In this document: piece after piece, positions 1 through 64,000 of the stretch
Layout of the letters: every line of letters starts with the position of its first letter
How positions within the stretch are numbered: position 1 is the first letter of the stretch
Virus record (IMG/VR): IMGVR_UViG_3300033149_003715
Location: 62,001-126,000 of that record
DNA length: 64,000 nucleotides
Origin: a virus
Strand: one strand, 5' to 3'
Position numbers and translations under genes: made by a program
Notes under the pieces: generated by a model
Seen by the model: only the letters and a program-made list of their open reading frames with translations
Told to the model about the DNA's origin: nothing
Databases searched by the model: none

Positions 1-1519
1 ATGCTTCCCCTTCTTCTTTTCTCATTTCTTCTAATTCACCCATAATTTTGTGTTCTTGTGGAAACTTTTTTGTAAGTAGGTTCATTTCATCAAACGAAAC
101 GACATTATGTGCTCTTAACACAGCTTTAATTGCTGATCGACCATGTAATTTTGCAATTGTTACCATTTGAGCAACACGATCTTGTCCATATGTATTACGA
201 ATATATCTAATAACACGATCTCTACCATTTGTTTGTAAATCTATGTCTATGTCTGGAAGACTGGATTTATTTTCGTTAAAACGTCCTGGGTTTAAAAATC
301 TTTCAAAATATAATTTCCATTTAATAGGATCAACATTTGTGATATTAATAAGATTACTTACCAATGAGCCGGCCGCACTTCCACGAGCACCACCAACTAG
401 AAAATTTTGCTTGCGAGCATATGTGACTATATCTTGTACCATCAAAAAATATCCACACAGATTAAATTTCTCTATTACTTCTAGTTCATAGTTTAATCTA
501 TCACGATATTTTTGTTGTTCTGATTGTGGAATTTTGTTTTCTATTTTTGTATTCCAACCCTGTTCACATAAATGTCTTAAATGTTGAGAGGTTGTAATAT
601 TATTTGGACACCTGAAATCCGGCAACAGCGGCTGTTTTAATATATTTGTATATTGCCCACACTGACTATGTATGTCTAATGTATTTTCTAATTCTTCCTC
701 TGTATTTCCGCATAACAACATTTCTTTGTAAGATGGTATATGAAATTGTGAGCTTTTGAAAAACGCACTAAATCCACCCTTATTTTTTACTTCTTTTATT
801 GTGGATTGAAAGTTATTTGCTAATAAGACCAATTGATCTACTTGTTGAGCTTGTGTACAATAATGACTATCTGGAGTAGCTACAGTTTTTGTTTTTGTTA
901 ATTTAGCTATTTCTCTTAAACATTCTGCTAATACTTTTGTTTCTGGTGTATTTTGACTATCTATTAATTGAATTTCAACATAAAAATTATTATGTAAGAT
1001 TTCTTTACAATATTCTACTAGTTTAATGCCATTTTTTTTCCAATTTGGTTTAACTTTGTTGTTTTCGTCTAAAATAACTGCTGACAATGTACTACCAAGA
1101 TGACCAGATATTCCTATCAGATGCTGAAAATTTTGTTTTGCTATTTCTTTGAGACTGAGGCGTGGTTTATAATAATATGTTTCTGGCCTATTGGATAAAT
1201 CAACAAATTTTAATAATTCTTGAAATCCCTTATCACCTTGAGCAAAGAAAAGAAAATGAGTAAGCTTACGATTATCACTATTTTGTATATGAGAATGTTG
1301 ATTACATATATATGCTTCTATTCCTAGAACAGGTTTTAAATTTTGCTCTATAAATTCATTATAAAATGATATTGCATTTAATATATTACCGTGATCTGAT
1401 AGTCCACATCCATCTAATTCTAGATTGATAATACGCTTACATATTTCTTTTGGTGACGAAATAGCATCAGATAAAGATCCCATACTATGAACATGAAGTG
1501 GTATATATTTATTTAACAT
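1..1519 (-). CDS. dnaE: DNA polymerase III alpha subunit (DnaE-like), 5' part
   Basis: Family C replicative DNA polymerase; only the first 506 codons are in the window and the gene continues past the left edge. I translated it directly. The PHP domain opens with PLHVHSMGSLSDA (residues 7-19) and GLSDHGN soon after. The palm follows with GGARGSAAGS (about 376), FERFLNPGR and the metal-binding LPDIDID (about 424), then TNGRDRVIRYI, all standard DnaE landmarks. It starts 7 nt after the upstream stop with no clear Shine-Dalgarno (SD) site. It would copy the phage genome with the DnaB and DnaG encoded nearby. Catalytic acidic residues in the visible part are intact. Confidence 0.93.
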   Translation of the reverse strand, partial: MLNKYIPLHVHSMGSLSDAISSPKEICKRIINLELDGCGLSDHGNILNAISFYNEFIEQNLKPVLGIEAYICNQHSHIQNSDNRKLTHFLFFAQGDKGFQELLKFVDLSNRPETYYYKPRLSLKEIAKQNFQHLIGISGHLGSTLSAVILDENNKVKPNWKKNGIKLVEYCKEILHNNFYVEIQLIDSQNTPETKVLAECLREIAKLTKTKTVATPDSHYCTQAQQVDQLVLLANNFQSTIKEVKNKGGFSAFFKSSQFHIPSYKEMLLCGNTEEELENTLDIHSQCGQYTNILKQPLLPDFRCPNNITTSQHLRHLCEQGWNTKIENKIPQSEQQKYRDRLNYELEVIEKFNLCGYFLMVQDIVTYARKQNFLVGGARGSAAGSLVSNLINITNVDPIKWKLYFERFLNPGRFNENKSSLPDIDIDLQTNGRDRVIRYIRNTYGQDRVAQMVTIAKLHGRSAIKAVLRAHNVVSFDEMNLLTKKFPQEHKIMGELEEMRKEEGEA

Positions 1520-1526
1520 AATTTTA

Positions 1527-2078
1527 TTAGTATAATGTTAACTTTTCTATTTTAACCCACTTTTTAAAATCCTCATGTGGAACTGTAATACAAACCTTAT
1601 AACCAAATGATCTATTTTTATAGTGTGGGTAAGTTAGAATCATTTTCTCTATTTTTGAAGGTTTAATAATACCAAACCTTGTGTTTATTTTGTCAAGCAA
1701 TGAAAAATCTTCGTAAATTTTACCAGTATTCCAAAAAACTAAAATATGTGTATTAGTTTTACTATATTCTTCAAGGTGAGAAACCTTATATGTCCATTTG
1801 TTGGTGGGTGAGTTTTTTATTTCTAATAACATAACTGTTTCGCATGGCCACCAAATTTTGTAATCAGCTTTGCAGTTGGTTCTTTTTTCTACTATTTCAC
1901 CGCTATTATTTATGCCGTAACTACGATATTTGATTTTAATACCACGATGTTTCATTTCTGTTTTAAACAATTTTATTAAATATACTTCTTTTGTTGTATG
2001 TAGTTTAATAGCACGAGCAAATTCCTCCTTAGTACGTATATCTTTGCGAAAATTTATGCTTTTGTTTGTATTATTCAT
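1527..2078 (-). CDS. possible PD-(D/E)XK nuclease-like protein
   Basis: 183 aa protein of unknown function. Around residues 69-95 there is an acidic residue in a strand-like stretch (CKADYKIWW) followed by LLEIKNS, the spacing and E-x-K shape of a PD-(D/E)XK nuclease core, so a nuclease fold is inferred, not shown. It sits between the DnaE gene and a RecB-like exonuclease gene, which fits a role in DNA replication or repair. No good SD is visible before the ATG. It could equally be a non-catalytic protein. Confidence 0.6.
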   Translation of the reverse strand: MNNTNKSINFRKDIRTKEEFARAIKLHTTKEVYLIKLFKTEMKHRGIKIKYRSYGINNSGEIVEKRTNCKADYKIWWPCETVMLLEIKNSPTNKWTYKVSHLEEYSKTNTHILVFWNTGKIYEDFSLLDKINTRFGIIKPSKIEKMILTYPHYKNRSFGYKVCITVPHEDFKKWVKIEKLTLY

Positions 2079-2179
2079 GTTTTATTTTGTGGCTGAACAA
2101 ACACCCGTTCTTGTTGCTAGATTGTATATTATTTTAGGCATTTTCAATCCACGCATTGTTGGCCATTCTAAATTTTTAT

Positions 2180-3196
2180 TTACTTATATATTTCCCGGTT
2201 AGGATTACTCAAGTTATCATTTACATATTTCATTCCATGTTTATTAAGCAAGAAAAAAATATGTTCACATGCTGTCATATCTTGACCGTAATTATAGTAA
2301 TTATCACGAAATTCTTGTTTTGCTGGCAGTAATCCGTTACTTATTTCGTAAAGTGATTTTTTTCCGGCATGACATAATTTACGACATTTCCATGATTTTT
2401 TTTGTTGAGGGCATTGACAGTTTTTAATTTCTTCAAACTGTTTTTGTATCAAATGTTTAGTATGTTGTAAATCTTTTTCAGAAAATGGTACTGAAAACAA
2501 GCCACCATGATCTGGATAGAATAATGAACATATAACATTCGTTTGTTTGTAAATTAAACTACATGCTAAATGATATATTTTAAGTTGTAAATCTACTTGT
2601 ATATCTGCATAGGTTTTTTCTTGGCCAGTAATCCAATTTCTTCTTTGACCAGTTTTAAGATCGAAAACATTTAAAATATTGTCTTCATATAGTACCAAAT
2701 CAATTATTCCCTTAAGTTTTAATTGTCCAGTAATGATTTTATTTTTGTATGTGTATTGGTATTTTGACCACGGTTCTTGAAATTCTATATCAAATCGTTT
2801 TTCTGCATCAATTATTTTCCTATTACGCGGATCTAAATAACCATTTTCATATTCTATTACTTTATATACCCATCGCTTGATATCTTGAAAATCTGTTTGT
2901 GTCCAATTGTGATTGGTATTATTATCATAATATTGATAAACTTGTTCTATAATCTTATCCAAATCGTATGAATCGCACAAAATATCGCCTACAATATCGT
3001 CTTGAATTTTTGAAACACAATTTTGCTGTGCTTTTTTAATTTTAGCTAATATTTCTATAATTTTATGTGCCGTCGTACCTTTATCTGCTTTAGAATTTGA
3101 TGGTCCAGTCCATTTTAATACGTATTCTATGTAGTATAGTAAAGGACACCATTTCCAGCGATTATACGATGAGCTACTGATATGTGTAATAATCAT
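2180..3196 (-). CDS. RecB/Cas4-like PD-(D/E)XK exonuclease
   Basis: 338 aa. The N-terminus SYNRWKWCPLLYYIEY followed by KADKGTTAHKIIE is typical of RecB-family (PDDEXK_1) nucleases, and the core GIIDLVLYED ... VFDLKTGQ supplies the D and D-x-K catalytic residues, followed by the usual Gln/Tyr helix (DLQLKIYHLA). A first Cys (17) and a C-terminal cluster NCQCPQ ... KCRKLC match the four-Cys arrangement that binds an Fe-S cluster in AddB/Cas4 proteins; cluster binding is inferred. Likely works in recombination or end processing with the RecA-like protein further upstream. Gap of 4 nt to mazG-like. Confidence 0.82.
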   Translation of the reverse strand: MIITHISSSSYNRWKWCPLLYYIEYVLKWTGPSNSKADKGTTAHKIIEILAKIKKAQQNCVSKIQDDIVGDILCDSYDLDKIIEQVYQYYDNNTNHNWTQTDFQDIKRWVYKVIEYENGYLDPRNRKIIDAEKRFDIEFQEPWSKYQYTYKNKIITGQLKLKGIIDLVLYEDNILNVFDLKTGQRRNWITGQEKTYADIQVDLQLKIYHLACSLIYKQTNVICSLFYPDHGGLFSVPFSEKDLQHTKHLIQKQFEEIKNCQCPQQKKSWKCRKLCHAGKKSLYEISNGLLPAKQEFRDNYYNYGQDMTACEHIFFLLNKHGMKYVNDNLSNPNREIYK

Positions 3197-3200
3197 GTAA

Positions 3201-3566
3201 TTAAAATTGTTTTCCGTGTTTGTATGGTCTTTTTTGGTTATAAGTTATTTTATCTACAATAGCTTCAGCAATATTAAGTTGTCTTGCATGGGAAAAATCC
3301 ATTACACGAATAATCAAATCTGCCAATTCTACTTCTAATGATTTATACTTTGGTAATTTATCATCTTTTGGGTTACCATTTCGCAATGCTTCTAATGCTT
3401 CAGAAAGTTCGGAGTGCATTAAAGCAATCATTTCTCCATCATTTCTATCTTTTTTCCAAAATCCCTTTTCTTTTGCAACTTTGTGTGCATGATATTCCAT
3501 AGCATGAAAACCAGTAAGAAAAACATTAATATCAGCGTTACATAAACATGACTTAGATATATTCAT
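3201..3566 (-). CDS. MazG-like nucleotide pyrophosphohydrolase
   Basis: 121 aa, all-alpha NTP-PPase (MazG/MazG-like). Signature acidic helices are visible: MIALMHSELSEALEALR and VELADLIIRVMDF, providing the E-x2-E and E-x2-D metal ligands. Family members hydrolyse (d)NTPs to (d)NMP plus PPi; phage versions are proposed to clean up non-canonical nucleotides or lower ppGpp-linked stress. An AGGAG site lies 9 nt before the ATG. It is in the nucleotide/replication cluster next to the dNMP kinase. Confidence 0.85.
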   Translation of the reverse strand: MNISKSCLCNADINVFLTGFHAMEYHAHKVAKEKGFWKKDRNDGEMIALMHSELSEALEALRNGNPKDDKLPKYKSLEVELADLIIRVMDFSHARQLNIAEAIVDKITYNQKRPYKHGKQF

Positions 3567-3578
3567 TATTAATGACTC

Positions 3579-4358
3579 CTAATCAAGTTGAATTTCTGGT
3601 ATAAAATCCCACTTTCTTAATAAAGGATAAAGATATATATTATTTTGCTCATATAAATCCATGTTTTTATTATCTATAACAGCATCAAATTTTTCCCAAT
3701 CATATCTATCTGGATCTAATAATATTTCACTAGTGTGTTGATCTTGATTTTCCAATGGATTTCTTGTGAATCGTATTACTTTACCATTAGCCTTTTGTAC
3801 AACTTCAACTTCATTTGGAAAGCGACAATCATCAATAATTGCTAACATTGGTGCGTCTTGATGTATACGGCGAATCGTAGCATTAGTCCAAATGTTATCA
3901 TCTATTTTGCGAAATATTTCTGTACCTATATATTGCATTACTTGTCTGGCTGTCATATATTCGCCATTTTGTTGACCATCATATCCTGGCATATTGTTCC
4001 ATTTTAAGTGCGTCAATGTATTTTTTTCTTCGTCAGAACCATAGCATTGTGAGTGCGTTAAACCTAATATAGTCATACAAACATCTCTCTTCAATAAATC
4101 AGCAAAACTATAAATTTTCACGTATGGATCAACATACTGTGTTAAAATTTCTTTCATAGCTGGCGTGTTTCTTTTAACGTCAAAAATACCTGCTCGTTTT
4201 ATGTCTCCGTTCCAATCTGAAATATGTAATTGTCCTGTATTCATTAGTGTAATTGTATCAACATAACCAAGTTTAGTTAAATATGCACCTAAAATATAAT
4301 TACATGCAGATGTTTTACCTGATTGTTTTTTTCCACTAAAAGCTAAAATGTTTGTCAT
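3579..4358 (-). CDS. deoxynucleoside monophosphate kinase (T4 gp1-like)
   Basis: 259 aa P-loop kinase that would phosphorylate dNMPs to dNDPs. Walker A is GKKQSGKT (residues 9-16); the dNMP-kinase signature TARQVMQYIGTEIFRKID and the IIDDCRFPNEVE block with an arginine-bearing lid (FTRNP) are present. SD AAGGA precedes the ATG. Start and stop overlap neighbours by a few bases (primase ends at 4355), so it is translated as part of the replication operon. Supplies substrate together with RNR and ThyX. Confidence 0.88.
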   Translation of the reverse strand: MTNILAFSGKKQSGKTSACNYILGAYLTKLGYVDTITLMNTGQLHISDWNGDIKRAGIFDVKRNTPAMKEILTQYVDPYVKIYSFADLLKRDVCMTILGLTHSQCYGSDEEKNTLTHLKWNNMPGYDGQQNGEYMTARQVMQYIGTEIFRKIDDNIWTNATIRRIHQDAPMLAIIDDCRFPNEVEVVQKANGKVIRFTRNPLENQDQHTSEILLDPDRYDWEKFDAVIDNKNMDLYEQNNIYLYPLLRKWDFIPEIQLD

Positions 4359-5503
4359 GTATACGATTCCTTAATTTGTGGTTTAATGATATTATTTATT
4401 TGTTCTACTGTCATATCTCCAACATCATTATATTGGTTAGGTAATTTAATAGAATGAATATAATATTTATTATTTAATTGTTGTATAATTGATTGAGCAC
4501 CCTGATATCCAGCATTATCATTATCAAGTAGAAGATAAATTGTTAATGCTCCTGAAGTATTTAGTAAATATTCTTGGCCACTGCTTAAATGATTACCAAA
4601 TAATCCCACACTATTATATATACCACTTTCTTGTAATCTCCAAACATTACCTGGTGATTCTACCAAAATGGCAATTCTTTTTTGTGCAATGTATTTACGA
4701 GCAAACCAATAATTGTATAAATGATTTGCTCCCTTAAAATTGTGACTATGTTTCCATTTAGACCATTGACCTTTTTCTTTTTTTGTTGGACATGGTAATG
4801 TTTTAGGATGCCACATTTTACATAAAGAACACCTAGGATATAATGTTCGTCCTGTACAACCAACCAAATAACGATATTGATTGTCGTATATAGGCACTAC
4901 TACTCTATTATACATTGGTTTTTTATGATTGACACATAATCCAACATCATATTTATCTAATACAGATGACGAATAACCACGCTTTAAATAGTATTCTGAA
5001 GGAATTTTCAATAGTTGACGAACTTTGTTCCTAGTAATATTTGTATATTTATTTTCAGTGGGTATATTATTAACATATTGAATAAATTCTTCTGAATGAC
5101 TGATTGTGTGATTATATGTGTTTGATTTGACTTCCAATTGATTCGGATTAATTTTGAGAAATGAATATATAAATTGTAATGTATCATTAAATGATATTAT
5201 TTTGTCACCAAATCCTGACCAATTGTATCGTTGTTTAGATAACAAACCTCTAACAAAACCAATAATAGTATTAACAAATTGTTGTTCGCAATGTTGTGTG
5301 TAACAAATCCAATGACCTTTACGATTATCTCCGTTATAATAAATGTTTAAAGCACTTTCATTATCTCCACCATGTATAGGGCAACAACCCACATACATTT
5401 TTCTAGTACGACGTAATGATAACTTAAAAAACTCAAGCAATTTATCCAATTTGTCTGTAAGCTGATTAGATATTTCATTTAATTGTATTTGTGATAACTT
5501 CAT
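4355..5503 (-). CDS. dnaG: DnaG-type DNA primase
   Basis: 382 aa. An N-terminal zinc-binding CHC2-type motif (C41-P-I-H44 ... C67 ... C72) precedes a RNA-polymerase/TOPRIM core with ILVESPGN (near 278) and the DNDNAG metal site (near 325). It is shorter than cellular DnaG and lacks an obvious C-terminal helicase-binding domain. It would prime lagging-strand synthesis with the DnaB-like helicase encoded two genes upstream. The ATG overlaps the stop of the DUF4326 gene. Confidence 0.9.
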   Translation of the reverse strand: MKLSQIQLNEISNQLTDKLDKLLEFFKLSLRRTRKMYVGCCPIHGGDNESALNIYYNGDNRKGHWICYTQHCEQQFVNTIIGFVRGLLSKQRYNWSGFGDKIISFNDTLQFIYSFLKINPNQLEVKSNTYNHTISHSEEFIQYVNNIPTENKYTNITRNKVRQLLKIPSEYYLKRGYSSSVLDKYDVGLCVNHKKPMYNRVVVPIYDNQYRYLVGCTGRTLYPRCSLCKMWHPKTLPCPTKKEKGQWSKWKHSHNFKGANHLYNYWFARKYIAQKRIAILVESPGNVWRLQESGIYNSVGLFGNHLSSGQEYLLNTSGALTIYLLLDNDNAGYQGAQSIIQQLNNKYYIHSIKLPNQYNDVGDMTVEQINNIIKPQIKESYT

Positions 5504-5760
5504 TCATTATATAATTCTTGAATTAGTTTGACCAATATATCTCCATGACATTTATAAGGACGACACCAACAACCTAAAGTTTTACCTTTTAATTCTTTCA
5601 GTTTGGCTAATAAATGTGGTTGACTACGAATCCAATTTTCATATTTTTGTATCACTTCTTCTCGTGTACCATCTTTTCCAATTACAAATGGATTACCCCA
5701 TGGTCCAGGTCTACCTATATAGACATCATAGGGTTCCTTTTTACAATGTACAACTTTCAT
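5500..5760 (-). CDS. DUF4326 domain protein
   Basis: 86 aa. The pattern YIGRPGPWGNPF near the N-terminus, a central EEVIQKYENWI helix and LGCWCRPYKCHGDIL at the C-terminus define DUF4326, a small family common in phages with no proven function. The conserved Cys/His residues could bind a metal. SD GAGGA lies about 10 nt before the ATG. Sits between primase and helicase genes, so a link to DNA or nucleotide metabolism is likely but unproven. Confidence 0.85.
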   Translation of the reverse strand: MKVVHCKKEPYDVYIGRPGPWGNPFVIGKDGTREEVIQKYENWIRSQPHLLAKLKELKGKTLGCWCRPYKCHGDILVKLIQELYNE

Positions 5761-5765
5761 AACGT

Positions 5766-7202
5766 TTATTCCTCATATTTATCCAAAAAACCATTTTTGT
5801 CAATTTTTTGTTTGTGTTCAATTTCGTAATTAGTTTCTCCTTCTTTGATTTGAGCACACCAACCTTTCATAATACAATTAATATATTCTCCAGCACGTAA
5901 ACCAGCACCGTGTCTGCTTACAATTGGTACTAGTTTACGATTACCATGTTGCGGACCATCTTTTGCTATTTCAGTATCTGATTTTTCTTTTAAAATTGTA
6001 AAATTTGAACATAACCAAATGATGCGATCAGAACCACTGGCAGTATCAGTACTTTCTTTGGTAATTCCATCTCTATTTAATTGAATAAAAGCTAAAATTG
6101 GTATTTTGTATCTTGTAGCAAAATTATGCAATGTTGTCATTAAAAATCCTAAAGCTTGAAACTCTTTAAGATCTTTATTTATATATGAAGTATCCATAAG
6201 TTTGAGATAATCGTATATAATTACACATGGTTTTGCTGTGCCATCTGTATGTAATCCAACTTCTCTAATTAACCATCTTCTCATAATAGCCAACTGATCT
6301 TCTATTGGTTTACCAGCAATACTTTTATGATATAGAGGCATTTTTTCTAATTTTTGTTTTATTTGGAATATTGAATCTTTTTTTGCTAAATCTTTACCAA
6401 ATTGACCAGTTTCAATGTCATTGATTGGTATTTCCGTCATCAATGCTAACGTTCTATGAATATGGTCCTCTTTAGTCATTTCAGTATCCATATTTAACAC
6501 TGGAATTTTTAAAGTACCAGCAATATGATAACCAATATTATCTGATAAAATAGTTTTACCTACCTTACTACGAGCACCAATTACATTTATTGTTGCTGGT
6601 CTTAATCCACCACCTATTGCTTGATCAAATGTGGGAAATCCAGTAGAAATGCCCACTTGTTCTTGAGGATCATTCATTAGGTACGTTAGATAATTATGTA
6701 TATCTTTACCTAATGTAGATGGAATGTCCTCCACATTGTTTAACCAAGACGTAAAATTAAAAATAGACTCTTCAGCAAGACCTAAAATATGTGTGATAGT
6801 TTCATCGCCAGTTAAGTGTGTAAGTTTATCTTTAGTAATTTCTAATTGTGTATGTAGTGATTTTGCAATTTCTAATTTACGTAATTTAGCTGCAAATTTA
6901 CGCACATTATCCAAACTAATCGGAAATTGAAATAATGATTGTATATATTTAGCATGTTTAGATAATTGATAACTAAATCCTAAATGATGTGCTGATGACT
7001 GAATTACCGCTGGATCTATAATTATACTCTCATCTTGCTCAATAGCTCTTTTAATGCATCGAAAAAGTATAATATGAATTTCATCATTAAAACTTGTTTC
7101 TTGAATTAAATCAATTATATCATAATATACAGTACTATTGTATTGACACAATCCGGCAAGTATGGCACGTTCAGAAGGTATATCTGCAAATAGCAGAGAC
7201 AT
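5766..7202 (-). CDS. dnaB: replicative DNA helicase, DnaB family
   Basis: 478 aa, full DnaB length. The N-terminal collar domain (ERAILAGLCQ...) is followed by a linker and the RecA-type motor: TGFPTFDQAIGGGL, Walker A GARSKVGKT (209-217), H1a-like MDTEM, Walker B-like VIIYDYLKLMD, and a Gln-containing switch FIQLNRDG. Hexameric 5'-3' helicase of the replication fork, partner of the DnaG and DnaE encoded here. A perfect AGGAGG SD sits 7 nt before the ATG, suggesting strong expression. Confidence 0.94.
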   Translation of the reverse strand: MSLLFADIPSERAILAGLCQYNSTVYYDIIDLIQETSFNDEIHIILFRCIKRAIEQDESIIIDPAVIQSSAHHLGFSYQLSKHAKYIQSLFQFPISLDNVRKFAAKLRKLEIAKSLHTQLEITKDKLTHLTGDETITHILGLAEESIFNFTSWLNNVEDIPSTLGKDIHNYLTYLMNDPQEQVGISTGFPTFDQAIGGGLRPATINVIGARSKVGKTILSDNIGYHIAGTLKIPVLNMDTEMTKEDHIHRTLALMTEIPINDIETGQFGKDLAKKDSIFQIKQKLEKMPLYHKSIAGKPIEDQLAIMRRWLIREVGLHTDGTAKPCVIIYDYLKLMDTSYINKDLKEFQALGFLMTTLHNFATRYKIPILAFIQLNRDGITKESTDTASGSDRIIWLCSNFTILKEKSDTEIAKDGPQHGNRKLVPIVSRHGAGLRAGEYINCIMKGWCAQIKEGETNYEIEHKQKIDKNGFLDKYEE

Positions 7203-7205
7203 ATT

Positions 7206-7697
7206 TTATCCTCCTATGCAATTATCGCATGTGTATAACCATTCTCTTGTATCTGGATCTCTCATAATCATTGATCTATTAACAGTATACTCTTGGCCAC
7301 ATACTCTGCATATCACATTAACTAAATTTGAAGAACGTATCCTAGGAGTTATGTCTAATCCAGCAGATAATTTCCTATCTATAATAGAATCCTTTTTGTA
7401 CATATTATATTCAATCATTTCTAAAAATTTGTTAGGTCTATTACCAGAGGTATCAAAGCTTTTTATGCGTGTTGGTACTGAACGTGATTTTTTTGGCCGT
7501 GGTGTTTCTTGACCTTTTTGAATTCGTTTTACATGTTGTTTTTGTTTAGAATGTTTTTTTTGTTTTCTGTATGCCGATCTGCCCTTATGTTTTTTTGTTG
7601 ACTTAACTTTATTTGTTAAATGTTGGATAAGAATTTCTATTTCTTCTTGCGTTAAGTTGTCAACAACGTTTAGTATATCAGGTTGTTTTTGACTCAT
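7206..7697 (-). CDS. unknown basic protein with C-terminal zinc ribbon
   Basis: 163 aa. The middle (about 35-65) is very rich in Lys/Arg/Gln/His and should be disordered and nucleic-acid binding. The C-terminus carries a C-x2-C ... C-x2-C zinc ribbon (CRVCGQ ... TCDNC, residues about 131-160). It is placed directly before DnaB and overlaps the preceding gene by 4 nt, so a replication-accessory role (for example loader or ssDNA-binding adaptor) is possible, but no family is recognised. Confidence 0.7.
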   Translation of the reverse strand: MSQKQPDILNVVDNLTQEEIEILIQHLTNKVKSTKKHKGRSAYRKQKKHSKQKQHVKRIQKGQETPRPKKSRSVPTRIKSFDTSGNRPNKFLEMIEYNMYKKDSIIDRKLSAGLDITPRIRSSNLVNVICRVCGQEYTVNRSMIMRDPDTREWLYTCDNCIGG

Positions 7698-8188
7698 TTG
7701 TTTCTACCTATAGCTAAAATAGTTTCCGCTAGATGTTTAATTGATGTAGACAGAAATTCTAACCTTCTTATTCTTTGGTCAGCATAATAATAAATTCCAT
7801 ATATCTTATTAATTTCCTGATCTTGACGTGCTAATATAGCAATTTTACTTTCAAACGGAACGTAATTAAACTGTTGATTGGATGATGTACTTAAATAATC
7901 TGCAATGTATTTATGTAAACTTTTTTTAGACCATGATAACCGAGATTGTTCTCGATTGTATAATCTTTGAATGTAAAAAGCAAATTGCGACAATCTATAT
8001 GCTATTTCCGCACATTGATCTTTTGTGAGTTTTTCCAGAACATTGCGTGGCATTGATAAATATTGCTGCAATTCATCTTCTGTTCCAGGTGCATGTAATT
8101 TTGGTAAACCATGTTGATTTTCATATTCATCTAATGCCTGTTGTACTGCATCCATGCGTTGTATATTGGAGTTTATTGTACCACTCAT
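7694..8188 (-). CDS. unknown protein of recombination/replication cluster
   Basis: 164 aa, largely helical, charged, no Cys pairs and no known motif. It overlaps the upstream nuclease-like ORF by about 60 nt; an internal ATG (MDAVQQ, residue 12) would shorten the overlap, so the start is uncertain. Its position between a RecA-like gene and DnaB is where phages often carry recombination mediators or helicase loaders; that is inference from context only. Confidence 0.65.
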   Translation of the reverse strand: MSGTINSNIQRMDAVQQALDEYENQHGLPKLHAPGTEDELQQYLSMPRNVLEKLTKDQCAEIAYRLSQFAFYIQRLYNREQSRLSWSKKSLHKYIADYLSTSSNQQFNYVPFESKIAILARQDQEINKIYGIYYYADQRIRRLEFLSTSIKHLAETILAIGRNK

Positions 8189-8558
8189 TTATGTTTTCAT
8201 TATATTGAAAAATTATTAACTTGATATTGTTAAGTATACACCACTCTTTTTTTTCCCTATCTCTTTTTTTACTTTGTACAAATTGTAATTTCGTTTTGTG
8301 AAAATGTGGTACATATTTAAAATGTTGTTCACCATGAACTTCTATTGCAATTTTATACAATGGAATATAAAAATCAAGATACAAATTTTGTTTCAATCTG
8401 ATTGGTATTGTAACTTCATTTAATATTTGTGCCGTTGGATATGTATTGTGTAATACTTCATAAGCAGTATAATGATATTTAGACTTATAATTACCAACTT
8501 TTGTTTTACCTCGAATAATCCAATGTTGTTCTTTGCCATCTAATCCAAAAACTTTCAT
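8127..8558 (-). CDS. Vsr/EDxHD-like PD-(D/E)XK endonuclease
   Basis: 143 aa from the ATG that overlaps the RecA-like stop as TAATG (a GTG 9 nt upstream is the alternative). The core YLDFYIPLYKIAIEVHGEQHF then a basic helix KKRDREKKEWCILNNIKLIIF matches the D ... E-x-H-G-x-QH layout of very-short-patch-repair/DUF559-type nucleases, a fold also used by EDxHD homing endonucleases. Its place inside a replication gene cluster fits either a repair nuclease or a free-standing homing nuclease. Confidence 0.75.
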   Translation of the reverse strand: MKVFGLDGKEQHWIIRGKTKVGNYKSKYHYTAYEVLHNTYPTAQILNEVTIPIRLKQNLYLDFYIPLYKIAIEVHGEQHFKYVPHFHKTKLQFVQSKKRDREKKEWCILNNIKLIIFQYNENINEWYNKLQYTTHGCSTTGIR

Positions 8559-9586
8559 TACACACACATTTCTTTTACTTGTGTATATAGTTTATGATAT
8601 AAGTCTTGATTATTAAGTAAAAAATCTTTTGTTTTTTCTATACCTTGACCTAGATTTTTATTGTTATAGCTTAGCCAAGCACCACTTTTTTTAATAATAC
8701 CTAAATCTGTAGCTAATTCGATTATTTCTGCTTCTTTGTCCAACCCGTAATTATATCGTAATTTTGAAGTGCATTTACCTCCAGGTGGTCCTAATGCTGA
8801 TGTTTCGCAAATCCAATGCACATCTTGTCCAATCTGTGTATCCCTAGTTTCCCAAGGTGAAAAATGGGTGCATTTTAATTTTACATCTGCTTGATATTGT
8901 ATTTTACGTCCTGATGCTTCTGTCCATTTAGTATATCCTTGACCTTGATTGGCAATGATGTGTGTAATGCCGATGAAAATAATTTTATTAGTAGCTATTA
9001 CATTACTAATCCTCTTACAAAAGTTCGCTAAAAGTAGAGGGGTATCATCACGATAACGTCCCTCAATATTTGAATCAAAACGACCTTTTGTGCATAAGGC
9101 TGAAAAAGAATCAATAATAAATACATCACCAGGGCAAGCATTTATTAATTTTTCGGCAATATCTATATTCATTTCAGCGGTTAAGATATTGCCAAGTGTA
9201 GATTTAATAACAGTAAATCGTTCTTTAGAAATATTTAGGTGATGTATACCTTTTAAGTCTCTGCCTTTGATGCGTCCTTCAATATTGAAATAATAAATAT
9301 GTCGCCCTTCTGGCCTACCAATATCACATTTGTATTGAGGTTGTTGAGCAGTGGCCGCAAAATCCAATGCAGAAATAGTTTTTCCACATTTTGGTGGTCC
9401 GGTAGTAATTACAAAACTACCTTCCGGAATTCCACCTCCTAAAATAATATCTAACTTTGGGCTGACTGGAATTATTAAATCTTGTGTATCAATAATTGAT
9501 TGGCCGCTAACTAATATATTATCACCAAATTCTTTAATAATAGTATTTTCAATGTTAACAGGTTGTATAGATTTCTTTTTACCCAT
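8558..9586 (-). CDS. RecA/UvsX-like recombinase
   Basis: 342 aa ATPase that should form filaments on ssDNA and drive strand exchange. Walker A GPPKCGKT (63-70), a YFNIEGRIKGRDL block, Walker B VFIIDSFSAL and the L2-region-like GITHIIANQGQGYTKWTEASG with GRKIQYQADV are all in RecA order. It lacks the long C-terminal domain of cellular RecA. It ends in a tight TAATG overlap with the nuclease gene. RadA/Sms-like membership is less likely because there is no N-terminal zinc finger. Confidence 0.88.
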   Translation of the reverse strand: MGKKKSIQPVNIENTIIKEFGDNILVSGQSIIDTQDLIIPVSPKLDIILGGGIPEGSFVITTGPPKCGKTISALDFAATAQQPQYKCDIGRPEGRHIYYFNIEGRIKGRDLKGIHHLNISKERFTVIKSTLGNILTAEMNIDIAEKLINACPGDVFIIDSFSALCTKGRFDSNIEGRYRDDTPLLLANFCKRISNVIATNKIIFIGITHIIANQGQGYTKWTEASGRKIQYQADVKLKCTHFSPWETRDTQIGQDVHWICETSALGPPGGKCTSKLRYNYGLDKEAEIIELATDLGIIKKSGAWLSYNNKNLGQGIEKTKDFLLNNQDLYHKLYTQVKEMCV

Positions 9587-9986
9587 CTAACTGATTTAGC
9601 TTATCTATAATATTGTTGGTTGGTTGACGTGAACGTATTTTTGAATGAACAGTTTGCCTATTAATTATGCTTGGTTTTGTATCTTGTACTAATTTTTTTT
9701 CTTCTTGTTGAATAATGTTCTCTAGATATTTAGAAAATATAGAATAACGATTTTTCATTAATGGACTATTCAATGCATTAATGATTGCTCGTACATCATA
9801 TTTTTTGAGTAAACTGTGTACCTTACGTAAATTTTTTTTGAAAAACGCTTTCCATTCTGGTAACGTCCAAAATTTAAGTGGCAACTCATAACCATCAAAT
9901 TGTGCTTTTTTTTCGCATAGTAACTCTATAATATATTGTGCCGCAGTAATCTCTTTATCTGGAGAATATCGAGATTGGTATTTCAT
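9579..9986 (-). CDS. unknown protein upstream of RecA-like gene
   Basis: 135 aa from the ATG at 9986, chosen over a TTG one codon upstream because AAGGT lies 9 nt before it. Basic, helical protein; residues 9-90 look like a compact domain (TAAQYIIELLCEKKA ... FWTLPEWKAFFKKNLRKVHSLLKKYD), then a disordered tail. No family recognised. Overlaps the RecA-like start by 8 nt, so the two are probably translated together. Confidence 0.7.
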   Translation of the reverse strand: MKYQSRYSPDKEITAAQYIIELLCEKKAQFDGYELPLKFWTLPEWKAFFKKNLRKVHSLLKKYDVRAIINALNSPLMKNRYSIFSKYLENIIQQEEKKLVQDTKPSIINRQTVHSKIRSRQPTNNIIDKLNQLDG

Positions 9987-9997
9987 CAATTGATACC

Positions 9998-10489
9998 TTA
10001 TTCGATTTTACCAGTTTCCATATTAAAAATATGACCTTTGATACTACGAGATTTTGTTTTTGGCATATTTTTCTTAAATTCGTCAGCTAACTGAGATGCT
10101 GCTTCTGTCATTATAGTTATATTATTTTTTTTGTTTGGTTCGTCTTCATTGGGTTTTTTATGAGTCATTAAATCTTTCATAGTAGTTTTGGATTTATTCT
10201 TTGGTTTTGATGGAAGTTGTGATTTCAATTCTTTTATCACACGTTCCTTTTTTTCAATAGTTTTGTGGGCCTTAGCAAGATCTTTTTCTAGACCCTTAGC
10301 AATTTCGTCGTTGGTTAATGCTGATTTGACAATTCCTTTTACGGTTTTGTCTAATTCTGTATCTATATATTTTTGAATAGAAACTTCTGAACGACCAAGA
10401 ATATTACTAATTTCTTTGACCGTTTTTTTATGATAGCACATGCCTTGTATGGCAAATTTTTCTTGTAATGTTAATCTACCGCGTTTCAT
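9998..10489 (-). CDS. HTH protein with coiled coil
   Basis: 163 aa. The first 45 residues form a helix-turn-helix of the Trp-repressor/Hin type (LTLQEKFAIQGMCYHKKTV then EISNILGRSEVSIQKYI). Residues about 60-95 are a charged coiled coil (LEKDLAKAHKTIEKKERVI). It looks like a small-terminase-like or transcriptional regulator; DNA binding is the only safe inference. SD GGGAG sits 6 nt before the ATG. Confidence 0.75.
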   Translation of the reverse strand: MKRGRLTLQEKFAIQGMCYHKKTVKEISNILGRSEVSIQKYIDTELDKTVKGIVKSALTNDEIAKGLEKDLAKAHKTIEKKERVIKELKSQLPSKPKNKSKTTMKDLMTHKKPNEDEPNKKNNITIMTEAASQLADEFKKNMPKTKSRSIKGHIFNMETGKIE

Positions 10490-10506
10490 AATAATCTCCC
10501 ATTAAT

Positions 10507-10986
10507 TTATATTACTTCTCTATTAGCATTTTTTAACCATGCTGGATTACGTGTTTTGAGAAAGTTCAAATAGAACATGAATGTTTTATAACCTACTTCC
10601 ATGAATTTATATAAATCAACACCAGCACGCTGTTTTTTCGCATGTCTATTTTCATCATACATTCCAGTAGGATTATAAAAACCATCTCTGCCACATTTAA
10701 TAAAATATCTATATGTATTATGACTTTTTACTGATTTAGCATACGCATTATCCAATTGATCTGCATATGTATAATTTCCATCTGCATATTCTATATCGTA
10801 TAACAGTGGAAATCCGTCTTTGTTTGGTTGACCATGTTCGTTAACTAATTCATCTTCTTGACCTTTTATTGTAAAAACTAATGTCTGTTGTACTGGCAAT
10901 TCATTTAGTTGTGCTTGTTTATTTTCATTTGGTCGCCATATTGCTTTTTCCATTTCTTCTTGACGAATTCTATGATGTTGTACCAT
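10507..10986 (-). CDS. unknown 159 aa protein
   Basis: Not recognised. Acidic N-terminal half with VFTIKGQEDELVNEHG and a tyrosine-rich middle (YDIEYADGNYTYADQ), then KYFIKCGRDGFYNPTGMYDE. Strong SD GAGGAG before the ATG. The layout (DNA-metabolism cluster, downstream of a Zn-ribbon gene) gives only context; an ssDNA-binding or processivity role cannot be supported from sequence alone. Confidence 0.7.
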   Translation of the reverse strand: MVQHHRIRQEEMEKAIWRPNENKQAQLNELPVQQTLVFTIKGQEDELVNEHGQPNKDGFPLLYDIEYADGNYTYADQLDNAYAKSVKSHNTYRYFIKCGRDGFYNPTGMYDENRHAKKQRAGVDLYKFMEVGYKTFMFYLNFLKTRNPAWLKNANREVI

Positions 10987-11212
10987 GATTATACTCCTCT
11001 TTTATTATTTGTGAAATTTGTTTAATTAGTTTCTCTACTTCTTCTTTGCAATTCTGCAAGGAATTATTAGATAGGATATATGAATGACTAATCTTTTTAA
11101 TAGGTATCCCGGATACTTTGCCGTCTGGTAAAAGTTCCATAATTTCTGCTTTAAGCAAGATAACAGCTTTGTGTGGAATTTTTTTCTGATTTTTATTTTT
11201 GTTGGTGTCCAT
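10970..11212 (-). CDS. second ORF of a probable -1 frameshift gene
   Basis: 80 codons reading in the -1 frame relative to the ORF at 11035-11442, overlapping it by 178 nt. From about codon 12 onward the product (HKAVILLKAEIMELLPDGKVSG ...) looks like normal folded coding sequence, whereas the other frame over the same bases looks like junk. It may be reached by -1 slippage on the A7 run at 11179-11185 rather than from its own ATG, for which no SD is visible. Function unknown. Confidence 0.6.
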   Translation of the reverse strand: MDTNKNKNQKKIPHKAVILLKAEIMELLPDGKVSGIPIKKISHSYILSNNSLQNCKEEVEKLIKQISQIIKEEYNHGTTS

Positions 11213-11442
11213 TTTTCTAATACTTCTTGAAGTAAGTTTCGATATTGACGTGGTATAATTGTAAAAATTTCGTCATCGCTTTCAAAGTGTATAAAATTTC
11301 CACGATCACTTAACGGTAAATCAGGTGGTATTGGTTCCTGATGTAAATAATCTTGTAACGTATATTCACTTGGACAATGCTCGTGAAGATTATCTTGAGA
11401 TATAACTATAGGATTATGTTTTTTTGTAGGAATGTTTATCAT
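11035..11442 (-). CDS. first ORF of a probable -1 frameshift gene
   Basis: 135 codons as an open frame, but only the first 87 or so look coding (acidic; FIHFESDDEIFTIIPRQYRN). After the A_AAA_AAA run the 0-frame becomes low-complexity and ends at 11035, while the -1 frame continues as plausible protein to 10970, giving a fused product of about 157 aa. Overlaps the end of the FmdB-like gene by 29 nt. No family recognised. Confidence 0.6.
   Translation of the reverse strand: MINIPTKKHNPIVISQDNLHEHCPSEYTLQDYLHQEPIPPDLPLSDRGNFIHFESDDEIFTIIPRQYRNLLQEVLEKWTPTKIKIRKKFHTKLLSCLKQKLWNFYQTAKYPGYLLKRLVIHISYLIIPCRIAKKK
11179..11185 (-). promoter_or_regulatory. A_AAA_AAA slippery heptamer, candidate -1 frameshift site
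   Basis: Seven A residues on the coding strand placed exactly in the 0-frame as agA AAA AAA ttc (codons 86-88 of the ORF starting at 11442). A -1 slip continues as att cca cac, which is the frame of the downstream ORF. A perfect small inverted repeat (GTATCC/GGATAC) lies downstream but is weak as a stimulator. A homopolymer base-calling error (one missing A) is the alternative. Confidence 0.45.
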
Positions 11443-11779
11443 GTTCTTGTTTTCTCATCCTTGTCATACCTTTTGGTAATTCTGGTTTAGGTTGAAATTT
11501 ATACTCGTTATGTTTGTAGTTAAGATAGGCTTTTTCGTCATCACTTAACCGATCTCTATTGCGTTCTGCTAATTGCCCTAAAGTAATTTGATCATCACCT
11601 TTGATTACAGAATGTGTCATTCCCGCTAAATCATCAGATAAACTTCTTTTTACTGGTTGAACTTTATGGCATTGTGGACATTGTTGTGTTTCTGAATATT
11701 CACACATATACATGAATATTGTAAATTTATGACCACATCCATTATTTTCTTTGTCGCAATAGAAAGTGTATTCTGGCAT
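11414..11779 (-). CDS. FmdB-like zinc ribbon protein
   Basis: 121 aa. The start MPEYTFYCDKENNGCGHKF and QQCPQCH form the two-knuckle zinc ribbon of the FmdB/CxxC regulatory family. The C-terminal half is charged (DRLSDDEKAYLNYKHNEYK) and ends in basic residues. Family members are small regulators of uncertain partner. SD AGGA precedes the ATG, and a good sigma70-type promoter (11812-11841) sits just upstream, so it heads the leftward replication operon. Confidence 0.8.
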   Translation of the reverse strand: MPEYTFYCDKENNGCGHKFTIFMYMCEYSETQQCPQCHKVQPVKRSLSDDLAGMTHSVIKGDDQITLGQLAERNRDRLSDDEKAYLNYKHNEYKFQPKPELPKGMTRMRKQEHDKHSYKKT

Positions 11780-11811
11780 AGTGATTCCTATATATTACTA
11801 GGTTGATAAAC

Positions 11812-11841
11812 ATTATAATCTTAAATAGTTATTTTTGACAA
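11812..11841 (-). promoter_or_regulatory. sigma70-like promoter for leftward replication operon
   Basis: On the minus strand: -35 TTGTCA (11841-11836), 18 bp spacer, -10 TATAAT (11817-11812). It is about 35 bp before the FmdB-like start and just downstream of conserved non-coding element E1. Expected to drive the genes from 11.8 kb to DnaE. Confidence 0.6.
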
Positions 11842-11866
11842 AAATTTGGGCTTGCTAGGCGTGTAG

Positions 11867-12011
11867 ATAGCCTCCAGAATCTTACCGTTAATATTCTATA
11901 CAGCGAAAATAAACACGCATTTCAAAATAGATATATTATCACTAGTAGCGGGTATGGGTCAAAAACAATGTTTTTTACGTAACTTTAGGATTGGTAAGGA
12001 GTTATATTTTT
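11867..12011. repeat. conserved non-coding element E1, copy A
   Basis: About 145 bp between the RNR stop and the promoter at 11.84 kb, clearly similar along its whole length to 52468-52613. Shared blocks include GAATCTTACC, AATATTCTATACAGC and TTTTTTACGTAA. A short stem (TAACT ... AGTTA on the + strand) keeps pairing although its bases differ from copy B (TAAGTC ... GACTTA), a compensatory change. No protein frame is preserved on the gene strand. Probably a structured RNA or cis element; its strand is unresolved. Confidence 0.6.
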
Positions 12012-12012
12012 T

Positions 12013-15000
12013 TCATCTAATTTCACAGGCTTTACCAGAACATTCGGATGTAGCATCAAAATTGGTATTATCCTGTTCCTCAATCATTTTGGTATAATCT
12101 ACTGCTATTAATTTTTCTTGAATGTCACAATATAATTTCCAGTTGTGTACATCTTTTAGGCAATATGTTAATTTTTTATAATTACCATCAAAATATTTTT
12201 CGGCAAATTTTTTAGCTTTTTCAATAAATCTCATTTTATTAGAAGCAGTAAGAAGTTGAGCATGTTTAATACCATTACTAAATATACCATTGCTTAATTT
12301 AGTACCAAATTGACTATCTAATAAAGCATCACATGCTGCCCATAAATTATTATCAAAGGCGTGTAATCCTAATTCAATGAGTCCAGAACACCAAATAGCA
12401 GCATCTCCATATTCTCTAATTATTTCTCTTGAATTTAAAACAGAAGTAAATGGTGCTTGTGGAAAATCTTTGTCACAAGTGGTAGAAACAAGTGTTATTC
12501 CCGCAAGACTGTCTTTATGATCATAAATATATTTTGCTACATCATCCCATTCATGGGGTAACACTACAATCGTATTCGACACGTTATGGGTTAACCAGGG
12601 TTTTATACACAACAATGGATTTTTACCATATTCTACCCAATTTTCTTGTGTACTTTGAACAATTTTCAGCATTTCGATAGCTGGTAGTTGATTTTTAGTT
12701 TTTGCACCATCTGGTATTTCTATAGGAAAACGAATAACTTGATCTGTATCTGTTGCCGAATTTAAACTTGGTTCACATGCCTGTGGATTATGTTGTTTGA
12801 AAAACTGAAACGATGTTTCTAAATGATTAGCTTGTACTGTACGCAAAAATCTTTTAGAATGGTGTGGTGATATGCTAGATGAGGTACCCAAAAAACATCC
12901 AGAATTACCATCTGGCTTGATCAACGTTGTGCGAGCAGCAGCCCCAATATTAATTCTCTTGGAAATATCTTCATTTGTATCTCGTATAATATGAGCACCT
13001 TTTTGTTGTATTTGTGGGTTAAGTGTAATTTCAACGTTTTCCATCATACCAGTCATTGATACTCCAATTAAATATTCTTGTTCAATAATTTTTTGAGATA
13101 TTTTACCAAGATATCCAGCATCAGTAAAACCAGCTTGTAGTGTTCCTATAATTGCTGCTGCTTTACAACGATTATAAAAATCTTCTTCATTTCGCAAATT
13201 ACTACAATTAATAGTGCTTAAATTACATACTGCCCAACCGGAATACTGTCTATATCTTGGGTACATGCCTACTTCACCACATGGGTTGATAACCATTTCC
13301 GTTGAATCCGTCCACAAAAACCCTGGATCGCCAAATTCTTTCGTATATTGAATAATTTTTTCAAAATCTTTAAACGTTGTAGAATCTCTTAAAAGAACAA
13401 TTGAATTGTTTGCTCGTGCTCTTTGTGGATTTTCCTTATACCATTGACCAGTCTTACACTTTATCATTTCTTCGTCGTTGTGACTAAATAAACTTAAATA
13501 TGATGAGTTATGTGTAAGCACTCCATCAGCATAAAAACAATGATTTTTTTCTACCTCAAGATCGTATACATCTTTTATGATATTAGTTTCTTCAACTTTT
13601 TGCACTATGGCAGGAATGAAATTATTTATACCTAGTTTTTGTGCTTGTGTGTATGAAATGTAATTTTTATCACCCCAAATTTTACACTTGTCTTTACTTG
13701 TTGTAGCTAATGTGCGAGGAAATACCAATTCATCTTCTATTTTATTCCATTTATAGATAGTATAATACATTGAAGCTCTAACACAATACTTTTTAAGTAA
13801 TTTAGCAACTTTGTCATCAAACACAGGAGAAACTGTTCTAACTGTATATTTGGTAAGTTTATTTTCCTTATTTGGGTATTGTGTACTTAATTTTGTTGGA
13901 ATACCTAAAGATGAATATAAAATTTGAATATCCCGAGCAAAAGAATGATATCTTGTAGATACTAAACATAATTGTTTATGTTGTCTACTTGTTTGATGAT
14001 ATATTTGATCACTTGCATCTAATACTCCAGCCAAAAACATCAATTTAATCTTCGGTTTTGCCTCAAAAATACATTGTGGTACTACAATTGTTTGACTAGG
14101 TTGCTTAAAGTGAGTTAAAAAATATTCAGCGACTTGATATTGTTCATATTCCTGTATATGTTTCTTTGTATATATTGAATCATCAGTTAAAATATATCCA
14201 AATAGCCATAATGTGTCTTTATTGAGTTTTATTTTTGGTAACTTAAATTTTCGACCACGGCATACATCTTTATTTAAAATTAAGGTATGTTGTGGTTGTA
14301 GTTGAGATGTTGGTATCCACTGAATATCTCCATACATATTTTTTGCTACTGCCCACACATGTTCTTGCGTAGAATATAATTCCCCCAAATTAGTAGTAAT
14401 CTTAATAAGCTTCCTTTTTCCGTTGTACCATTTATTTGTTACTTTTCGGTATCCATTATTTGTTTTTACCAAATCCCCGATTTTAACATCTTGAATAAGT
14501 TTATATCCATATTTCGTATAAATTTTAGTATTTTTTGGTAAACATCGTCTTTGTCCACCACTTAACACCATATCTGAAATATAGCATATAATATCGTGAG
14601 CGTCGATTGGTTTTAGTTTTTTTTGGTTATTTGTTATACACCTGTCTAACAAATTTTGAATATTTTCCAAGGCTTTTTTTAATGGTGCTGGTCCGGGGGC
14701 TTTTCCAGTACCAGAACTTAAATACGATCCTTCTGGTCTAATGTGGGAAAAATCAAATTTAACATTACACATATAATAGTCTGGGAATACTGGATCTTCA
14801 AAATATGATGAAAGCAAAACCCCAACAGCATCTGCCCATCCCTCAATAGTATCTGGAATAATATATGTTTTTTCTTTAATTTTAGATTTATCTGCTATAT
14901 CTTGGGGGAGTTTAGCAAATTCTGGTAATTGTTTGATATGATGTTTTTGTATAGAAATACCACAACCAGCACCAACTAACAACATCCACGCAATTTCCTG

Positions 15001-15327
15001 AAAAACTCTTAATCTATCACAGTATGAAGCACTACAATTATAACAACGCATATTTTTCTTGAGCATTGATTGTCCGGCATGTTGTAAACATCTTTGACTA
15101 CCCAATACTCTTTTTTGTTTCATTAAACGATATGCCCATTTAATTTCTGTTTTTAATTTTGGATCTTGTTCAAAAAATGGAGCATATTTTACCAACATCA
15201 TATCAAGTACACGTGCTATTGCTTCCTCCCAAGTTTCACGACGTTTTTTGTCTGGTAACCAACGAGCATATTTAGATACAAAAGTGTATTTTTGCAATTC
15301 CTTTAAGGGTGTAAGAGGTTTGGTCAT
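12013..15327 (-). CDS. class II (B12-dependent) ribonucleotide reductase containing an intein
   Basis: 1104 codons; after removal of the intein (residues 262-607) the protein is 758 aa, close to monomeric RTPR. The start YARWLPDKKRRETWEEAIARV is RTPR-like. The thiyl-radical site is N681-P-C683-G-E685, and the C-terminal redox pair is C1096-x4-C1101 (ECSGKAC), as in Lactobacillus RTPR. It reduces ribonucleotides using adenosylcobalamin, so the infected cell must supply B12. No separate activator or small subunit gene is seen. SD AGGA precedes the ATG. Supplies dNTPs to the replisome downstream. Confidence 0.92.
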   Translation of the reverse strand: MTKPLTPLKELQKYTFVSKYARWLPDKKRRETWEEAIARVLDMMLVKYAPFFEQDPKLKTEIKWAYRLMKQKRVLGSQRCLQHAGQSMLKKNMRCYNCSASYCDRLRVFQEIAWMLLVGAGCGISIQKHHIKQLPEFAKLPQDIADKSKIKEKTYIIPDTIEGWADAVGVLLSSYFEDPVFPDYYMCNVKFDFSHIRPEGSYLSSGTGKAPGPAPLKKALENIQNLLDRCITNNQKKLKPIDAHDIICYISDMVLSGGQRRCLPKNTKIYTKYGYKLIQDVKIGDLVKTNNGYRKVTNKWYNGKRKLIKITTNLGELYSTQEHVWAVAKNMYGDIQWIPTSQLQPQHTLILNKDVCRGRKFKLPKIKLNKDTLWLFGYILTDDSIYTKKHIQEYEQYQVAEYFLTHFKQPSQTIVVPQCIFEAKPKIKLMFLAGVLDASDQIYHQTSRQHKQLCLVSTRYHSFARDIQILYSSLGIPTKLSTQYPNKENKLTKYTVRTVSPVFDDKVAKLLKKYCVRASMYYTIYKWNKIEDELVFPRTLATTSKDKCKIWGDKNYISYTQAQKLGINNFIPAIVQKVEETNIIKDVYDLEVEKNHCFYADGVLTHNSSYLSLFSHNDEEMIKCKTGQWYKENPQRARANNSIVLLRDSTTFKDFEKIIQYTKEFGDPGFLWTDSTEMVINPCGEVGMYPRYRQYSGWAVCNLSTINCSNLRNEEDFYNRCKAAAIIGTLQAGFTDAGYLGKISQKIIEQEYLIGVSMTGMMENVEITLNPQIQQKGAHIIRDTNEDISKRINIGAAARTTLIKPDGNSGCFLGTSSSISPHHSKRFLRTVQANHLETSFQFFKQHNPQACEPSLNSATDTDQVIRFPIEIPDGAKTKNQLPAIEMLKIVQSTQENWVEYGKNPLLCIKPWLTHNVSNTIVVLPHEWDDVAKYIYDHKDSLAGITLVSTTCDKDFPQAPFTSVLNSREIIREYGDAAIWCSGLIELGLHAFDNNLWAACDALLDSQFGTKLSNGIFSNGIKHAQLLTASNKMRFIEKAKKFAEKYFDGNYKKLTYCLKDVHNWKLYCDIQEKLIAVDYTKMIEEQDNTNFDATSECSGKACEIR
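13507..14544 (-). mobile_element. intein with degenerate LAGLIDADG endonuclease, in RNR
   Basis: 346 aa in-frame insertion (residues 262-607). Block A begins CLPKNTKIYT with the splicing Cys; block B-like LGELYSTQEHVWAV has the penultimate-type His; block F is VYDLEVEKNHCFYADG; block G ends VLTHN and is followed by Ser+1. So splicing residues look intact. The two LAGLIDADG motifs are LFGYILTDDS (acidic residue kept) and FLAGVLDASD (Ser at the usual Asp position), hinting that homing activity is weakened or lost. The insertion lies after GGQRR, before SSYLSL of the reductase. Confidence 0.92.
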
Positions 15328-15336
15328 TACGTTTTC

Positions 15337-15597
15337 CTATATATTTGATTCTTTTGAATAAATTTGATTAAGTATTTTTGTTGCTTGTTCTGCTGTAGGT
15401 AATTTATTTATATTAACAGATTTTTTCTTTCGTTTAGGCACTTGATGTTTAAACCAAAAAGACGCTAATTTTGCTGGTGAATTTGTTTTAATTGATTTTT
15501 GTTTATTGGTTGGATTGCCTTCGTGATCTTTAATCCATAATGTTAGTTCATACATGAAACTATTTTGAGGCTGTTGAAAATCAAATCTATTTAACAT
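15337..15597 (-). CDS. unknown 86 aa basic protein
   Basis: Not recognised. N-terminal YELTLWIKDHEGNPTNKQ suggests a beta hairpin; the rest is basic with a final helix (TAEQATKILNQIYSKE). SD AAGGA lies 5 nt before the ATG and it is 10 nt from the RNR start, so it is co-transcribed with nucleotide metabolism genes. Confidence 0.7.
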   Translation of the reverse strand: MLNRFDFQQPQNSFMYELTLWIKDHEGNPTNKQKSIKTNSPAKLASFWFKHQVPKRKKKSVNINKLPTAEQATKILNQIYSKESNI

Positions 15598-15606
15598 AAT
15601 ATTTCC

Positions 15607-16116
15607 TTAGTTATATTTAATTTCTCTTATTGATATTCCTGTAACATATTTAAATACTTCTATTTTAGCTTGATATTTTTGATCTTCCATCATTTTTGAT
15701 TTTTGACCTGCATGAACTATATATCTAATACCTACTTGCCACATTAACAAAAGACAATTTAAACAAGGGTGACCAGTAACATATGCTGTACAATTTTGGG
15801 TAGATTTACCTTGTCTAGCACAACTATATACTGCATTTGCTTCTGCGTGGATCATCCAGTCGTATTTGTCTGGTCTTGTATTTGGCAAGAGTTTATCGTT
15901 AATCCGACGTGGTAATCCATTATAGCCAGTTGATATAATTTCATTATCTTTATTAACCAATACACATCCATGTTTAGTTTGTGTGTCATGGCTTCTTATA
16001 GCACATTTAAAGGCTATGTCAATAAAAAAATGATCCCATGATATTCGATCAACTGGAACATGGTTGTTTTGATATGATATAAGTAGATTTTCGGCTTGTG
16101 TAGATAATGTTGTCAT
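15607..16116 (-). CDS. dCMP deaminase
   Basis: 169 aa zinc deaminase converting dCMP to dUMP, the substrate of ThyX. Zinc ligands are H90 in HAEANA and the PCLNC pair (117-121). It also has the TKHGCVLVNKDNEIISTGYNG block of deoxycytidylate deaminases. No SD is obvious, but a good promoter sits just upstream (16162-16189), so this gene likely heads an operon with RNR. Confidence 0.9.
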   Translation of the reverse strand: MTTLSTQAENLLISYQNNHVPVDRISWDHFFIDIAFKCAIRSHDTQTKHGCVLVNKDNEIISTGYNGLPRRINDKLLPNTRPDKYDWMIHAEANAVYSCARQGKSTQNCTAYVTGHPCLNCLLLMWQVGIRYIVHAGQKSKMMEDQKYQAKIEVFKYVTGISIREIKYN

Positions 16117-16161
16117 ATAGAAAGGTTACAAATATGAGACTTGTTGATTTATTACAACATT

Positions 16162-16189
16162 ATAATACCATATTCAAGGCAAAAGTCAA
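16162..16189 (-). promoter_or_regulatory. sigma70-like promoter before dCMP deaminase
   Basis: Minus strand: -35 TTGACT (16189-16184), 16 bp spacer, extended -10 TGG-TATTAT (16167-16162), with an overlapping TATAAT 3 nt further on. About 45 bp before the deaminase ATG and inside the only gap between 15.3 and 17.3 kb. Confidence 0.65.
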
Positions 16190-16207
16190 GTACTAATTAT
16201 TTTGAGA

Positions 16208-16882
16208 TCAATCATCCCATACGGGTGTAAATAGATAATTTAAGGCAGGAGAAAAAGCTAAATCACCGGGTTTTGTATAAGAATCTGCTAAATTTTTTAC
16301 AAGATCAAAATTGTGAACATTAAAACAATATGCAATTGATGTACTACATACCGGAGCTACTACATTGTATGATCTGTCGTCAGTAACTTTGTTTATATTA
16401 TAGAATAACCGTAATCCTGGAATATAATTTTGTATAAATCTTAATATTCGCTTTAAACCATATGGCAAACCTGTAAGTTGTCTCATAGTATCTGTAATTG
16501 ATTTATTTTTAAGATATAACATTCTTTTTGAAAAAAAATTATATTTAGGGTCATACGTGTATCTTGGAAAAGATGAAGATGGTCGATAAATATCAATAAG
16601 TCCAGAGTTATTTTTAACTTCTCTGTCGAAGTTTTTAATAATACCACCGGCACCAACATTAAATTCAATAAGTTCTAATATTGGTGATAAACTATTTGCT
16701 TCTATAGTTTTTATATTACCATTATGCCATGACAAAAGAGCAGCATGACTATATGGACTTCTAGTAAATTTTTGAACAATTTTAGCAAAAAGATTCTTAC
16801 TACGCCATAATGTTATATCAGCTTCCTCGATTAGGTGGCGAACTTGAGAATATGGTACAAATATACGATCTGAAGATTTCAT
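16208..16882 (-). CDS. YiiX-like permuted papain-fold (NlpC/P60 superfamily) hydrolase
   Basis: 224 aa. Order of catalytic elements is permuted as in YiiX/LRAT-like enzymes: His first (SPYSHAALL, H46), then an acidic residue (TIEANS), and the Cys late (VCSTSIAYCF, C179) followed by TKPGDLAFSP. These enzymes cut amide or ester bonds in peptidoglycan peptides or lipids. Encoded next to a membrane-anchored coiled-coil protein, which suggests a cell-envelope or lysis function, but activity is inferred. TGA stop. Confidence 0.78.
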   Translation of the reverse strand: MKSSDRIFVPYSQVRHLIEEADITLWRSKNLFAKIVQKFTRSPYSHAALLSWHNGNIKTIEANSLSPILELIEFNVGAGGIIKNFDREVKNNSGLIDIYRPSSSFPRYTYDPKYNFFSKRMLYLKNKSITDTMRQLTGLPYGLKRILRFIQNYIPGLRLFYNINKVTDDRSYNVVAPVCSTSIAYCFNVHNFDLVKNLADSYTKPGDLAFSPALNYLFTPVWDD

Positions 16883-17286
16883 GGAGATGATGAGTTATAT
16901 TTATTCAAAATTGTCTCAAAAGTCTGTAATTTATTTTCAATATTTTGTTGAATATATTTCTGTTCTTTTAATTGTTGGCAAATTGCCTCCAAACGTTCTG
17001 AAAATGCTTTATCTCTTAATAATTGTACCTGTTTTTGAGTTTCAATATAATGTCGTAAATCTACTTCTAATATTTTAGTTTCTTGAGTTATATTTTCTAC
17101 TTTTTTAATAGCATCTGCCGAATTTGTTGCGGCTGCACTTGCTCGACTTTCCGAATATGTTACCAACCCTAAAAACAGTGTGCATATACCAATGACTACA
17201 GAAATAAATAATACACATACCCATTTAGGTAAATGTAATTTGTTTTTACATTCTTCAATAGTTACATATTTTGGTACTGGTGTCAT
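16879..17286 (-). CDS. single-pass membrane protein with coiled coil
   Basis: 135 aa. A transmembrane segment (about residues 22-46, WVCVLFISVVIGICTLFLGL) is followed by an Ala-rich linker and a long charged coiled coil. The shape resembles spanin- or holin-accessory proteins, but no specific family is recognised. It overlaps the YiiX-like hydrolase by 4 nt (ATGA), making a membrane/hydrolase pair. SD AGGAG. Starts right after a strong terminator, yet no clear promoter is seen in between. Confidence 0.72.
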   Translation of the reverse strand: MTPVPKYVTIEECKNKLHLPKWVCVLFISVVIGICTLFLGLVTYSESRASAAATNSADAIKKVENITQETKILEVDLRHYIETQKQVQLLRDKAFSERLEAICQQLKEQKYIQQNIENKLQTFETILNKYNSSSP

Positions 17287-17313
17287 TCTATACTCCTGTT
17301 GGTTAAAATTAAA

Positions 17314-17362
17314 AAGCGTGGAGTTAAATGCACATTATAAAATAAGAAACAACTCCACGCTT
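17314..17362 (-). terminator. rho-independent terminator
   Basis: A perfect 12-bp inverted repeat (AAGCGTGGAGTT / AACTCCACGCTT) with a 25-nt loop; in minus orientation it is followed by TTTTTAATTTT. Lies just downstream of the presumed virion protein gene, isolating it from the membrane protein gene. Confidence 0.85.
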
Positions 17363-17380
17363 CATTGCGTTGAATAAGAG

Positions 17381-18013
17381 TTAGAATGAATATTTAGGTT
17401 TATATGCATCTTGGAATGGCATATTACCAGAACCAAAATGATATGCTAATTCACCTGGTACTTCACCACTTGGAATTGCAGCGTGATCTGCTAAGCCAAC
17501 GTTTGTGAATCGTGAATTTACAATATCGTAAACACCACTATTAACACTTTCTGGTTTATTTGCATCCCATGTGCCTGTAACTTGATTCCATTGATTAGCT
17601 CGTAGTGCAGTAGCAACTTGTGTATTACGTAGTGCTTCTACTTTATGAATTAATCTGCGATCTCCAAAATCAGCAGCACCAGAACGTAATGTGGTATCAG
17701 AAGTACCAGCAATATATTCTGTATTTGAACCACCACGCATCATAATATAGCGGTTTTCAGTCATGGTGGCAAAATTGCGACCACTAATGGCCATTTCACG
17801 AATATCTACCGTTTGTACAACGGTGCTTCCAAAAACATCGTTCATAGCATATGCTCTGGCCGCATTATCTAACAATGAAGTATCGCTACCAAGTCCTAAA
17901 GCAGCACCACCAGTTACACTTGGTTGATTAGAACTTGTAATTGCTGAACCGGCTGTGTCAAAATAGTCATTACCGCGACTGGGATTTACAATTAGATAAT
18001 TAAAATCTGACAT
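17381..18013 (-). CDS. presumed abundant virion/structural protein
   Basis: 210 aa with composition unlike its neighbours: rich in Ala, Gly, Ser, Thr, Asn, few Lys/Ile, and almost no Cys. Segments such as TGGAALGLGSDTSLLDNAARAYAM-type repeats and RGGSNTEYIAGTSDTTLRSG read like a beta-rich structural protein. It has its own leader with a GAGG SD and a dedicated terminator, the setting of a highly expressed gene. A ClpP-like protease gene lies directly upstream. No homologue is recognised; virion location is inference. Confidence 0.7.
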   Translation of the reverse strand: MSDFNYLIVNPSRGNDYFDTAGSAITSSNQPSVTGGAALGLGSDTSLLDNAARAYAMNDVFGSTVVQTVDIREMAISGRNFATMTENRYIMMRGGSNTEYIAGTSDTTLRSGAADFGDRRLIHKVEALRNTQVATALRANQWNQVTGTWDANKPESVNSGVYDIVNSRFTNVGLADHAAIPSGEVPGELAYHFGSGNMPFQDAYKPKYSF

Positions 18014-18126
18014 ATTAAATTAACCTCATAAAAGCATTTTTTATATCCTACACGTCCTAAAAATAATTCCCATGTCTAATATAGTATACACTAAATATTA
18101 TTTTCTCTTGATATTTTTTGTTAAAT
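18014..18126 (-). promoter_or_regulatory. leader/promoter region of presumed virion protein gene
   Basis: 113 bp gap. In minus orientation it contains a TATACT -10-like box about 70 nt before the ATG, a TATAAAAA stretch about 30 nt before it, and a GAGG SD. No good -35 box is visible, so a phage-modified or late promoter is possible. Boundaries are not resolved. Confidence 0.4.
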
Positions 18127-18795
18127 TTAGTATTTTGCTCTGATTTGATATAAATCTTGATATCCTTCATCTCCTAAAACTGCGTCTGCGAATCCATACC
18201 GTACAGCTTCTCTAGCAGTCATGTACCAGTCCTCTTTTTTATCCATTTTGTCTTTAAGAAATTTTTTGATTTTATCTATATTCCAATTTTTAAAATATTG
18301 TCCTCCGCAACATTTTTCGGCATAAATATTTAGCATTTCTTGTGTGGATTTGTTATTCCATTCAATTTCTGTAGTAACTTGTTTATTAGTTCCTTGTGTG
18401 GAAATAAAACCTTCGTGAATCATAAATAAACAATTTTGGGTTAAAACTCTGTATGTTGCTGCTTGTGGAATTAAACTTGACATTGATCTTGCATGTGCAT
18501 ATGATAAAACCGTTGTGGGGGCTTCACTCATTTTTAATGCATCGTACATTGCCATTCCATATTCCCAAGAACCTCCACATGTCATCATATGAATCAAAAT
18601 ATCATCTTTACCAAAATTATTTAAAATTCTTAAATTCCTAATAAATAATGACGCAACATTAAAATCAATATCTTCTGTGTTATCTGATGGTCGCACAAAT
18701 ATGTCACGATTTTCAATGTCTATACCATAATAATGTATTTCTTCAATAGCTTGAGATTTTTGTGTTCTAGTTAACCTTTTCATTGTTGTGTTCAT
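18127..18795 (-). CDS. ClpP-like serine protease
   Basis: 222 aa of the ClpP/crotonase-like peptidase S14 family. The GGS oxyanion-type turn (MMTCGGSWEYGMAMYDAL), nucleophile Ser104 in HARSMSS and His127 in MIHEG are present. Phage ClpP-like enzymes often act as prohead proteases; being immediately upstream of a presumed virion protein supports that, but a role in host proteolysis is also possible. No Clp ATPase gene is in the window. Confidence 0.87.
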   Translation of the reverse strand: MNTTMKRLTRTQKSQAIEEIHYYGIDIENRDIFVRPSDNTEDIDFNVASLFIRNLRILNNFGKDDILIHMMTCGGSWEYGMAMYDALKMSEAPTTVLSYAHARSMSSLIPQAATYRVLTQNCLFMIHEGFISTQGTNKQVTTEIEWNNKSTQEMLNIYAEKCCGGQYFKNWNIDKIKKFLKDKMDKKEDWYMTAREAVRYGFADAVLGDEGYQDLYQIRAKY

Positions 18796-19240
18796 TATTT
18801 TTTTTATTTGAAAGATATTTATTTACTGCGACTGCAATTGAATTCATTACATTTCGTGGCACAAACAATTTTCCAATACCAACCCTCATACGATATCTGG
18901 TATATATATCAAGAGTTTCTACTCCATCTATTTTATTAATGATGTGCAGTATATTATTATCTAGATCAAAATTACAGTGCCCAATCCAAAAATTAAACAA
19001 TTTACCAGGAGTAGTTTGTTCTGTTAATGGAACTACACCATTTGGAGTAGAAAGAAGGCTCACTTTAGGGTTTTGTTCGCTATTATTTGGTATATTATCA
19101 TTGTATGAACTATCATATTCATCGTCTTGATTAAAATTTTTTACTAATTCAGAGTATGGATCTTGCCATTTTTCCCATGCAATCATAAACTTCTGCTTAT
19201 TATATTCGATATTTTTGGTTTGCATTTTATGTAATATCAT
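18767..19240 (-). CDS. unknown 157 aa protein
   Basis: Not recognised. An acidic, Asn/Asp/Ser-rich middle (NQDDEYDSSYNDN) looks disordered, followed by a more ordered part (GKLFNFWIGHCNFDLDNNIL). Overlaps ThyX upstream by 14 nt and ClpP-like downstream by 29 nt. The true start may be the internal ATG at 19225 (MQTKN), just past the ThyX stop. Confidence 0.65.
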   Translation of the reverse strand: MILHKMQTKNIEYNKQKFMIAWEKWQDPYSELVKNFNQDDEYDSSYNDNIPNNSEQNPKVSLLSTPNGVVPLTEQTTPGKLFNFWIGHCNFDLDNNILHIINKIDGVETLDIYTRYRMRVGIGKLFVPRNVMNSIAVAVNKYLSNKKNNEHNNEKVN

Positions 19241-19940
19241 TAAAAATTATAGGGATATTATTTTGTAACTCTTTTAATAATGGTTGCATTATTTCACGCA
19301 TTTGTGGATGTGCAGCACGAGATGTTCTTAATGCTAAAATATGTCTCCATTCTCTTAAATTTGCTGTACAAACAATTTCTGTTTTTAGTGCGTGTGGTAA
19401 AACAGAACGTGCTTGTTGTGGTGACCAATTATTGTTCAATAAATTATTATATATTAAAGAAGAAGAAAATAAGGACGATAACCAGTCGTATGTATTATCA
19501 TCAATATCATTTCTAGACAAAAAACTACCATCACGATGCACATTACCGCTTAAACTTTGTTGATATTTACCCGGTAATAAATTAACCCAAGGTGGAATAA
19601 TAAATGTAATATTGTTATTGTATCTACAATACCTTGTACTTTCCACAGAATAAGAAGCTAATCTATGCCGTGTTAATTCTGCTAAAAATCCTCTATCTAC
19701 TATAAATTTTACTGATAAATTGATATGTTCAATAACAGATAAATGTCCTATTTTGATAATTTTTTCTACAAAATTTAAATAAGAATCAGTTGTTATTTTA
19801 TATTCAGATTTATAACATGTACGAGCCGCATATTCAATTAATTTCAGGGCTTGTATACCCCATTGTTTCAGATCCGAATCAGGATGTATGATTTGATAAA
19901 ATGGTTTGATTAAATATATCTCGCTTATTGTATGTCGCAT
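19227..19940 (-). CDS. thyX: flavin-dependent thymidylate synthase ThyX
   Basis: 237 aa. The diagnostic RHR-x2-S-x4-S-x-R motif is RHRLASYSVESTR (91-103), preceded by HLSVIEHINLSVKF. Makes dTMP from dUMP with FAD, NADPH and methylene-tetrahydrofolate; substrate dUMP would come from the dCMP deaminase at 15.6 kb. SD AAAGGTG before the ATG. C-terminus WRHILALRTSRAAHPQMREI is also typical of the family. Confidence 0.95.
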   Translation of the reverse strand: MRHTISEIYLIKPFYQIIHPDSDLKQWGIQALKLIEYAARTCYKSEYKITTDSYLNFVEKIIKIGHLSVIEHINLSVKFIVDRGFLAELTRHRLASYSVESTRYCRYNNNITFIIPPWVNLLPGKYQQSLSGNVHRDGSFLSRNDIDDNTYDWLSSLFSSSLIYNNLLNNNWSPQQARSVLPHALKTEIVCTANLREWRHILALRTSRAAHPQMREIMQPLLKELQNNIPIIFNDIT

Positions 19941-19984
19941 ATTACTAACACCTTTTATTTATATATTATCTATATTCATGTAAT

Positions 19985-20383
19985 TTAATCAACAAAGGTA
20001 AAGTTTGTCGATGTTGGTGTTGTTAAAGCAGATAATGGCGATATAACAGGATGTGTATTTGCTGTTTTATCAGCAGTTTCCCAGCTTTTCAAAACATTCT
20101 GCACAAAGCTTTTAAGTAAAATATTTTGACTATTATGCGATAATATTCTGTTTTTAATACCATCATCTAAACAACCATTTGTTATATAATATATCAATTC
20201 TCCCAAATATTTAGCTACATCTTGATTAGCTAATATCCACTCACAATCTATATGTATTTTACCATTAAGCAATAATGTGAAACTAACATTGGCAACTGGT
20301 GTTAATTCTGGGGGTAAATTTTGTAATTCTTGTTTATCTAATTGATCTGAAGATTCTTGTTGGTTTGTATTATTTGTTGTCAT
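19985..20383 (-). CDS. unknown 132 aa protein
   Basis: Not recognised. Gln/Glu/Asn-rich N-terminus, a folded centre (NVSFTLLLNGKIHIDCEWIL ... LGELIYYITNGCL) and a Thr/Pro-rich tail. SD AAGGGT. Lies between the sigma-like gene and ThyX with 10 and 44 nt gaps. Confidence 0.68.
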   Translation of the reverse strand: MTTNNTNQQESSDQLDKQELQNLPPELTPVANVSFTLLLNGKIHIDCEWILANQDVAKYLGELIYYITNGCLDDGIKNRILSHNSQNILLKSFVQNVLKSWETADKTANTHPVISPLSALTTPTSTNFTFVD

Positions 20384-20392
20384 ATTTTACCC

Positions 20393-20704
20393 TTAAGCTA
20401 CTAGATGTTTTGATGCCTGTACCCAATTGTATCCATGATTTAATTTAGTTTCTAAAGGAATCATACACTTATAAACAATGTATAAATTTTCATTTATTGT
20501 TGATACTTCATACAATTCTGGGTTAACCCATGCAATATCTAGATCTACACATTGTTCAAATAATTCCGTTAACGTATGATATATACTCTTATCGGTTAAT
20601 AAAATTTCTGGTTGATTGCCGTTATCATTGCCAACAAAATACATGGAACCGTTTTGCAAATTTACACCAATGATTGTTAATTTAATTTTAACTATGTATT
20701 TCAT
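20393..20704 (-). CDS. unknown 103 aa protein
   Basis: Not recognised. Beta-rich look (IVKIKLTIIGVNLQNGSMYFVG) with a central acidic helix. Overlaps the end of the sigma-like gene by 17 nt, so probably translationally coupled to it. Confidence 0.66.
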   Translation of the reverse strand: MKYIVKIKLTIIGVNLQNGSMYFVGNDNGNQPEILLTDKSIYHTLTELFEQCVDLDIAWVNPELYEVSTINENLYIVYKCMIPLETKLNHGYNWVQASKHLVA

Positions 20705-21272
20705 CTTGATAGTGTTTTCTAAGTTTTCTTATGGCTTTTTTGTATGTATATTCGACAGCAGACTTGGTTATACCAAATTTTGCACCAATGGCTTGAAATG
20801 TTAGGTTATCAACGTGATACATATGTACATATTGGCGTTCTCGTGTGGTTAATAGTTGGGATTGTAATAATTCCTCAATAGTTTCTTGCTTAATGATATG
20901 ATCTAATGGTGTTTTGTTCTGAATAAATGTAAAATGATAATTGTTTGGTTGAACATCTTTGCAATTAAAGTAATTATGTATAATTTTTTTAAGTACCCAA
21001 TATACTTTTTGGTACCTATAAGCAGATTTGGTTGTATTATTACAACGTTTTTCTTCCCATGTCCAATCCGCCATCATAATTGCCGTAGCTACATTACCCA
21101 CAATATCATCACTATTTAACATAATATTTCTTAAGTATGAGCAATGCTTTGTAGTAAAATAATTAATACATCGTCTTGATAAATTCAAATATATTGATAA
21201 GGGCTCAAATTCATCATTTGTTTTGGTGGGTTTAGATTTACGTGGATTTTTTATGGCAGTTAAATCAATCAT
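20688..21272 (-). CDS. sigma-70-like RNA polymerase sigma factor
   Basis: 194 aa. Residues about 55-110 resemble sigma region 2 (NSDDIVGNVATAIMMADWTWEE ... KVYWVLKKIIHNYF), and residues about 138-190 are a clear region-4 helix-turn-helix (LLTTRERQYVHMYHVDNLTFQAIGAKFGITKSAVEYTYKKAIRKL, quoted in part). It would redirect host RNA polymerase to a set of phage promoters. A DNA-binding protein without sigma activity is the alternative. Confidence 0.78.
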   Translation of the reverse strand: MIDLTAIKNPRKSKPTKTNDEFEPLSIYLNLSRRCINYFTTKHCSYLRNIMLNSDDIVGNVATAIMMADWTWEEKRCNNTTKSAYRYQKVYWVLKKIIHNYFNCKDVQPNNYHFTFIQNKTPLDHIIKQETIEELLQSQLLTTRERQYVHMYHVDNLTFQAIGAKFGITKSAVEYTYKKAIRKLRKHYQDEIHS

Positions 21273-21276
21273 ATAT

Positions 21277-21465
21277 TTATCTTTTGTGTGTTTTTGTTTT
21301 ATTTCTGATTCTTTCTATTTCAATCATTAGACCTTTTTCAATTATAGCCGACGATGTTGGTGAACATTGTAGTTTTTCAGCTTCAGATAAAGCCCAATCT
21401 GGAACTTTACCGTTTGGCCAAATACCAGTAGTTTTTAATGTTTTGATGTCATCGTATTCACTCAT
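21277..21465 (-). CDS. unknown 62 aa protein
   Basis: Start chosen at ATG 21465 because AGGAG is 7 nt upstream; the ATG at 21471 would be too close. Acidic N-terminus MSEYDDIKTLKTT then WALSEAEKLQ and a basic tail. Four bases before the sigma-like gene's terminal region. Function unknown. Confidence 0.6.
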   Translation of the reverse strand: MSEYDDIKTLKTTGIWPNGKVPDWALSEAEKLQCSPTSSAIIEKGLMIEIERIRNKTKTHKR

Positions 21466-21494
21466 TATCATACTCCTAAGATTATTCTCATATT

Positions 21495-22583
21495 TTATTC
21501 AAGTATATTAATAAGTTTCTGTACTGAATTTTCCCAAGTGAATTGTTTAGCCGTTTCAATACCCTCCTGATTAGACGGTCTTTCTTTATAGACATAACGC
21601 ATATAATCTACTATTTGATCTATATGCTTATCAGTGATTTTACCCCATTGTCCTTGTCCATAAAACCATTTTGTATGAGGAAAAACATTGGATACGTTAT
21701 CATATGCATCTTCTAATTCATCAATTTCTAATAGATAAGAATTATCATCATTAACGTATTCTGAATGTCCACTATAATTTGTTGTAATAACTGGTTTACC
21801 GCATGATAAAGACTGTAAAATTGGTAATCCAAATCCTTCTGCTCGTGTTGGAAATATACAGCAGTGTGCAGTATTAATTATATGTGCTAATAATTTATCA
21901 GTTTCAACTGGTGGTACAAAAATTATTTTATTACCAAGTGGTGTAGATTTATAATATTTTTCCCATTCTTGTATCTCCTGTGGTGTTAGAAATGGATTGT
22001 GCCACATCATACCTAAGACTACATTGTCTTTTTGGGTAAATGCTTTATTAAACGCCTGAATAAGTACATCATGTCCTTTTCTTTTTTCGATTTTGGCTAT
22101 GTTTAAAAAGTAAAAATTGTCTGTATGTTGGTATACTGTTTGTGGATAAAAAATTGATCTATCTACGCCTAATGGCACAACAGATACATTACATTTTACC
22201 CGATGGTTACATAAAATATTTGCTGCCCACTCAGAAGCTACACATATATGATCCATGTAATTGATATTATATAAACTAACAGTACCTAATTTGTTTAATT
22301 CAAAAAATGGAAATCCAATATATTTACCTTTACCAATTGTTTTTTCAATTAAACCAAATTCATGCCATATAATTAAACATGGATCATTGATATTTATATC
22401 GTAGTTAGATTTAATACATTGTTTTAGTGTATCTTGATATTCCGACGGAATTAACGGTTGACCAATTGAAAAATATTTAACATTATAATATTGTTGCAAA
22501 TTTATTAATAAATTAAAACATGCGTGTCCATATCCCAACTGAATATTTGATGGACCGTGAATTATTAAATTATTTTTAGACAT
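21495..22583 (-). CDS. GT4-family glycosyltransferase
   Basis: 362 aa, GT-B fold. N-terminal NLIIHGPSNIQLGYGHACFNL, then KIEKRKGHDVLIQAFNKAF at the start of the second Rossmann domain and the E-x7-E donor site FPTRAEGFGLPILQSLSCGKPVITTNYSGHSEYV. Transfers a sugar from a nucleotide donor to an unknown acceptor (phage DNA, virion or host glycan). It is separated from the main sugar island by 7 kb. Confidence 0.9.
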   Translation of the reverse strand: MSKNNLIIHGPSNIQLGYGHACFNLLINLQQYYNVKYFSIGQPLIPSEYQDTLKQCIKSNYDININDPCLIIWHEFGLIEKTIGKGKYIGFPFFELNKLGTVSLYNINYMDHICVASEWAANILCNHRVKCNVSVVPLGVDRSIFYPQTVYQHTDNFYFLNIAKIEKRKGHDVLIQAFNKAFTQKDNVVLGMMWHNPFLTPQEIQEWEKYYKSTPLGNKIIFVPPVETDKLLAHIINTAHCCIFPTRAEGFGLPILQSLSCGKPVITTNYSGHSEYVNDDNSYLLEIDELEDAYDNVSNVFPHTKWFYGQGQWGKITDKHIDQIVDYMRYVYKERPSNQEGIETAKQFTWENSVQKLINILE

Positions 22584-22610
22584 ATACTTTAAGTTCTTTG
22601 TTTTTTATTA

Positions 22611-22895
22611 TTAATGTTCTTCTACTCTATTGTAAAATTTTACTCCAATTTTTTTGAGTGTTGGTATAATTTTTTGTACAAAACATTGTGGACATATATC
22701 TGCTTTTGTAACATCCGCATAGTATGAATCAGGATATTGTTTACCTGTTCTTATTTCAATGGTTGTTTCTTGTATGTCGTATAGTCCATCATCCCAAACA
22801 CTTTGGTGTTTTTTTTGTTTCCCACACAAATCGCATTGAATATAATCTACCTGCGTAACTTGTTGTGTTATTGTTTTTTTTGTGTACTTAATCAT
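22611..22895 (-). CDS. small zinc-ribbon protein
   Basis: 94 aa with two C-x2-C knuckles (QCDLCGKQ at about 20 and ICPQCF at about 69) separated by a beta-rich stretch. No family recognised; zinc binding is inferred. Overlaps the preceding gene by 8 nt. Confidence 0.68.
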   Translation of the reverse strand: MIKYTKKTITQQVTQVDYIQCDLCGKQKKHQSVWDDGLYDIQETTIEIRTGKQYPDSYYADVTKADICPQCFVQKIIPTLKKIGVKFYNRVEEH

Positions 22896-23166
22896 TTTTT
22901 ATCTCTTGAGATGTTATAGTTAAATCAACATATTCATTCATATATTGTAACATAGCCCTAGATAAAGTTTGTTGAAATTTCAGTCTTTTTAATTGTTGTT
23001 CGTTCATGTTTGCTAAAGATCCATATTGACGTTTTAACCGATTGTGTTTCTTACGTGCCCTGCAAACTTCTTTTTTAGGTGGTAAGTTAGCAAGAATTTT
23101 GCCCCATTGTAACATTTTTTCTATGCGATATTTTTCTTTTTGTTTAGTATTCATATATAATACCAT
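22888..23166 (-). CDS. unknown basic 92 aa protein
   Basis: Lys/Arg-rich N-terminal two-thirds (PPKKEVCRARKKHNRLKRQYG) and a hydrophobic C-terminus. An internal ATG at 23154 (MNTKQKEKY) is an alternative start. Preceded by the structured G-rich intergenic region, with no convincing SD. Function unknown. Confidence 0.6.
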   Translation of the reverse strand: MVLYMNTKQKEKYRIEKMLQWGKILANLPPKKEVCRARKKHNRLKRQYGSLANMNEQQLKRLKFQQTLSRAMLQYMNEYVDLTITSQEIKND

Positions 23167-23417
23167 TTTCGATAGGAGTAGAATTGTGATTTAGGAAGGA
23201 ATAAAAAAATATCATCCTCCACCCCACCCTCCAACCGCCACTTTTTATAGTGCTTAGCACGCACTGTTAGTAATCTCTTCCTAAATGATAGCGAGTCATT
23301 TAGTATTTAGTTCGCTAGAAATGTATAATGATATCTATGAATATTACCCGTTCTTTTTGTGAACCCAGTATATATTATCATAAATATCTTAGAATACATC
23401 TCACTAAATCGAGATTA
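23167..23417. other. structured gene-free region with G-rich transcript strand
   Basis: 251 bp without a gene. A 10-bp inverted repeat ATTTAGGAAG (23189-23198) / CTTCCTAAAT (23277-23286) encloses a C-rich stretch (23216-23239) that gives seven G-tracts on the minus strand, striking in such AT-rich DNA. Smaller hairpins follow (AGTGC/GCACT near 23250-23265; TAGCGA 23289-23294 / TCGCTA 23312-23317). Could be a regulatory RNA, termination site or replication element. Confidence 0.55.
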
Positions 23418-23687
23418 CTATTTGGGTCTTCCGATAACAGCTTTAATACCATCCGCCAAAGAAATAGTACGAAAACTATCAGGTTTAAATTCGGTTGGTT
23501 CTTTTTGTCTTAATCGAAAACTCTTACTTGTTTCATCCACATTTGATGATTTAAAACCGTGATTTTTAGCCCATTTTTTAGCTTGTTGTTTAGTAAATTT
23601 ATCTTTACTAAAAATTAAAGTTTGTATAGTAGTCTTTTCTTGTGCTATATTTAAATTTGTCAATACTTCATTAATAATTTTATTCAT
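23418..23687 (-). CDS. small phage protein with HGFK ... FRTI motif
   Basis: 89 aa. Layout FSKDKFTKQQAKKWAKNHGFK, then SFRLRQKEPTEF and FRTISLADGIKAVIGRPK, is a pattern I know from many phage and metagenomic proteins, sometimes as the tail of larger virion or protease proteins. Function not established. Ends before the structured gap at 23.2-23.4 kb. Confidence 0.75.
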   Translation of the reverse strand: MNKIINEVLTNLNIAQEKTTIQTLIFSKDKFTKQQAKKWAKNHGFKSSNVDETSKSFRLRQKEPTEFKPDSFRTISLADGIKAVIGRPK

Positions 23688-23695
23688 AAGTACAA

Positions 23696-23959
23696 TTATC
23701 TCCTAAATAATCGAAACCCACGCCGAACAGAGTATGTATTTATAGTATTGTTCATGCTTTGTATAGTCGGGGTTTTTTCTTTCACATTTTGCTTATTCAA
23801 CTTTTCTTGAATTGTCGAAGTAGTAGTAGGAGTTGATGTTTCTTCTTTCATAATAATTAACGTAATTGTACTAGCTATCAACGATTTATATTCATAAGCA
23901 AATGTAGATTGTAATAAAAGAAAGAATGTTACTAACGCAAAAATTAGTTTTTTAAACAT
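23696..23959 (-). CDS. small exported or membrane-anchored protein
   Basis: 87 aa from the ATG at 23959, preferred because GGAG sits 6 nt before it (an ATG four codons upstream overlaps that SD). MFKKLIFALVTFFLLLQSTFAYE is a typical signal peptide (first 20 residues shown in part), followed by Thr-rich KEETSTPTTTSTIQEK and a basic end. Function unknown. Confidence 0.68.
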   Translation of the reverse strand: MFKKLIFALVTFFLLLQSTFAYEYKSLIASTITLIIMKEETSTPTTTSTIQEKLNKQNVKEKTPTIQSMNNTINTYSVRRGFRLFRR

Positions 23960-23974
23960 GATATGCTCCATAAA

Positions 23975-24904
23975 TTACAAATATGTGTTAAATCCATAGT
24001 CTGGTATATTTTGTGCCCTAAAACCTTTATAATCAGAATATGCAAAACAATCATTACCAGCAAAAACTTTATCGCAAATATCAGCCTCTTCCCACCAAGA
24101 ACATACTTTCATATTATTTGGCATATCATCAGGCCAATGTCCACCACTAACGTGATCTCCCCAGCCAGTATTTGTTTTTAATAATGCCGGCTTTGGTTCC
24201 CATCGTACACCAATATAATTCATTGCATGTGCAATTTTACTACCACCATATCCATATCCATTTTTATCCCGTCTACGTGGTACTGGATTGCGACTATGTG
24301 CATTTGTAATTGGGTATCCATTTTGAATAAATCGTGCCGCAGTTTCAAAATCTTTGATTAACGTAGTATCTTTAACAATGTGTTCTCTAGCAATGGGTTC
24401 TAAACTATCAGGTACACCAACACGTCCATATTGTTTTGCTCGTTTACCACTGTATTGTCTAAAGTCATATTTATTAAGATATGTTGTTCTATGTAATGTA
24501 CCACATTGAATAACCGATTTAGCTCCTGCGGAACCGTATGATCCATCCCTACTATAATTTGGCCTTCCAAAAATTTCCACACGCATAAAACCATATGAAG
24601 TTTCACTACAAACTTGAAACATTGCCTGTTCTGGTAGATTTTTAAGATAAATTTGTACACCCATTAACACATCTATCGCATGTGCTGTGGACCAAGAAAC
24701 ACAATCACCAATTCCTTGATAACCATAATTCCAATTTTGAAAAGCTTGAAATAAATATGGATATAATATTACATTTTTTTTCTCATCCCTAAATTTTTGT
24801 TGTGCAATTTTCTTACCATCGGGTTCATTACCCAGTTTTGCCCATAAATTTAGAAAAAGATCAGTTTCTCTAGGGTTTGGAATATATCCTGTATATTGTG
24901 TCAT
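23975..24904 (-). CDS. papain-like (C1) cysteine protease
   Basis: 309 aa. The papain signature is present in order: Gln63 and Cys68 in YQGIGDCVSWS, His226 in SKIAHAMNYIG and Asn245 in TNTGWG. There is no signal peptide or long prodomain. Possible roles are virion-protein processing or host-protein cleavage; phage C1-fold proteases of this kind are little studied. SD AAGGT before the ATG. Confidence 0.82.
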   Translation of the reverse strand: MTQYTGYIPNPRETDLFLNLWAKLGNEPDGKKIAQQKFRDEKKNVILYPYLFQAFQNWNYGYQGIGDCVSWSTAHAIDVLMGVQIYLKNLPEQAMFQVCSETSYGFMRVEIFGRPNYSRDGSYGSAGAKSVIQCGTLHRTTYLNKYDFRQYSGKRAKQYGRVGVPDSLEPIAREHIVKDTTLIKDFETAARFIQNGYPITNAHSRNPVPRRRDKNGYGYGGSKIAHAMNYIGVRWEPKPALLKTNTGWGDHVSGGHWPDDMPNNMKVCSWWEEADICDKVFAGNDCFAYSDYKGFRAQNIPDYGFNTYL

Positions 24905-24932
24905 ATTAATACCTTATCATATATTTTACAAC

Positions 24933-25004
24933 AGCCGGTTGTAGGATTTGAACCCACTTTCTCTGATTACAAATCAGTTGCTCTACCAATTGAGCTAAAC
25001 CGGC
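24933..25004 (-). tRNA. tRNA-Thr (anticodon UGU)
   Basis: 72 nt cloverleaf: acceptor GCCGGTT/AACCGGC, D-arm GCTC/GAGC, anticodon loop TTTGTAA giving UGU, T-arm GTGGG-TTCAAAT-CCTAC. The anticodon stem has one A-A mismatch at its base. CCA is not encoded. Very like E. coli tRNA-Thr(UGU). Reads ACA, which suits an AT-rich genome. It is the only tRNA I see in the window. Confidence 0.95.
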
Positions 25005-25009
25005 ACTTC

Positions 25010-25546
25010 TTATACTTCATTACCCCAAGCATCCCAACCTTTTATTTTTTCTCTTGCAAATAATTCGATACGTGGTAAATCACCAACAAGTTTAACAATT
25101 CGTTTTCTCACCTCGTTTGGTTTCTTACTATGTTCTTCGATGGATGTATCAATAATCGAGTGAATTCCTGCATTTATTCTTTTTGGTTTTCCTTTTGTTG
25201 CTAAAAGGCACAATTCAGCATTTGCCCTAGTCCAATTACCCATTCCCCAAAACCAACTATTAGATTTTTTATTTCTTTTTACCCAAGTAAACGCTACTGT
25301 TTTATATTTGAAACCCCATTTTTCTATTAAATCCCAACACTCATTAAGTTTTGGCATTGTTACCCAAAGAAAAAGAATACAATTTTTATCAGTTATTTGA
25401 GTAACAGGCAAATTATCAAGATAATTTTTATCCAATGTTTGATATTTACACCCAGCCCCTCTATTACCTGCAAGAGCTTTATCTTTATAGCTCCACGGCG
25501 GATCGGCATAAATGATTTGATATTTCTTATTAGGAAATGGTATCAT
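25010..25546 (-). CDS. MT-A70-like adenine N6-methyltransferase
   Basis: 178 aa starting at the ATG that overlaps the upstream stop as ATGA (a GTG 9 codons upstream is possible). IIYADPPWSY carries the DPPW catalytic motif; LFLWVTMPKLNECWDLIEKWGF and the C-terminal RIELFAREKIKGWDAWGNE are typical MT-A70 features. Phage members methylate adenine in DNA, probably to evade restriction. Confidence 0.9.
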   Translation of the reverse strand: MIPFPNKKYQIIYADPPWSYKDKALAGNRGAGCKYQTLDKNYLDNLPVTQITDKNCILFLWVTMPKLNECWDLIEKWGFKYKTVAFTWVKRNKKSNSWFWGMGNWTRANAELCLLATKGKPKRINAGIHSIIDTSIEEHSKKPNEVRKRIVKLVGDLPRIELFAREKIKGWDAWGNEV

Positions 25547-26388
25547 TTTTTGCCACTTTCCAAACAAGCCCACGCAATTGCTTTAAAAGTATCTTGAGCA
25601 TATTGCCTCGTAGTGTTAGTTAATTCTTTATCTTCTAATCCAAGAACTTCTTTTACAATATTATTTAACATTTCAGATAAACCGGGATACTTACCTTGCA
25701 TACCAGTTTGTTGAAACATTAAATTACCAGCACTAACATTAGCTTCTCTAATATGCCTTACATGTGTAATGATTTCCTTATCACGCATAATAATATTAGC
25801 GAAGTCTAAATAAAATTTAGCTAATTCAATACTATCCTTTTTAGCATCAGGACCATTTAATAATGTAGTAATAGGTATTACTTTTTGTTTATAGTATTCG
25901 TGAGGTTCTGGTACAACAATAGAATCAGGATTAGGATTTGGTAGTGGATTTGGTGTCCCATTAATAAGTACGTGTTCTGCAATATCAGCCTTATTATTTT
26001 GTACCGCAACAAAAATAAAATAATATGTTCCTGCTGTTTTGCTCGTAAAGTGTGCTAAATAATGAACAATTGGTTGTCCGTTACTATCCATTCCACCAAA
26101 CAATGGTAATTCAGTCAAATTGCTTTGGGCTTCTGTTGGATATACTCGCCAATAAAATGTGTTACCAACAGAACCAGTTGTTCTTAACCAAACTGTATCA
26201 CCAATTTCAACAGATTCAGGAGCTTCTATAATAGCTTTTGGAATATCGGATGTACTAATTGCATCAGGTTTTATAATATTTGGTGTAACCACATTTGTTT
26301 GTGGTTTGTTATCTTCTATAATTTGAGAATTAACTACGGCGTTCCATAATCCTACCACAAGTCCTAAAATTACAATAAACTTTTTCAT
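25543..26388 (-). CDS. exported protein with Ig/PKD-like domain
   Basis: 281 aa from ATG 26388 (AAAGGA SD 6 nt upstream; an upstream TTG is less likely). MKKFIVILGLVVGLWNAVVN is a signal peptide. Residues about 45-150 form a beta sandwich-like module (APESVEIGDTVWLRTTGS ... TAGTYYFIFVAV) of the PKD/Ig type, then a Pro-rich linker and a helical C-terminus. Likely at the cell surface or on the virion. Confidence 0.72.
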   Translation of the reverse strand: MKKFIVILGLVVGLWNAVVNSQIIEDNKPQTNVVTPNIIKPDAISTSDIPKAIIEAPESVEIGDTVWLRTTGSVGNTFYWRVYPTEAQSNLTELPLFGGMDSNGQPIVHYLAHFTSKTAGTYYFIFVAVQNNKADIAEHVLINGTPNPLPNPNPDSIVVPEPHEYYKQKVIPITTLLNGPDAKKDSIELAKFYLDFANIIMRDKEIITHVRHIREANVSAGNLMFQQTGMQGKYPGLSEMLNNIVKEVLGLEDKELTNTTRQYAQDTFKAIAWACLESGKK

Positions 26389-26406
26389 AACATATCCTTT
26401 GATCAA

Positions 26407-26754
26407 TTATGAATCAATTGTATTATACAATTCTTCAATTTCTTTTGATGTAGCTTGGGCTCCGGTTTTTAATAGAGCGTTTACTACATCTGGACCATAT
26501 TCTCGATATGCCCTGCGACCTAATACACGACGAGTTTTGGTGACTAACACACGTCTTTGTAGCCAGGTTGGTGACTTGGCCATTTGAGGTATATCTTCTG
26601 GGGTTTTATCACACCATTCAATAATTTGGGGAATGATTGTAGAAAGTAGCTCCATAATTAATAAGATAATAGTTGGATCAAATCTTGCAGAATTGTGCTT
26701 TGAATCAATATTTCCAACAACTCTTTCGGTAAAATTTCGTAGTGGATCGTTCAT
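26407..26754 (-). CDS. unknown protein with one hydrophobic segment
   Basis: 115 aa. A hydrophobic stretch (TIILLIMELLSTIIPQII, about 28-45) is followed by a basic region with LQRRVLVTKTRRVLGRRAYRE. SD AAAGGA before the ATG. Next to the exported Ig-like protein; membrane association is inferred. Confidence 0.65.
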   Translation of the reverse strand: MNDPLRNFTERVVGNIDSKHNSARFDPTIILLIMELLSTIIPQIIEWCDKTPEDIPQMAKSPTWLQRRVLVTKTRRVLGRRAYREYGPDVVNALLKTGAQATSKEIEELYNTIDS

Positions 26755-26882
26755 TTCAATTATCCTTTTCTAAATTAAGATTTATGTTACTCTTTATATA
26801 TATACACAAAAAATATTATTTCTTAACAAACTCATTAAAGTTCAATAACACTAATTAACCAAAAAATATACTTTTTATCCCA

Positions 26883-27047
26883 TTAAGTATAAATCTGATA
26901 TTTTTTCTTTGGCTTTTTTGGGTGTTCTTTCTTTTTTACACATTTTAGGCATAATTTATTATTTGAGATGGGAACATGGTACACTTTACATTGTGGACAC
27001 TTTACCGTATCATATATGTACACCTGCTGTGGAAAAATTGTTTGCAT
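26883..27047 (-). CDS. 54 aa zinc-knuckle mini-protein
   Basis: Short ORF with two C-x2-C pairs (KCPQCK and LCLKCV, 13 residues apart) and a Lys/Pro-rich tail (KKKEHPKKPKKK). It fills most of the otherwise empty 26.76-27.05 kb gap and starts 7 nt after the HSP20 stop. No SD, so translation is likely coupled. The remaining 26755-26882 stretch is AT-rich and may hold a promoter for the gene at 26754. Confidence 0.6.
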   Translation of the reverse strand: MQTIFPQQVYIYDTVKCPQCKVYHVPISNNKLCLKCVKKKEHPKKPKKKYQIYT

Positions 27048-27053
27048 TATTAG

Positions 27054-27464
27054 TTAGTTACTAATTTTCAACTTAATCGGCTCCTCGATTTGTTTTTTGG
27101 GAATCTTAATATATAAAACACCATTGTTGAGAGAAACTGATGCTTTTTTGAGCATATATGTTTCACTATCCACGTAGAAATCTGTTCTTAGTTTATCACT
27201 ACGATTTCTAGATTGGTATTTAATATTTGCAGATTTTTGTTGTACAGTAGCTTTATTACATTTTACAGTTAATGTATGATCTCTGACAGAAATATCAATT
27301 TCATCCTCGGTAAAACCAGGAACTTCTATTTCTAAAATTAATTCTGTATCAGTTGTTATAACATTTGATTTTGGTTTTGGTACTGATGTTGTTTTTGGAT
27401 AGAGATCAGAAAAAATGAACGGATAACTAAATAAATTATCAAATAATCGTGTTGTATTAGACAT
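27054..27464 (-). CDS. small heat-shock protein (HSP20/alpha-crystallin)
   Basis: 136 aa. The alpha-crystallin domain spans about residues 38-132: LILEIEVPGFTEDEIDISVRD, TLTVKC, and ASVSLNNGVLYIKIPKK with the conserved N-G-V-L-x-I block. ATP-independent holdase, also found in cyanophage and other large phages, perhaps aiding virion assembly. Perfect AGGAGG SD indicates strong expression. Confidence 0.92.
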   Translation of the reverse strand: MSNTTRLFDNLFSYPFIFSDLYPKTTSVPKPKSNVITTDTELILEIEVPGFTEDEIDISVRDHTLTVKCNKATVQQKSANIKYQSRNRSDKLRTDFYVDSETYMLKKASVSLNNGVLYIKIPKKQIEEPIKLKISN

Positions 27465-27498
27465 TTGTTCCTCCTATTCGTATACTTTTAAAATATTA

Positions 27499-28302
27499 TT
27501 ACGTAAAATTCATCCAAAGACATTCTTTTTTTCGATTCTTTTTCTTACTGCCTGAAGCATGATTTGCAATATTAAATTCTACTCTATTCCATGTCGAATA
27601 AAGTTCGTCATAAAGTTTAGACGGATAACCACTTATAACAACCATACTTTTGCACGTAGTCAAAATCGCTGCCAAATTTCTATGGTCTTCATCAGTCATT
27701 TCCTGGTTGTATATATTGCGACTGTTTTGTTGTCTCGTAGATGAAACATAAGGTGGATCACAATAAATCAAAGTTTCGGGACTATCCCATTTCTGGATAA
27801 CTTTTTCTGCTGGACGATTTAAAATTTCTACTGATCGGAGTCTTTCTACTATCATAGGAAGTTGTTCATCAATAATAGAAAGATACCCAGATACCACATC
27901 AGCCATTCCTTTTCTAGCACGATGTAATGTAAAACTAAAAGAATCACCACGTCCACCAAGTGATAATCTCCATCGTATAAAATCTCGACGAGCTTGCTCT
28001 ATTTCATCTTTTGCCGACTCTGTTGATTCATAAAATTCGATTTCACTGTAAGGTGTCAAGGTAAGTCGTTTTTGTAATTCTTTCCCGTGATCACGAAGTA
28101 CCCGAAATAGTCGAGTTATCCTAGAATCAATGTCATTATAAACTTCAATCATAGAAGGAGATTTATTTAATAATACTGAAGCTGCACCACCAAACGGTTC
28201 TAGGTAAGTATGATGAGGTGGAAAATACTTAATAATAAGATGTGCTAAATAATACTTTCCACCATGCCATTTTACTGGTGGTCTAAGTTTCTTTTTCTGC
28301 AT
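27499..28302 (-). CDS. Dam-like (D12 class) DNA adenine methyltransferase
   Basis: 267 aa. KWHGGKYYLAHLI, YLEPFGGAASVLL (SAM site) and LIYCDPPYVSSTRQQN (DPPY catalytic motif) define the D12 class N6-adenine methyltransferases. Probably protects phage DNA from restriction. It is the second adenine methyltransferase in 3 kb, unrelated in family to the MT-A70 enzyme. Confidence 0.93.
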   Translation of the reverse strand: MQKKKLRPPVKWHGGKYYLAHLIIKYFPPHHTYLEPFGGAASVLLNKSPSMIEVYNDIDSRITRLFRVLRDHGKELQKRLTLTPYSEIEFYESTESAKDEIEQARRDFIRWRLSLGGRGDSFSFTLHRARKGMADVVSGYLSIIDEQLPMIVERLRSVEILNRPAEKVIQKWDSPETLIYCDPPYVSSTRQQNSRNIYNQEMTDEDHRNLAAILTTCKSMVVISGYPSKLYDELYSTWNRVEFNIANHASGSKKKNRKKECLWMNFT

Positions 28303-28315
28303 TTACTTTTATATT

Positions 28316-28606
28316 TTAGTTTTCTAATTTAAAATATCGCTTTGCTCTTTCTTTCATCTCCTTGATGGTTTCACCTATAATATCATAATCCCATGATGAA
28401 CGAATAGCTGGATGTACATTGCTACCTTTTTTAGCTCGGCCGATTGCAATTTCTAATCCTCGTTTTTTGTCGAATTTATCGCGTGGACAACACTGTGACC
28501 AACCTATTTTATCTTTATCAAGTGCGACTACTACTCCTATGGGTTTATCGCAAAATCTCACATATTTTACTAAAACCTTTTTACCATTTTCTGTTAATTG
28601 ACTCAT
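28316..28606 (-). CDS. unknown 96 aa phage protein
   Basis: Contains IGVVVALDKDKIGWSQCCPRDKFDKKRGLEIAIGRAKKG, shown here only in part as DKIGWSQCCPRDKF; this arrangement is familiar from other phage proteins of unknown role. Starts in an ATGA overlap with the stop of the upstream gene. Confidence 0.7.
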   Translation of the reverse strand: MSQLTENGKKVLVKYVRFCDKPIGVVVALDKDKIGWSQCCPRDKFDKKRGLEIAIGRAKKGSNVHPAIRSSWDYDIIGETIKEMKERAKRYFKLEN

Positions 28607-29058
28607 TGGCTAATTTTCCTCACAACAATATTTACATCTTCTAAAGCTTCAAAATGTCCTTCCCACGGTTTATATTTACCATCATATGTATTGTTACGTA
28701 TGGATTCAACAATTTTCTCTGCTTGTTTGTAATTGTTATATATATCTTCAATGTACCATGCACCATGTGTTATACCAAATGTTCCTCCAGTTTGAAATCT
28801 GACTAATACTATATAAACTTCTTGACCAACATTTGGTTTAAATGATACATTATGTAATTCTCTGAAAAAATTTGCATTTTGTTTGTTTAGGTGTATGTTT
28901 TGTAATTCAAAGTTAATATATGATGGTTGAAGATTTGGCCACTCAGTATCTTCTTCTCCTGGACAGATTTCTCCGCCACTCTCATATTCTATATAATCTA
29001 CATATAATGGATATTTAGTAACAGTATATTTTTCTTTAATAGTTGATGATATTGTCAT
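28603..29058 (-). CDS. unknown 151 aa protein
   Basis: Beta-rich, acidic. VYIVLVRFQTGGTFGITHG and WYIEDIYNNYKQAEKIVESI suggest a small alpha/beta domain. SD AAGGA. Ends in an ATGA overlap with the next gene. No family recognised. Confidence 0.68.
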   Translation of the reverse strand: MTISSTIKEKYTVTKYPLYVDYIEYESGGEICPGEEDTEWPNLQPSYINFELQNIHLNKQNANFFRELHNVSFKPNVGQEVYIVLVRFQTGGTFGITHGAWYIEDIYNNYKQAEKIVESIRNNTYDGKYKPWEGHFEALEDVNIVVRKISQ

Positions 29059-29085
29059 ACTATTTTCCTTTATATTTTTTGTAGT

Positions 29086-29349
29086 TTATACGTCAACTTC
29101 TTTCCAATGTATTAGAATTGCCTCAGCCATACACAAATAGTTTGCTTTTTTCGCTTGTTTATATGCTTCTTGACTATTTCCATTTTGTAAATATTGACGA
29201 CATTTTACTAATGTTTCAATCCTATCTCCATCTATCCAATTACGTTTTTTATTATGAAGAAAAAAGGCAATATCAAGATTATAGAGTATTGATTCTTTAT
29301 GTGGATAGCATTTTAATACTAATTCGTTTGACAACCTATGTGATGACAT
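29086..29349 (-). CDS. unknown 87 aa protein
   Basis: Helical. NKKRNWIDGDRIETLVKCRQYL and AYKQAKKANYLCMAEAIL are the most ordered parts. No SD, no motif. Placed between a membrane protein and a beta-rich unknown. Confidence 0.62.
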   Translation of the reverse strand: MSSHRLSNELVLKCYPHKESILYNLDIAFFLHNKKRNWIDGDRIETLVKCRQYLQNGNSQEAYKQAKKANYLCMAEAILIHWKEVDV

Positions 29350-29360
29350 TCTTTGTGTTG

Positions 29361-29573
29361 TTATAATTTTTGCTTTATTGTTGTTCGTATTTGTTCATTT
29401 ATAAGAATTAGAAATGTAACGACAAACAAAATAGATGCAAATGGTGTTAGAGTAATTAACAACAAACATACAGTGAATATAAACACAAAAGCCAATAATG
29501 TATGAAATATAAAAAATAATAGACTTAAAGGTATATTTACAATTTTCTTAAGAAAAGCAATAATCATGATCAA
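29361..29573 (-). CDS. small two-helix membrane protein
   Basis: 70 aa, almost entirely hydrophobic: two predicted transmembrane segments (about 10-34 and 38-60) and a basic C-terminus (EQIRTTIKQKL). Could be a holin-like or membrane-remodelling protein, but there is no lysis gene directly beside it. Function unknown. Confidence 0.62.
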   Translation of the reverse strand: MIMIIAFLKKIVNIPLSLLFFIFHTLLAFVFIFTVCLLLITLTPFASILFVVTFLILINEQIRTTIKQKL

Positions 29574-29579
29574 TTTCCA

Positions 29580-30482
29580 TTATGTATAGGAATCTAATAG
29601 TTGAATCCAATGTTTTTTAATTTTTTCTTTACTAAAATGTTTGATAGCAATATTGCGGCATATTTTTGATAAATCTTGTGCTAAGTCTGGTTTATTTAGC
29701 AGATTTTTTATGATTTGTCTTAACCCTAATATGGAATCAGAACATAATTCTTTTGGTAACAGTTGATGTATCTCATAGGTAGTACCATAATATTTTGTGT
29801 CAAATCCTTTATAAAATAATTCTGGTCCTATAGCTACAATTGGTATACCGATCATAAGACATTCAATAAAACCCAACGTATAACTAGCCGGAAAGGTACC
29901 CGTATAAAGCATACAGCGATTTTGTTTTAATGTTCTAACTAATTCGGACGATGGCACTTCTTGATGTCGAATTACTCCTTGATTTAAATCCTCATTTCCT
30001 TTACCATATAATACTCTTGCAAATCCATCTGTAATCTGCAAAAATTCTTGAAATTTAACATGTTTTGGTCTTTTTAATACTTTTTTGGAAAAACCACATA
30101 CTCTTTTAATTTCTCCCGTGTATCCTTTCCAGATATTGGGATCTTTGTAGAATCTAATCACGCTACCACCGGCATATTGTGGAATATTGACTTCACATGG
30201 CGAACAACGAACAATGTTAATCCCTGATTTTGTATATTTTTTGAGGGCTATTTCCATACCAAGATGAGATTGCCCAATAGTTCTAAATAAAATTGGTTTA
30301 TGTTTAATAAGATGGTGGAAATTTTCAAGCCAGTGAAGTCGGTGGACTATTATATAAAGATCACAAGTTAGGTCTGGTGGTTCATCTAACTTTCCAACAA
30401 TAATTTCATATCTTAGTTCTTTTAATAAAGATACTTCTGAAGCCATTAAAGAACTATGACATGGATAATAAAAAATTTTCAT
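29580..30482 (-). CDS. GT-B glycosyltransferase-like protein
   Basis: 300 aa. The C-terminal half has the GT4-like donor region YTGTFPASYTLGFIECLMIGIPIVAIGPELF, with E in the expected place. The N-terminal half is divergent (MKIFYYPCHSSLMASEVSLL). First gene of the sugar island. Acceptor unknown. Confidence 0.78.
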   Translation of the reverse strand: MKIFYYPCHSSLMASEVSLLKELRYEIIVGKLDEPPDLTCDLYIIVHRLHWLENFHHLIKHKPILFRTIGQSHLGMEIALKKYTKSGINIVRCSPCEVNIPQYAGGSVIRFYKDPNIWKGYTGEIKRVCGFSKKVLKRPKHVKFQEFLQITDGFARVLYGKGNEDLNQGVIRHQEVPSSELVRTLKQNRCMLYTGTFPASYTLGFIECLMIGIPIVAIGPELFYKGFDTKYYGTTYEIHQLLPKELCSDSILGLRQIIKNLLNKPDLAQDLSKICRNIAIKHFSKEKIKKHWIQLLDSYT

Positions 30483-30697
30483 ATATTGTTTTGTGAAGTA
30501 TTGTGTGAATAGATATTAGCATCTATCCAACATTTTTCATTACATACAGGACAAATAAATATATAATAACTTTCATTTCTTGGACTAAAGAAAAATTTAC
30601 CTTCACTGGGTTTAGAACTAATAATAGATTTACAATAAATACACGTCCATAGTCTTTCTATTTCTTTTTCTGGTAGTGAACGTTTTATAATTTTCAT
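30479..30697 (-). CDS. small zinc-ribbon protein
   Basis: 72 aa with C-x2-C knuckles WTCIYCKS and FICPVCNEKCW, a rubredoxin-like zinc ribbon. Overlaps the glycosyltransferase start by 4 nt. Function unknown. Confidence 0.68.
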   Translation of the reverse strand: MKIIKRSLPEKEIERLWTCIYCKSIISSKPSEGKFFFSPRNESYYIFICPVCNEKCWIDANIYSHNTSQNNI

Positions 30698-30715
30698 TTT
30701 TAAATAATTGCAAAT

Positions 30716-30982
30716 TTATTTCGATTGTCTAAAAGGTAATAACCATTGCAAAAATTGCCACAAGAAATCGTCTCTATTTCTCTCTCCAGCATCAATTTCG
30801 GCTTTTACAGCGTCATAATCCATATAAACTTCTTGATCTGTTTTGAGACTATAAATCAGATTAAATTTAGCCCACTTATCTTTTTGACTGCCTGTTAATG
30901 GGTGTGAATACACTATTTTTCCTTCATATTTTTCTTGGGAACTTTTACCTTTATTTTGCCGGTTCCGCAACAGTGTGGACAT
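30716..30982 (-). CDS. unknown 88 aa protein
   Basis: Residues 20-70 (KIVYSHPLTGSQKDKWAKFNLIYSLK ... YMDYDAVKAEIDAGERNRDD, shown in part) look folded. Its first 23 codons overlap the zinc-motif ORF at 30913-31122 in another frame, so the real start may lie further in. No family recognised. Confidence 0.58.
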   Translation of the reverse strand: MSTLLRNRQNKGKSSQEKYEGKIVYSHPLTGSQKDKWAKFNLIYSLKTDQEVYMDYDAVKAEIDAGERNRDDFLWQFLQWLLPFRQSK

Positions 30983-31122
30983 ATCTTCTCTATTTGTACT
31001 GCATCTACAATTTCCGTTCCGTATTGTATTTTTCCATTTTTTAACGGTAATGGAACTCGAATTTTTGTAGGATCTAAATCAATAGGATCAATGATATACA
31101 TTTGTGAAACCTTTCTATTCAT
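30913..31122 (-). CDS. small DnaJ-type CxxC protein
   Basis: 69 aa ending with ICPHCCGTGKIKVKVPKK: a single C-x2-C-x-G-x-G repeat as in DnaJ zinc fingers. Overlaps the radical SAM gene end by 8 nt. Function unknown; possibly a chaperone-like adaptor or zinc knuckle. Confidence 0.6.
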   Translation of the reverse strand: MNRKVSQMYIIDPIDLDPTKIRVPLPLKNGKIQYGTEIVDAVQIEKICPHCCGTGKIKVKVPKKNMKEK

Positions 31123-32083
31123 ATGTATATGTCCAACATTTTTCGCAGGGAGTACCTGTCATATCACCTTTTAACATAGCAGCCCTCAAATCTTGATACT
31201 TTTGACTATGCCAAGCTCCCATGATACCAATTTCTTTTACATTACCCATATCAAAACTGTGATCGTGATTAAAACAACATCCAGCAGCGATATTATCGTA
31301 AGTAATACGTAACTCAGAAAATAATGCAAAACAATAACCTTGCTGATTGTTGTTTTGTACTCCATATCGTCCAAAATTACCTTTTACTGGTTTTTTACCC
31401 ATTAATTCTAAATCTTCAATTGCCATACCACCAGAAGAATATAATGGAAGATAATACATTTCATCAACATATGGTGCAATTTCTTTTAATGCTTTTTCCA
31501 TTTTCTCAAATTGTTCGTCGTCATATTTTACACTAGATGCAAATAATCCGCACGAGTAATTATGTTCTTGGCGAAGATAGTATGCGTCCTTAATATTACG
31601 AATAATGGTATGAAAATGTTTTTTATTAACACCAGTTATTTCTTCGTATTGATTTTCATCTGCATAATTAAAACTCCATTTGAGACTATCCAAACCAGCA
31701 TCCATGCATTGTTTTACTTTCTCTTTATTAGCTTCTTTTCCATTGGTTGTTAAAAATACATATTCAATGCCAGCATCTTTGGCATATTTGATGGCTTGTG
31801 GTAATCGTTTATCTAGCATTGATTCCCCGAGATAGAACATACCTGCTTCTTTAATTCCCAAATCCACCATTTCATTAATGATTGATTTGTAGTCGTCAAA
31901 GTTCATATATCCAGGTTTTCTAAGATTTTGGGCAACACCACAATATTTACATTTGTGAGAACAAATTCCACCAACTAATTCAATTTTGATACTTTTTGGT
32001 GGTGGTGGTTTTAAGCACAATCGTTCTGGTGAAACTTGTGTAACTTGATCTACTTTATCTGTAATTGTAAACTTTTTTGTCAT
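31115..32083 (-). CDS. radical SAM protein with SPASM-like C-terminus
   Basis: 322 aa from ATG 32083, where AGGA lies 8 nt upstream; the longer open frame starting at 32164 would run into the VWA gene. The 4Fe-4S motif is C41-SHK-C45-KY-C48, followed by a TIM-barrel pattern (FYLGESML, FLTTNG). The C-terminus has spaced Cys (GYCFALF, AAGCCFNHD, TPCEKCW) like a SPASM auxiliary-cluster domain. These enzymes usually modify peptides or sugars; here it opens the sugar island and follows a VWA gene. Confidence 0.87.
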   Translation of the reverse strand: MTKKFTITDKVDQVTQVSPERLCLKPPPPKSIKIELVGGICSHKCKYCGVAQNLRKPGYMNFDDYKSIINEMVDLGIKEAGMFYLGESMLDKRLPQAIKYAKDAGIEYVFLTTNGKEANKEKVKQCMDAGLDSLKWSFNYADENQYEEITGVNKKHFHTIIRNIKDAYYLRQEHNYSCGLFASSVKYDDEQFEKMEKALKEIAPYVDEMYYLPLYSSGGMAIEDLELMGKKPVKGNFGRYGVQNNNQQGYCFALFSELRITYDNIAAGCCFNHDHSFDMGNVKEIGIMGAWHSQKYQDLRAAMLKGDMTGTPCEKCWTYTYE

Positions 32084-32108
32084 TTTCAAAGTCCTTTTGT
32101 TGGTATAG

Positions 32109-32933
32109 TTATTGCCATTTATTAACCATGCTATCTCTTTCACTTTGACTAAAACTGCTATCAATGGGCAATCCTCTATGTAGACGCGACCTCATATCTA
32201 CAACTTTGCTACAAAGTGTATTATATACAGTACCACATATGTTCGTATCATATTGAGCAATAGCTGATGTTTTAATGCCGAGACTTCTTCCTTCATCAAA
32301 AGCATTAATATCGGCACCTAAAAATTGAAAATGCCAATTATACTTATTCTGTTGATGTTCAATCATTTCTTTAACTTGTGTTTTTGTAAACTCTATACTG
32401 CTATTTTCGTGACCATCCGTAACTATAATAAAGATAACACATCCAGGTTTTTGGTTTTCTTCTAATTTATCTAAACGTAAACCAACTTCATTAATTGTTC
32501 GCCCTACAGCATCTAAAAGAGCAGTACAACCCCGTGGTACTAACTTATATGATCCCACATCTTGAATTGGTGTTCCATTATATAAAAAATTATACTTTGT
32601 ATCAAATTCTACCAAGGTAAAATTAGCATTTCCAATAGCTTCTTTTTGTTTTTGTATAAATGTGTTAATTCCACCTTCTGCATCAGATTGACATGATACC
32701 ATAGAACCACTTCTATCTACTACTAATGTAATATCTGTTAAATCTTTTCTCATTATAAATATCTTTCTATTATCATTTTGAACTTGAATTGGTGTTCCAT
32801 TATATAAAAAATTATATTTTGTACCAAATTCTACCAAAGTAAAATTAGCATTTCCAATAGCTTCTTTTTGTTTTTGTATAAATGTGTTAATTCCACTTTC
32901 TGCAAATGTAATATCTGTTAAATCTTTTCTCAT
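32109..32933 (-). CDS. VWA-domain protein with partial 5' duplication
   Basis: 274 codons as read, but the likely original gene is the 213 aa frame starting at 32750. That part is a von Willebrand A domain with MIDAS residues DRSGSM (DxSxS), a Thr (RGCTALLDAVG) and IIVTDGHENSS. The first 61 codons are an in-frame, shortened copy of the gene's own start lacking DRSGSM. VWA proteins bind metal-dependently to partners; here the neighbour is a radical SAM enzyme. Confidence 0.82.
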   Translation of the reverse strand: MRKDLTDITFAESGINTFIQKQKEAIGNANFTLVEFGTKYNFLYNGTPIQVQNDNRKIFIMRKDLTDITLVVDRSGSMVSCQSDAEGGINTFIQKQKEAIGNANFTLVEFDTKYNFLYNGTPIQDVGSYKLVPRGCTALLDAVGRTINEVGLRLDKLEENQKPGCVIFIIVTDGHENSSIEFTKTQVKEMIEHQQNKYNWHFQFLGADINAFDEGRSLGIKTSAIAQYDTNICGTVYNTLCSKVVDMRSRLHRGLPIDSSFSQSERDSMVNKWQ

Positions 32934-32959
32934 TATAAATATCTTTCTATTATCATTTT
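32561..32959. repeat. recent tandem duplication at VWA gene 5' end
   Basis: Copy 1 (32561-32779, 219 bp) and copy 2 (32783-32959, 177 bp) are nearly identical apart from a 42-bp deletion in copy 2 that removes the MIDAS codons. Both include the start codon and upstream leader, so the gene now has two possible starts, 32933 and 32750. Confidence 0.9.
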
Positions 32960-32962
32960 ATA

Positions 32963-33643
32963 TCAAATGTTTTTAATATATTCTTCTAATCGACAAATTT
33001 TTCCTTTGTTGATTAAATTATCTGTAAATTGTTTTTCTAAATCTCCGCGATGATATTGATGATCTTTTGGTTTGGTGGGAAAATAATGCAAAATTTGACC
33101 AGATTGTGATGGTACCAAATGGTCAAAGCCGTGAATTACTATTGGTTCACTTACTATAATACCATAATACACATTGTTGGTCAAGGTCAAATCCCCATTT
33201 TGGCCACTATTTTCCAAGCTAAAATCACTACTGAATTGATGAACAAAGTAATCAATCGCCAAGATTCCTTGGCTACACCATTCCTTCATTGGTTGATTCA
33301 GGCCAAGTTTTTCTCCTGTTACCTTGGTGACATCAGGTGGTAGTACTTTACAAATATCGCCGTAGACTCCTAATACATATTTGACTACTGTTGACATCCA
33401 TGGTGTCCACTTACAATATGTCATTGCACACACTATAAGTTTAAACCATTCTTTAGGATGCCATATTACATCATCACACGCTCGACGAAATAGAATATCT
33501 GTTTTTGTACCAATATATTTTTCGTAACCTTTAATTTGAAAATTATTGAATCGTATAACGATATCAAATTTATTAATGTATTGTCCAAGTTCTTGATTAA
33601 ATACTGATGGACCATTACCAACTAAAATCATTGTTTGTTGCAT
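32963..33643 (-). CDS. GT29/sialyltransferase-like glycosyltransferase
   Basis: 226 aa. MILVGNGPSVFNQELGQYI then DIVIRFNNFQIKGYEKYIGTKTDI (in part) reproduces the L-motif pattern of GT29-type sialyltransferases, and a late NNVYYGIIVSEPIVIHGFD provides a plausible S-motif region. Such enzymes use CMP-sugars, and a CMP-Kdo-synthetase-like gene lies 600 bp away. DUF115-type proteins are an alternative assignment. Confidence 0.72.
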   Translation of the reverse strand: MQQTMILVGNGPSVFNQELGQYINKFDIVIRFNNFQIKGYEKYIGTKTDILFRRACDDVIWHPKEWFKLIVCAMTYCKWTPWMSTVVKYVLGVYGDICKVLPPDVTKVTGEKLGLNQPMKEWCSQGILAIDYFVHQFSSDFSLENSGQNGDLTLTNNVYYGIIVSEPIVIHGFDHLVPSQSGQILHYFPTKPKDHQYHRGDLEKQFTDNLINKGKICRLEEYIKNI

Positions 33644-33645
33644 TA

Positions 33646-34242
33646 TTATTCTTTTTCGAATTTATAATTGAAATACACAATATCTGTATTAAAATAATCT
33701 TTCACTATTTGTCGAATTTGATTATTATAATATGTAGAATAATGTTTGTGATTTGTTTTTAACAAATGTGGTAATTTATGAAATTTTTCTTCAAGTTTTA
33801 AAATGGTGCATAAATTTAACCGATCTTGCTGTAAATTTTCAAATCGTAAAATATGGTTAACGATGATCTGCCCAATAGGCTTGTTATTGTTAGTTAAATA
33901 ACACAATTGTGGTATACGACATATATGTGGTACATCTTTAATGTTTCTTTTGTTTTTACATACTAAATTCACAAATTGCTCAAATGATATTTTTTTAGCA
34001 ATTACATTTGTTTGAATACAATATTTGTAAGCTGATACCATACGATCATATGGGTTTCTAACTACTGAAAATGATACAAAATCATGCCAATTAATTTTAT
34101 TTTGTAAATCAGATGCAGAAATATGTTTATTTAATTTAATGAACTTGTTATCATTTGTAGGAAAAAAAGATTTAATACTAGTACCGCCAGTTTTTGGTAT
34201 ATGTATTTGTACAAACCTATAATTTTTATTTACAATAACCAT
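33646..34242 (-). CDS. sulfotransferase-like protein
   Basis: 198 aa from ATG 34242 (the longer frame starts at a TTG inside the previous gene). PAPS-binding 5'-PSB loop is IHIPKTGGTSI and the 3'-PB motif is FSVVRNPYDRMVSAYKY. Transfers sulfate from PAPS, most likely to a glycan made by the neighbouring enzymes. Carbohydrate sulfotransferases (family 2) are the closest type. Confidence 0.87.
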   Translation of the reverse strand: MVIVNKNYRFVQIHIPKTGGTSIKSFFPTNDNKFIKLNKHISASDLQNKINWHDFVSFSVVRNPYDRMVSAYKYCIQTNVIAKKISFEQFVNLVCKNKRNIKDVPHICRIPQLCYLTNNNKPIGQIIVNHILRFENLQQDRLNLCTILKLEEKFHKLPHLLKTNHKHYSTYYNNQIRQIVKDYFNTDIVYFNYKFEKE

Positions 34243-34963
34243 CAACAAATCTATCGTAATCTTTTTGACAATCAATATTTAAAGATTTCGTAGTTTGTAT
34301 TGATTGAATTAAAAATCTATTTTCCAACCACCATAATTGTTCTAATTTCTCGGTTGTGTTATGGAAAGAATTCATAATTGATTCTGATCCATAAATAAGA
34401 TCCAACATATGCGAACTCATAGCATAAACACCAACATTGATATTAAGTGTTTTCGATTTCCATGGAATAGGATATCTTGAATAATATATGGCAAAATCAA
34501 ATTGATTCAATACTACTTTGGTACGATTATAATTTGGCATATCTAATTCAGTATTTGGCACAACATAGTGCATAGCAGCAATGCTAGGAATACCATCTTT
34601 AAGTATTTTTGATAATGGTAAAAGATTTACATTTGGGGCATCCCCTTGTACATTGATATAAAAACCTTTACCAATTTGTTGACTAGCTAAATAAGTTCTT
34701 TCAACACCACATGAAGCTTGACCAGTTGATATTGTGGATGCACCAAATTTTTTACATACTTGTTCAATTTTTGGAGAATCCGTAGCAATATATACGTCAT
34801 TAATTCGACAGTTACATGGCAATAACTTATTGAGTTTATTTTTGTTTTCAATTACATTTTCCCATGTATGTTGAATTAAAGGTTTACCAGTTTTATCTAG
34901 CAACATCTTGTTTGGTAAACGACTACTATTTAATCGTGCCGGAATTACAATATAATTATTCAT
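34226..34963 (-). CDS. kdsB: CMP-Kdo synthetase-like cytidylyltransferase
   Basis: 245 aa from ATG 34963 (a TTG seven codons upstream is the alternative). IPARLNSSRLPNKMLLDKTGKPLI is the KdsB nucleotide-binding loop (given in part), followed by DVYIATDSPKIEQV and VQGDAPNV in place of the usual VQGDEP. Activates Kdo or a related acid sugar with CTP. The changed QGDA residue and lack of a full C-terminus make the exact sugar uncertain. Confidence 0.85.
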   Translation of the reverse strand: MNNYIVIPARLNSSRLPNKMLLDKTGKPLIQHTWENVIENKNKLNKLLPCNCRINDVYIATDSPKIEQVCKKFGASTISTGQASCGVERTYLASQQIGKGFYINVQGDAPNVNLLPLSKILKDGIPSIAAMHYVVPNTELDMPNYNRTKVVLNQFDFAIYYSRYPIPWKSKTLNINVGVYAMSSHMLDLIYGSESIMNSFHNTTEKLEQLWWLENRFLIQSIQTTKSLNIDCQKDYDRFVDGYCK

Positions 34964-35430
34964 TCTATATGGCTTGGTTGACAAGTGATTGTTTTACCAG
35001 AAATATTTGACGGATTTGGTGGAAGATCAATCTTAATTATATTATCTTCCGTATTGGTATTATTGTTTGTTATACCACCACTAGTAACACGTTGAATATC
35101 TTTAGGATTCAACTCATCAATCCAATAAATTTCCAAACATAATGTATCCTGCAAAGCTTCAAATTTGTGTTTAATATTTGGTGGAACGTCACTAGTCATA
35201 CCATCTGTCAATATTGTTACATCTTCGCCATATTTTTTGTATAAAGTAATCTTTAGTTTGCCACTGATTACGTGAAACCTATTCCATTTATATAGATGAC
35301 TATGCTGTGAACAATATCCACCAGCTTTTGCGTTAATGATATGTGTTTCAGAAAAAGGTCCAACATAAACGCATCTAGTTGTACCCCATACTTTACCATT
35401 TTCGCTACCACATAAAGTTTTATGTCCCAT
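34960..35430 (-). CDS. cupin-domain protein
   Basis: 156 aa. AGGYCSQHSHLYKWNRFHVISG and DVPPNIKHKFEAL are the two cupin motifs with metal-binding His residues, like the C-terminal isomerase domain of mannose-6-phosphate isomerase or WbuC-like sugar proteins. Overlaps KdsB-like by 4 nt. Likely acts on or binds a sugar intermediate. Confidence 0.8.
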   Translation of the reverse strand: MGHKTLCGSENGKVWGTTRCVYVGPFSETHIINAKAGGYCSQHSHLYKWNRFHVISGKLKITLYKKYGEDVTILTDGMTSDVPPNIKHKFEALQDTLCLEIYWIDELNPKDIQRVTSGGITNNNTNTEDNIIKIDLPPNPSNISGKTITCQPSHIE

Positions 35431-35439
35431 ATTATACCT

Positions 35440-36842
35440 TCAATATTTTACATATACTCCATATTTTTTAGCCCAAACCCTAAAATAAATACAAACGGCT
35501 TGAGTTTTAAAGTTGTGTGTAAATAATGATTTCATTAATGCTTTACTTTCTGGATGATAATTAAGAAAGCTTTCTGGTACACGAGTGATACCTTCTAAAA
35601 ATAATTGGTTGTTAATATGGTCATTACCAAGTACATCAGGACACCATGATAACATATATTCTAATGTTGTAGATAATTGTTTTTTAGATAAGGATGGATA
35701 ATAAATATTTTCTAATTCAATCCATTGTAATAAGTAATGTGATAATTTTGTTTGCGGCTTAATGCGTAAATGTCTAACATACCCTATAAAGATTTCATCT
35801 CAACCATCACCAGCTAAAGTAACAATTACTCCATTTTTGTGATGGGTTCACTAAAAATCTTAGTAGTTTTTTCTAAATTATTTATAAAATCATCCAAAGA
35901 AATATTAAGTTCATGGTGTTTGGTATTATACAAGTTGGTCAATTTTTTAGCTGTTAATGCATCATCATTATATCGTTTGTTGTGCTTATCGTTATATTTG
36001 AAACTGGTAGTAAACGTATTGATATTTTTATGATATTTTGATGCTTCGTGTAATATTATAGACGAATCTAATCCTCCGCTAAGAAATAAACCTATCTTGC
36101 GTTTACCCATTAAGCATTTTTTGGTTGTTTTACTAATATAATCTTGTAATTCTTCTGGATGATATTCTACATCAATTAATTGTTTATGCAGATGTAAATC
36201 TTCAATAATTCTTTTACTTTTTAAGTCAAATACCAAAACTTGACCGGGATATAATTTTTGAACATATTTGAAGCACGTTTTAGGTCCCGGTACAAATCCA
36301 AAATATGAATATAAACTAAATGCAAACTTATCAAGTTGTGTATCAATGTCACACGCCATTAATGAATCAACACTAGATGAAAACGCTATTTTATTGCGTG
36401 TTGTATAATATAAAGGCTTAACACCGGATTGGTCTCGTGCTAATGACAATGTATTTTTATTCTTGTCGTACCATGCTATAGCAAACATTCCATCTAATTT
36501 ATATAAAAATTCCTTACCGTATAATTTTAATCCAGTTGCCAAAATTTCTGTATCGGATTCTGTCTGAAAAATACATCCTTGATTTTCTAGTTCGATTTTT
36601 AAATCAAGATAATTATATATTTCACCATTATATGATAATACGTGTGTATTTTTGTTTGTTTTAATGGTCCACGGCTGTTTTGATATATTAGCATCATCTG
36701 TAATAGCTAATAAATTATGTCCAATACTTATATTCTCATCGCAATAAGTACCGTTATTATCAGGCCCTCTGTATTTAGAAGCCTTCATTATTTTAGTTAA
36801 TATTTTTGGTTGATAACCAATAATACCGTAGATACCACACAT
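35440..36842 (-). pseudogene. asparagine synthetase (AsnB-like) broken by frameshift and stop
   Basis: The N-terminal glutaminase domain is intact (MCGIYGIIGY, YRGPDNNG, SYNGEIYNY, TESDTE), and the synthetase P-loop is LFLSGGLDSS. The reading frame then fails twice: at the T5 run 35834-35838 (one A missing on the coding strand) and at a TGA (35800-35802) in what should be LAGDGSDEIFIGY. Downstream the frame resumes (DEIFIGYVRHL ... MLSWCPDVLGND) to 35440. Total length (about 467 codons) is short for AsnB. Amidotransfer is probably lost. Confidence 0.88.
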
Positions 36843-37735
36843 TATTTTTTATATTTTTGTGGATTATAATGGATGCCTTTAAAATGTCGAATATAATTTC
36901 TCAATATTCCATTTTCTACAACATTCATGGATTGTGTTTGAGTATTTACCATGTCTTTAAATTTGATGGTTTTTACTTCTTCTAGTAATTTTTGTAATAT
37001 AAAGCTATCATCCCACCGACGATACTGTTTAAATTGATTTGTAAAATAGATGTTTATAAGTTGTCTAAGGAAACGGGTTCCGTTTTGATTGCGAAATCCA
37101 ATAAATCCTGATTCTACACCATACTGTTGTTTTTTTCTATATTCACCCAAATGACCAAAAACATCATATTGATCAAAAGTGTCATTAATTAATTGTTGTG
37201 TAATTTGTTTTTTGAAAAGAATATCGGAATCAACAAAAATAATAGTAGTGTATATGTTGGTAAACTGTAACGCCAAATGAAGAGCAACAATTTTTTTGAA
37301 CCACAATAGTACTTTTTGATTAAAATTTGTTTCATTAGCATCAAATGCTTTAAATGGACAATCTTTTACATGAATAATTTTCTTGATTGTGGTAATTTTT
37401 AATGCTTTAAATTTTTTAGTTGGTTTTTTTACTTTAACAAACTTTTTCTTTCGTATAATTTTACATTTACAATCTTCTATATTGCCTCCATATTGTTTTG
37501 GAATAATATCTTTGTTATCTTGGAACCATTTTGTTAATTCTGGTACATTATTCAAATTATGATAATAAAACTGTTGTGTATTAGATGTTGGTAGTTCATG
37601 TATAATACCATCTTCATACACAATCAACATATCACCTTCTATTTGTTTAGTAATAAAAGATGACAACATATTTTTACCAGTAAGATTAAATAATCTCTTA
37701 TTAAAAGATGTTACATATAAAATGTTATATTTCAT
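36842..37735 (-). CDS. DxD glycosyltransferase-like protein, paralogue 1
   Basis: 297 aa. GT-A-like with a metal-binding FVDSDILF motif and GEYRKKQQYGVESGFIGF, YRRWDDSFIL and IRHFKGIHYNP blocks. It is a clear paralogue of the protein at 41195-42046, sharing NLTGKNML, IIP-x-x-YGG, the D-x-D motif and the RRWDD block. Contains an extra Lys-rich insertion (about 95-120). Substrate unknown. Confidence 0.78.
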   Translation of the reverse strand: MKYNILYVTSFNKRLFNLTGKNMLSSFITKQIEGDMLIVYEDGIIHELPTSNTQQFYYHNLNNVPELTKWFQDNKDIIPKQYGGNIEDCKCKIIRKKKFVKVKKPTKKFKALKITTIKKIIHVKDCPFKAFDANETNFNQKVLLWFKKIVALHLALQFTNIYTTIIFVDSDILFKKQITQQLINDTFDQYDVFGHLGEYRKKQQYGVESGFIGFRNQNGTRFLRQLINIYFTNQFKQYRRWDDSFILQKLLEEVKTIKFKDMVNTQTQSMNVVENGILRNYIRHFKGIHYNPQKYKK

Positions 37736-37737
37736 AG

Positions 37738-38352
37738 TTAATTTTGTGTTAATGTAACTTTTACTACCTGAACTTTAATTAGAATTTTGTTGCTAGTGTA
37801 TATATTATCAATGGGTAACAAATTTGTAACATGATATCGTGGATTTGTTTTCAAATAGTCTATTAATACATGGCACCCTACATGTTTATGATTTAAATAA
37901 TAATCGTCAAATAAAACTACAGTATTTGAATGTAAAAATTTTTTAACATTATTCCAATCTTGAGTTATTGTATCAACAGAATGTCCACCATCTATAAAAA
38001 TAAAATCAATAGGTTTATTAGGTACAAATTTTAGTAAAGTGTTTTTCGTATTTCCTTTTATTAATTGATATTCACACTTACATTCATCTAATATTCGACA
38101 TACTTGTTGATATGTCGGTTCAAGTTTTTTACCATGAAATTCATATTCTCGAATTTCTGGTGTTATTTCCTCAAATAAATCAAACCCATAATAAAAAACG
38201 TTATCATTAAATTGTTTAGCTAGTTTTGTCATTTTTATTGCGTTAACACCATTGTATGTTCCAATTTCTAAAATAGTTTTTGGTCTATATTCTTTAATAA
38301 GAAGAAAAATATTATTATAACGTTGTGCTTTTTTTTTATTCTGTTTCTTCAT
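37738..38352 (-). CDS. class I SAM methyltransferase (Methyltransf_24-like)
   Basis: 204 aa from ATG 38352, chosen for the GGAAAGAG SD and smaller overlap. SAM-binding ILEIGTYNGVNAIKM, then FYYGFDLFEEITP and DFIFIDGGHSVDTITQDW are typical of small-molecule or sugar O-methyltransferases. In the sugar island, so a glycan methyl cap is a reasonable role. Confidence 0.83.
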   Translation of the reverse strand: MKKQNKKKAQRYNNIFLLIKEYRPKTILEIGTYNGVNAIKMTKLAKQFNDNVFYYGFDLFEEITPEIREYEFHGKKLEPTYQQVCRILDECKCEYQLIKGNTKNTLLKFVPNKPIDFIFIDGGHSVDTITQDWNNVKKFLHSNTVVLFDDYYLNHKHVGCHVLIDYLKTNPRYHVTNLLPIDNIYTSNKILIKVQVVKVTLTQN

Positions 38353-39112
38353 TAATCTCTTTCCACGCCTGACCACTTTTCATTTCTGATACCGTCCATT
38401 GGTAGTGAACCAAATCCTTCAAAAAATCTCTTTCATATATAGGACTTTCTATATTATCTCGAATGGTGCCGATTTTCCTCATCGGGGAAGTAGTAATTAC
38501 TGGTATTCCAGCAATTAATGCATCAACTTGTGCGTTTGAATGATCGGTTACCAACGTCCATGCATTTGGTAAAACATCTTGTAATTTTATACTGCCACAC
38601 TTAGTACATATAATAATTTTTCTATCTGAATATTTTTTAATTTCTGCAATTGTATCTTTTAACCATTGATCAGGGTTTAATCCTAAAAATTTTGACATAG
38701 GAGCAATATTATTTTTATGTGGAAGAGTAGTTGGTGGTGCTATAATAATATGACTACCGTGTTTTTTCCAAGGTTGTAATGGTCTATTAAATTTTTCAAA
38801 TTTCTCCCACGAATGATCTCTACGTATATTTTTTATATCATGTAGTATACTATTATATACTATACGGTAATAACCGTTAAATAAAGCTGGCGATCCTTTT
38901 CCTAAATATCCATGATCTATATACAGAAAATCTTTAGCTTCTTTAAGATATTTAGCAGTACCATACATTACACCTAATGTACAAATAAATTTACCAGCAG
39001 CACTTTTTGGATTTTTCTCTACTTTTGCTCCACAGCCCTGTGCAAAAGCATTACCAATAACTTCAGTTTTATGTTGATTAACTGTTATTACTATAGGCGT
39101 TTGATATTTCAT
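38336..39112 (-). CDS. KpsC/S-like GT-B glycosyltransferase, paralogue A
   Basis: 258 aa. Shares the C-terminal layout of three other genes in this island: SNAQVDALIAGIPVITT (donor-side motif) and RDFLKDLVHYQWTVSEMKSGQAW. This matches capsule-synthesis (Kdo transferase-like) proteins in shape. It is the most divergent of the four, with an extra YIDHGYLGKGSPALFNGYYR segment. A sigma70-like promoter lies just upstream. Confidence 0.72.
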   Translation of the reverse strand: MKYQTPIVITVNQHKTEVIGNAFAQGCGAKVEKNPKSAAGKFICTLGVMYGTAKYLKEAKDFLYIDHGYLGKGSPALFNGYYRIVYNSILHDIKNIRRDHSWEKFEKFNRPLQPWKKHGSHIIIAPPTTLPHKNNIAPMSKFLGLNPDQWLKDTIAEIKKYSDRKIIICTKCGSIKLQDVLPNAWTLVTDHSNAQVDALIAGIPVITTSPMRKIGTIRDNIESPIYERDFLKDLVHYQWTVSEMKSGQAWKEINEETE

Positions 39113-39137
39113 TACTAGATATCTTGTAAATCATTTG

Positions 39138-39166
39138 TGTATAATACATCCAAATCTTTTAGTCAA
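39138..39166 (-). promoter_or_regulatory. sigma70-like promoter
   Basis: Minus strand: -35 TTGACT (39166-39161), 17 bp spacer, -10 TATACA (39143-39138), about 25 bp before the gene starting at 39112. The -35 is identical to those at 16.18 and 45.10 kb. Confidence 0.6.
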
Positions 39167-39179
39167 GATTTCCATAAAC

Positions 39180-39311
39180 CTATTGTTTAAGTAATACTCC
39201 TCCAAATTCTTGCAATGAACCACCATGTTTAGTTTTTATTTCCATATAGATATTACACGGATCCTGTTAAACAATAAAACTTTTTACAATATTAATTTCC
39301 CACTTTGTCAA
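39180..39311 (-). pseudogene. possible gene remnant
   Basis: Reads on the minus strand as 14 codons (LTKWEINIVKSFIV), an in-frame TAA, then 28 codons (QDPCNIYMEIKTKHGGSLQE...) to a TAG. It is protein-like on both sides of the stop. Alternatively this 217 bp gap is purely regulatory: TTGACA at 39311-39306 with TGTAAA 17 bp on also looks like a promoter. Nothing else is seen in 39113-39329. Confidence 0.3.
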
Positions 39312-39329
39312 TGCAAACTGCGATACTCA

Positions 39330-40238
39330 TCATCTATCATTTAGTAAGCAAGTTGTAAAATATTCCCAATAATCTCCTTGTGATAATTCATATAGTGACC
39401 AATGTGAATACGCTATATCATTTAACCATTGCTGTCTATCCATAGAACGTGGACTATTAACAGTGTCTACAATACTTTTTTGTGACATTGGAAACGACAG
39501 GCAATTAGGGTTAAGAGTATATATTGAAACCCCTTCCATAACAGCCTGAAAAGCTAATTTAGAACTAACCGTTATTAGACTTTGTGTTAAAGATAAGTCA
39601 TCAATACTATCAGAAACTATAATATCATTAAATATATCTAAACTTAAATCTTCTCCCAAACGCCCCCATCTTGGTCTTCCAGGATGTAATTTAACTAAAA
39701 TAGGTAGCTTTGTATGTGTTTGAATAATCTTGCAAGTACGGATAAACCATTTTTTCCAGGATTTCCTGTCTTTAATGTTATGACCAAGACCTTCTGGTCT
39801 AAATTGTTCTGGAATTAGAATATAATCACCGTTTTCATGCTGTGTTTTTAGTTTAATATTAAATTTACGTAATCTATCGTTGGGTTGATTACGAATATAA
39901 AAATGCGTTTGATAGTCCCTATCTAGTAAATCAGCAAATATATAAATGGATTTGGGATCATTTTGTGGTGATGTTTTCTTTTCTCTATTAAAAAAATCTA
40001 CAATACCAGATTCATCAAACAATGGAGATTTAATGGTTAAAAATAATCCGTTACATTGTTTTTGTGACTGAATGATTTGTTGTGCTTTATTATTAAAGGT
40101 AAATGAAACTATTAAATCATATTTTTCCTTTACGTTGAAAAGTTTATACTTCTGATTATGTTTGTTTAATCCATTACAAAAATGATAACAAAAATTGTCA
40201 AGTACTTTTGTGGGTTTTCTAAGTATACCTATTTTCAT
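39330..40238 (-). CDS. KpsC/S-like GT-B glycosyltransferase, paralogue B
   Basis: 302 aa. ILVKLHPGRPRWG is the HP donor-binding motif, then SSKLAFQAVMEGVSIYTLN and the family end RQQWLNDIAYSHWSLYELSQGDYW. Begins MKIGILRKPTKVL like a GT-B N-terminal strand. GGAGG SD. Likely transfers a CMP- or other nucleotide-sugar; acceptor unknown. Confidence 0.75.
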   Translation of the reverse strand: MKIGILRKPTKVLDNFCYHFCNGLNKHNQKYKLFNVKEKYDLIVSFTFNNKAQQIIQSQKQCNGLFLTIKSPLFDESGIVDFFNREKKTSPQNDPKSIYIFADLLDRDYQTHFYIRNQPNDRLRKFNIKLKTQHENGDYILIPEQFRPEGLGHNIKDRKSWKKWFIRTCKIIQTHTKLPILVKLHPGRPRWGRLGEDLSLDIFNDIIVSDSIDDLSLTQSLITVSSKLAFQAVMEGVSIYTLNPNCLSFPMSQKSIVDTVNSPRSMDRQQWLNDIAYSHWSLYELSQGDYWEYFTTCLLNDR

Positions 40239-40288
40239 ATTGAACCTCCAAATTAAGCAATTTCTAAGTTTAAGAGTTTTTAAGTTTT

Positions 40289-40316
40289 ACGATACTAGCA
40301 AAAAATTTTTTGTCAA
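40289..40316 (-). promoter_or_regulatory. sigma70-like promoter
   Basis: Minus strand: consensus -35 TTGACA (40316-40311), 16 bp spacer, weaker -10 TATCGT (40294-40289), in the 80 bp gap before the gene at 40238. Confidence 0.45.
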
Positions 40317-40318
40317 AA

Positions 40319-41194
40319 TTACATATCACTTATGCCTTTTCTTAGATGGTCCCATGTTTCACCAGATTTCAATTCTTCTAAATTCCATTGTGTGTATGCC
40401 AAGTTATATACCCATTGTTGTCGAAATTCAATTGGAGGTGGTTGTACATCATCAATATGTTCTAAGTCTTTAGTGCAAATATCCCATACCATTGATCCTT
40501 CATCGTAGGCGTATACTGGTATATTATGTAACAATGAGTCTACGCCAGTATTAGAATTAAAAGTAACTGTACACCACGTATTAGATAAATCAGCCACCAA
40601 GTCTTTATTTTGTGATGTTGGCACTCCTTTTATTTTTTTAAATATATTTTTACCACTAGGATGTGGTCTGAATATAATTTTACGTTTTGTGTATTTTTGT
40701 AGTTTTTTGACTGTGTTATGACACCACTTTATAAAATCAATATGTTGTACAGATGAATCCCAAGGAATTTGTCCGCATAACAAAATATTATCACCGCGTT
40801 TTGCCGACCAATCTTCTAATGCTATACCAAGTTTATTCCATCTATCCGGAGGACTATTATCATTTAGAAAATTTGCACGATTGTTTAGTCCCCCCCAGCC
40901 AACCATGTAATATCTATCTCTATGTAAAAATCCTCGTTCAACAACAATGTTTGATTTGCCATCGAAGGGTTTTTGTAAATGCTTATAATGTTGTGTAATT
41001 AATCTTTCAGTTAGTTTACCTCTAAAAGACACTTTTTTAAGAATACCAAAAGTAACTAATATGTCACATGGTTGATAGCGACTATGTATATTGTGGCATT
41101 GTACTTTAACATTATATTTAGAAATACCTTTAGCAAATCCATAAATAATTGGTTTGTGATATTTATTATTTATAGTATACAATCTAACTAACAT
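40319..41194 (-). CDS. KpsC/S-like GT-B glycosyltransferase, paralogue C
   Basis: 291 aa. Contains NNRANFLNDNSPPDRWNKL, shared with paralogue D, then KIIFRPHPSGKNIF (HP motif), NTGVDSLLHNIPVYAYD and RQQWVYNLAYTQWNLEELKSGETWDHL. Starts 1 nt after the upstream DxD glycosyltransferase gene ends. Capsule-synthesis type activity is inferred. Confidence 0.78.
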   Translation of the reverse strand: MLVRLYTINNKYHKPIIYGFAKGISKYNVKVQCHNIHSRYQPCDILVTFGILKKVSFRGKLTERLITQHYKHLQKPFDGKSNIVVERGFLHRDRYYMVGWGGLNNRANFLNDNSPPDRWNKLGIALEDWSAKRGDNILLCGQIPWDSSVQHIDFIKWCHNTVKKLQKYTKRKIIFRPHPSGKNIFKKIKGVPTSQNKDLVADLSNTWCTVTFNSNTGVDSLLHNIPVYAYDEGSMVWDICTKDLEHIDDVQPPPIEFRQQWVYNLAYTQWNLEELKSGETWDHLRKGISDM

Positions 41195-42046
41195 CTACTT
41201 AGAATTTAGTTTTATTAATCCCATTCTTCTATGGCAACCCTTAAAATGACTAACATAATCCTTAAAGGGTCCATGAATAATAACGTGTGCTCCATATTGT
41301 TCTATATGTGGTCTTACCAAATCTAACCCATTAATTTGATATTGTTCTAAAATCTTTCTTACAACATATCCATCATCCCATCGTCGATGTTGTCGAAAAT
41401 GACCGCTTTTATATTCATTGATGAGTAAATCTATAACACGAAATTGATTATTAGTTTTACGAAAGATAGTAAATCCCATTTCTACACCAGTATCTCTTCT
41501 ACGACGATTTTCACCCATATGATAACAAAATTCAAAATTACCACAAATATTGTTTAGTAATTCCAGGGTAATATTTTGCATGAATACAATATCACAATCA
41601 CACAAAATTACTGTATCAAATTTATCCAATCCTGCAACAATAGTGCGTTTTTCTGTAAATGCATGTAGTGTGGCAATTTTTCTAAACCATCGTGCTGTTT
41701 GTCTATTGAAATTATTACACCAATTTGGTCTATTTTTTTTGTCATAATCTATACATATTCCCCCATATTCTGGAGGAATAATATCACGATTTTGTGTAAT
41801 CCAATCTTTCATAAATTGATTTTGCGATAAATCATGCAAATAACAAAAACCTCTAAAATCACGTAGTGCATTAGTAACTTTATTATATAAATCTCCTTCC
41901 ATACCAATAGATAGATCACCTTCTGTTTTAGATTTAGCAAAAGATTGCAACATATTTTTTCCAGTTGCATTAAATAATTTCTGGTTAAAAGTAGTAATGT
42001 ATAATACATTTTTTATGGGTTCCAACTGGTTTATTATCTTTTCCAT
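41195..42046 (-). CDS. DxD glycosyltransferase-like protein, paralogue 2
   Basis: 283 aa paralogue of 36842-37735. ILCDCDIVF is the DxD site; GENRRRRDTGVEMGFTIF and HRRWDDGYVVRKIL align with the same blocks of paralogue 1, and both end with a SHFKG motif. Probably a GT-A glycosyltransferase. Alternates with KpsC/S-like genes, suggesting the pair was duplicated as a unit. Confidence 0.78.
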   Translation of the reverse strand: MEKIINQLEPIKNVLYITTFNQKLFNATGKNMLQSFAKSKTEGDLSIGMEGDLYNKVTNALRDFRGFCYLHDLSQNQFMKDWITQNRDIIPPEYGGICIDYDKKNRPNWCNNFNRQTARWFRKIATLHAFTEKRTIVAGLDKFDTVILCDCDIVFMQNITLELLNNICGNFEFCYHMGENRRRRDTGVEMGFTIFRKTNNQFRVIDLLINEYKSGHFRQHRRWDDGYVVRKILEQYQINGLDLVRPHIEQYGAHVIIHGPFKDYVSHFKGCHRRMGLIKLNSK

Positions 42047-42101
42047 AGTCTTAAATTTACCATTTCTGTAATCTGTTAAGGGTTGTTCAACAATTTATGG
42101 A

Positions 42102-42287
42102 TCAAGAAGCATAGTATTCTTTTAATTGTTCCAAAGTACTAACTAATTTTTTTTTGTATTTATGTGTACGATTACTTCTACAATAGTTACAAGAACCATG
42201 ATTTCTACAAGTTCTATCAAATCGTTTCGATTTACGGTATTGTTGGCGTTTTTCTTTGCCGTATAAAATCGCCTTATTTAAACTCAT
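42102..42287 (-). CDS. small Cys/His basic phage protein
   Basis: 61 aa. NKAILYGKEKRQQYRKSKRFDRTCRNHGSCNYCRSNRTHKYKK (shown in part: TCRNHGSCNYCRSNR) is a pattern seen in many phage mini-proteins; the Cys/His set could bind zinc. Overlaps the end of the upstream gene by 14 nt. Function unknown. Confidence 0.72.
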   Translation of the reverse strand: MSLNKAILYGKEKRQQYRKSKRFDRTCRNHGSCNYCRSNRTHKYKKKLVSTLEQLKEYYAS

Positions 42288-43218
42288 AGTTTTTCTCGAT
42301 GTACTTCTTTAGGTGTTCCCATGGTAATCCTTTGGCCATTTCTTTAATTGACCACTGTGCATATGCTAAATCATATAAAAACTGCGTGCGGTCGTGAAAT
42401 CGCGGACTATTTACGTGTGATAATTCTGTTTCTGCTATATTATACACAATATTCATTGGATCATTACAAATAACTTGAACACCTGCTAAAATAGAATCAA
42501 CAGAAGCATTTGTAGTTTTTGCTATAGTTACATATGACTTTTGTAAGTCATCGTAAATATTAGATGGAAAATGGAGATTAGAAAAAAAGAGTTCCCCGTG
42601 GTAGAGAAATTTATTGGGGAACTTTTTTTGATTTGGATGACAACGATAAAGAATTGGCCGGTCTGTATGCTTATTTAGCTTTACAAGAAGTTGTTCAAAC
42701 CAACCTATGGTATCTATGTTTTGAGTTGAGATACCTTTTTCGTGTTGTCCCAAGATAAGAATATAACTACGAGTTTTAGAAAAATGTTGCCAAGGGTCTA
42801 GTTTAAGTAAGACATTTGGTACATCTGAATTCTTAAGTAATGTTTCCCATCTATCTGGCGGACTATTTAAGTTGTTGTATATTGCATTTCCTTTAATACC
42901 CCCGATACCAACAGCCATGTATCGGTCAAGTGATTGTGAATTCCTATTATTTAATAAGCTAAAAAATCCCGTATCAATAATAATTCTTGGTTTGTTGTAA
43001 TGCTGACAATGTTCCTTAATAACATATCTTAAATCTTTACCTAGATAATGTGTATAATCACATACTTGAACTGTTACATCACAATGTTGTAGTAAGTGTG
43101 TGTTATATTCATATATAGAAATCGGTGTATCACCTTGACTTAATACACCATTACTAAATGCGTTGCATGCTCCTATACCTACTTTATCTTTTTTAGTATA
43201 ACAAATGCCTACTTTCAT
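42274..43218 (-). CDS. KpsC/S-like GT-B glycosyltransferase, paralogue D
   Basis: 314 aa. GIGGIKGNAIYNNLNSPPDRWE matches paralogue C; LYRCHPNQKKFP is the HP motif; TNASVDSILAGVQVICNDP and RTQFLYDLAYAQWSIKEMAKGLPW complete the family pattern. SD AAGGAA. Last member of the four-gene expansion and the first transcribed. Confidence 0.78.
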   Translation of the reverse strand: MKVGICYTKKDKVGIGACNAFSNGVLSQGDTPISIYEYNTHLLQHCDVTVQVCDYTHYLGKDLRYVIKEHCQHYNKPRIIIDTGFFSLLNNRNSQSLDRYMAVGIGGIKGNAIYNNLNSPPDRWETLLKNSDVPNVLLKLDPWQHFSKTRSYILILGQHEKGISTQNIDTIGWFEQLLVKLNKHTDRPILYRCHPNQKKFPNKFLYHGELFFSNLHFPSNIYDDLQKSYVTIAKTTNASVDSILAGVQVICNDPMNIVYNIAETELSHVNSPRFHDRTQFLYDLAYAQWSIKEMAKGLPWEHLKKYIEKNYEFK

Positions 43219-43231
43219 TATTAGATTCCTT

Positions 43232-43363
43232 TTAATTTGTTAAATGATGCTCGATAATACTTAATTGTCCACACGCAGCACCATTATCAATTTCTGCTTG
43301 TGTAGCTAATGCAACAGCGTATTCGTAACCACTTTCTTCTAGACTTTGCACAATAGTTTCCAT
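43232..43363 (-). CDS. C-terminal fragment of RlmN/Cfr-like enzyme as separate mini-ORF
   Basis: 43 aa (or 44 from the ATG at 43366). Contains EIDNGAACGQLSI, matching the C-terminal AACGQL of RlmN/Cfr that holds the methyl-carrying catalytic Cys. It is in the same frame as the radical SAM gene at 43379-44188, separated by one TAA and four codons, and has its own AAGGAG SD. Either a second subunit made by reinitiation, a readthrough tail, or the remnant of a nonsense mutation. Confidence 0.75.
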   Translation of the reverse strand: METIVQSLEESGYEYAVALATQAEIDNGAACGQLSIIEHHLTN

Positions 43364-43378
43364 CATAATCTCCTTAAT

Positions 43379-44188
43379 TTAAACTAGGTTCATACCTGTA
43401 ATAATACCATTTCCAAGGGCATGTTTCTCAGAAATTTCATTTTTATTAATTGGGGATAACTTAACAAAAAAATGTTCAGGAGGAAAAAACTTCTTTAATT
43501 GTGTGATATCAAAATCGTCTTCACTCACTAAAGTTAAATTTAATGTTGTTTTCAGCCTTGAATTAGTACGAATCTGACCTAACTCTTCAATCGGTATTTT
43601 GTTTTTATATGGAATTAATTCATTACGATATTTATCTACTAACGAATGTAATGAAACCTGTAGTGTAATGTTATTTTTAATCCAGCTAAAATCAGATCCA
43701 CAAATACCTATAGTTGATACGTAATGATGTGTATTAGGATATTTCGCGGATATTTTTTGTATAGCTTCTTTTACCGCATTAATATTCAAAAACGGTTCAC
43801 CCATTCTAGTATAGTTAATCTTAAATTCTTGACTATCTTGTGGGTGATGTTGTGAGTTTCGATTTAAAACAAGTTCTATCTGTGCTACAATTTCATCCAC
43901 CGATAAATTTCTCCACTTTTTTAACTTTCCAGTAGCACAAAATTTACATCTGACCGGACAACCACTCATAACAGATACTCCGATCATCCATCTTTCAGAT
44001 CTATCACCTAATTTTGTATTGGATAATTTGTTTTGCTTTCTTCCTATAGCATTTTTAGTATAAAAGGGTAAAAATGAGTCTGTAGTTTCTATTGGATATC
44101 CGTCTGGCGTTTGTAATGCATACACAACACCATTAGCAAACCGTTTATACTTACTGATTTTTAACATATGCTTTCTCAAATTCTTCAC
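43379..44188 (-). CDS. RlmN/Cfr-like radical SAM methyltransferase, main part
   Basis: 269 aa. MSGCPVRCKFCATGKLKKW is the C-x3-C-x2-C cluster motif as in RlmN (FCATG), followed by YTRMGEPFLN (GEP motif) and NITLQVSLHS. It stops at GMNLV before the region with the second catalytic Cys, which lies on the next ORF. N-terminus shorter than cellular RlmN. Family enzymes methylate A2503 of 23S rRNA or tRNA; the phage target is unknown. Start overlaps the upstream stop (ATGA). Confidence 0.85.
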   Translation of the reverse strand: MKNLRKHMLKISKYKRFANGVVYALQTPDGYPIETTDSFLPFYTKNAIGRKQNKLSNTKLGDRSERWMIGVSVMSGCPVRCKFCATGKLKKWRNLSVDEIVAQIELVLNRNSQHHPQDSQEFKINYTRMGEPFLNINAVKEAIQKISAKYPNTHHYVSTIGICGSDFSWIKNNITLQVSLHSLVDKYRNELIPYKNKIPIEELGQIRTNSRLKTTLNLTLVSEDDFDITQLKKFFPPEHFFVKLSPINKNEISEKHALGNGIITGMNLV

Positions 44189-44721
44189 TCAAAAAATACC
44201 CACCTGTTATCATCATCAATTTTGGGCGACTCATCTATATGAGCAATATAATTTTTTAATTCTTTCCAGGTAGAAAAAATATACTGATGAGGAATGGTTC
44301 CAAACAACCAGTTAGGAGTATTTTGTTTACTTTGTTTTATCATAACTAGACACGGTTTTTTAAGTCGATTACACCAAAACAATTCTTCCCAAGTACCACA
44401 CATTACAATATCTAAATCAAGATATGTAATGGTAAAGCTTGCAAGATCCACGCACCTTAAATCAAAATGACGAATTTGCTTAATAATTTTAGTCAACTTG
44501 TCATATTCTTCATTCTCCCTCCATTTTTTCATTTGTGGTAGAAGTTGTATTTCGTCATTGACACAATTATTTTTAGGTTTATTGGTGGGATCAAGAACTA
44601 TAATTTTTCTATCTACCAAAAATTTGGTAATATTTCTTCTCCAACCTGTACCCTGATCTACCGCATAATCAATCGGACCAATTAAGTAACACACATTATT
44701 TGCTAAACGGTTTAGTTTCAT
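44185..44721 (-). CDS. nucleoside 2-deoxyribosyltransferase-like protein
   Basis: 178 aa from ATG 44721 (a TTG at 44763 gives 192 aa). VCYLIGPIDYAVDQGTGWRRNI and VLDPTNKP are typical of the NDT/DUF4406 superfamily, with a central acidic patch (SFTITYLDLDIVMCGTWEELFW) carrying the likely catalytic Glu. Cleaves or exchanges N-glycosidic bonds in nucleosides or related molecules. Its leader contains element E2. Confidence 0.72.
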   Translation of the reverse strand: MKLNRLANNVCYLIGPIDYAVDQGTGWRRNITKFLVDRKIIVLDPTNKPKNNCVNDEIQLLPQMKKWRENEEYDKLTKIIKQIRHFDLRCVDLASFTITYLDLDIVMCGTWEELFWCNRLKKPCLVMIKQSKQNTPNWLFGTIPHQYIFSTWKELKNYIAHIDESPKIDDDNRWVFFE

Positions 44722-44811
44722 TTGTACTTTACACAATGTGCCATATGAAGATAAAGAAGCCAAATTTTATGTATTCGTCCCATCAATATTTAGGTTAACA
44801 ATAAAATGAAT

Positions 44812-45008
44812 GGCCAATAAGTAAAATTATCAAATATTGTTAAGTTTCTCAAACATACCTTTTTCTTACTGGTTAGTCTAACCTTAATTTTTCATCTTCC
44901 CTACAAAAGTTTATAAAGGGGGGAAAGTTATATGATGGTAGATGATTTCACGATTGCCGACAATCTTTTGGTAGTTTTGCGTTTTAGTTCTCTTCAATAA
45001 AGAATACG
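44812..45008. repeat. conserved non-coding element E2, copy A
   Basis: About 197 bp, similar throughout to 52757-52948. Shared blocks: GGCCA-TAAGTAAAA, ATACCTTTTTCT, GGTTAGTCTAAC, AAAGTT, GTAGTTTT-CGT. Both frames are stop-rich on each strand, so it is not coding. It lies between a strong minus-strand promoter (45077-45105) and the gene at 44721, so it is probably a transcribed leader RNA. Hairpin potential includes CTTCCC/GGGGAAAG and GATTG/CAATC. Confidence 0.6.
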
Positions 45009-45076
45009 TCCCTAATATGACGACACGACCAAAATTGGAAACGATTCAATTTCGCTTGTGTCTGTATAACTATTGT

Positions 45077-45105
45077 AGTATACCTTACGGAGGTAGAAAA
45101 GTCAA
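45077..45105 (-). promoter_or_regulatory. sigma70-like promoter upstream of E2
   Basis: Minus strand: -35 TTGACT (45105-45100), 17 bp spacer, -10 TATACT (45082-45077). Start of transcription would be near 45070, giving a leader of about 350 nt before the next start codon. The rest of 45106-45220 is AT-rich with a small inverted repeat (TCCCACAGTGGGA near 45127-45139). Confidence 0.7.
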
Positions 45106-45220
45106 GTTTTTATGTGATAATTTTATTCCCACAGTGGGAAATTTATCGCCAACAACCATAATGGTTGATTTTGTTTTACAATGATACAATATGAGGCACA
45201 ATATACCGTAATTATATTAA

Positions 45221-46123
45221 TCATTTTATATTGTACATTCTTCCCTTACTTGTCTTTAGAACATACCCCTTGTTAACCAAAAATGGCTCAATAATATTTT
45301 CTATTGTGTAACGGTCAATTTTTGTCATTTCCATTAATGGTTTTAATCCAACAGGACGCTTTATTTTCAGTAGACATGAAAGATATAATTTATCATTAGT
45401 AGTTAATCCGTTCTTATCTACCCCTTTTAGTTTAAGAGCAAATTGAACAGTTTTTTCATCAACTAATCGTACAGATTGGCTAACTATATAATCTCTAATC
45501 CAAATTAAATATGTATTCAAAATACGTGGCGTACCACGTGCAATTTTTGCTATATGTTTAATGCAATTGTGTGGCATATTAATATTAAGCTTTGATAAAT
45601 GCAATTGTGCCAATGTAGTCAACTCATCCACCGAATACAATTGTAAATGTTCTTGTATGGGAAATCTGTCAATCAATGGTAAATTTAAACTACCAATCTG
45701 AGTAGAACATGCTATGCAAGTAAATTTTGGCAAATCTATAACAATTGCTTCTTTGTCTATTTTATTAGCAACTAAATTAAGTTTAAAATCTTCCAATACT
45801 GTTAATAGTAAATCTTGACACCGCCTATTAAGGCAATGTATTTCGTCTGCAATCAAAATGTCTTGATATTGTAATCTAACTAAATATGGTAATAATTGTT
45901 TAGGATTGGTAACATTTGCACAGTTAACAACTATAGGAGTTTTGTTAAACTCACGACTAATTGCTAACGCTATAGTTGTTTTACCTAAACCTGGTCCACG
46001 GGACCCTAATAATATATGAGGCAGTATATCTTGCCTTTTTTGAGAAGATTTAATGTGGATTTTCAATCTAGTAAGTACATTTGATTGCCCTATGATATCA
46101 GACAATGATGTTGGTCTTAACAT
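45221..46123 (-). CDS. ruvB: RuvB-like Holliday junction helicase
   Basis: 300 aa AAA+ ATPase. LRPTSLSDIIGQSNVLTRL is the RuvB opening; Walker A GPGLGKTT (43-50), Walker B ILIADEIHCL, sensor 1 IACSTQ, sensor 2 ARGTPRI, and a C-terminal winged helix ending GYVLKTSKGRMYNI. Drives branch migration of recombination intermediates. No RuvA or RuvC is recognised nearby, but the next gene may supply the RuvA contact. Confidence 0.9.
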   Translation of the reverse strand: MLRPTSLSDIIGQSNVLTRLKIHIKSSQKRQDILPHILLGSRGPGLGKTTIALAISREFNKTPIVVNCANVTNPKQLLPYLVRLQYQDILIADEIHCLNRRCQDLLLTVLEDFKLNLVANKIDKEAIVIDLPKFTCIACSTQIGSLNLPLIDRFPIQEHLQLYSVDELTTLAQLHLSKLNINMPHNCIKHIAKIARGTPRILNTYLIWIRDYIVSQSVRLVDEKTVQFALKLKGVDKNGLTTNDKLYLSCLLKIKRPVGLKPLMEMTKIDRYTIENIIEPFLVNKGYVLKTSKGRMYNIK

Positions 46124-46130
46124 AAACTTA

Positions 46131-46499
46131 TTACATTTGGCTTAAAATTTTTTTGACTAAATCTTGTACTTTCCACTCTTTTTTATTATTTGCTAAAATA
46201 TGCATAACTTTTTGTTTAACTAACTTAACTGAAAAACCCTGAGCACTAAGAATATCTACCACTTGTTGTATTAATTTCTTATATTGTGACCGATTATCAC
46301 TAATACAATGTTTGTTTCCGTTACCAGTTGTAAAGTTAACTTCTATATTTTGCAATGGTGTAGTAGATAAAATCTGTCCACAGTAACATTCTACGTTATT
46401 ACACATCTGCGATTCTTTCATAGAAAACCAATGTGTGGACTTGCAGTATGGACAATTATATCCAAAGTGTAAGTCAATATCGGCAGGTTTTATTTTCAT
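46131..46499 (-). CDS. zinc-ribbon protein with RuvA domain III-like tail
   Basis: 122 aa. N-terminus has NCPYCKSTHW and CYCGQ zinc ligands. C-terminus (about 75-122, VDILSAQGFSVKLVKQKVMHI ... VQDLVKKIL) resembles RuvA domain III, the part that binds RuvB. Encoded 7 nt before RuvB, it could recruit the helicase to DNA. The similarity is short and judged by eye. Confidence 0.65.
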   Translation of the reverse strand: MKIKPADIDLHFGYNCPYCKSTHWFSMKESQMCNNVECYCGQILSTTPLQNIEVNFTTGNGNKHCISDNRSQYKKLIQQVVDILSAQGFSVKLVKQKVMHILANNKKEWKVQDLVKKILSQM

Positions 46500-46765
46500 A
46501 TATTATTTTCGTCATGATCAAAATCGAGAAATGTATCTTCGCCAATGACACAGTATACTCTATCTTTTGGTATAGAATATTGTGGAAGATCACCTTTAAT
46601 ATACTTGTTAAGATCTGGACCACGAAAACCACGTTCATCCACAAAGAAAAAATGATCTATTATTTCACCATTTGCCATATTTAATGCTTTTTGTGCCGCT
46701 TCTACTGGAGCAGAAGCTATTACAATTTTATGTAATTGACCTGATTTAACATAATACTTAGACAT
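46496..46765 (-). CDS. unknown 89 aa protein
   Basis: Opens with MSKYYVKSGQLHKIVIASAP, a beta-hairpin pattern seen in small phage proteins, then VEAAQKALNM and an acidic C-terminus (DTFLDFDHDENNI). Overlaps the zinc protein start by 4 nt. Function unknown. Confidence 0.66.
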   Translation of the reverse strand: MSKYYVKSGQLHKIVIASAPVEAAQKALNMANGEIIDHFFFVDERGFRGPDLNKYIKGDLPQYSIPKDRVYCVIGEDTFLDFDHDENNI

Positions 46766-46850
46766 AATTATTTTTTTTGCTTCCAGTTATAAAACTAATT
46801 TTCATATTTTTCAATAGCATAGTAAATAAAGATCTAACAGATCATATCGT

Positions 46851-47363
46851 TTAACCATTGTTTTGCGTGTTATAAAGTCGGTGTCGTCGTTGAAAAAGAA
46901 AACGCACTATTAGTATATGGTTTACAACCTGAAAGCCTGAGTAACTTATTAAGAAACCAAGAATTCCAAAAGATATGTCAAGAAAGTATTTTGACCATAA
47001 GTCTGGTTTTGCAAACGCCCACAATACTAATATATAACCAATCAATGTTAAAAGAGTGAAAGCCGTCCATACAAGCCAATCAACAATTTTCTCAGCGACT
47101 AGTTTTATTTTTGAATCGTTTGACCAAGAACAAGCCGCCCAAGCTTGAAATAAAAGCATTATTAGCATAAAACCAAGCATGATATTTGTTGCAACAAACA
47201 AATCTCCAAAATGTGAGCGGATATGGAAAATAGCTTCTGCGTCGTAATGACACCATATTCCAACACTAATTCCAATTACTAGAGCCGTCCAAAATTCACC
47301 ATCTTTCCAAAGGAAAGGATTTTTTAGTATCTTTGGAATAAATTCGCCTATTTCGTAATACAT
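46851..47363 (-). CDS. four-helix membrane protein, possibly acquired
   Basis: 170 aa with about four transmembrane segments (ALVIGISVGIW, ATNIMLGFMLIMLLF, WLVWTAFTLLTLIGYILVLW, ISFGILGFLIS). Richer in Trp, Gly and Ala and slightly less AT-rich than neighbours, hinting at acquisition from a cellular genome. No homologue recognised. Confidence 0.65.
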   Translation of the reverse strand: MYYEIGEFIPKILKNPFLWKDGEFWTALVIGISVGIWCHYDAEAIFHIRSHFGDLFVATNIMLGFMLIMLLFQAWAACSWSNDSKIKLVAEKIVDWLVWTAFTLLTLIGYILVLWAFAKPDLWSKYFLDISFGILGFLISYSGFQVVNHILIVRFLFQRRHRLYNTQNNG

Positions 47364-47436
47364 TGTAACAAATTTCTACCTATTTTTGGTTTTTTGACTG
47401 TTAGAAATGGAAACTATTACAGTTTTATGTAATTGG

Positions 47437-47685
47437 CTAGGCATAATTAATTTCTTCGCAAATTGGTGATTGTCTTGCTAGATTTAAAATTTGTATAATG
47501 TGCAATAAATGAATGTATTGATCGTCATTATGTTTGTCAAATCCATATCTGGATATTCTAAATATAAGCGGTATGTTATCTTGATAACTATTTAAATATT
47601 GTTTCAACGCTTTAATACATGCATGATATATATTGCCAGCCATATATAGATATTTTTTTTGTCCATACGTAATATAATATTTCAT
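47437..47685 (-). CDS. unknown 82 aa protein
   Basis: Tyr-rich N-terminus MKYYITYGQKKYLYMAGNIYHACIKAL (in part) resembles the beta-alpha start of the small protein at 46496. Rest helical. Two bases from the upstream gene. Function unknown. Confidence 0.62.
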   Translation of the reverse strand: MKYYITYGQKKYLYMAGNIYHACIKALKQYLNSYQDNIPLIFRISRYGFDKHNDDQYIHLLHIIQILNLARQSPICEEINYA

Positions 47686-47687
47686 TA

Positions 47688-47870
47688 TTACCCTTTCGTA
47701 TTTTGATTATCCTTTAATTTTTCGTTATGTTGATTCTGAATAGATCGTCGAATTTGTATCAATTCATTTTTTATTTCTTCCTTATGCATTTTCAATGATA
47801 CATTTAATCCAATATTAGTGCCAAATACTGCACCTAAGATTAACCAAGGTAATATACTATTATCTTTCAT
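47688..47870 (-). CDS. small membrane-anchored coiled coil
   Basis: 60 aa: one short hydrophobic segment (ILPWLILGAVFGTNIGLNVSL) followed by a charged coiled coil (KEEIKNELIQIRRSIQNQ). Topology similar in style to the protein at 16879. Function unknown. Confidence 0.6.
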   Translation of the reverse strand: MKDNSILPWLILGAVFGTNIGLNVSLKMHKEEIKNELIQIRRSIQNQHNEKLKDNQNTKG

Positions 47871-47879
47871 GCGTATTTC

Positions 47880-48338
47880 CTATTTATTATAAGGTTTAGC
47901 TGAATATACTTCTTTAATTAATTTTACTGCATCTACAAACAATGTTCCATTCGGTGGTCTTATTAAATGCACTAAGTGTTTGAACCTTTTTTTATATTTT
48001 CTTAATTTCCACGCTTTGATAACAGTTTGCCAATTATTCCTTAAACTATCAGCAACAATACCATTTTTTGATGGATTGTGTACTTCACACATCCAAATAG
48101 TCCCTCTATCAAAAATTGAAAAAGTAGAAAATTGATATTTAAGATTCATATTTGTATGTAAAAATTCCATAGCATTTTCAATAGTATCGAATACAAACAA
48201 TTTAGAACCTTTTATGGTTGGATATGTCCATTCGTTGATTTCATATTTGAGTATACGACCGTATCGGTGTTTTAATCCTCTATGGAAAATAGATAGCAAA
48301 CCATTATCACGAATGACAAGCTTATATGCTATAAACAT
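47880..48338 (-). CDS. family-1 (YKVV/VKL) paralogue
   Basis: 152 aa. First in a family of about ten copies in this region. Shared features: AYKLV-type first strand, ILKYEINEWTYPTIKGSKLFVFDTI (in part), WMCEVHNPSKNG and a final PPNGTLFVDAVKLIKEVY. No function known. This copy is the longest and most divergent. Confidence 0.75.
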   Translation of the reverse strand: MFIAYKLVIRDNGLLSIFHRGLKHRYGRILKYEINEWTYPTIKGSKLFVFDTIENAMEFLHTNMNLKYQFSTFSIFDRGTIWMCEVHNPSKNGIVADSLRNNWQTVIKAWKLRKYKKRFKHLVHLIRPPNGTLFVDAVKLIKEVYSAKPYNK

Positions 48339-48377
48339 AATTATATAATTATTTTATATTTTAGAATACTGCTTACA

Positions 48378-48758
48378 TTAAGAACAACGATTGTGAATCA
48401 ATTTATAAAAATTCTCCGGATTGTGGCAAAACTTAGTGTAAATTTCTTTACGAATTTTTTCCCTGTTGGTATTTAATTTCCATAGCAAATACAACACCAA
48501 ATCACTTTCGCTAATATGTTCTAGTTGACATAGTGGACAATATTTTTCTGGAATTTCGTATCTCCAATCATTAGAGTTTTTCAACTGTTCCATAACATTC
48601 TTATTAAGATAACTTTCGTTAAAAACATGTCCTCTTACACACTCTACCATCCATGCATCTTCAAGGGTAAAATCCCATCCTGATACAGTTTGTCCTGAAA
48701 TATCACATGTAAAACTTGAACTACTTGAATTACTGACAAAACCAGTTCTAATTTTCAT
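48378..48758 (-). CDS. protein with N-terminal GFVSNSSSSSF motif
   Basis: 126 aa starting MKIRTGFVSNSSSSSFTCD. This serine-run N-terminus recurs on otherwise unrelated phage and bacterial proteins, suggesting a targeting or processing signal. The body has Cys pairs (ECVRGH, KYCPLCQ) that could bind zinc. AGGAGG SD. Function unknown. Confidence 0.72.
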   Translation of the reverse strand: MKIRTGFVSNSSSSSFTCDISGQTVSGWDFTLEDAWMVECVRGHVFNESYLNKNVMEQLKNSNDWRYEIPEKYCPLCQLEHISESDLVLYLLWKLNTNREKIRKEIYTKFCHNPENFYKLIHNRCS

Positions 48759-48769
48759 TGTTTTTCCTC

Positions 48770-49051
48770 CTATTTGTTGTTCTTACAATTATTAATTTTT
48801 TCTGCAATCTCACGAGCCTTAATTAGTGCTTGCCCTAATAAACTCCTTGATGTTTGTTGACATTGACTGTATCCTTCTCCACAGTAAATAATTTTTATTC
48901 CTCGTTTTTGAGCAACCTTTCTATTCAAAACTTTAAGTTTCTCCACATTATCAGGTACTACTTGAACTGCTACATACACATCTGGTCCACCAAATTGATG
49001 AGCACTTGATCCTCTTGAACGTTGTTTGCGAATTTCTACGTATGCTTTCAT
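48770..49051 (-). CDS. unknown 93 aa protein
   Basis: Start taken at ATG 49051; an upstream ATG at 49063 overlaps the previous gene by 16 nt. Contains HQFGGPDVYVAVQVVPDNVE and IIYCGEGYSQCQQTSRSLLGQA, the latter a pattern I have seen in phage mini-proteins. Function unknown. Confidence 0.65.
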   Translation of the reverse strand: MKAYVEIRKQRSRGSSAHQFGGPDVYVAVQVVPDNVEKLKVLNRKVAQKRGIKIIYCGEGYSQCQQTSRSLLGQALIKAREIAEKINNCKNNK

Positions 49052-49635
49052 AATTTTTTCCATTTATTACCAGAATACGGTTTTGCTAAAGTATTTTTAT
49101 CAAGGGATGGACAATACGTAAATTCTTTGTTGTTAATTTCTTCTTCTAACGGATGATATGTTTGCGTAAAATCTTCATCATATGATGCTTTAATCAAAAA
49201 ACACCCAGCTAATTCAGCACATTTTACTAATAAGTCTTCGGTTAATGCTACACCTCCATGAAATGTATATCTATTTTGAAAAACTTTAACATCATTTGTA
49301 AGATCAATACAATCACCACATGAAAAACCTAAAGCACTTTTAAATCCTATTTTATTTATATGCCCAGCACGACTAGACCACGGTCCTTTTAAACATTTTT
49401 GTACAATTTGATTATCTTCTTGAAGTTTAATATTAAATGTATGTCCGCCAAATCCTCGTCCAGGGCCTTTATAATAGTAAAAACTAACAAAACCATCTTT
49501 TTCTGCATAATACGTATTATTTTTTTCTGTGAATATCATATCCGATAATGCAGGAAGTTTGTCCACTAAAACCTCAAAAATTGGATCACTATCAAAATAA
49601 TGCATCCAATTAACACGCGATTTCAAAATTTTCAC
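49048..49635 (-). CDS. unknown 195 aa phage protein
   Basis: GTG start overlapping the stop of a decayed family-1 copy (TAGTG). Contains FYYYKGPGRGFGGHTFNIKL and LKGPWSSRAGHINKIG, blocks familiar from phage proteins of unknown role, and a Cys-rich centre (GFSCGDCIDL). Beta-rich. Confidence 0.7.
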   Translation of the reverse strand: MKILKSRVNWMHYFDSDPIFEVLVDKLPALSDMIFTEKNNTYYAEKDGFVSFYYYKGPGRGFGGHTFNIKLQEDNQIVQKCLKGPWSSRAGHINKIGFKSALGFSCGDCIDLTNDVKVFQNRYTFHGGVALTEDLLVKCAELAGCFLIKASYDEDFTQTYHPLEEEINNKEFTYCPSLDKNTLAKPYSGNKWKKL

Positions 49636-49900
49636 TATTCTATCCTTTTAATTAATTTTACCGCTTTAGCTGCAACAGTACCTTTAGGAATACATACAAT
49701 ACCACCGTAATCTATTACTTTTTTCTTTTGTTTCTTTTTGTATAAAATTTCTATTAGAGACTCTAAATCAAAGGTAAATGGTATTTTTCTAAATCTACCT
49801 TTACCCTATAGGTAATAGCAGCTTCTCGTATACTATGCTCGTAATATGTAGAACATACTGACTTCATTTCCTGCGTAACAACTTTATAATAGATTTTCAT
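49635..49900 (-). pseudogene. decayed family-1 paralogue
   Basis: Starts MKIYYKVVTQEMKSVCSTYY and ends IPKGTVAAKAVKLIKRIE, the family-1 ends, but the middle is deleted and the two parts are in different frames, the switch lying near the GATTTAGAG stretch at about 49765. Explains the 280 bp gap between 49.63 and 49.92 kb. Confidence 0.8.
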
Positions 49901-49914
49901 AATTATTCACTTAA

Positions 49915-50313
49915 TTAGCAGTTCAAGTATACTCGTTTTAATAGTTTAACTGCGGATACAAACACTGTTCCTTTTGGTACAGCCTTTTTTTCAAAGAACT
50001 TTTTATGTTGTTTTTGTTTTTTTCTTATCAAGTTCCATTTTCTTAAAAATACTGATGCTGAATGTATACTACCAATATAAGGTACAAACACACTTGAACA
50101 AGAAGGATTCTCTATCATACAATTATAAACATGTGATCCAAAATAACAAAATTTACGTGCATCTTTTAAATTATTAAAGACCATTAATTTTGTACCCTCA
50201 ACCTTAGGATATACCCACTCTCCAATCTCGTATTTAACTACAAATTCTTTCGGCAAATGTTTATAAAGATACGATTTTAGATCAAATGAAACAACTTTAT
50301 AATAGGTTTTCAT
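49915..50313 (-). CDS. family-1 paralogue
   Basis: 132 aa. MKTYYKVVSFDLKSYLYKHLP, VVKYEIGEWVYPKVEGTKLMVF, YNCMIENPSCSSVFVPYIG and KKAVPKGTVFVSAVKLLKRVY (each in part). Closest to the copy at 51331-51750. Role unknown. Confidence 0.78.
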   Translation of the reverse strand: MKTYYKVVSFDLKSYLYKHLPKEFVVKYEIGEWVYPKVEGTKLMVFNNLKDARKFCYFGSHVYNCMIENPSCSSVFVPYIGSIHSASVFLRKWNLIRKKQKQHKKFFEKKAVPKGTVFVSAVKLLKRVYLNC

Positions 50314-50315
50314 AG

Positions 50316-50657
50316 TTATTCACCTAAAATTTGGGGGGAATTTTGAAGACCGTGAGAACGATCTAACTGTCCAAGTACGTTAGCAGTAGCAGTTACAATA
50401 CCATTTCCAAATTGTTGGTTGTACGCATTTTTAATATCTTCATTAGGTTCTAATTGAAATAAGATATGATTTTTGGATATTACGACTTTTTTTTCGTTGG
50501 AGAATGGCATCCACGGTCTCATTGCTATACCTATTTTACCAGTTGCATCTTGACCAACAGACATAGCTACCGGATTTATTAAACATACTTGATCTTTACA
50601 TGATTCGATTTGTGCTATAATTTCTTCACCATAAATTAATTTAATGTATTTAACCAT
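50316..50657 (-). CDS. small beta-barrel-like phage protein
   Basis: 113 aa. VKYIKLIYGEEIIAQIESC, then NPVAMSVGQ, IAMRPWMPFSNEKKVVISKNHI is a pattern common in phages, suggesting a small Sm/SH3-like barrel; the fold is inferred. AAGGAG SD. Two bases before a family-1 gene. Confidence 0.7.
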   Translation of the reverse strand: MVKYIKLIYGEEIIAQIESCKDQVCLINPVAMSVGQDATGKIGIAMRPWMPFSNEKKVVISKNHILFQLEPNEDIKNAYNQQFGNGIVTATANVLGQLDRSHGLQNSPQILGE

Positions 50658-50668
50658 AGTTCAACTCC

Positions 50669-51064
50669 TTAACTACTTTGTAACAACCATTTTTTAAATG
50701 GTTCATAGGGGTTTTTGGTACTATACCATAACTGTGTACAATTAAAATCTAGTAACAATTTTTGGCAACATTTACATGGTTTAGACATGCCCAACATACC
50801 ATTGGCCATGATCCTAATGTTAACAAATGTAAATTTAGGTAACAATGAGACAGGATATGGAAAATTTTGAATAGCTTTTAATTCAGAATGAATGTTATTA
50901 AATCTATAACCATATCGACCTGCCAGCGGATGTGTCTTAAAAGATAAATTATACCCTACGGAAATCACTCTTTTCTTAAGCAAAATAAAAGTAAAATGTT
51001 TTTGACGTGCATCGGGCAAATCTATCATTTTATAGGATAGTTTGATCAGTTTGTCAAATTTCAT
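50669..51064 (-). CDS. cytidine-deaminase-like zinc protein
   Basis: 131 aa with NNIHSELKAI (HxE) and SKPCKCCQKLL (PCxxC), the zinc and proton-shuttle motifs of the cytidine/deoxycytidylate deaminase fold. Different from the dCMP deaminase at 15.6 kb. Substrate may be a nucleoside, a nucleotide or RNA. Confidence 0.8.
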   Translation of the reverse strand: MKFDKLIKLSYKMIDLPDARQKHFTFILLKKRVISVGYNLSFKTHPLAGRYGYRFNNIHSELKAIQNFPYPVSLLPKFTFVNIRIMANGMLGMSKPCKCCQKLLLDFNCTQLWYSTKNPYEPFKKWLLQSS

Positions 51065-51081
51065 AACACTAAGTTTTATGA

Positions 51082-51330
51082 TTATGAAGGATTAAGATCG
51101 TAATATGGACAGTTTCGATTATTTGCCAACAAGTGTTTACGAAAATCTTGTGTAATTTGATGTTCCCATATATTTTTAAAACTGCTTACATCAAAAATAT
51201 TAATGCCAAATTTCCATTCCTTTATTCCTTCACAAAAAGAACATGCGTAACAATTTCCTAAACAGTTAATATACATTGAAAACAATGTAGATTCACATGG
51301 TTCACATAATTGTTGTTTTTGTATAAAATC
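51082..51330 (-). CDS. orphan SPASM-like domain, probable gene fragment
   Basis: About 80 codons open from just after the TAA of the family-1 gene, in the same frame; no ATG at the start (the first ATG is SMYINC, after a TTG). Sequence QQLCEPCESTLFSMYINCLG, then NCYACSFCEG and NRNCPYYDLNP matches the C-terminal SPASM-type cluster domain of phage radical SAM proteins I know. The radical SAM core is absent, so it is probably a remnant. Confidence 0.6.
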   Translation of the reverse strand, partial: DFIQKQQLCEPCESTLFSMYINCLGNCYACSFCEGIKEWKFGINIFDVSSFKNIWEHQITQDFRKHLLANNRNCPYYDLNPS

Positions 51331-51750
51331 TTAATTGTTCAATTCTGTTAATTGTAGTGATTTGTCTACTGGTTCTAGTAATTTAATTCCGTCCACAAAT
51401 ACTGTTCCTTTTGGTACAGCTTTTCTTTTAAAGAACTTTTTATGCTGTTTTTGTTTTTTTTGTAAGGAAAACCACTTCTCCAAAAACTGTGATGGAAAAT
51501 GTAGATTACCAACATGAGGCACAAATACACCTGAATAAGAAGGATTCTTGACTAAACAAGTATAAATATAGTTAATATCAAAACAGAAGTTATATGCATT
51601 TCTAAGACTATTAAAAACCATTAGCTTCGTACCTTTAATTTTAGGGTATACCCATTTTCCAACTTTGTATTGTACAACAAACTCTTTCGGTAAAAGATAA
51701 TAGATTCGTGATTTTAATCTATATGAAACAACTTTGTAATAAATTTTCAT
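51331..51750 (-). CDS. family-1 paralogue
   Basis: 139 aa from ATG 51750 (TTG at 51756 is less likely). KIYYKVVSYRLKSRIYYLLP, VVQYKVGKWVYPKIKGTKLMV, YTCLVKNPSYSGVFVPHVG, KAVPKGTVFVDGIKLLEPV. Very close to 49915-50313, so a recent duplicate. Confidence 0.78.
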   Translation of the reverse strand: MKIYYKVVSYRLKSRIYYLLPKEFVVQYKVGKWVYPKIKGTKLMVFNSLRNAYNFCFDINYIYTCLVKNPSYSGVFVPHVGNLHFPSQFLEKWFSLQKKQKQHKKFFKRKAVPKGTVFVDGIKLLEPVDKSLQLTELNN

Positions 51751-51835
51751 TCTCAAAATTTCCCAAGCGGAATGTTTACTATTAACATATCATTTAAAAA
51801 TACCTTGATACATTACCATTGAAATAAAACAATTA

Positions 51836-52051
51836 TTAAGTAGGGCTCGAATTTGCTTTAATTGTTTCTAAATGATATGTATTATCTTCTGTCCAAATAC
51901 TAACAGACATACCCCAAAGTTTTGATAGGAGTGATGCATACTGTACAGCTTCGTGATAACAAGAAAACTTCCTATTTTCGTCAAACATAGGCATACTTTT
52001 ATCACGATACTTTTTATAGTTTTTTCCGTAAAAATTGTATACTTCGGCCAC
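51836..52051 (-). CDS. unknown 71 aa protein
   Basis: GTG start with AAAGGAG 6 nt upstream. AEVYNFYGKNYKKYRDKSMPM then SCYHEAVQYASLLSKLWGMSVSI. The second half resembles a small alpha/beta module. Function unknown. Confidence 0.62.
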   Translation of the reverse strand: MAEVYNFYGKNYKKYRDKSMPMFDENRKFSCYHEAVQYASLLSKLWGMSVSIWTEDNTYHLETIKANSSPT

Positions 52052-52077
52052 GATAATCTCCTTTATATCACTTATAT

Positions 52078-52263
52078 TTAATTAAGTGTACGCGAGATTT
52101 CTTTTAGTAGTTGTTCTGACCTATCAATTTTTCCATTCGCTTGGTTGATTTTAATAGCTTGACCCTGTTTAACAGCTTGCTTTCTGGTTGGAAAACATTT
52201 ACCAGATTGACCGAATTTCCATCCTAATTTTCCATTAGGAAGTTTGCATCGCATAATAGGCAT
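52078..52263 (-). CDS. small conserved phage protein
   Basis: 61 aa. MPIMRCKLPNGKLGWKFGQSG then KCFPTRKQAVKQGQAIKINQA is a widely seen phage mini-protein pattern, sometimes near structural genes. First gene after the 780 bp non-coding block; its leader contains an AGGTAG/CTACCT hairpin near 52305-52324. Confidence 0.75.
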   Translation of the reverse strand: MPIMRCKLPNGKLGWKFGQSGKCFPTRKQAVKQGQAIKINQANGKIDRSEQLLKEISRTLN

Positions 52264-52467
52264 TTCTCATTCATTTTACAAAATTCGTAGAAATTGAATC
52301 TTGAAGGTAGCCTTTCATCTACCTAAAAATAAATACATTACTATGTTAATTAACTTATAATACACCCTTTAAGATTTTCACGAAGCTTTCAAGGCTTACC
52401 TTATAAGTTTGTCGTCACTAAACTATCCTGTTTACCCACTACTACCTTGGTTCTGATTGGCACCAAA

Positions 52468-52613
52468 ATAGCTCCCAGAATCTTACCATCAATATTCTAT
52501 ACAGCAAAAATGAATAACTTAAGACTAATAGGTATCAAACTACCAATAGAAGCAATGGGCCAAAAACTATCTTTTTTACGTAAGTCTAAAACTGACAAGG
52601 ACTTATATTTTTA
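52468..52613. repeat. conserved non-coding element E1, copy B
   Basis: Partner of 11867-12011. Within a 780 bp gap with no supported gene on the minus strand. The + strand has a 64-codon frame here, but copy A has no matching open frame from an ATG, so coding is unlikely. Stem TAAGTC/GACTTA covaries with TAACT/AGTTA of copy A. Confidence 0.6.
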
Positions 52614-52756
52614 TCAGCTATTATTATGTAAAACTTTGTAAAAAATTCAAAAAAATCCCAGAATTATTGGCCATATTTCTGAGTTCAGCTATATAATAAA
52701 ATAGATACTATTTGTGAAGAATTGAGTTAATTATTTAAAGGCCGTATATTACGAAG

Positions 52757-52948
52757 GGCCAGTAAGTAAAAATACTAAATTTTGGATGTCTTAAGTATAC
52801 CTTTTTCTATTGGTTAGTCTAACTTAAGTTTTTTAGTTTTCCCCGAAAAGTTCGTAAAGGGAAGAAAGTTTAATGACTAAAAAAGATCTCACAATAACCA
52901 ATAACCTTTAGTAGTTTTACGTGTTTGGTTGTACCTCAGTAAAGTACG
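52757..52948. repeat. conserved non-coding element E2, copy B
   Basis: Partner of 44812-45008, lying 143 bp from E1 copy B. Contains GGTTAGTCTAAC and a + strand self-complement TATTGGTTA/TAACCAATA. No sigma70-like promoter as good as at 45.1 kb is visible upstream, so it may be transcribed from the gene at 53397. Gap stretches 52264-52467 and 52949-53043 hold only AT-rich DNA with small hairpins. Confidence 0.6.
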
Positions 52949-53043
52949 GAACCCCAGAAATAAAGATTCAAGAATTGTTATTAATAGTTAAATAGGTTTC
53001 TATATGATTCTATTGTTACTATAGATTCTAATTGTATAATACA

Positions 53044-53397
53044 TTAATTAGACACAATAACAATTAAATTATTTTCTTCTGGATAAATACAACATTTTTT
53101 ATTCAGTGTGATTTTATTTAAAATTTTACATGTACGTGTAAGATTGTTATATGGCTTAGTTGGTAATTTAAGAAATGGAACCTCTATAAGGTTTTTTATG
53201 TACTGTTTACTAAATCTGCGATAACAAGATATTTCAAAATTCCATCCTTCTATATAATTTGCTGTTGTATTGGTAATATATATTAATCTATGGGTACCTG
53301 GTTTTGATCCAGAATAATACTCAAAGCTAACAACATTACCTTTAAATAGAATCATAGTAGATAATATAGTATCAAGATTGGATTGTTTTTGATTCAT
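53044..53397 (-). CDS. unknown 117 aa protein
   Basis: Beta-rich start (FKGNVVSFEYYSGSKPGTHRLIYI) suggests a small barrel; then YCRRF-like basic part and a C-terminal CCIYPEENNLIVIV strand. No SD within normal distance. Function unknown. Confidence 0.66.
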   Translation of the reverse strand: MNQKQSNLDTILSTMILFKGNVVSFEYYSGSKPGTHRLIYITNTTANYIEGWNFEISCYRRFSKQYIKNLIEVPFLKLPTKPYNNLTRTCKILNKITLNKKCCIYPEENNLIVIVSN

Positions 53398-53421
53398 TGT
53401 TATGATTTGTTAGAGTAAACT

Positions 53422-53461
53422 CCAACCCCGAGTGGAATAATTAATATAAACTCGGGGCTGG
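53422..53461. other. GC-rich hairpin between genes
   Basis: CCCCGAGT / ACTCGGGG with flanking CCA/TGG extends to about 10 bp, loop 16 nt, conspicuous in AT-rich DNA. It follows the HTH gene (stop 53477) on the minus strand, but no T-run follows in that direction, so it may stabilise the mRNA end or act as a weak terminator. Confidence 0.5.
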
Positions 53462-53476
53462 ATATGAATTTTTTAT

Positions 53477-53803
53477 TTATTTAGTATTACTGTTTATATC
53501 AATACCATACTTTTTACTTAATTCTTCCAAATTACACGAATCTGGAAGATCTAATGATTCTGCTAATTCTTTTAGGTTTAAAGTAATTTCTTTTGACTTC
53601 TTACGTCTTGGAAGTTTTTTGAGTTCTATTCCTTTCTTTCTGTATGACTTGATTTTTTGTTGTAATGAAGACGGTTTGATTTTTAACAATTCTGCTGCAT
53701 CTTCAACAGTTTCTGATGTTTGTACAGCAAAAATAAATTTAACTAAATCTTGTGGTACTCCATTGTCTAATGCTTGTTTAATCGCGTTTTGTACTTCTGA
53801 CAT
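53477..53803 (-). CDS. HTH (Fis-like) DNA-binding protein
   Basis: 108 aa. TVEDAAELLKIKPSSLQQKIKSY is a Fis/HTH_8-type helix-turn-helix, followed by a basic patch LKKLPRRKKSKE and a second small helical pair. Likely a regulator. GGAGG SD. Confidence 0.75.
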   Translation of the reverse strand: MSEVQNAIKQALDNGVPQDLVKFIFAVQTSETVEDAAELLKIKPSSLQQKIKSYRKKGIELKKLPRRKKSKEITLNLKELAESLDLPDSCNLEELSKKYGIDINSNTK

Positions 53804-53867
53804 AATTCCTCCAATTTCATATTAATTCTTATGATAACCCTACACTAATTAATATTTTACCTCCTTT

Positions 53868-54020
53868 CTAATTGTAAAATTCTTTTAAAAATCGTGTTTG
53901 ATCTTGACGTGTTTTTTGCCTTCTAGGTTTACGTGGTGATTTTGGTATTTTATTTTCTATATTTTTTTTGTTACGTTTGTTGCGGTATTTTTGTTTGTTT
54001 TCGTACTTATTTAAACGCAT
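53868..54020 (-). CDS. 50 aa very basic mini-protein
   Basis: Short ORF, Lys/Arg/Asn/Gln-rich (NKQKYRNKRNKKN ... SPRKPRRQKTRQDQ) ending RFLKEFYN. It fits neatly between neighbours but has no clear SD; low-complexity composition makes it uncertain. Could bind nucleic acid. Confidence 0.45.
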   Translation of the reverse strand: MRLNKYENKQKYRNKRNKKNIENKIPKSPRKPRRQKTRQDQTRFLKEFYN

Positions 54021-54035
54021 TACTATATTTATCTA

Positions 54036-54416
54036 TTAAAATTTAGATGGTGGTAAGACCATTATCTTATCTGTGATAATACAACAGTACATTTTACCAT
54101 CAATGTCTTCTATACCTTCTGCAATAATCTTTGTGAAAAGTACCTGACATATGATTTCATCAGATTCTTTGTATCTTTGTGCTGCTTTTTTGCTTGTCCA
54201 TACGTGAAACCCACATTCATATAATTTATTATCTTCTGCTCGGATTTTATTATAACCTGATTGATTTTTTAGCCATTTCAGAAATGGTTTATTGTCATTA
54301 TACAATGTCGAGAAAGTTTTATCTGTTTTACTTAATTCGACAACTTTATATCCTGTATAATATGTTCCATCTTTTTTGATTTTTGTTTTAGTAGATGTAA
54401 CTTTCGAGAGACACAT
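54036..54416 (-). CDS. family-2 (MCLTKVT) paralogue
   Basis: 126 aa from ATG 54416 with AAGGAG 7 nt upstream (a longer frame to 54506 overlaps the neighbour). Family pattern: MCLSKVTS start, YTGYKVVELSKT, PFLKWLK, GFHVWTSKKAAQRYK, VLFTKIIAEGIEDI, CIITDKIMVLPP. Function unknown. Six copies lie between 54.0 and 57.6 kb. Confidence 0.78.
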   Translation of the reverse strand: MCLSKVTSTKTKIKKDGTYYTGYKVVELSKTDKTFSTLYNDNKPFLKWLKNQSGYNKIRAEDNKLYECGFHVWTSKKAAQRYKESDEIICQVLFTKIIAEGIEDIDGKMYCCIITDKIMVLPPSKF

Positions 54417-54420
54417 TTTT

Positions 54421-54834
54421 TTACTCCTTTTTAAGTACTTTATAGTTTGGAGGTAAAACAAAGATTTTGTCGGTAACAACGCAACGATAATTATAATCAA
54501 TTTCATGTTTATTAAGATTATAGATGTCTTCTATACCTTCCGCAATAATTTTTGTGAAGAGTACATAACATATTATTTCTCCATCTTGTTTGTATTTTTG
54601 TGCTGCTTTTTTGCTTGTCCATACGTGAAATCCATTTTTGTATAATTTGTTATCTTTTGCTTCGATTTCATTATTTGATCGACTCTTTAGCCATTTTAAG
54701 AATGATCTATTAACATTGTATAATGATGAAAAAGTTTTACCTGTTTTGCTTAAAACAACTACTTTGTATCCTATATAACAGGATCCATCTTTTTTAGTTT
54801 TTGTTTTAGTAGATGTAACTCTTGTAAGACACAT
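54421..54834 (-). CDS. family-2 paralogue
   Basis: 137 aa. MCLTRVTSTKTKTKKDGSCY, GYKVVVLSKTGKTF, GFHVWTSKKAAQKYKQDGE, TKIIAEGIEDIYNLNKHEI, CVVTDKIFVLPP. Same SD and leader bases as the copy at 54416, and it is nearest to 57116-57613. Confidence 0.78.
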   Translation of the reverse strand: MCLTRVTSTKTKTKKDGSCYIGYKVVVLSKTGKTFSSLYNVNRSFLKWLKSRSNNEIEAKDNKLYKNGFHVWTSKKAAQKYKQDGEIICYVLFTKIIAEGIEDIYNLNKHEIDYNYRCVVTDKIFVLPPNYKVLKKE

Positions 54835-54865
54835 TTTTTACTCCTTTTTAAGTACTTTATAGTAA

Positions 54866-55252
54866 TTAGTATCCAATTGGTGGCAAAACATACATCTGAT
54901 CGGTAACAACGCAACGATATTCTTTATTACCAATATTTTCTATACCTTCCGCAATAATTTTTGTGAAGAGTACTTGGCATATTACCTCATCAGGATGATC
55001 TTTCCATTCTTCTGCTGCTTTTTTGTTTGTCCATATATGAAATCCAAGTTTATACAATTTACTATCATCTGCTATTATATAACCTGTTGCTTTTTTTGCT
55101 CTATTTAACCATTTCAAGAATGGTCTGTTTTTATTGTAAAATGTCGAAAAAGTTTTACCTGTTTCACTTAATTCTACTACTTTGTATCCTATATAGTACA
55201 ATCCATCTTTTTTTATTTTTTCTTTAGCTGATATAACCTTTGTAAGACACAT
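54866..55252 (-). CDS. family-2 paralogue
   Basis: 128 aa. MCLTKVISAKEKIKKDGLYY, GYKVVELSETGKTF, LGFHIWTNKKAAEEWKD, VLFTKIIAEGIENI, CVVTDQMYVLPP. AGGAG SD. Directly follows the DUF932 gene. Confidence 0.78.
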   Translation of the reverse strand: MCLTKVISAKEKIKKDGLYYIGYKVVELSETGKTFSTFYNKNRPFLKWLNRAKKATGYIIADDSKLYKLGFHIWTNKKAAEEWKDHPDEVICQVLFTKIIAEGIENIGNKEYRCVVTDQMYVLPPIGY

Positions 55253-55263
55253 TTTTATTTCTC

Positions 55264-56238
55264 CTAATTAGCCATTTCTAGTGCAATTGTTAATGCTTTG
55301 CGATTAATTTGAGCATTTTGCCCAAACCATAAACTATTTAAACGACGATCCTGATTTTTTCCAAAATTATAATTTAAATATTCGTTTACTGCGTTATATG
55401 CACCCCAATATGTACCTTTGACATGTGGAATATTAATACCTATACCTGTTTCCATTTTTTGTGTGATTGCATCAATTTTGTTACTTAGTCTTGTAGAAAG
55501 TTTATATTCTGGCTGTTCTGGATCAATACCTAAGACAACTTTAACATATTTTCTTAGATCGCGTTGGTTAATTGACTTGTTTGCCAAATATTTATATTGT
55601 TCTATGGTTGATTCAAAAGTAGCATTGAACGTATTAATAGTTTGTCTTACTTGTTCCAAATTGTATGTAAGTTGTGATGTATGACGAATCCTGATAGATT
55701 CACCGTGTTTTAGTGCCAACGACAAAGTATTCCAGCAAACAGTTCTAATAGGTGTAAGTGTAACCCGAACTGACATTGTGCCGTCGTGTGAATTTGAAAG
55801 CATTAAGTATTTTGCTATATCATCTCCTTTTACTACTTCAGAATTTATACCTTTAAGTTTAGCCATTACCCATACTTTAGTTCCACCACATAATGAACCT
55901 GCTGTTTCTAGTTCGCATGATCCTGAATCCAAAAACGGTTGAAACCATTCAAACGCTTCTATGTTTTGTAGTGGTGTGTATTGTGGGCCGACTATACCCA
56001 ATACATTATCTTTGTCTGTACGTACAACAGCTTTATGCTTGATTTCAGTAACTTGTTGTTGTAGGTAATGGTCAATTTTATCCGCTATAACCAAAGGTTT
56101 TAGTGCAACTGACCAATCCAAGCCGGCTGCAATTATACCACGTTTAACGTCAATTCTTTCATTTTGCGGGATAATATTACCTTGTCTGTGCCAAGGAACT
56201 AACCCGCGAGACATCATTGTTTCAACAAAACTAGACAT
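55264..56238 (-). CDS. DUF932 protein
   Basis: 324 aa. The full DUF932 pattern is present: GLDWSVALKPL, HKAVVRTDKDNVLGIVG, YTPLQNIEAFEWFQPFLDSG, TLTPIRTVCWNTL and GTYWGAYNAVNEYLNY. Widespread in phages and plasmids, function unproven. Embedded in the family-2 array, starting inside the end of the next copy. AAGGAG SD. Confidence 0.9.
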   Translation of the reverse strand: MSSFVETMMSRGLVPWHRQGNIIPQNERIDVKRGIIAAGLDWSVALKPLVIADKIDHYLQQQVTEIKHKAVVRTDKDNVLGIVGPQYTPLQNIEAFEWFQPFLDSGSCELETAGSLCGGTKVWVMAKLKGINSEVVKGDDIAKYLMLSNSHDGTMSVRVTLTPIRTVCWNTLSLALKHGESIRIRHTSQLTYNLEQVRQTINTFNATFESTIEQYKYLANKSINQRDLRKYVKVVLGIDPEQPEYKLSTRLSNKIDAITQKMETGIGINIPHVKGTYWGAYNAVNEYLNYNFGKNQDRRLNSLWFGQNAQINRKALTIALEMAN

Positions 56239-56629
56239 TGCTTTCTCCTTGATTTTCGTTGTGAACTACGTACATTTTTTTGGCAACTACGCATCCTTTG
56301 TCTTCTTGGTATCCTTCTGCTACCACTCTACGGTAATATACTTTTACAACAATATCGTTATCAATATAAGGTTCTAAGTATCTTATTGCATCTTTTTTTT
56401 CTTTAAAAATATGAAATCCTGCTGGATATTGTTTACCATCGTCTGCTGTGATTTTGGTGGTTGGTCTTTTGTAGCACACAATCCATTTGTTAAATGGTTT
56501 TTCTTTTCTAAACCATAAAAACTGAAACTTTTTATAATTACTTGATATAACAACAACTTTATATCCAACACCATATTTTTTTGGAGGAAAGTTTTTCTTT
56601 TCAAGAGATGTAATTTTTGTAAGACACAT
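56231..56629 (-). CDS. family-2 paralogue, subtype b
   Basis: 132 aa. MCLTKITSLEKKNFPPKKYG, GYKVVVISSNYKKFQFLWF, PFNKWIVCYKRPTTKI, YPAGFHIFKEKKDAIRYLE, VVAKKMYVV. Forms a subtype with 56660-57100 in which the N-terminal linker is KNFP rather than KTKTKKDG. Confidence 0.78.
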   Translation of the reverse strand: MCLTKITSLEKKNFPPKKYGVGYKVVVISSNYKKFQFLWFRKEKPFNKWIVCYKRPTTKITADDGKQYPAGFHIFKEKKDAIRYLEPYIDNDIVVKVYYRRVVAEGYQEDKGCVVAKKMYVVHNENQGESNV

Positions 56630-56659
56630 AATAGTTTTTCTGTTTTCTGTTCTCTGGAT

Positions 56660-57100
56660 TTATACGTATAAGAATGGTTTATTAAGATTGATGATTGTTG
56701 TTTTGCGTAATTCTACCCCTTTATTATTTTTATCGTAAACTACGTATATTTTTTTAGCGATTACGCATTTAGCTCCATCTTGAAATCCTCGTGCTACTAT
56801 TCTGCGATATCGCACTTGTACAACAATTTCGTCGAAATGAGGTGTTTTATATTGTTCTGCATCCGATCTTTTTTCAAAAATATGAAATCCGGCTGGATAA
56901 TTCCAACCATTTAATGCCATAATTTTTGTATTCGGTCTTTTATAACATATAATCCACTTATTAAACGGTCTTTCTCCCTCAAACCATAAAAATTGAAATT
57001 TTCCCTTTTTAGTTGATAAGCGAATTACCTTATACCCGATACCATACTGCTTTCGCGGAAAATTTTCTTTTCTGACTAATGTAACTTTTGTAAGACACAC
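56660..57100 (-). CDS. family-2 paralogue, subtype b
   Basis: 146 aa from a GTG codon (MCLTKVTLVRKENFPRKQYG). GYKVIRLSTKKGKFQFLWF, PFNKWIICYKRPNTKI, YPAGFHIFEKRSDAEQY, CVIAKKIYVVYD and a short extra tail. AGGA SD. Confidence 0.76.
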   Translation of the reverse strand: MCLTKVTLVRKENFPRKQYGIGYKVIRLSTKKGKFQFLWFEGERPFNKWIICYKRPNTKIMALNGWNYPAGFHIFEKRSDAEQYKTPHFDEIVVQVRYRRIVARGFQDGAKCVIAKKIYVVYDKNNKGVELRKTTIINLNKPFLYV

Positions 57101-57115
57101 TTTTGTTTTTCCTAT

Positions 57116-57613
57116 TTATTTACTTTTAGATGGAGGTAAAACAAAAATTTTATCGGTAACAACGCAACGATAACCATGTTCAATTTCATGTTTATTAAGA
57201 TTATAGATGTCTTCTACACCCTCTGCAATAATTTTTGTGAAGAGTACTTGACATATTATTTCTCCATATCGTTTGTATCTTTGTGCTGCTTTTTTACTTG
57301 TCCATATGTGAAATCCATTTTTGTATAATTTGCCATCTTTTGCTTTAATTTCATCAACAGTTATATCCATATGTAGTCGATTTAATCCACTCTTTAGCCA
57401 TTTTAAGAATGGTTTATTAAGATTATATAATGATGAAAAAAAAGGTTTATCTGTTTTTATCCTATTTAACCATTTCAAGAATGGTCTGTGTTTGTTAAAA
57501 AATGTCGAAAAAGTTTTACCTGTTTTACTTAATTTTACTACTTTGTATCCTGTATAGTACAATCCGTCTTTTTTAGTTTTTGTTTTAGTAGATGTAACTC
57601 TTGTAAGATTCAT
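57116..57613 (-). CDS. family-2 paralogue with internal duplication
   Basis: 165 aa. Starts MNLTRVTSTKTKTKKDGLYY (MNL instead of MCL). The PFLKWL segment occurs twice (about residues 39-45 and 66-72, separated by KTDKPFFSSLYNLN), showing an in-frame internal duplication. Ends CVVTDKIFVLPP. AAGGAA SD. Confidence 0.78.
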   Translation of the reverse strand: MNLTRVTSTKTKTKKDGLYYTGYKVVKLSKTGKTFSTFFNKHRPFLKWLNRIKTDKPFFSSLYNLNKPFLKWLKSGLNRLHMDITVDEIKAKDGKLYKNGFHIWTSKKAAQRYKRYGEIICQVLFTKIIAEGVEDIYNLNKHEIEHGYRCVVTDKIFVLPPSKSK

Positions 57614-57623
57614 AATGGTTTCC

Positions 57624-58340
57624 TTATTTTTTTGGTTGAGTACCGTGTTTCAATAAAGCAAAATCCCCCATTTCCGGAGAATAAATTGCATGACAATCAT
57701 TATAATCTACAGGAAGCTTTAATTTATGTGCTTCTATAACATTGTTGACAATTTTAACAGATGAAAAATACCTGTAATGGATATCGTTTTGTAATAACCA
57801 TATTAAATGATCATGTGTACCTCCGTATGATAATACCAGTCTAAGATTATTTGGTAATTTGCCTTGTTTATTGATGTAGTTGACTATGTATGGAAATGCT
57901 TTTGTATATCCGTAAAAAATGACATTCTTATGGTTTTTCACAAAGGAAACGAAACCATTAAAGTATGTTTGACTAAAGAAATCGCCGCTTACATGCATAC
58001 GACATATACCACAATCAGAAGGAAAAGAAGACTCGAAAAGAGTTGTGATTTGTTTTGCTGATTTGCATTGTCGTAATTTTTTATAGTTTTGATGTCGTTG
58101 TTTCCTTACGTTTTGGTACATCAGTTCCTGTTGTGTTGCATAACACCTTATTTTAGTGTAACGACCATCTTTAATTTTTACACAATTGTCATTTGTTGTT
58201 ACAACGCATGAACGACATATTTTAGCAAACCTACATGAATAACCAGCCGGCAAAGATAACGAGTAAATTTTCTTTTGTTGTAGTTTTTCGGTTTTTACTA
58301 ATTTTTTATTATTAATACCTTGGCCAAATTTCAACATCAT
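57624..58340 (-). CDS. GP88-like protein
   Basis: 238 aa. YSLSLPAGYSCRFAKICRSC and RCYATQQELM match the Gene product 88 family (mycobacteriophage gp88-like), in which Cys residues probably hold a metal or Fe-S cluster. Further motifs: RMHVSGDFFSQTYF, VLSYGG, ECHAIYS-like DCHAIYSPE. Role unknown. Confidence 0.78.
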   Translation of the reverse strand: MMLKFGQGINNKKLVKTEKLQQKKIYSLSLPAGYSCRFAKICRSCVVTTNDNCVKIKDGRYTKIRCYATQQELMYQNVRKQRHQNYKKLRQCKSAKQITTLFESSFPSDCGICRMHVSGDFFSQTYFNGFVSFVKNHKNVIFYGYTKAFPYIVNYINKQGKLPNNLRLVLSYGGTHDHLIWLLQNDIHYRYFSSVKIVNNVIEAHKLKLPVDYNDCHAIYSPEMGDFALLKHGTQPKK

Positions 58341-58365
58341 ATCATTACTTGTATGTTTCTTGTAA

Positions 58366-58797
58366 TTACTTTAAATTTTTCAATAATTGTGACGCCGAAC
58401 ATAATTTTTCGATTAATTTTACTTTTTTGACAGCAATAGTACCAGCAGGGATTAACGTACCACGCAAACTCCTTCTTTTTTGTTTCTTTAATTTTATATT
58501 ATATTGAAGTGTTGATAAACTTCCAAATAATGGAATTACTTTCATGTAGCCTTTCATGTACGCTATATATACATCCATAAACTGTAAATATTTATTATTC
58601 TTATAATTCTCATAATAAGTTCGAAGAAATTCACATGTATTTCGTAAATTATCAAAAACAAACAACGCTGAATGTTTAAGTTTTGGTTCAATCCATTTTC
58701 CAATTTTGTATTGTATGCCGATGTCAGTAAAATCATTATTGAATATGGTAGAAAGTGATTTCAAATCTTTCGTAACAATTTTGTAACATATTTCCAT
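58366..58797 (-). CDS. family-1 paralogue
   Basis: 143 aa. EICYKIVTKDLKSLSTIFN, GIQYKIGKWIEPKLKHSALF, VFDNLRNTCEFL and PAGTIAVKKVKLIEKL. The central CEV-NP motif is altered (DVYIAYMKGYMKVIP). AGGAAAG SD. Confidence 0.74.
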   Translation of the reverse strand: MEICYKIVTKDLKSLSTIFNNDFTDIGIQYKIGKWIEPKLKHSALFVFDNLRNTCEFLRTYYENYKNNKYLQFMDVYIAYMKGYMKVIPLFGSLSTLQYNIKLKKQKRRSLRGTLIPAGTIAVKKVKLIEKLCSASQLLKNLK

Positions 58798-58811
58798 TTT
58801 TATCTTTCCTG

Positions 58812-59291
58812 TTAGAATGGCCTAAAACACCATAAAGCACAACTATATACACAACAATTTTTTACTTCTTTTTTAACATACCCCGAACAATCTAAGCATT
58901 TTAATTCAACAGCAGATTTTAAACTGCCTTTTTTGACTTTGTTGACCCTATTGTGCAGATTTTGTGGTGTGACTTCTTTTAATTTTTTAAGAGATTCTAA
59001 ATACTCAGAACTTTGAAATTTCTGCGTTTTAGACATTCTTTTTTGAGAATATGATGTAACTTTACGTGCTGGTTGTGTTTTTGTTTGAATATTCCACTCT
59101 CTCATTCTCAAATAAACAATAGATGGTGTAATTTCTGGTAGGTTTTGTAATGTTCTATCTGTACTACAGTTATAAATCTCACTCACTTTTGTACATAAAT
59201 TTCTCAATGTTGAAAATATTTCTTTTTGTTCGGCTTGTTCAACGGCCGTATTTAATGCTTTTTGACTAACCTTTATTTTAGTTTTTGCCAT
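58812..59291 (-). CDS. unknown protein with C-terminal Cys cluster
   Basis: 159 aa. Basic, helical body (KVSQKALNTAVEQAEQKE) and a Cys-rich end LKCLDCSGYVKKEVKNCCVY then SCALWCFRPF, a pattern familiar from phage proteins and likely a zinc site. AAAGGA SD; 13 nt after NAMPT. Confidence 0.72.
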   Translation of the reverse strand: MAKTKIKVSQKALNTAVEQAEQKEIFSTLRNLCTKVSEIYNCSTDRTLQNLPEITPSIVYLRMREWNIQTKTQPARKVTSYSQKRMSKTQKFQSSEYLESLKKLKEVTPQNLHNRVNKVKKGSLKSAVELKCLDCSGYVKKEVKNCCVYSCALWCFRPF

Positions 59292-59303
59292 TAAAATAAT
59301 CCT

Positions 59304-60719
59304 TTACTGTAGACTTCTTTGTCTGATTGTATCGAATTTTTGAGTGACTAATAATCGTCCATTACGATATACCTCCACTAATTTATTTATGTGCTGGGGT
59401 AGATAGTCATAATTTACTGTCTTAAAACATTTTTCGTCGTCCGCATAAATAAGCCTCAATCGTCCCTTTTTTGATTGTTTATTTTTGTCTTTAGGTCGTT
59501 TAGATATATCATGCCATGTATTACATCTTTTTTGTGCTGAACATTTGAAGGCGAAAGCTTGGGTGTCTCTGTTAATTTTTTGTAGTAATCCGCCACCCAT
59601 ACCAAATACTAGGCTTTCTACTGAGAATTTGTTTTCTACAACGATTTTACATATTTCTGTGATAGTATTTACACTCAAACCATCTCCCCATAACACACCT
59701 ACAACTGGATTTATTACAGTATACCCTTTGGAATTAACATGATATCCAAACGTATTTGCCAATTGTTTTAATATCCAGACTATTTGCTTACCTGGATGTT
59801 TGTGTTGTTGTGTTATACTATCTGGTCTAATAACCACTTTAGCTATACCAGATTTGTTTGCTTTTCTGTTAATTATTTGCTGTTTGAATTTGGGTATAAT
59901 GTTTTCCACAAAGTTATAAATATCATACGAATCCGCGACTATACTTAGAATTCCATTCGGGTATTTTTGGAGCAATTCGTTAACTAACGTTACTTCTCCT
60001 TGATGATCGTATGATGTCATTATTGAGTGTTCGGTTGCGGGGACACTAAAACCTAATGTTTTTGGATCAGCTTGGTAATATTCTATACCTTCTAATAGGG
60101 CTGGAACTGTATCGGTTCCTTTGAAATTAATTAAGTGTGCTAATCCACCTAAACTTGCAGATTCATTAGAGCTTACACCACGATAACCAAAATCGTGAAG
60201 CATAAAATCTAAACACTGTGTTTGTTCTGACGATATATTAAGATATTCAGCCAGTGTTCTTTTAGTGTAATAACTAATAGTAGCTACAGTTGATGGATAC
60301 CATACATGTGTTAGCAAAGATTCCACAAAATTAGTTAACCAATAACATTTTGGATCTGTATTTTCCACTGTCATCATTACATTATTAATATCAACTGGCG
60401 TACCTTCTGGCACTGCCTTGATTGATAGTGGTAAATACCCATTGTGCTTTTTAACTATATGCAACCAGCCATCTTCGTTGAATAAATTTTGTCCAAAATG
60501 ATTTTGGATAATTGTTTTGGCCACTGTAATTTTTTCTCGCGTGACTCTCCTTCCTACCATATTTTTAAGTAAAATAGATTGTAAACCAAAAAAAACAGTT
60601 TTTGGATATTTTGCCCATTTTCTACATTCTAAGTAGGAATAAATTGTCCGTGTGTTTTTTGGGTACATTTTGTAATGAGCAAATTTGTAACTATCCGATA
60701 ATAAACAGATATTATCCAT
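59304..60719 (-). CDS. nadV: nicotinamide phosphoribosyltransferase (NAMPT/NadV)
   Basis: 471 aa, near full length. SDSYKFAHYKMYPKNTRTIYS, FGLQSILLKN, EGTPVDINNVMMTVENTDP, GYRGVSSNESASLGG, VADSYDIYNFVEN, VVIRPDSIT and FGMGGGLLQKINRDTQAFAFK are the NAMPT landmarks. Makes NMN from nicotinamide and PRPP. In phages this supports NAD+ levels, including rebuilding NAD+ after NAD-depleting defences. No NMN adenylyltransferase is seen in the window. Confidence 0.94.
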   Translation of the reverse strand: MDNICLLSDSYKFAHYKMYPKNTRTIYSYLECRKWAKYPKTVFFGLQSILLKNMVGRRVTREKITVAKTIIQNHFGQNLFNEDGWLHIVKKHNGYLPLSIKAVPEGTPVDINNVMMTVENTDPKCYWLTNFVESLLTHVWYPSTVATISYYTKRTLAEYLNISSEQTQCLDFMLHDFGYRGVSSNESASLGGLAHLINFKGTDTVPALLEGIEYYQADPKTLGFSVPATEHSIMTSYDHQGEVTLVNELLQKYPNGILSIVADSYDIYNFVENIIPKFKQQIINRKANKSGIAKVVIRPDSITQQHKHPGKQIVWILKQLANTFGYHVNSKGYTVINPVVGVLWGDGLSVNTITEICKIVVENKFSVESLVFGMGGGLLQKINRDTQAFAFKCSAQKRCNTWHDISKRPKDKNKQSKKGRLRLIYADDEKCFKTVNYDYLPQHINKLVEVYRNGRLLVTQKFDTIRQRSLQ

Positions 60720-60752
60720 TTGTTATCTCCATCAGTTCAATCTGATTAGACA

Positions 60753-60976
60753 TTATACTATCCTTTTTGTCAATTTAACGCCCTAACAAAAGACAGTGTT
60801 TTGTGGATATTTTTCACATAAGTATCTATATTTCTTTTTTGTAACTTTAACTTTCCTATTTTCTTTAAAAGTTGTAATTGTAATGTTTGAATTCCCTGAA
60901 TAAAAACACCGAAGCGTGCTGGATTTAATACTTGACATTCATATATTCGATAGTTATGTGGTTTATGGTAATTCAT
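60753..60976 (-). pseudogene. decayed family-1 paralogue
   Basis: ATG at 60976 opens within the family core (RIYECQVLNPARFGVFIQG), so the N-terminal half is missing. The frame then drifts to a stop at 60770, while the next frame continues as PQNTVFC, a TAG, then GVKLTKRIV, the family-1 end. Truncated plus frameshifted plus nonsense. Confidence 0.75.
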
Positions 60977-61300
60977 TTATTTCTCGTGTAAGTTTTACGG
61001 CATCTACCAGATATGTACCCTTTGGAGCAAATATTCTTGGTGGGTACATTTTTTGTTCATACTGTGTTAATGCCCAGAAATCTTCTAAAAATAGATTACG
61101 ACTACAAATAATATGGGCTTTGTGTGGGTTTTTAACCTCACACTCAAAAAGACGATATTGTGTAGAAATAGTATTTTGACTTTGCTGAAGTAGTCTAGCT
61201 GGTTTTATGTCATTAAACACGAAAAGCTTTGAGTATTTGAGAGTTGGTTTAACCCACTTATTTATTATATTTTAACAAAAAATTGTACCTTCGTTTGATT
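60963..61300 (-). pseudogene. N-terminally truncated family-1 paralogue
   Basis: Family core INKWVKPTLKYSKLFVFNDI, LFECEVKNPHKAHIICSRN and APKGTYLVDAVKLTREI is intact, but the frame has a TAA before INKW and the usual YKVV start is lost against the end of the 61301 gene. The only possible starts (GTG at 61220) fall inside a conserved strand, so it is probably non-functional. Confidence 0.7.
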
Positions 61301-61663
61301 TTATAAAATTTCTCTAATTAATTTAACCTTACTTGTAGTATATGTACCTGGGTAAATTATTGTTGAACAAGGTCTTTTTTTATGTTGTTTTACTGATTTC
61401 CAAAATTTTTCAAATGCTTTTTCTGTGTAACATGCATATTTTATCCGGGCGGGATCTTTTACTTCACATTCAAAAATACGTTCTTCACCAATTCTGTAAC
61501 AACGAGCAGTTCTTAAATCACAAAATACAAATAATTTTGAGTGCTTTAGTTTAGGTTTGATCCACTTATTTATGACATACTGTATCCTAAATTTATCATT
61601 ACAGGTATTTGAAGATCCAAGATCTTTACTAACAACTTTATAAAATTTTTTGTTTTTGGACAT
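61301..61663 (-). CDS. family-1 paralogue
   Basis: 120 aa. KNKKFYKVVSKDLGSSNTC, IQYVINKWIKPKLKHSKLFVF, RIFECEVKDPARIKYAC, TIIYPGTYTTSKVKLIREI. Most similar to the two decayed copies at 60.7-61.3 kb, which probably came from it. Its start lies 5 nt from the RNA ligase stop. Confidence 0.77.
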   Translation of the reverse strand: MSKNKKFYKVVSKDLGSSNTCNDKFRIQYVINKWIKPKLKHSKLFVFCDLRTARCYRIGEERIFECEVKDPARIKYACYTEKAFEKFWKSVKQHKKRPCSTIIYPGTYTTSKVKLIREIL

Positions 61664-61667
61664 TGAA

Positions 61668-62552
61668 TTACTTCTGTGTAAGTTGTTGTGTTAATTTTTG
61701 GAAATATTTTTTAAATATAATTGCCGTTTGACGATTTATTTCTTTTTCTACAGGCTTAGACCAAGCAATTTCACCTCTTGCTTCTCGTTTAATGTCTTCG
61801 CACATACTGATTAGAATTTCCCTCATATTTTCAATACTTGGCGGCTGCTGGTTTTTTGAATGAATTTTATCTAAAACGTGTTTTAATCTGTTTATTGTGA
61901 CCCATTCTGTTGCTATATCTTGAGCTTGTTTAAGAACTTCTAATTTTTTAGGATCTTTAATTTGCCGTTTCTTTTTTGTTTCTCGGAAGTCGTCATTTTT
62001 ATACTTTGCAATTACTCGTTCATTATTATTTTTCCTTAATTCAATAAGAGGGCGAATAACAATTCCTTCTCGGGTTTGATTGTGGTTACCTGCCCATTCT
62101 GCTACAACAGATGGTTTATCTCGTTCTTCTGTAAGAATATCTAAATCAGTAGAACATTTTATATATGGGACAAATGTAAGCCCACATCTTTTTACTATTT
62201 TTTCGGCTGTAGGAACATCTAACCAGCAATCACCTATTTTTACATCAAAGGCAATAAATTTTAGGTTACTACCATACTTTTTTGATTGACCTTGTACTTT
62301 TCCACCATATCCTTCGCCGTAGATTATAATATCATCTACTTTAGGTAAATTAGCTAAAATTTCTTCTTGGTTGAATAAATTGGTGAAGTTTTCGTGTTTA
62401 ATACAGCCAGAGAAAAATGATAACTGTGGTTGTCTTGTTACTTTATACTTTATATGTGTGCTTGTACCATCCACCTTCTCCAGAGCGTACACTTCCTTAA
62501 ATAGTAAAACTTCTTGAGCTTTATATAAATTATTTATATGTAAGTAACCCAT
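61668..62552 (-). CDS. RNA ligase (Rnl2-like nucleotidyltransferase)
   Basis: 294 aa from the ATG overlapping the upstream stop (TAATG) with GAGG 8 nt upstream; a longer frame begins at 62588. Motif I is ALEKVDGTS with adenylated Lys26, motif III-like LKFIAFDVK, motif IV REGIVIRPL and motif V VIAKYKNDDF. Seals RNA nicks, for example in tRNAs cut by host anticodon nucleases. Confidence 0.9.
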   Translation of the reverse strand: MGYLHINNLYKAQEVLLFKEVYALEKVDGTSTHIKYKVTRQPQLSFFSGCIKHENFTNLFNQEEILANLPKVDDIIIYGEGYGGKVQGQSKKYGSNLKFIAFDVKIGDCWLDVPTAEKIVKRCGLTFVPYIKCSTDLDILTEERDKPSVVAEWAGNHNQTREGIVIRPLIELRKNNNERVIAKYKNDDFRETKKKRQIKDPKKLEVLKQAQDIATEWVTINRLKHVLDKIHSKNQQPPSIENMREILISMCEDIKREARGEIAWSKPVEKEINRQTAIIFKKYFQKLTQQLTQK

Positions 62553-62728
62553 TACTGTTTCCTCAAAAGACTTTTTGGAAATTTCCAATAATACTCACAT
62601 TTTTTGGTTGATTTGTCATATGGTGGTGCAATAAAATATGATTGGTATTTACTTGGTTTAATTAAATATCGAAGACAACTTTCTTTGTGTGGACAATCTT
62701 TTCCATAACACATGGTAATATCAGGCAT
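62552..62728 (-). CDS. 58 aa Cys-containing phage mini-protein
   Basis: Found by direct translation. MPDITMCYGKDCPHKESCLR then SYFIAPPYDKSTKKCEYYW is a familiar small phage protein with four Cys (probable zinc site). GGAGG lies 9 nt before the ATG, and it is coupled to the RNA ligase through TAATG. Overlaps the stop of the family-1 gene by 8 nt. Confidence 0.8.
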   Translation of the reverse strand: MPDITMCYGKDCPHKESCLRYLIKPSKYQSYFIAPPYDKSTKKCEYYWKFPKSLLRKQ

Positions 62729-63146
62729 CTGTTTGTACCTCCATTTGATTACAAAAAATAATTTTAGTAAGTTTTACTGCTGAACAAAAAATTGTACCAC
62801 TCGGTGGAAACGCACATTTATCTAAAAACCTTTTGTTACATTTTTTTAGACGTAAAATATCTTTTAACCCTTCAAGATTTACGAAAATCAAGAAAATACC
62901 ATACTTTTTTGGATGTTTTGCTTGACATTCGCAAATAACAAATTCTTTAATATCATTATTAATTATAAAATGGTATACTTTTTTCAAATCATCAAAAACC
63001 ATTAAATCTGAGTCTTCAAATCCTGGGTTGGGGTATGTCCATTGATTCATATTATATTGGACTACTAATGGTTTTAGTTTTACATTTGGCGAATTAACAC
63101 AAATTGATTCAAGTGTTGGTGTTAAAATCTTGTAATACTTTTTCAT
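62721..63146 (-). CDS. family-1 paralogue
   Basis: 141 aa. KKYYKILTPTLESICVNSP, VQYNMNQWTYPNPGFEDSDL, VICECQAKHPKKYGIFL, PPSGTIFCSAVKLTKIIFC. Paired with the copy at 63405-63815 (same NPGFE-S-LMVFDDL block). AGGAG SD. Confidence 0.78.
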   Translation of the reverse strand: MKKYYKILTPTLESICVNSPNVKLKPLVVQYNMNQWTYPNPGFEDSDLMVFDDLKKVYHFIINNDIKEFVICECQAKHPKKYGIFLIFVNLEGLKDILRLKKCNKRFLDKCAFPPSGTIFCSAVKLTKIIFCNQMEVQTDA

Positions 63147-63186
63147 TTAATTGCTCCTGATTTTTTAACAATTTTGGTTAAGTGAT

Positions 63187-63360
63187 TTAGTTCCATATTC
63201 TTTTTAAGCGATATCCGCAATGTAAACAAAAATGTGCCCACCAGGATTGTTTTGTGCATTTATAACAGTAATATGCTCCACAATTTTTACACAAAAAGAA
63301 ACAGTGTAAAATACCTCGACATATACGTCCGCAATTAACACAACAAACTTTGGCAAACAT
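63187..63360 (-). CDS. 57 aa Cys-rich zinc mini-protein
   Basis: Found by direct translation. Eleven Cys in 57 residues, including CCVNCGRIC, LCKNCGAYYCYKC and FCLHCGYRLK: probably two or three zinc knuckles. AAGGA SD 7-8 nt upstream. Fills the 63.15-63.40 kb gap. Function unknown. Confidence 0.75.
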   Translation of the reverse strand: MFAKVCCVNCGRICRGILHCFFLCKNCGAYYCYKCTKQSWWAHFCLHCGYRLKRIWN

Positions 63361-63404
63361 GGTTTTGTCCTTTTAATATGGTATATTGGACGACTAATTT
63401 TTCT

Positions 63405-63815
63405 TTATTCTATGGTTCTACATTGAATAATTTTTGTAAGTCTTACCGCTGAACAAAAAATTGTACCTCGTGGTGGATATGTTTTTGTTAAGAACTTTTT
63501 CTTATTTTTCTTTTTACGTAAAATAACATTTAGTTCTGATATTAACATTAAGTGTAAGAAGATACCTATTTTTCGTGGATTTTTGACCTTACATTCACAA
63601 ACTGCATATTTTTGAAGATTATTAAAAGTTACAAATCCATGTACACTATCTAAGTCATCAAAAACCATTAGATTTGAGCCTTCAAATCCTGGATTTGGAT
63701 ACACCCATTGATTAATATGGTATTGAACAGCCAGTTTATCTTTTTCTTTATTATTCAACCATGTTGTACTGATTGACTTGAGATCTGGCGTGAGAACTTT
63801 GTAGTATTTTTTCAT
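63405..63815 (-). CDS. family-1 paralogue
   Basis: 136 aa from ATG 63815 (TTG at 63824 is the alternative). KKYYKVLTPDLKSISTTWL, VQYHINQWVYPNPGFEGSNL, AVCECKVKNPRKIGIFLHL, PPRGTIFCSAVRLTKII. A good type example of the family. Confidence 0.79.
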   Translation of the reverse strand: MKKYYKVLTPDLKSISTTWLNNKEKDKLAVQYHINQWVYPNPGFEGSNLMVFDDLDSVHGFVTFNNLQKYAVCECKVKNPRKIGIFLHLMLISELNVILRKKKNKKKFLTKTYPPRGTIFCSAVRLTKIIQCRTIE

Positions 63816-63837
63816 TTTAAGCAATCTATTTTTGTTG

Positions 63838-64000
63838 TTAGTTTACATTTTGTAGACGATTCATAGCAGATGTTAGATCACCTTGGAGTAATTCCCAGCC
63901 TGTTGTACCTATTGCATTAACGGGTCTATCCATGTAAAAACCAAATAGACTTTCAACAAACTGTGCTTTTTGTTTTACTTCTTTTAACAATTTTTTGTAA
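63838..64000 (-). CDS. C-terminal end of an unknown protein
   Basis: 53 codons entering from the right edge and ending at TAA (63838-63840). Translated as KQKAQFVESLFGFYMDRPVN then GTTGWELLQGDLTSAMNRLQN. Well-formed protein; not recognised from this fragment. Partial at its 5' end. Confidence 0.7.
   Translation of the reverse strand, partial: YKKLLKEVKQKAQFVESLFGFYMDRPVNAIGTTGWELLQGDLTSAMNRLQNVN

Follow-up and report, generated by a model that had tools for sequence, protein, structure and literature searches.

A frame switch at or just before an A7 run in a small gene of a phage replication cluster most likely has an ordinary cause

The window analysed here is a 64-kb stretch of a 144-kb IMG/VR phage record, and the gene under study lies on its minus strand. 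In the 0-frame, ORF A (11035-11442, minus) encodes 135 aa and contains an A7 run (11179-11185, minus) that is read as A_AAA_AAA, the surrounding 0-frame codons being ATC AGA AAA AAA TTC. The -1 frame stays open between about 11272 and a stop at 10970, and within it ORF B (10970-11212, minus) encodes 80 aa from its own ATG at 11212, 27 nt upstream of the A7 run. A -1 step at A7 joins ORF A to the frame of ORF B and gives a product of 157 aa. The upstream neighbour is a Zn-ribbon gene (11414-11779, minus; 121 aa), which matches Pfam Zn_ribbon_8 below the curated cut-off and is kept in relatives by synteny. The downstream neighbour (10507-10986, minus; 159 aa), likewise kept in relatives, shares its first 17 nt, including the ATG, with the end of ORF B and has a strong Shine-Dalgarno sequence that lies inside ORF B.

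To compare the frames, we trained a phase-specific Markov model on 68 other minus-strand genes, with training and control genes taken from the 64-kb window only. Before and through A7, the 0-frame scored +22.0 bits against -35.8 bits for the -1 frame, and after A7 the -1 frame scored +4.2 bits against -18.0 bits for the 0-frame. As such, residues 1-88 of ORF A look coding and its 47-residue tail carries no coding signal. A single switch of frame gained 24.7, 19.2 and 15.5 bits with Markov models of orders 2, 3 and 4, respectively; across 136 control tests on the window's other genes, the highest gains were 3.7, 4.1 and -2.6 bits. The frame switch at or just before A7 is real and far above chance. 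Its best position is 11199-11203 with a 95% interval of about 11216-11174, and since this interval holds both the A7 run and the ATG at 11212, the switch could lie at either. The original prediction, which proposed a programmed -1 frameshift at this site, had placed A7 in the exact 0-frame register of a slippery heptamer, which the codon reading confirmed; its further statements, that a -1 slip gives a join of about 157 aa with better protein quality in the -1 half and that the 0-frame tail is junk-like, agree with the codon statistics.

Searching frame paths across the whole window revealed four switches, of which the three others have no homopolymer nearby. The switch at 8152 is an overlap of two genes, and those at 21313 and 30958 are probably gene overlaps as well. 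In-register A_AAA_AAA occurs in 31 copies in 57 kb of ORFs in the window, two of them within the A7 gene itself, and an in-register heptamer alone means little in this AT-rich phage.

The apparent switch could be a sequencing or assembly error, in which case the true run would be A8 and the ORF continuous; homopolymers are a usual site of such errors. A second contig, IMGVR_UViG_3300033141_001475 (L003; 7.6 kb), was assembled separately and differs from the window by 5 substitutions in 7620 nt, and its A7 run is identical, so that the run is more than an artefact of a single contig. When IMG/VR was scanned for the two flanks of the run at a spacing of 5 to 11 bases, L003 alone was found, and thus no contig with another run length. 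Moreover, no other A-run of the window coincides with a frame switch. On the other side, the two contigs, which agree on A7 while differing at 5 sites, may share a sample, and L003 has, at 14576 in its reductase gene, a stop codon that is probably an error or else a rare variant. Sequence error is unlikely, and we give a miscounted A8 run very little weight.

Searches with the two halves returned few relatives. Neither half gave anything of note in Pfam and PHROGs, and GenBank phage records contained no match to the joined protein, the 159-aa neighbour or a member of the gene family described below. IMG/VR single-protein scans with both halves and with RecA recovered only the near-identical contig L003. 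As such, ORF A is an orphan: outside L003, none of Pfam, PHROGs, GenBank phages and IMG/VR yielded a relative. Phages KLEP7, RHph_I1_18 and Mel-JY01 have relatives of the reductase but lack the gene. Scans with reductase alignments yielded 149 loci of related uncultured phages, the nearest reductases being 50-57% identical. The order reductase, Zn-ribbon gene, 159-aa gene, HTH-like gene, 136-aa gene, RecA, small nuclease-like gene, 164-aa gene and DnaB is kept in many of them.

The slot of ORF B, flanked by the Zn-ribbon and 159-aa genes, is occupied in many relatives by an unnamed family of 91-177 aa; in others, a member lies elsewhere in the cluster. A family scan gave 58 distinct members, all of them continuous ORFs and none seen split. 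Members were present in 89 of 135 cluster-bearing loci, a count biased upwards by including loci fetched with the family itself, and the gene is dispensable, as the other 46 have no member. The structure model of one long member (L147) was of fair quality (pLDDT 80) and shows two strands and a long helix; its N-part is helical, as in the long members generally, and a fold search with it gave no confident match. The family, spread across loci L011-L159, is without a PHROG, GenBank-phage or fold match. As a by-product of this work, a small gene family that has no name thus emerges from a slot which a large group of uncultured phages conserves in its replication cluster.

When the window was compared with this slot family, the -1-frame ORF was the best of 328 window frames, while the 0-frame tail matched nothing in the family. 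The likeness to the family profiles was weak at 8.5-12.5 bits, and 11 to 21 of 3000 shuffles reached the score, which fell to 1 of 3000 when two short relatives were added to the profile. The C-half is closest to the short relative L036 (0 of 2000 shuffles reached the score). The -1 half is probably a relative of the slot-family C-domain; we grade the kinship no higher because the likeness is weak in bits, and the shared slot helps. Like the family (L012, L013, L023, L036, L110, L147 and others), the window protein has a replication-cluster position and, probably, a C-domain starting with P[HY], which forms two strands and a helix in the model of a relative, but its relatives are continuous, it is remote from them, and its N-half is different. 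We had considered that the N-half might correspond to the helical N-part of the long members and dropped this assignment, as 2490 of 3000 shuffles reached the score. Since the N-half is unlike the N-part of the family, no known relative has the fused form. The structure of ORF B predicted from its single sequence was poor (pLDDT 61).

The relatives closest to the C-half stand alone as short ORFs, with 73 aa in L035, 82 aa in L036 and 76 aa in L038, which start 5-14 codons before the P[HY] motif. ORF B, read from its own ATG, is of about the same size and starts 12 codons before this motif. It is thus possible that the locus holds two separate genes: ORF B, as a short slot-family member, and ORF A, an unrelated gene of 135 aa that overlaps ORF B by 178 nt, perhaps after loss of its original stop. 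The nearest likeness of the C-half to L036, the ATG of ORF B within the switch interval and the lack of kinship between the N-half and the slot family are all consistent with two genes. The original prediction had named homologues encoded as two separate proteins as an outcome that would speak against it, and the closest relatives of the C-half lean that way, since the three short ORFs stand alone. However, the Shine-Dalgarno sequence of ORF B is weak, at -1.1 kcal/mol compared with -4.2 to -8.6 kcal/mol for the Zn-ribbon gene, ORF A, the 159-aa gene and the HTH gene, while RecA and two other genes are likewise without one. ORF A terminates 175 nt downstream of the ORF B ATG, too far for ORF B to be coupled to its stop, and the short relatives, which are missing the N-part of the long forms, begin instead at the stop of the Zn-ribbon gene. 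The tail of ORF A within the overlap is also the part that has no coding signal, and no equally long overlap is found among the frame switches of the window; the gene list used to compare Shine-Dalgarno sequences had been filtered of overlaps of at least 60 nt. Two overlapping genes rank close behind the reading that we prefer below, and we regard them as a possible but tentative explanation.

Programmed -1 ribosomal frameshifting at A_AAA_AAA would yield a 157-aa fusion beside the 135-aa 0-frame product. The register of the heptamer is exact, the frame switch is real, the A7 run is kept in two contigs, both halves are free of stops, and in IS1 and IS3 family elements A_AAA_AAA is one of the two most frequent heptamers (PMC4066793). 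The -1 shifts of IS1 and IS3 family transposases (A_AAA_AAG, A_AAA_AAA and A_AAA_AAC) resemble the window in having a heptamer in 0-frame register and an overlapping -1 ORF, but the window gene is not a transposase, has neither a stimulator nor conservation, and its -1 ORF has its own ATG. We looked for stimulatory elements on both sides of the run. Folding, in which pseudoknots were outside the model, gave no downstream stem-loop (z -0.92 for 61 nt downstream and z +1.0 for 161 nt around the site), and direct reading of CACCAACAAAAATAAAAATCAG revealed no Shine-Dalgarno-like stimulator just upstream of A7. In E. coli, heptamers without a stimulator do not exceed about 10 times a background of 0.055% (PMC4066793). 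Neither the slip site nor the two-frame layout is conserved in relatives: in the homologue comparison that the original prediction had proposed as a check, the relatives of the C-half were continuous or stand-alone ORFs, with no break seen. Considering also that 31 such heptamers occur in window ORFs and that ORF B has its own ATG in the switch interval, the part of the original prediction that called the shift programmed was not upheld, and we consider this explanation rather unlikely. A lineage-specific form of recoding, in which an unstimulated A_AAA_AAA slip would make a minor 157-aa fusion adding the slot-family domain to the 135-aa protein, in a nucleotide-metabolism and replication cluster and not in a tail or transposase gene, is unlikely as well. 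If the shift were programmed, it would be a case of recoding outside the usual settings of mobile elements and tail genes. As things stand, the locus calls for caution, as in AT-rich phages it is common for an in-register A7 to lie near a frame break, and a break close to an internal ATG could reflect an indel or two overlapping genes.

The A-run at the switch could also let RNA polymerase slip, so that an extra A in some transcripts would restore the fused frame. Shorter runs may slip in some bacteria, but in most the prone length is about 9 (PMC1088944), and the run here is only A7, below the roughly 9 or more A or T that would mark a slippage gene by this threshold. In addition, the window has 62 plus-strand T-runs of at least 7, equivalent to A-runs for minus-strand genes, nearly all without a change of frame. 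Slippage of the polymerase is the least probable of the explanations weighed here.

Taken all together, the frame switch most likely has an ordinary cause, and the reading that we favour, at somewhat less than an even chance, is that a gene of about 157 codons, composed of an orphan N-half and a slot-family C-domain, is out of frame by one base, the simplest cause being a homopolymer indel in the A-run. We infer that the halves were once a single ORF and that the shift is a mutation. A one-base indel would have broken the fused gene in this phage population, ribosomes would mainly yield the 135-aa protein with its junk tail, and a fused product, if made at all, would stem from weak slippage at A7 without a stimulator. 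The opposite frames preferred on the two sides of 11216-11174 are consistent with this, and so are the continuous members of the family in the same slot, the dispensability of that gene in relatives, the weak Shine-Dalgarno sequence of ORF B, the ORF A stop that is too distant for coupling and the lack of stimulators for a programmed shift. At 157 aa the joined product is of normal size, given that slot-family members span 91-177 aa. The GeneTack survey covered 1106 prokaryote genomes and predicted 207 thousand frame transitions, of which about one third were expected to fall between adjacent genes. It attributed 146 clusters to recoding and 4010 to pseudogenes, and lone non-orphan transitions are taken there as indels or errors (PMC3711429). 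By that survey, lone frame transitions are mostly indels or errors, and the window gene is like its singleton 'fs-genes' in showing a lone, unconserved transition in a small gene of unknown function (PMC3711429). In contrast with indel-broken 'fs-genes', its N-half is an orphan, so that an intact fused relative was not found. Two further points speak against a broken fused gene: the N-half does not resemble the slot-family N-part, and the nearest relatives of the C-half are short genes that stand alone. Furthermore, stop codons have not accumulated in either half, which means that the break would have to be recent or both parts still in use; this counts against an indel.

Several other features of the window were noted. 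Within the ribonucleotide reductase gene (12013-15327, minus), a segment of about 346 aa, continuous with the reading frame, resembles an intein, and in L003 the stop codon at 14576 of this gene replaces TCA. Between the reductase and Zn-ribbon genes lie about 155 nt of non-coding sequence (11867-12019) that recur 40 kb away at 52468-52620 with 74% identity; this sequence had no Rfam match, related loci other than L003 had no copy, and it may serve as a promoter region or an origin-like element, or encode a small RNA. The window has a single tRNA-Thr (TGT) gene at 24933-25004 (minus), and the region of about 47880-63824 (minus) encodes a run of many small paralogous proteins with YKVV-like starts (MKIYYKVVS, MCLTKVTS).

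Follow-up and report, generated by a model that had tools for sequence, protein, structure and literature searches.

A repeated intergenic element of a phage genome, candidate for a small RNA or a regulatory cassette

Comparable elements known from phages

PeSLs are, as Arbiol and colleagues in 2010 and Comeau and colleagues in 2014 are said to have reported, composite promoter-terminator motifs of T4-type phages. These studies are cited in PMC4177764, PMC4503421 and PMC5931544. Like PeSLs, the element E1 described here is a short intergenic repeat with stem-loops, whose copies lie scattered among unrelated genes within a single phage genome. However, in this comparison, which is by description only, the copies of E1 share no promoter consensus, their orientation relative to the genes varies, the stems are weak and A+T-rich, and the phage is not T4-proper. 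The PeSL combination of an early promoter with a stem-loop, oriented like the genes and present at several intergenic sites, was not found for E1.

Small non-coding RNAs of phages have been reviewed (PMC12197685), and the Rfam families CfrI, PhotoRC-II and wcaG are described in T4-like cyanophages (PMC9964418). E1 resembles these RNAs in being short, phage-encoded and intergenic, and it is a candidate structured RNA. Unlike them, it matches none of the Rfam covariance models, even at E 3, it is found in one phage species only, and it is present in one genome as three diverged copies. Generally, intergenic repeats and small RNAs are known kinds of phage sequence, of which E1 is a new example. 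If transcribed, it would be a multi-copy phage small RNA, a class in which few paralogous families have been described; if not, it is still an example of intergenic DNA under patchy constraint, duplicated inside a single phage genome.

Copies of E1 and their distribution

The source record is a 144,173-bp uncultivated virus, of which we studied record positions 62,001-126,000 (64,000 nucleotides, hereafter the window). It contains genes for a DnaB-like helicase, primase, UvsX, terminase, major head protein and NAMPT, a gene set that identifies it as a tailed phage. The first 87 bases are repeated identically as the last 87, hence the record is probably complete. It opens with a 37-bp tandem repeat array (L007:1-131).

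The repeat is real. Its two full copies in the window, c1 and c2 (Table 1), are identical at 111 of 153 nucleotides without any gap, and blastn aligns them with 74% identity over 159 columns (E 9.9e-20 for the window, E 4e-22 for the whole record). A full-length match in the same orientation had been proposed in the initial annotation and is confirmed; the extent given there, 11867-12011 and 52468-52613, does match, but both copies end approximately 8 nt later, in c1 over the stop codon of the ribonucleotide reductase (RNR) gene. All genes flanking c1 and c2 are on the - strand. The intein of the RNR has a homing-endonuclease-like part (Pfam Intein_splicing and Hom_end, below or near the cut-off), and this insert is absent from many relatives.

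Table 1. Features of E1 and its surroundings, in window coordinates
Feature	Position	Strand	Description
E1 copy 1 (c1)	11867..12019	+	blastn/nhmmer match to c2; between RNR stop and promoter-like site of next gene
E1 copy 2 (c2)	52468..52620	+	blastn/nhmmer match to c1; within 780-bp gene-free gap 52264-53043
Class II (B12-type) RNR with intein	12013..15327	-	stop codon inside 3' end of c1
Promoter-like site TTGTCA-18-TATAAT	11812..11841	-	consensus match only (11/12); upstream of next gene, outside E1
c1 5' hairpin domain	11870..11904	+	GC/GC closing pairs around AGAAT/ATTCT stem (11876-11897); consensus fold
c2 5' hairpin domain	52471..52505	+	GCT/AGC closing pairs around AGAAT/ATTCT stem (52477-52498); consensus fold
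c1 small hairpin GATA-TAT-TATC	11930..11940	+	two-sided A-T to G-C change versus c2, blastn alignment
c2 small hairpin GGTA-TCAAAC-TACC	52531..52544	+	consensus fold
c1 3' hairpin GTAACTTT/GGAGTTAT	11979..12013	+	8 bp including G.U pairs; then T-run 12007-12013
c2 3' hairpin GTAAGTCT/GGACTTAT	52580..52612	+	8 bp; then T-run 52608-52612

A third, partial copy (c3) is located outside the window at record positions 137,527-137,608, approximately 23 kb past c2 and reversed. It was found in the record by a two-sequence profile (73 nt ungapped, E 8.8e-5), and its nhmmer score is 16.2 bits, whereas none of 40 shuffled genomes exceeded 10.4. It comprises only the half of E1 that is 5' on the window + strand, without the 3' half, and it is situated between two small - strand genes, to which its orientation is opposite to that of c1 and c2. 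The gene contexts of the three copies are unrelated: beside the RNR gene (c1), in the 780-bp gap (c2) and between the two small genes at 137.5 kb (c3). A covariance model of c1, c2 and c3 recovered exactly these three from the record; c3 was itself part of the model, hence its recovery is no independent proof. Searches with the profile and the covariance model yielded no further credible copy in this record or in approximately 40 related records. A 16-nt likeness between the flank of c1 and a gap near 142.6 kb was dropped, since it is a post hoc pattern and such matches are expected in 144 kb.

Outside this record, c1 is carried by a 7.6-kb IMG/VR contig that is 99.93% identical over its length, and a search of IMG/VR with three patterns detected nothing besides it. 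No match was obtained in 50,697 phage records, nor in a pattern scan of GTDB genomes. Moreover, among 80 related IMG/VR loci, gathered by a helicase search, E1 is absent from the DNA of the loci and from the whole records behind approximately 40 of them. In approximately 30 relatives with an orthologous RNR, the next gene mostly begins within 25 nt after the RNR stop. Relatives with a 52-56% identical RNR mostly have a gap of 21-25 nt and no E1, which rules out an element of the RNR 3'-UTR. Since the RNR is joined directly to another gene in most relatives, c1 is lineage-specific, and its absence from relatives together with these short gaps indicates that E1 is young or fast-changing rather than a 3'-UTR feature of the RNR.

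Constraint, coding potential and folding

The substitutions between c1 and c2 are unevenly distributed along E1, with 5/44, 24/43 and 13/66 differences in successive blocks, and this clustering was reached in only 0.025% of the permutations (P 0.00025). Of these blocks, c3 retains the 5' one (31-32 of 44 positions). Such strong clustering argues for selective constraint, and the patchy conservation, with a first block common to c3, argues against simple decay. Hence, E1 has most likely been kept under selection in two blocks.

With respect to coding, the claim that the gene strand is non-coding was borne out, as every frame through E1 contains stops on this strand (2-9 per copy). Stop-codon recoding, in which a TAG or TGA decoded as an amino acid would open a gene-strand frame, was ruled out because all three stops end long genes. 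A conserved open reading frame, which had been named as evidence against the non-coding view, may exist: one + strand frame, ATA GCC TCC AGA ATC TTA (RILP.IFYTAK), is open in c1, c2 and c3, but the copies have no start codon in common, as c1 reaches its first ATG at codon 30 and c3 has only a TTG. A frame open throughout c1, c2 and c3 is expected by chance with a probability of approximately 0.005, and in c1 and c3 this one begins just after a stop, exactly at the edge of E1. The + strand reading frames terminate at unrelated places among the copies. Conservative substitutions are not in excess in this open frame (P 0.18 between c1 and c2, 0.08-0.11 with c3), no frame of E1 has a consistent significant excess of them or a synonymous bias, and searches of Pfam, PHROGs and phage DNA (tblastn) detected no protein relatives on either strand. 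The marks of a conserved protein-coding gene, a shared start and stop and synonymous-biased change, are absent from E1, which is probably non-coding; a coding function is possible but unlikely.

The evidence for folding is mixed. In the consensus fold of c1 and c2 on the + strand, with the blastn gaps, every one of the 23 pairs can form in c1 as well as in c2; 17 are unchanged, 4 differ on one side and 2 on both sides. Against four nulls that randomise substitutions, this fold reached P 0.005, 0.044, 0.003 and 0.004, the value of 0.044 coming from the null started from c2, while the gene strand was not better than chance (P 0.07-0.31); it must be mentioned that two strands and several alignments were tested, which calls for at least a twofold correction of these P values for the two copies. 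Furthermore, G.U pairs favour the + strand, because they hold the 3' hairpin of c1 and the 5' stem of c3 there only: the former has no stable fold on the gene strand, and the latter, AGAAT/ATTTT, contains a G.U pair when read on the + strand but an A.C mismatch on the opposite one. In c3 the small hairpin, GGTA-GTTTGA-TACC, has the stem of c2 with an inverted loop; both it and the 5' hairpin are recovered when c3 is folded by itself at minimum free energy (z -2.1). However, single c1 and c2 fold unremarkably (z +0.5, +0.8, -0.3 and +1.0), and the three-copy fold was highly significant only when gaps were placed by hand to match the hairpins; in an untuned MAFFT alignment it was not significant (P 0.09-0.24 on the + strand, 0.04-0.09 on the gene strand).

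The initial annotation had based its structured element on a compensatory change, TAACT/AGTTA versus TAAGT(C)/(G)ACTTA. This C-G to G-C swap is present between c1 and c2. Its value as evidence is within chance, since three stems, this one included, contain a covarying pair, whereas the null averages 1.0 (P 0.08) with one alignment and 2.1 (P 0.34) with another. E1 thus cautions that one compensatory pair in two copies does not show RNA structure. The AGAAT/ATTCT stem, listed there as two further hairpins, occurs in both copies but forms a single hairpin. Altogether, the proposal of a structured non-coding element agrees with the missing coding selection and with the two-copy fold of the + strand, but not with the ordinary folding of single copies or the loss of the three-copy signal under MAFFT. 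An RNA structure in E1 is suggested rather than demonstrated by these results.

With its T-run, the 3' hairpin of c1 is terminator-like on the + strand; the terminator scan did not list it, the stem being too A+T-rich. No gene-strand terminator at E1 and no shared promoter upstream of its copies on the + strand were found, and a promoter-like site inside c1 falls within the variable block. A T4-type late promoter at the edge of E1 was ruled out, because the T4-type late motif TATAAATA shows no enrichment upstream of genes in this genome.

Possible functions and genome setting

Most likely, E1 is a small lineage-specific RNA or a regulatory cassette that was duplicated within the phage. From the sequence we infer transcription, its strand, RNA folding and any regulatory action. 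Our main reading, to which we assign a probability of roughly 40%, is that a small RNA is made from the + strand of c1 and c2, the strand opposite to that of the adjacent genes. This candidate RNA would be approximately 150 nt long and may fold into a 5' hairpin domain; the full copies would add a 3' hairpin with a U-run behind it, at which transcription would end. E1 would have spread via duplication inside the genome, like many genes of this phage. The copies in three unrelated contexts, the clustered substitutions, the + strand fold and the pairs that exist only on this strand support this small RNA, whereas the ordinary single-copy folding, the MAFFT result, the lack of an Rfam match and of a promoter, and the truncated and reversed c3 weaken it. 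It is somewhat doubtful that E1 is the founding member of a new small-RNA family of phages, which would be antisense to the gene array and have several paralogues per genome, with diverged sequences around a kept 5' hairpin domain and terminator hairpin.

Some of these observations fit other explanations as well. E1 is strictly intergenic and at c1 lies upstream of a promoter-like site, and a 59-bp promoter-like segment and a second repeat pair exist in the same genome (see below), as would be expected if E1 were a duplicated regulatory DNA cassette with promoter, operator or terminator signals, similar in role to the PeSLs of T4-type phages; its hairpins would then be incidental or serve as terminators, and it would yield no stable small RNA. 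We consider this somewhat unlikely, since at c1 one promoter-like site falls beyond the repeat and another, inside c1, in the variable block, a terminator on the gene strand is missing, and the orientation to the genes is not constant, c3 being reversed. The truncation of c3, the many duplicated genes and intergenic stretches of the phage, and the relatives in which E1 is missing and the RNR is mostly joined directly to the next gene could also be explained by a decaying relic, i.e. fragments of duplicated intergenic or once-coding DNA with no present function; this is unlikely, because conservation is patchy and not uniform and includes the 5' block of c3. A small + strand protein or pseudogene, antisense to the genes, would account for the frame that is open in all three copies and for the beginning of this frame at the edge of E1 in c1 and c3, but it is quite improbable in view of the lacking excess of conservative substitutions, the missing common start codon, the unrelated frame ends and the absence of any Pfam or PHROG match. 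The small RNA is the reading that we put forward.

Many genes and intergenic stretches are duplicated in this phage genome. A 59-bp segment occurs with 100% identity at window positions 26794-26852 and record positions 16,681-16,739, upstream of two unrelated genes and in the same gene orientation; one of these genes is the one after the major head protein, and the segment resembles a promoter cassette copied not long ago. Another pair of intergenic repeats, 44808-45002 and 52753-52944, adjoins c2 and is 72% identical over 197 columns in the same orientation; it has no significant consensus fold (P 0.07 on the + strand, 0.55 on the - strand) and was not found in relatives. The 59-bp segment and this pair together indicate that intergenic cassettes move or duplicate in this genome. 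Furthermore, paralogous small-gene families are dense, both in tandem and dispersed, at window positions 49900-57600 and 62700-63800 and at L011:9100-14100, L011 being the piece that holds the record end; they include a nucleotidyltransferase-like family (L011:12189-14143). The window also contains a full-length gene for a RuvB-like Holliday junction helicase (45221-46123) with three RuvB Pfam domains.
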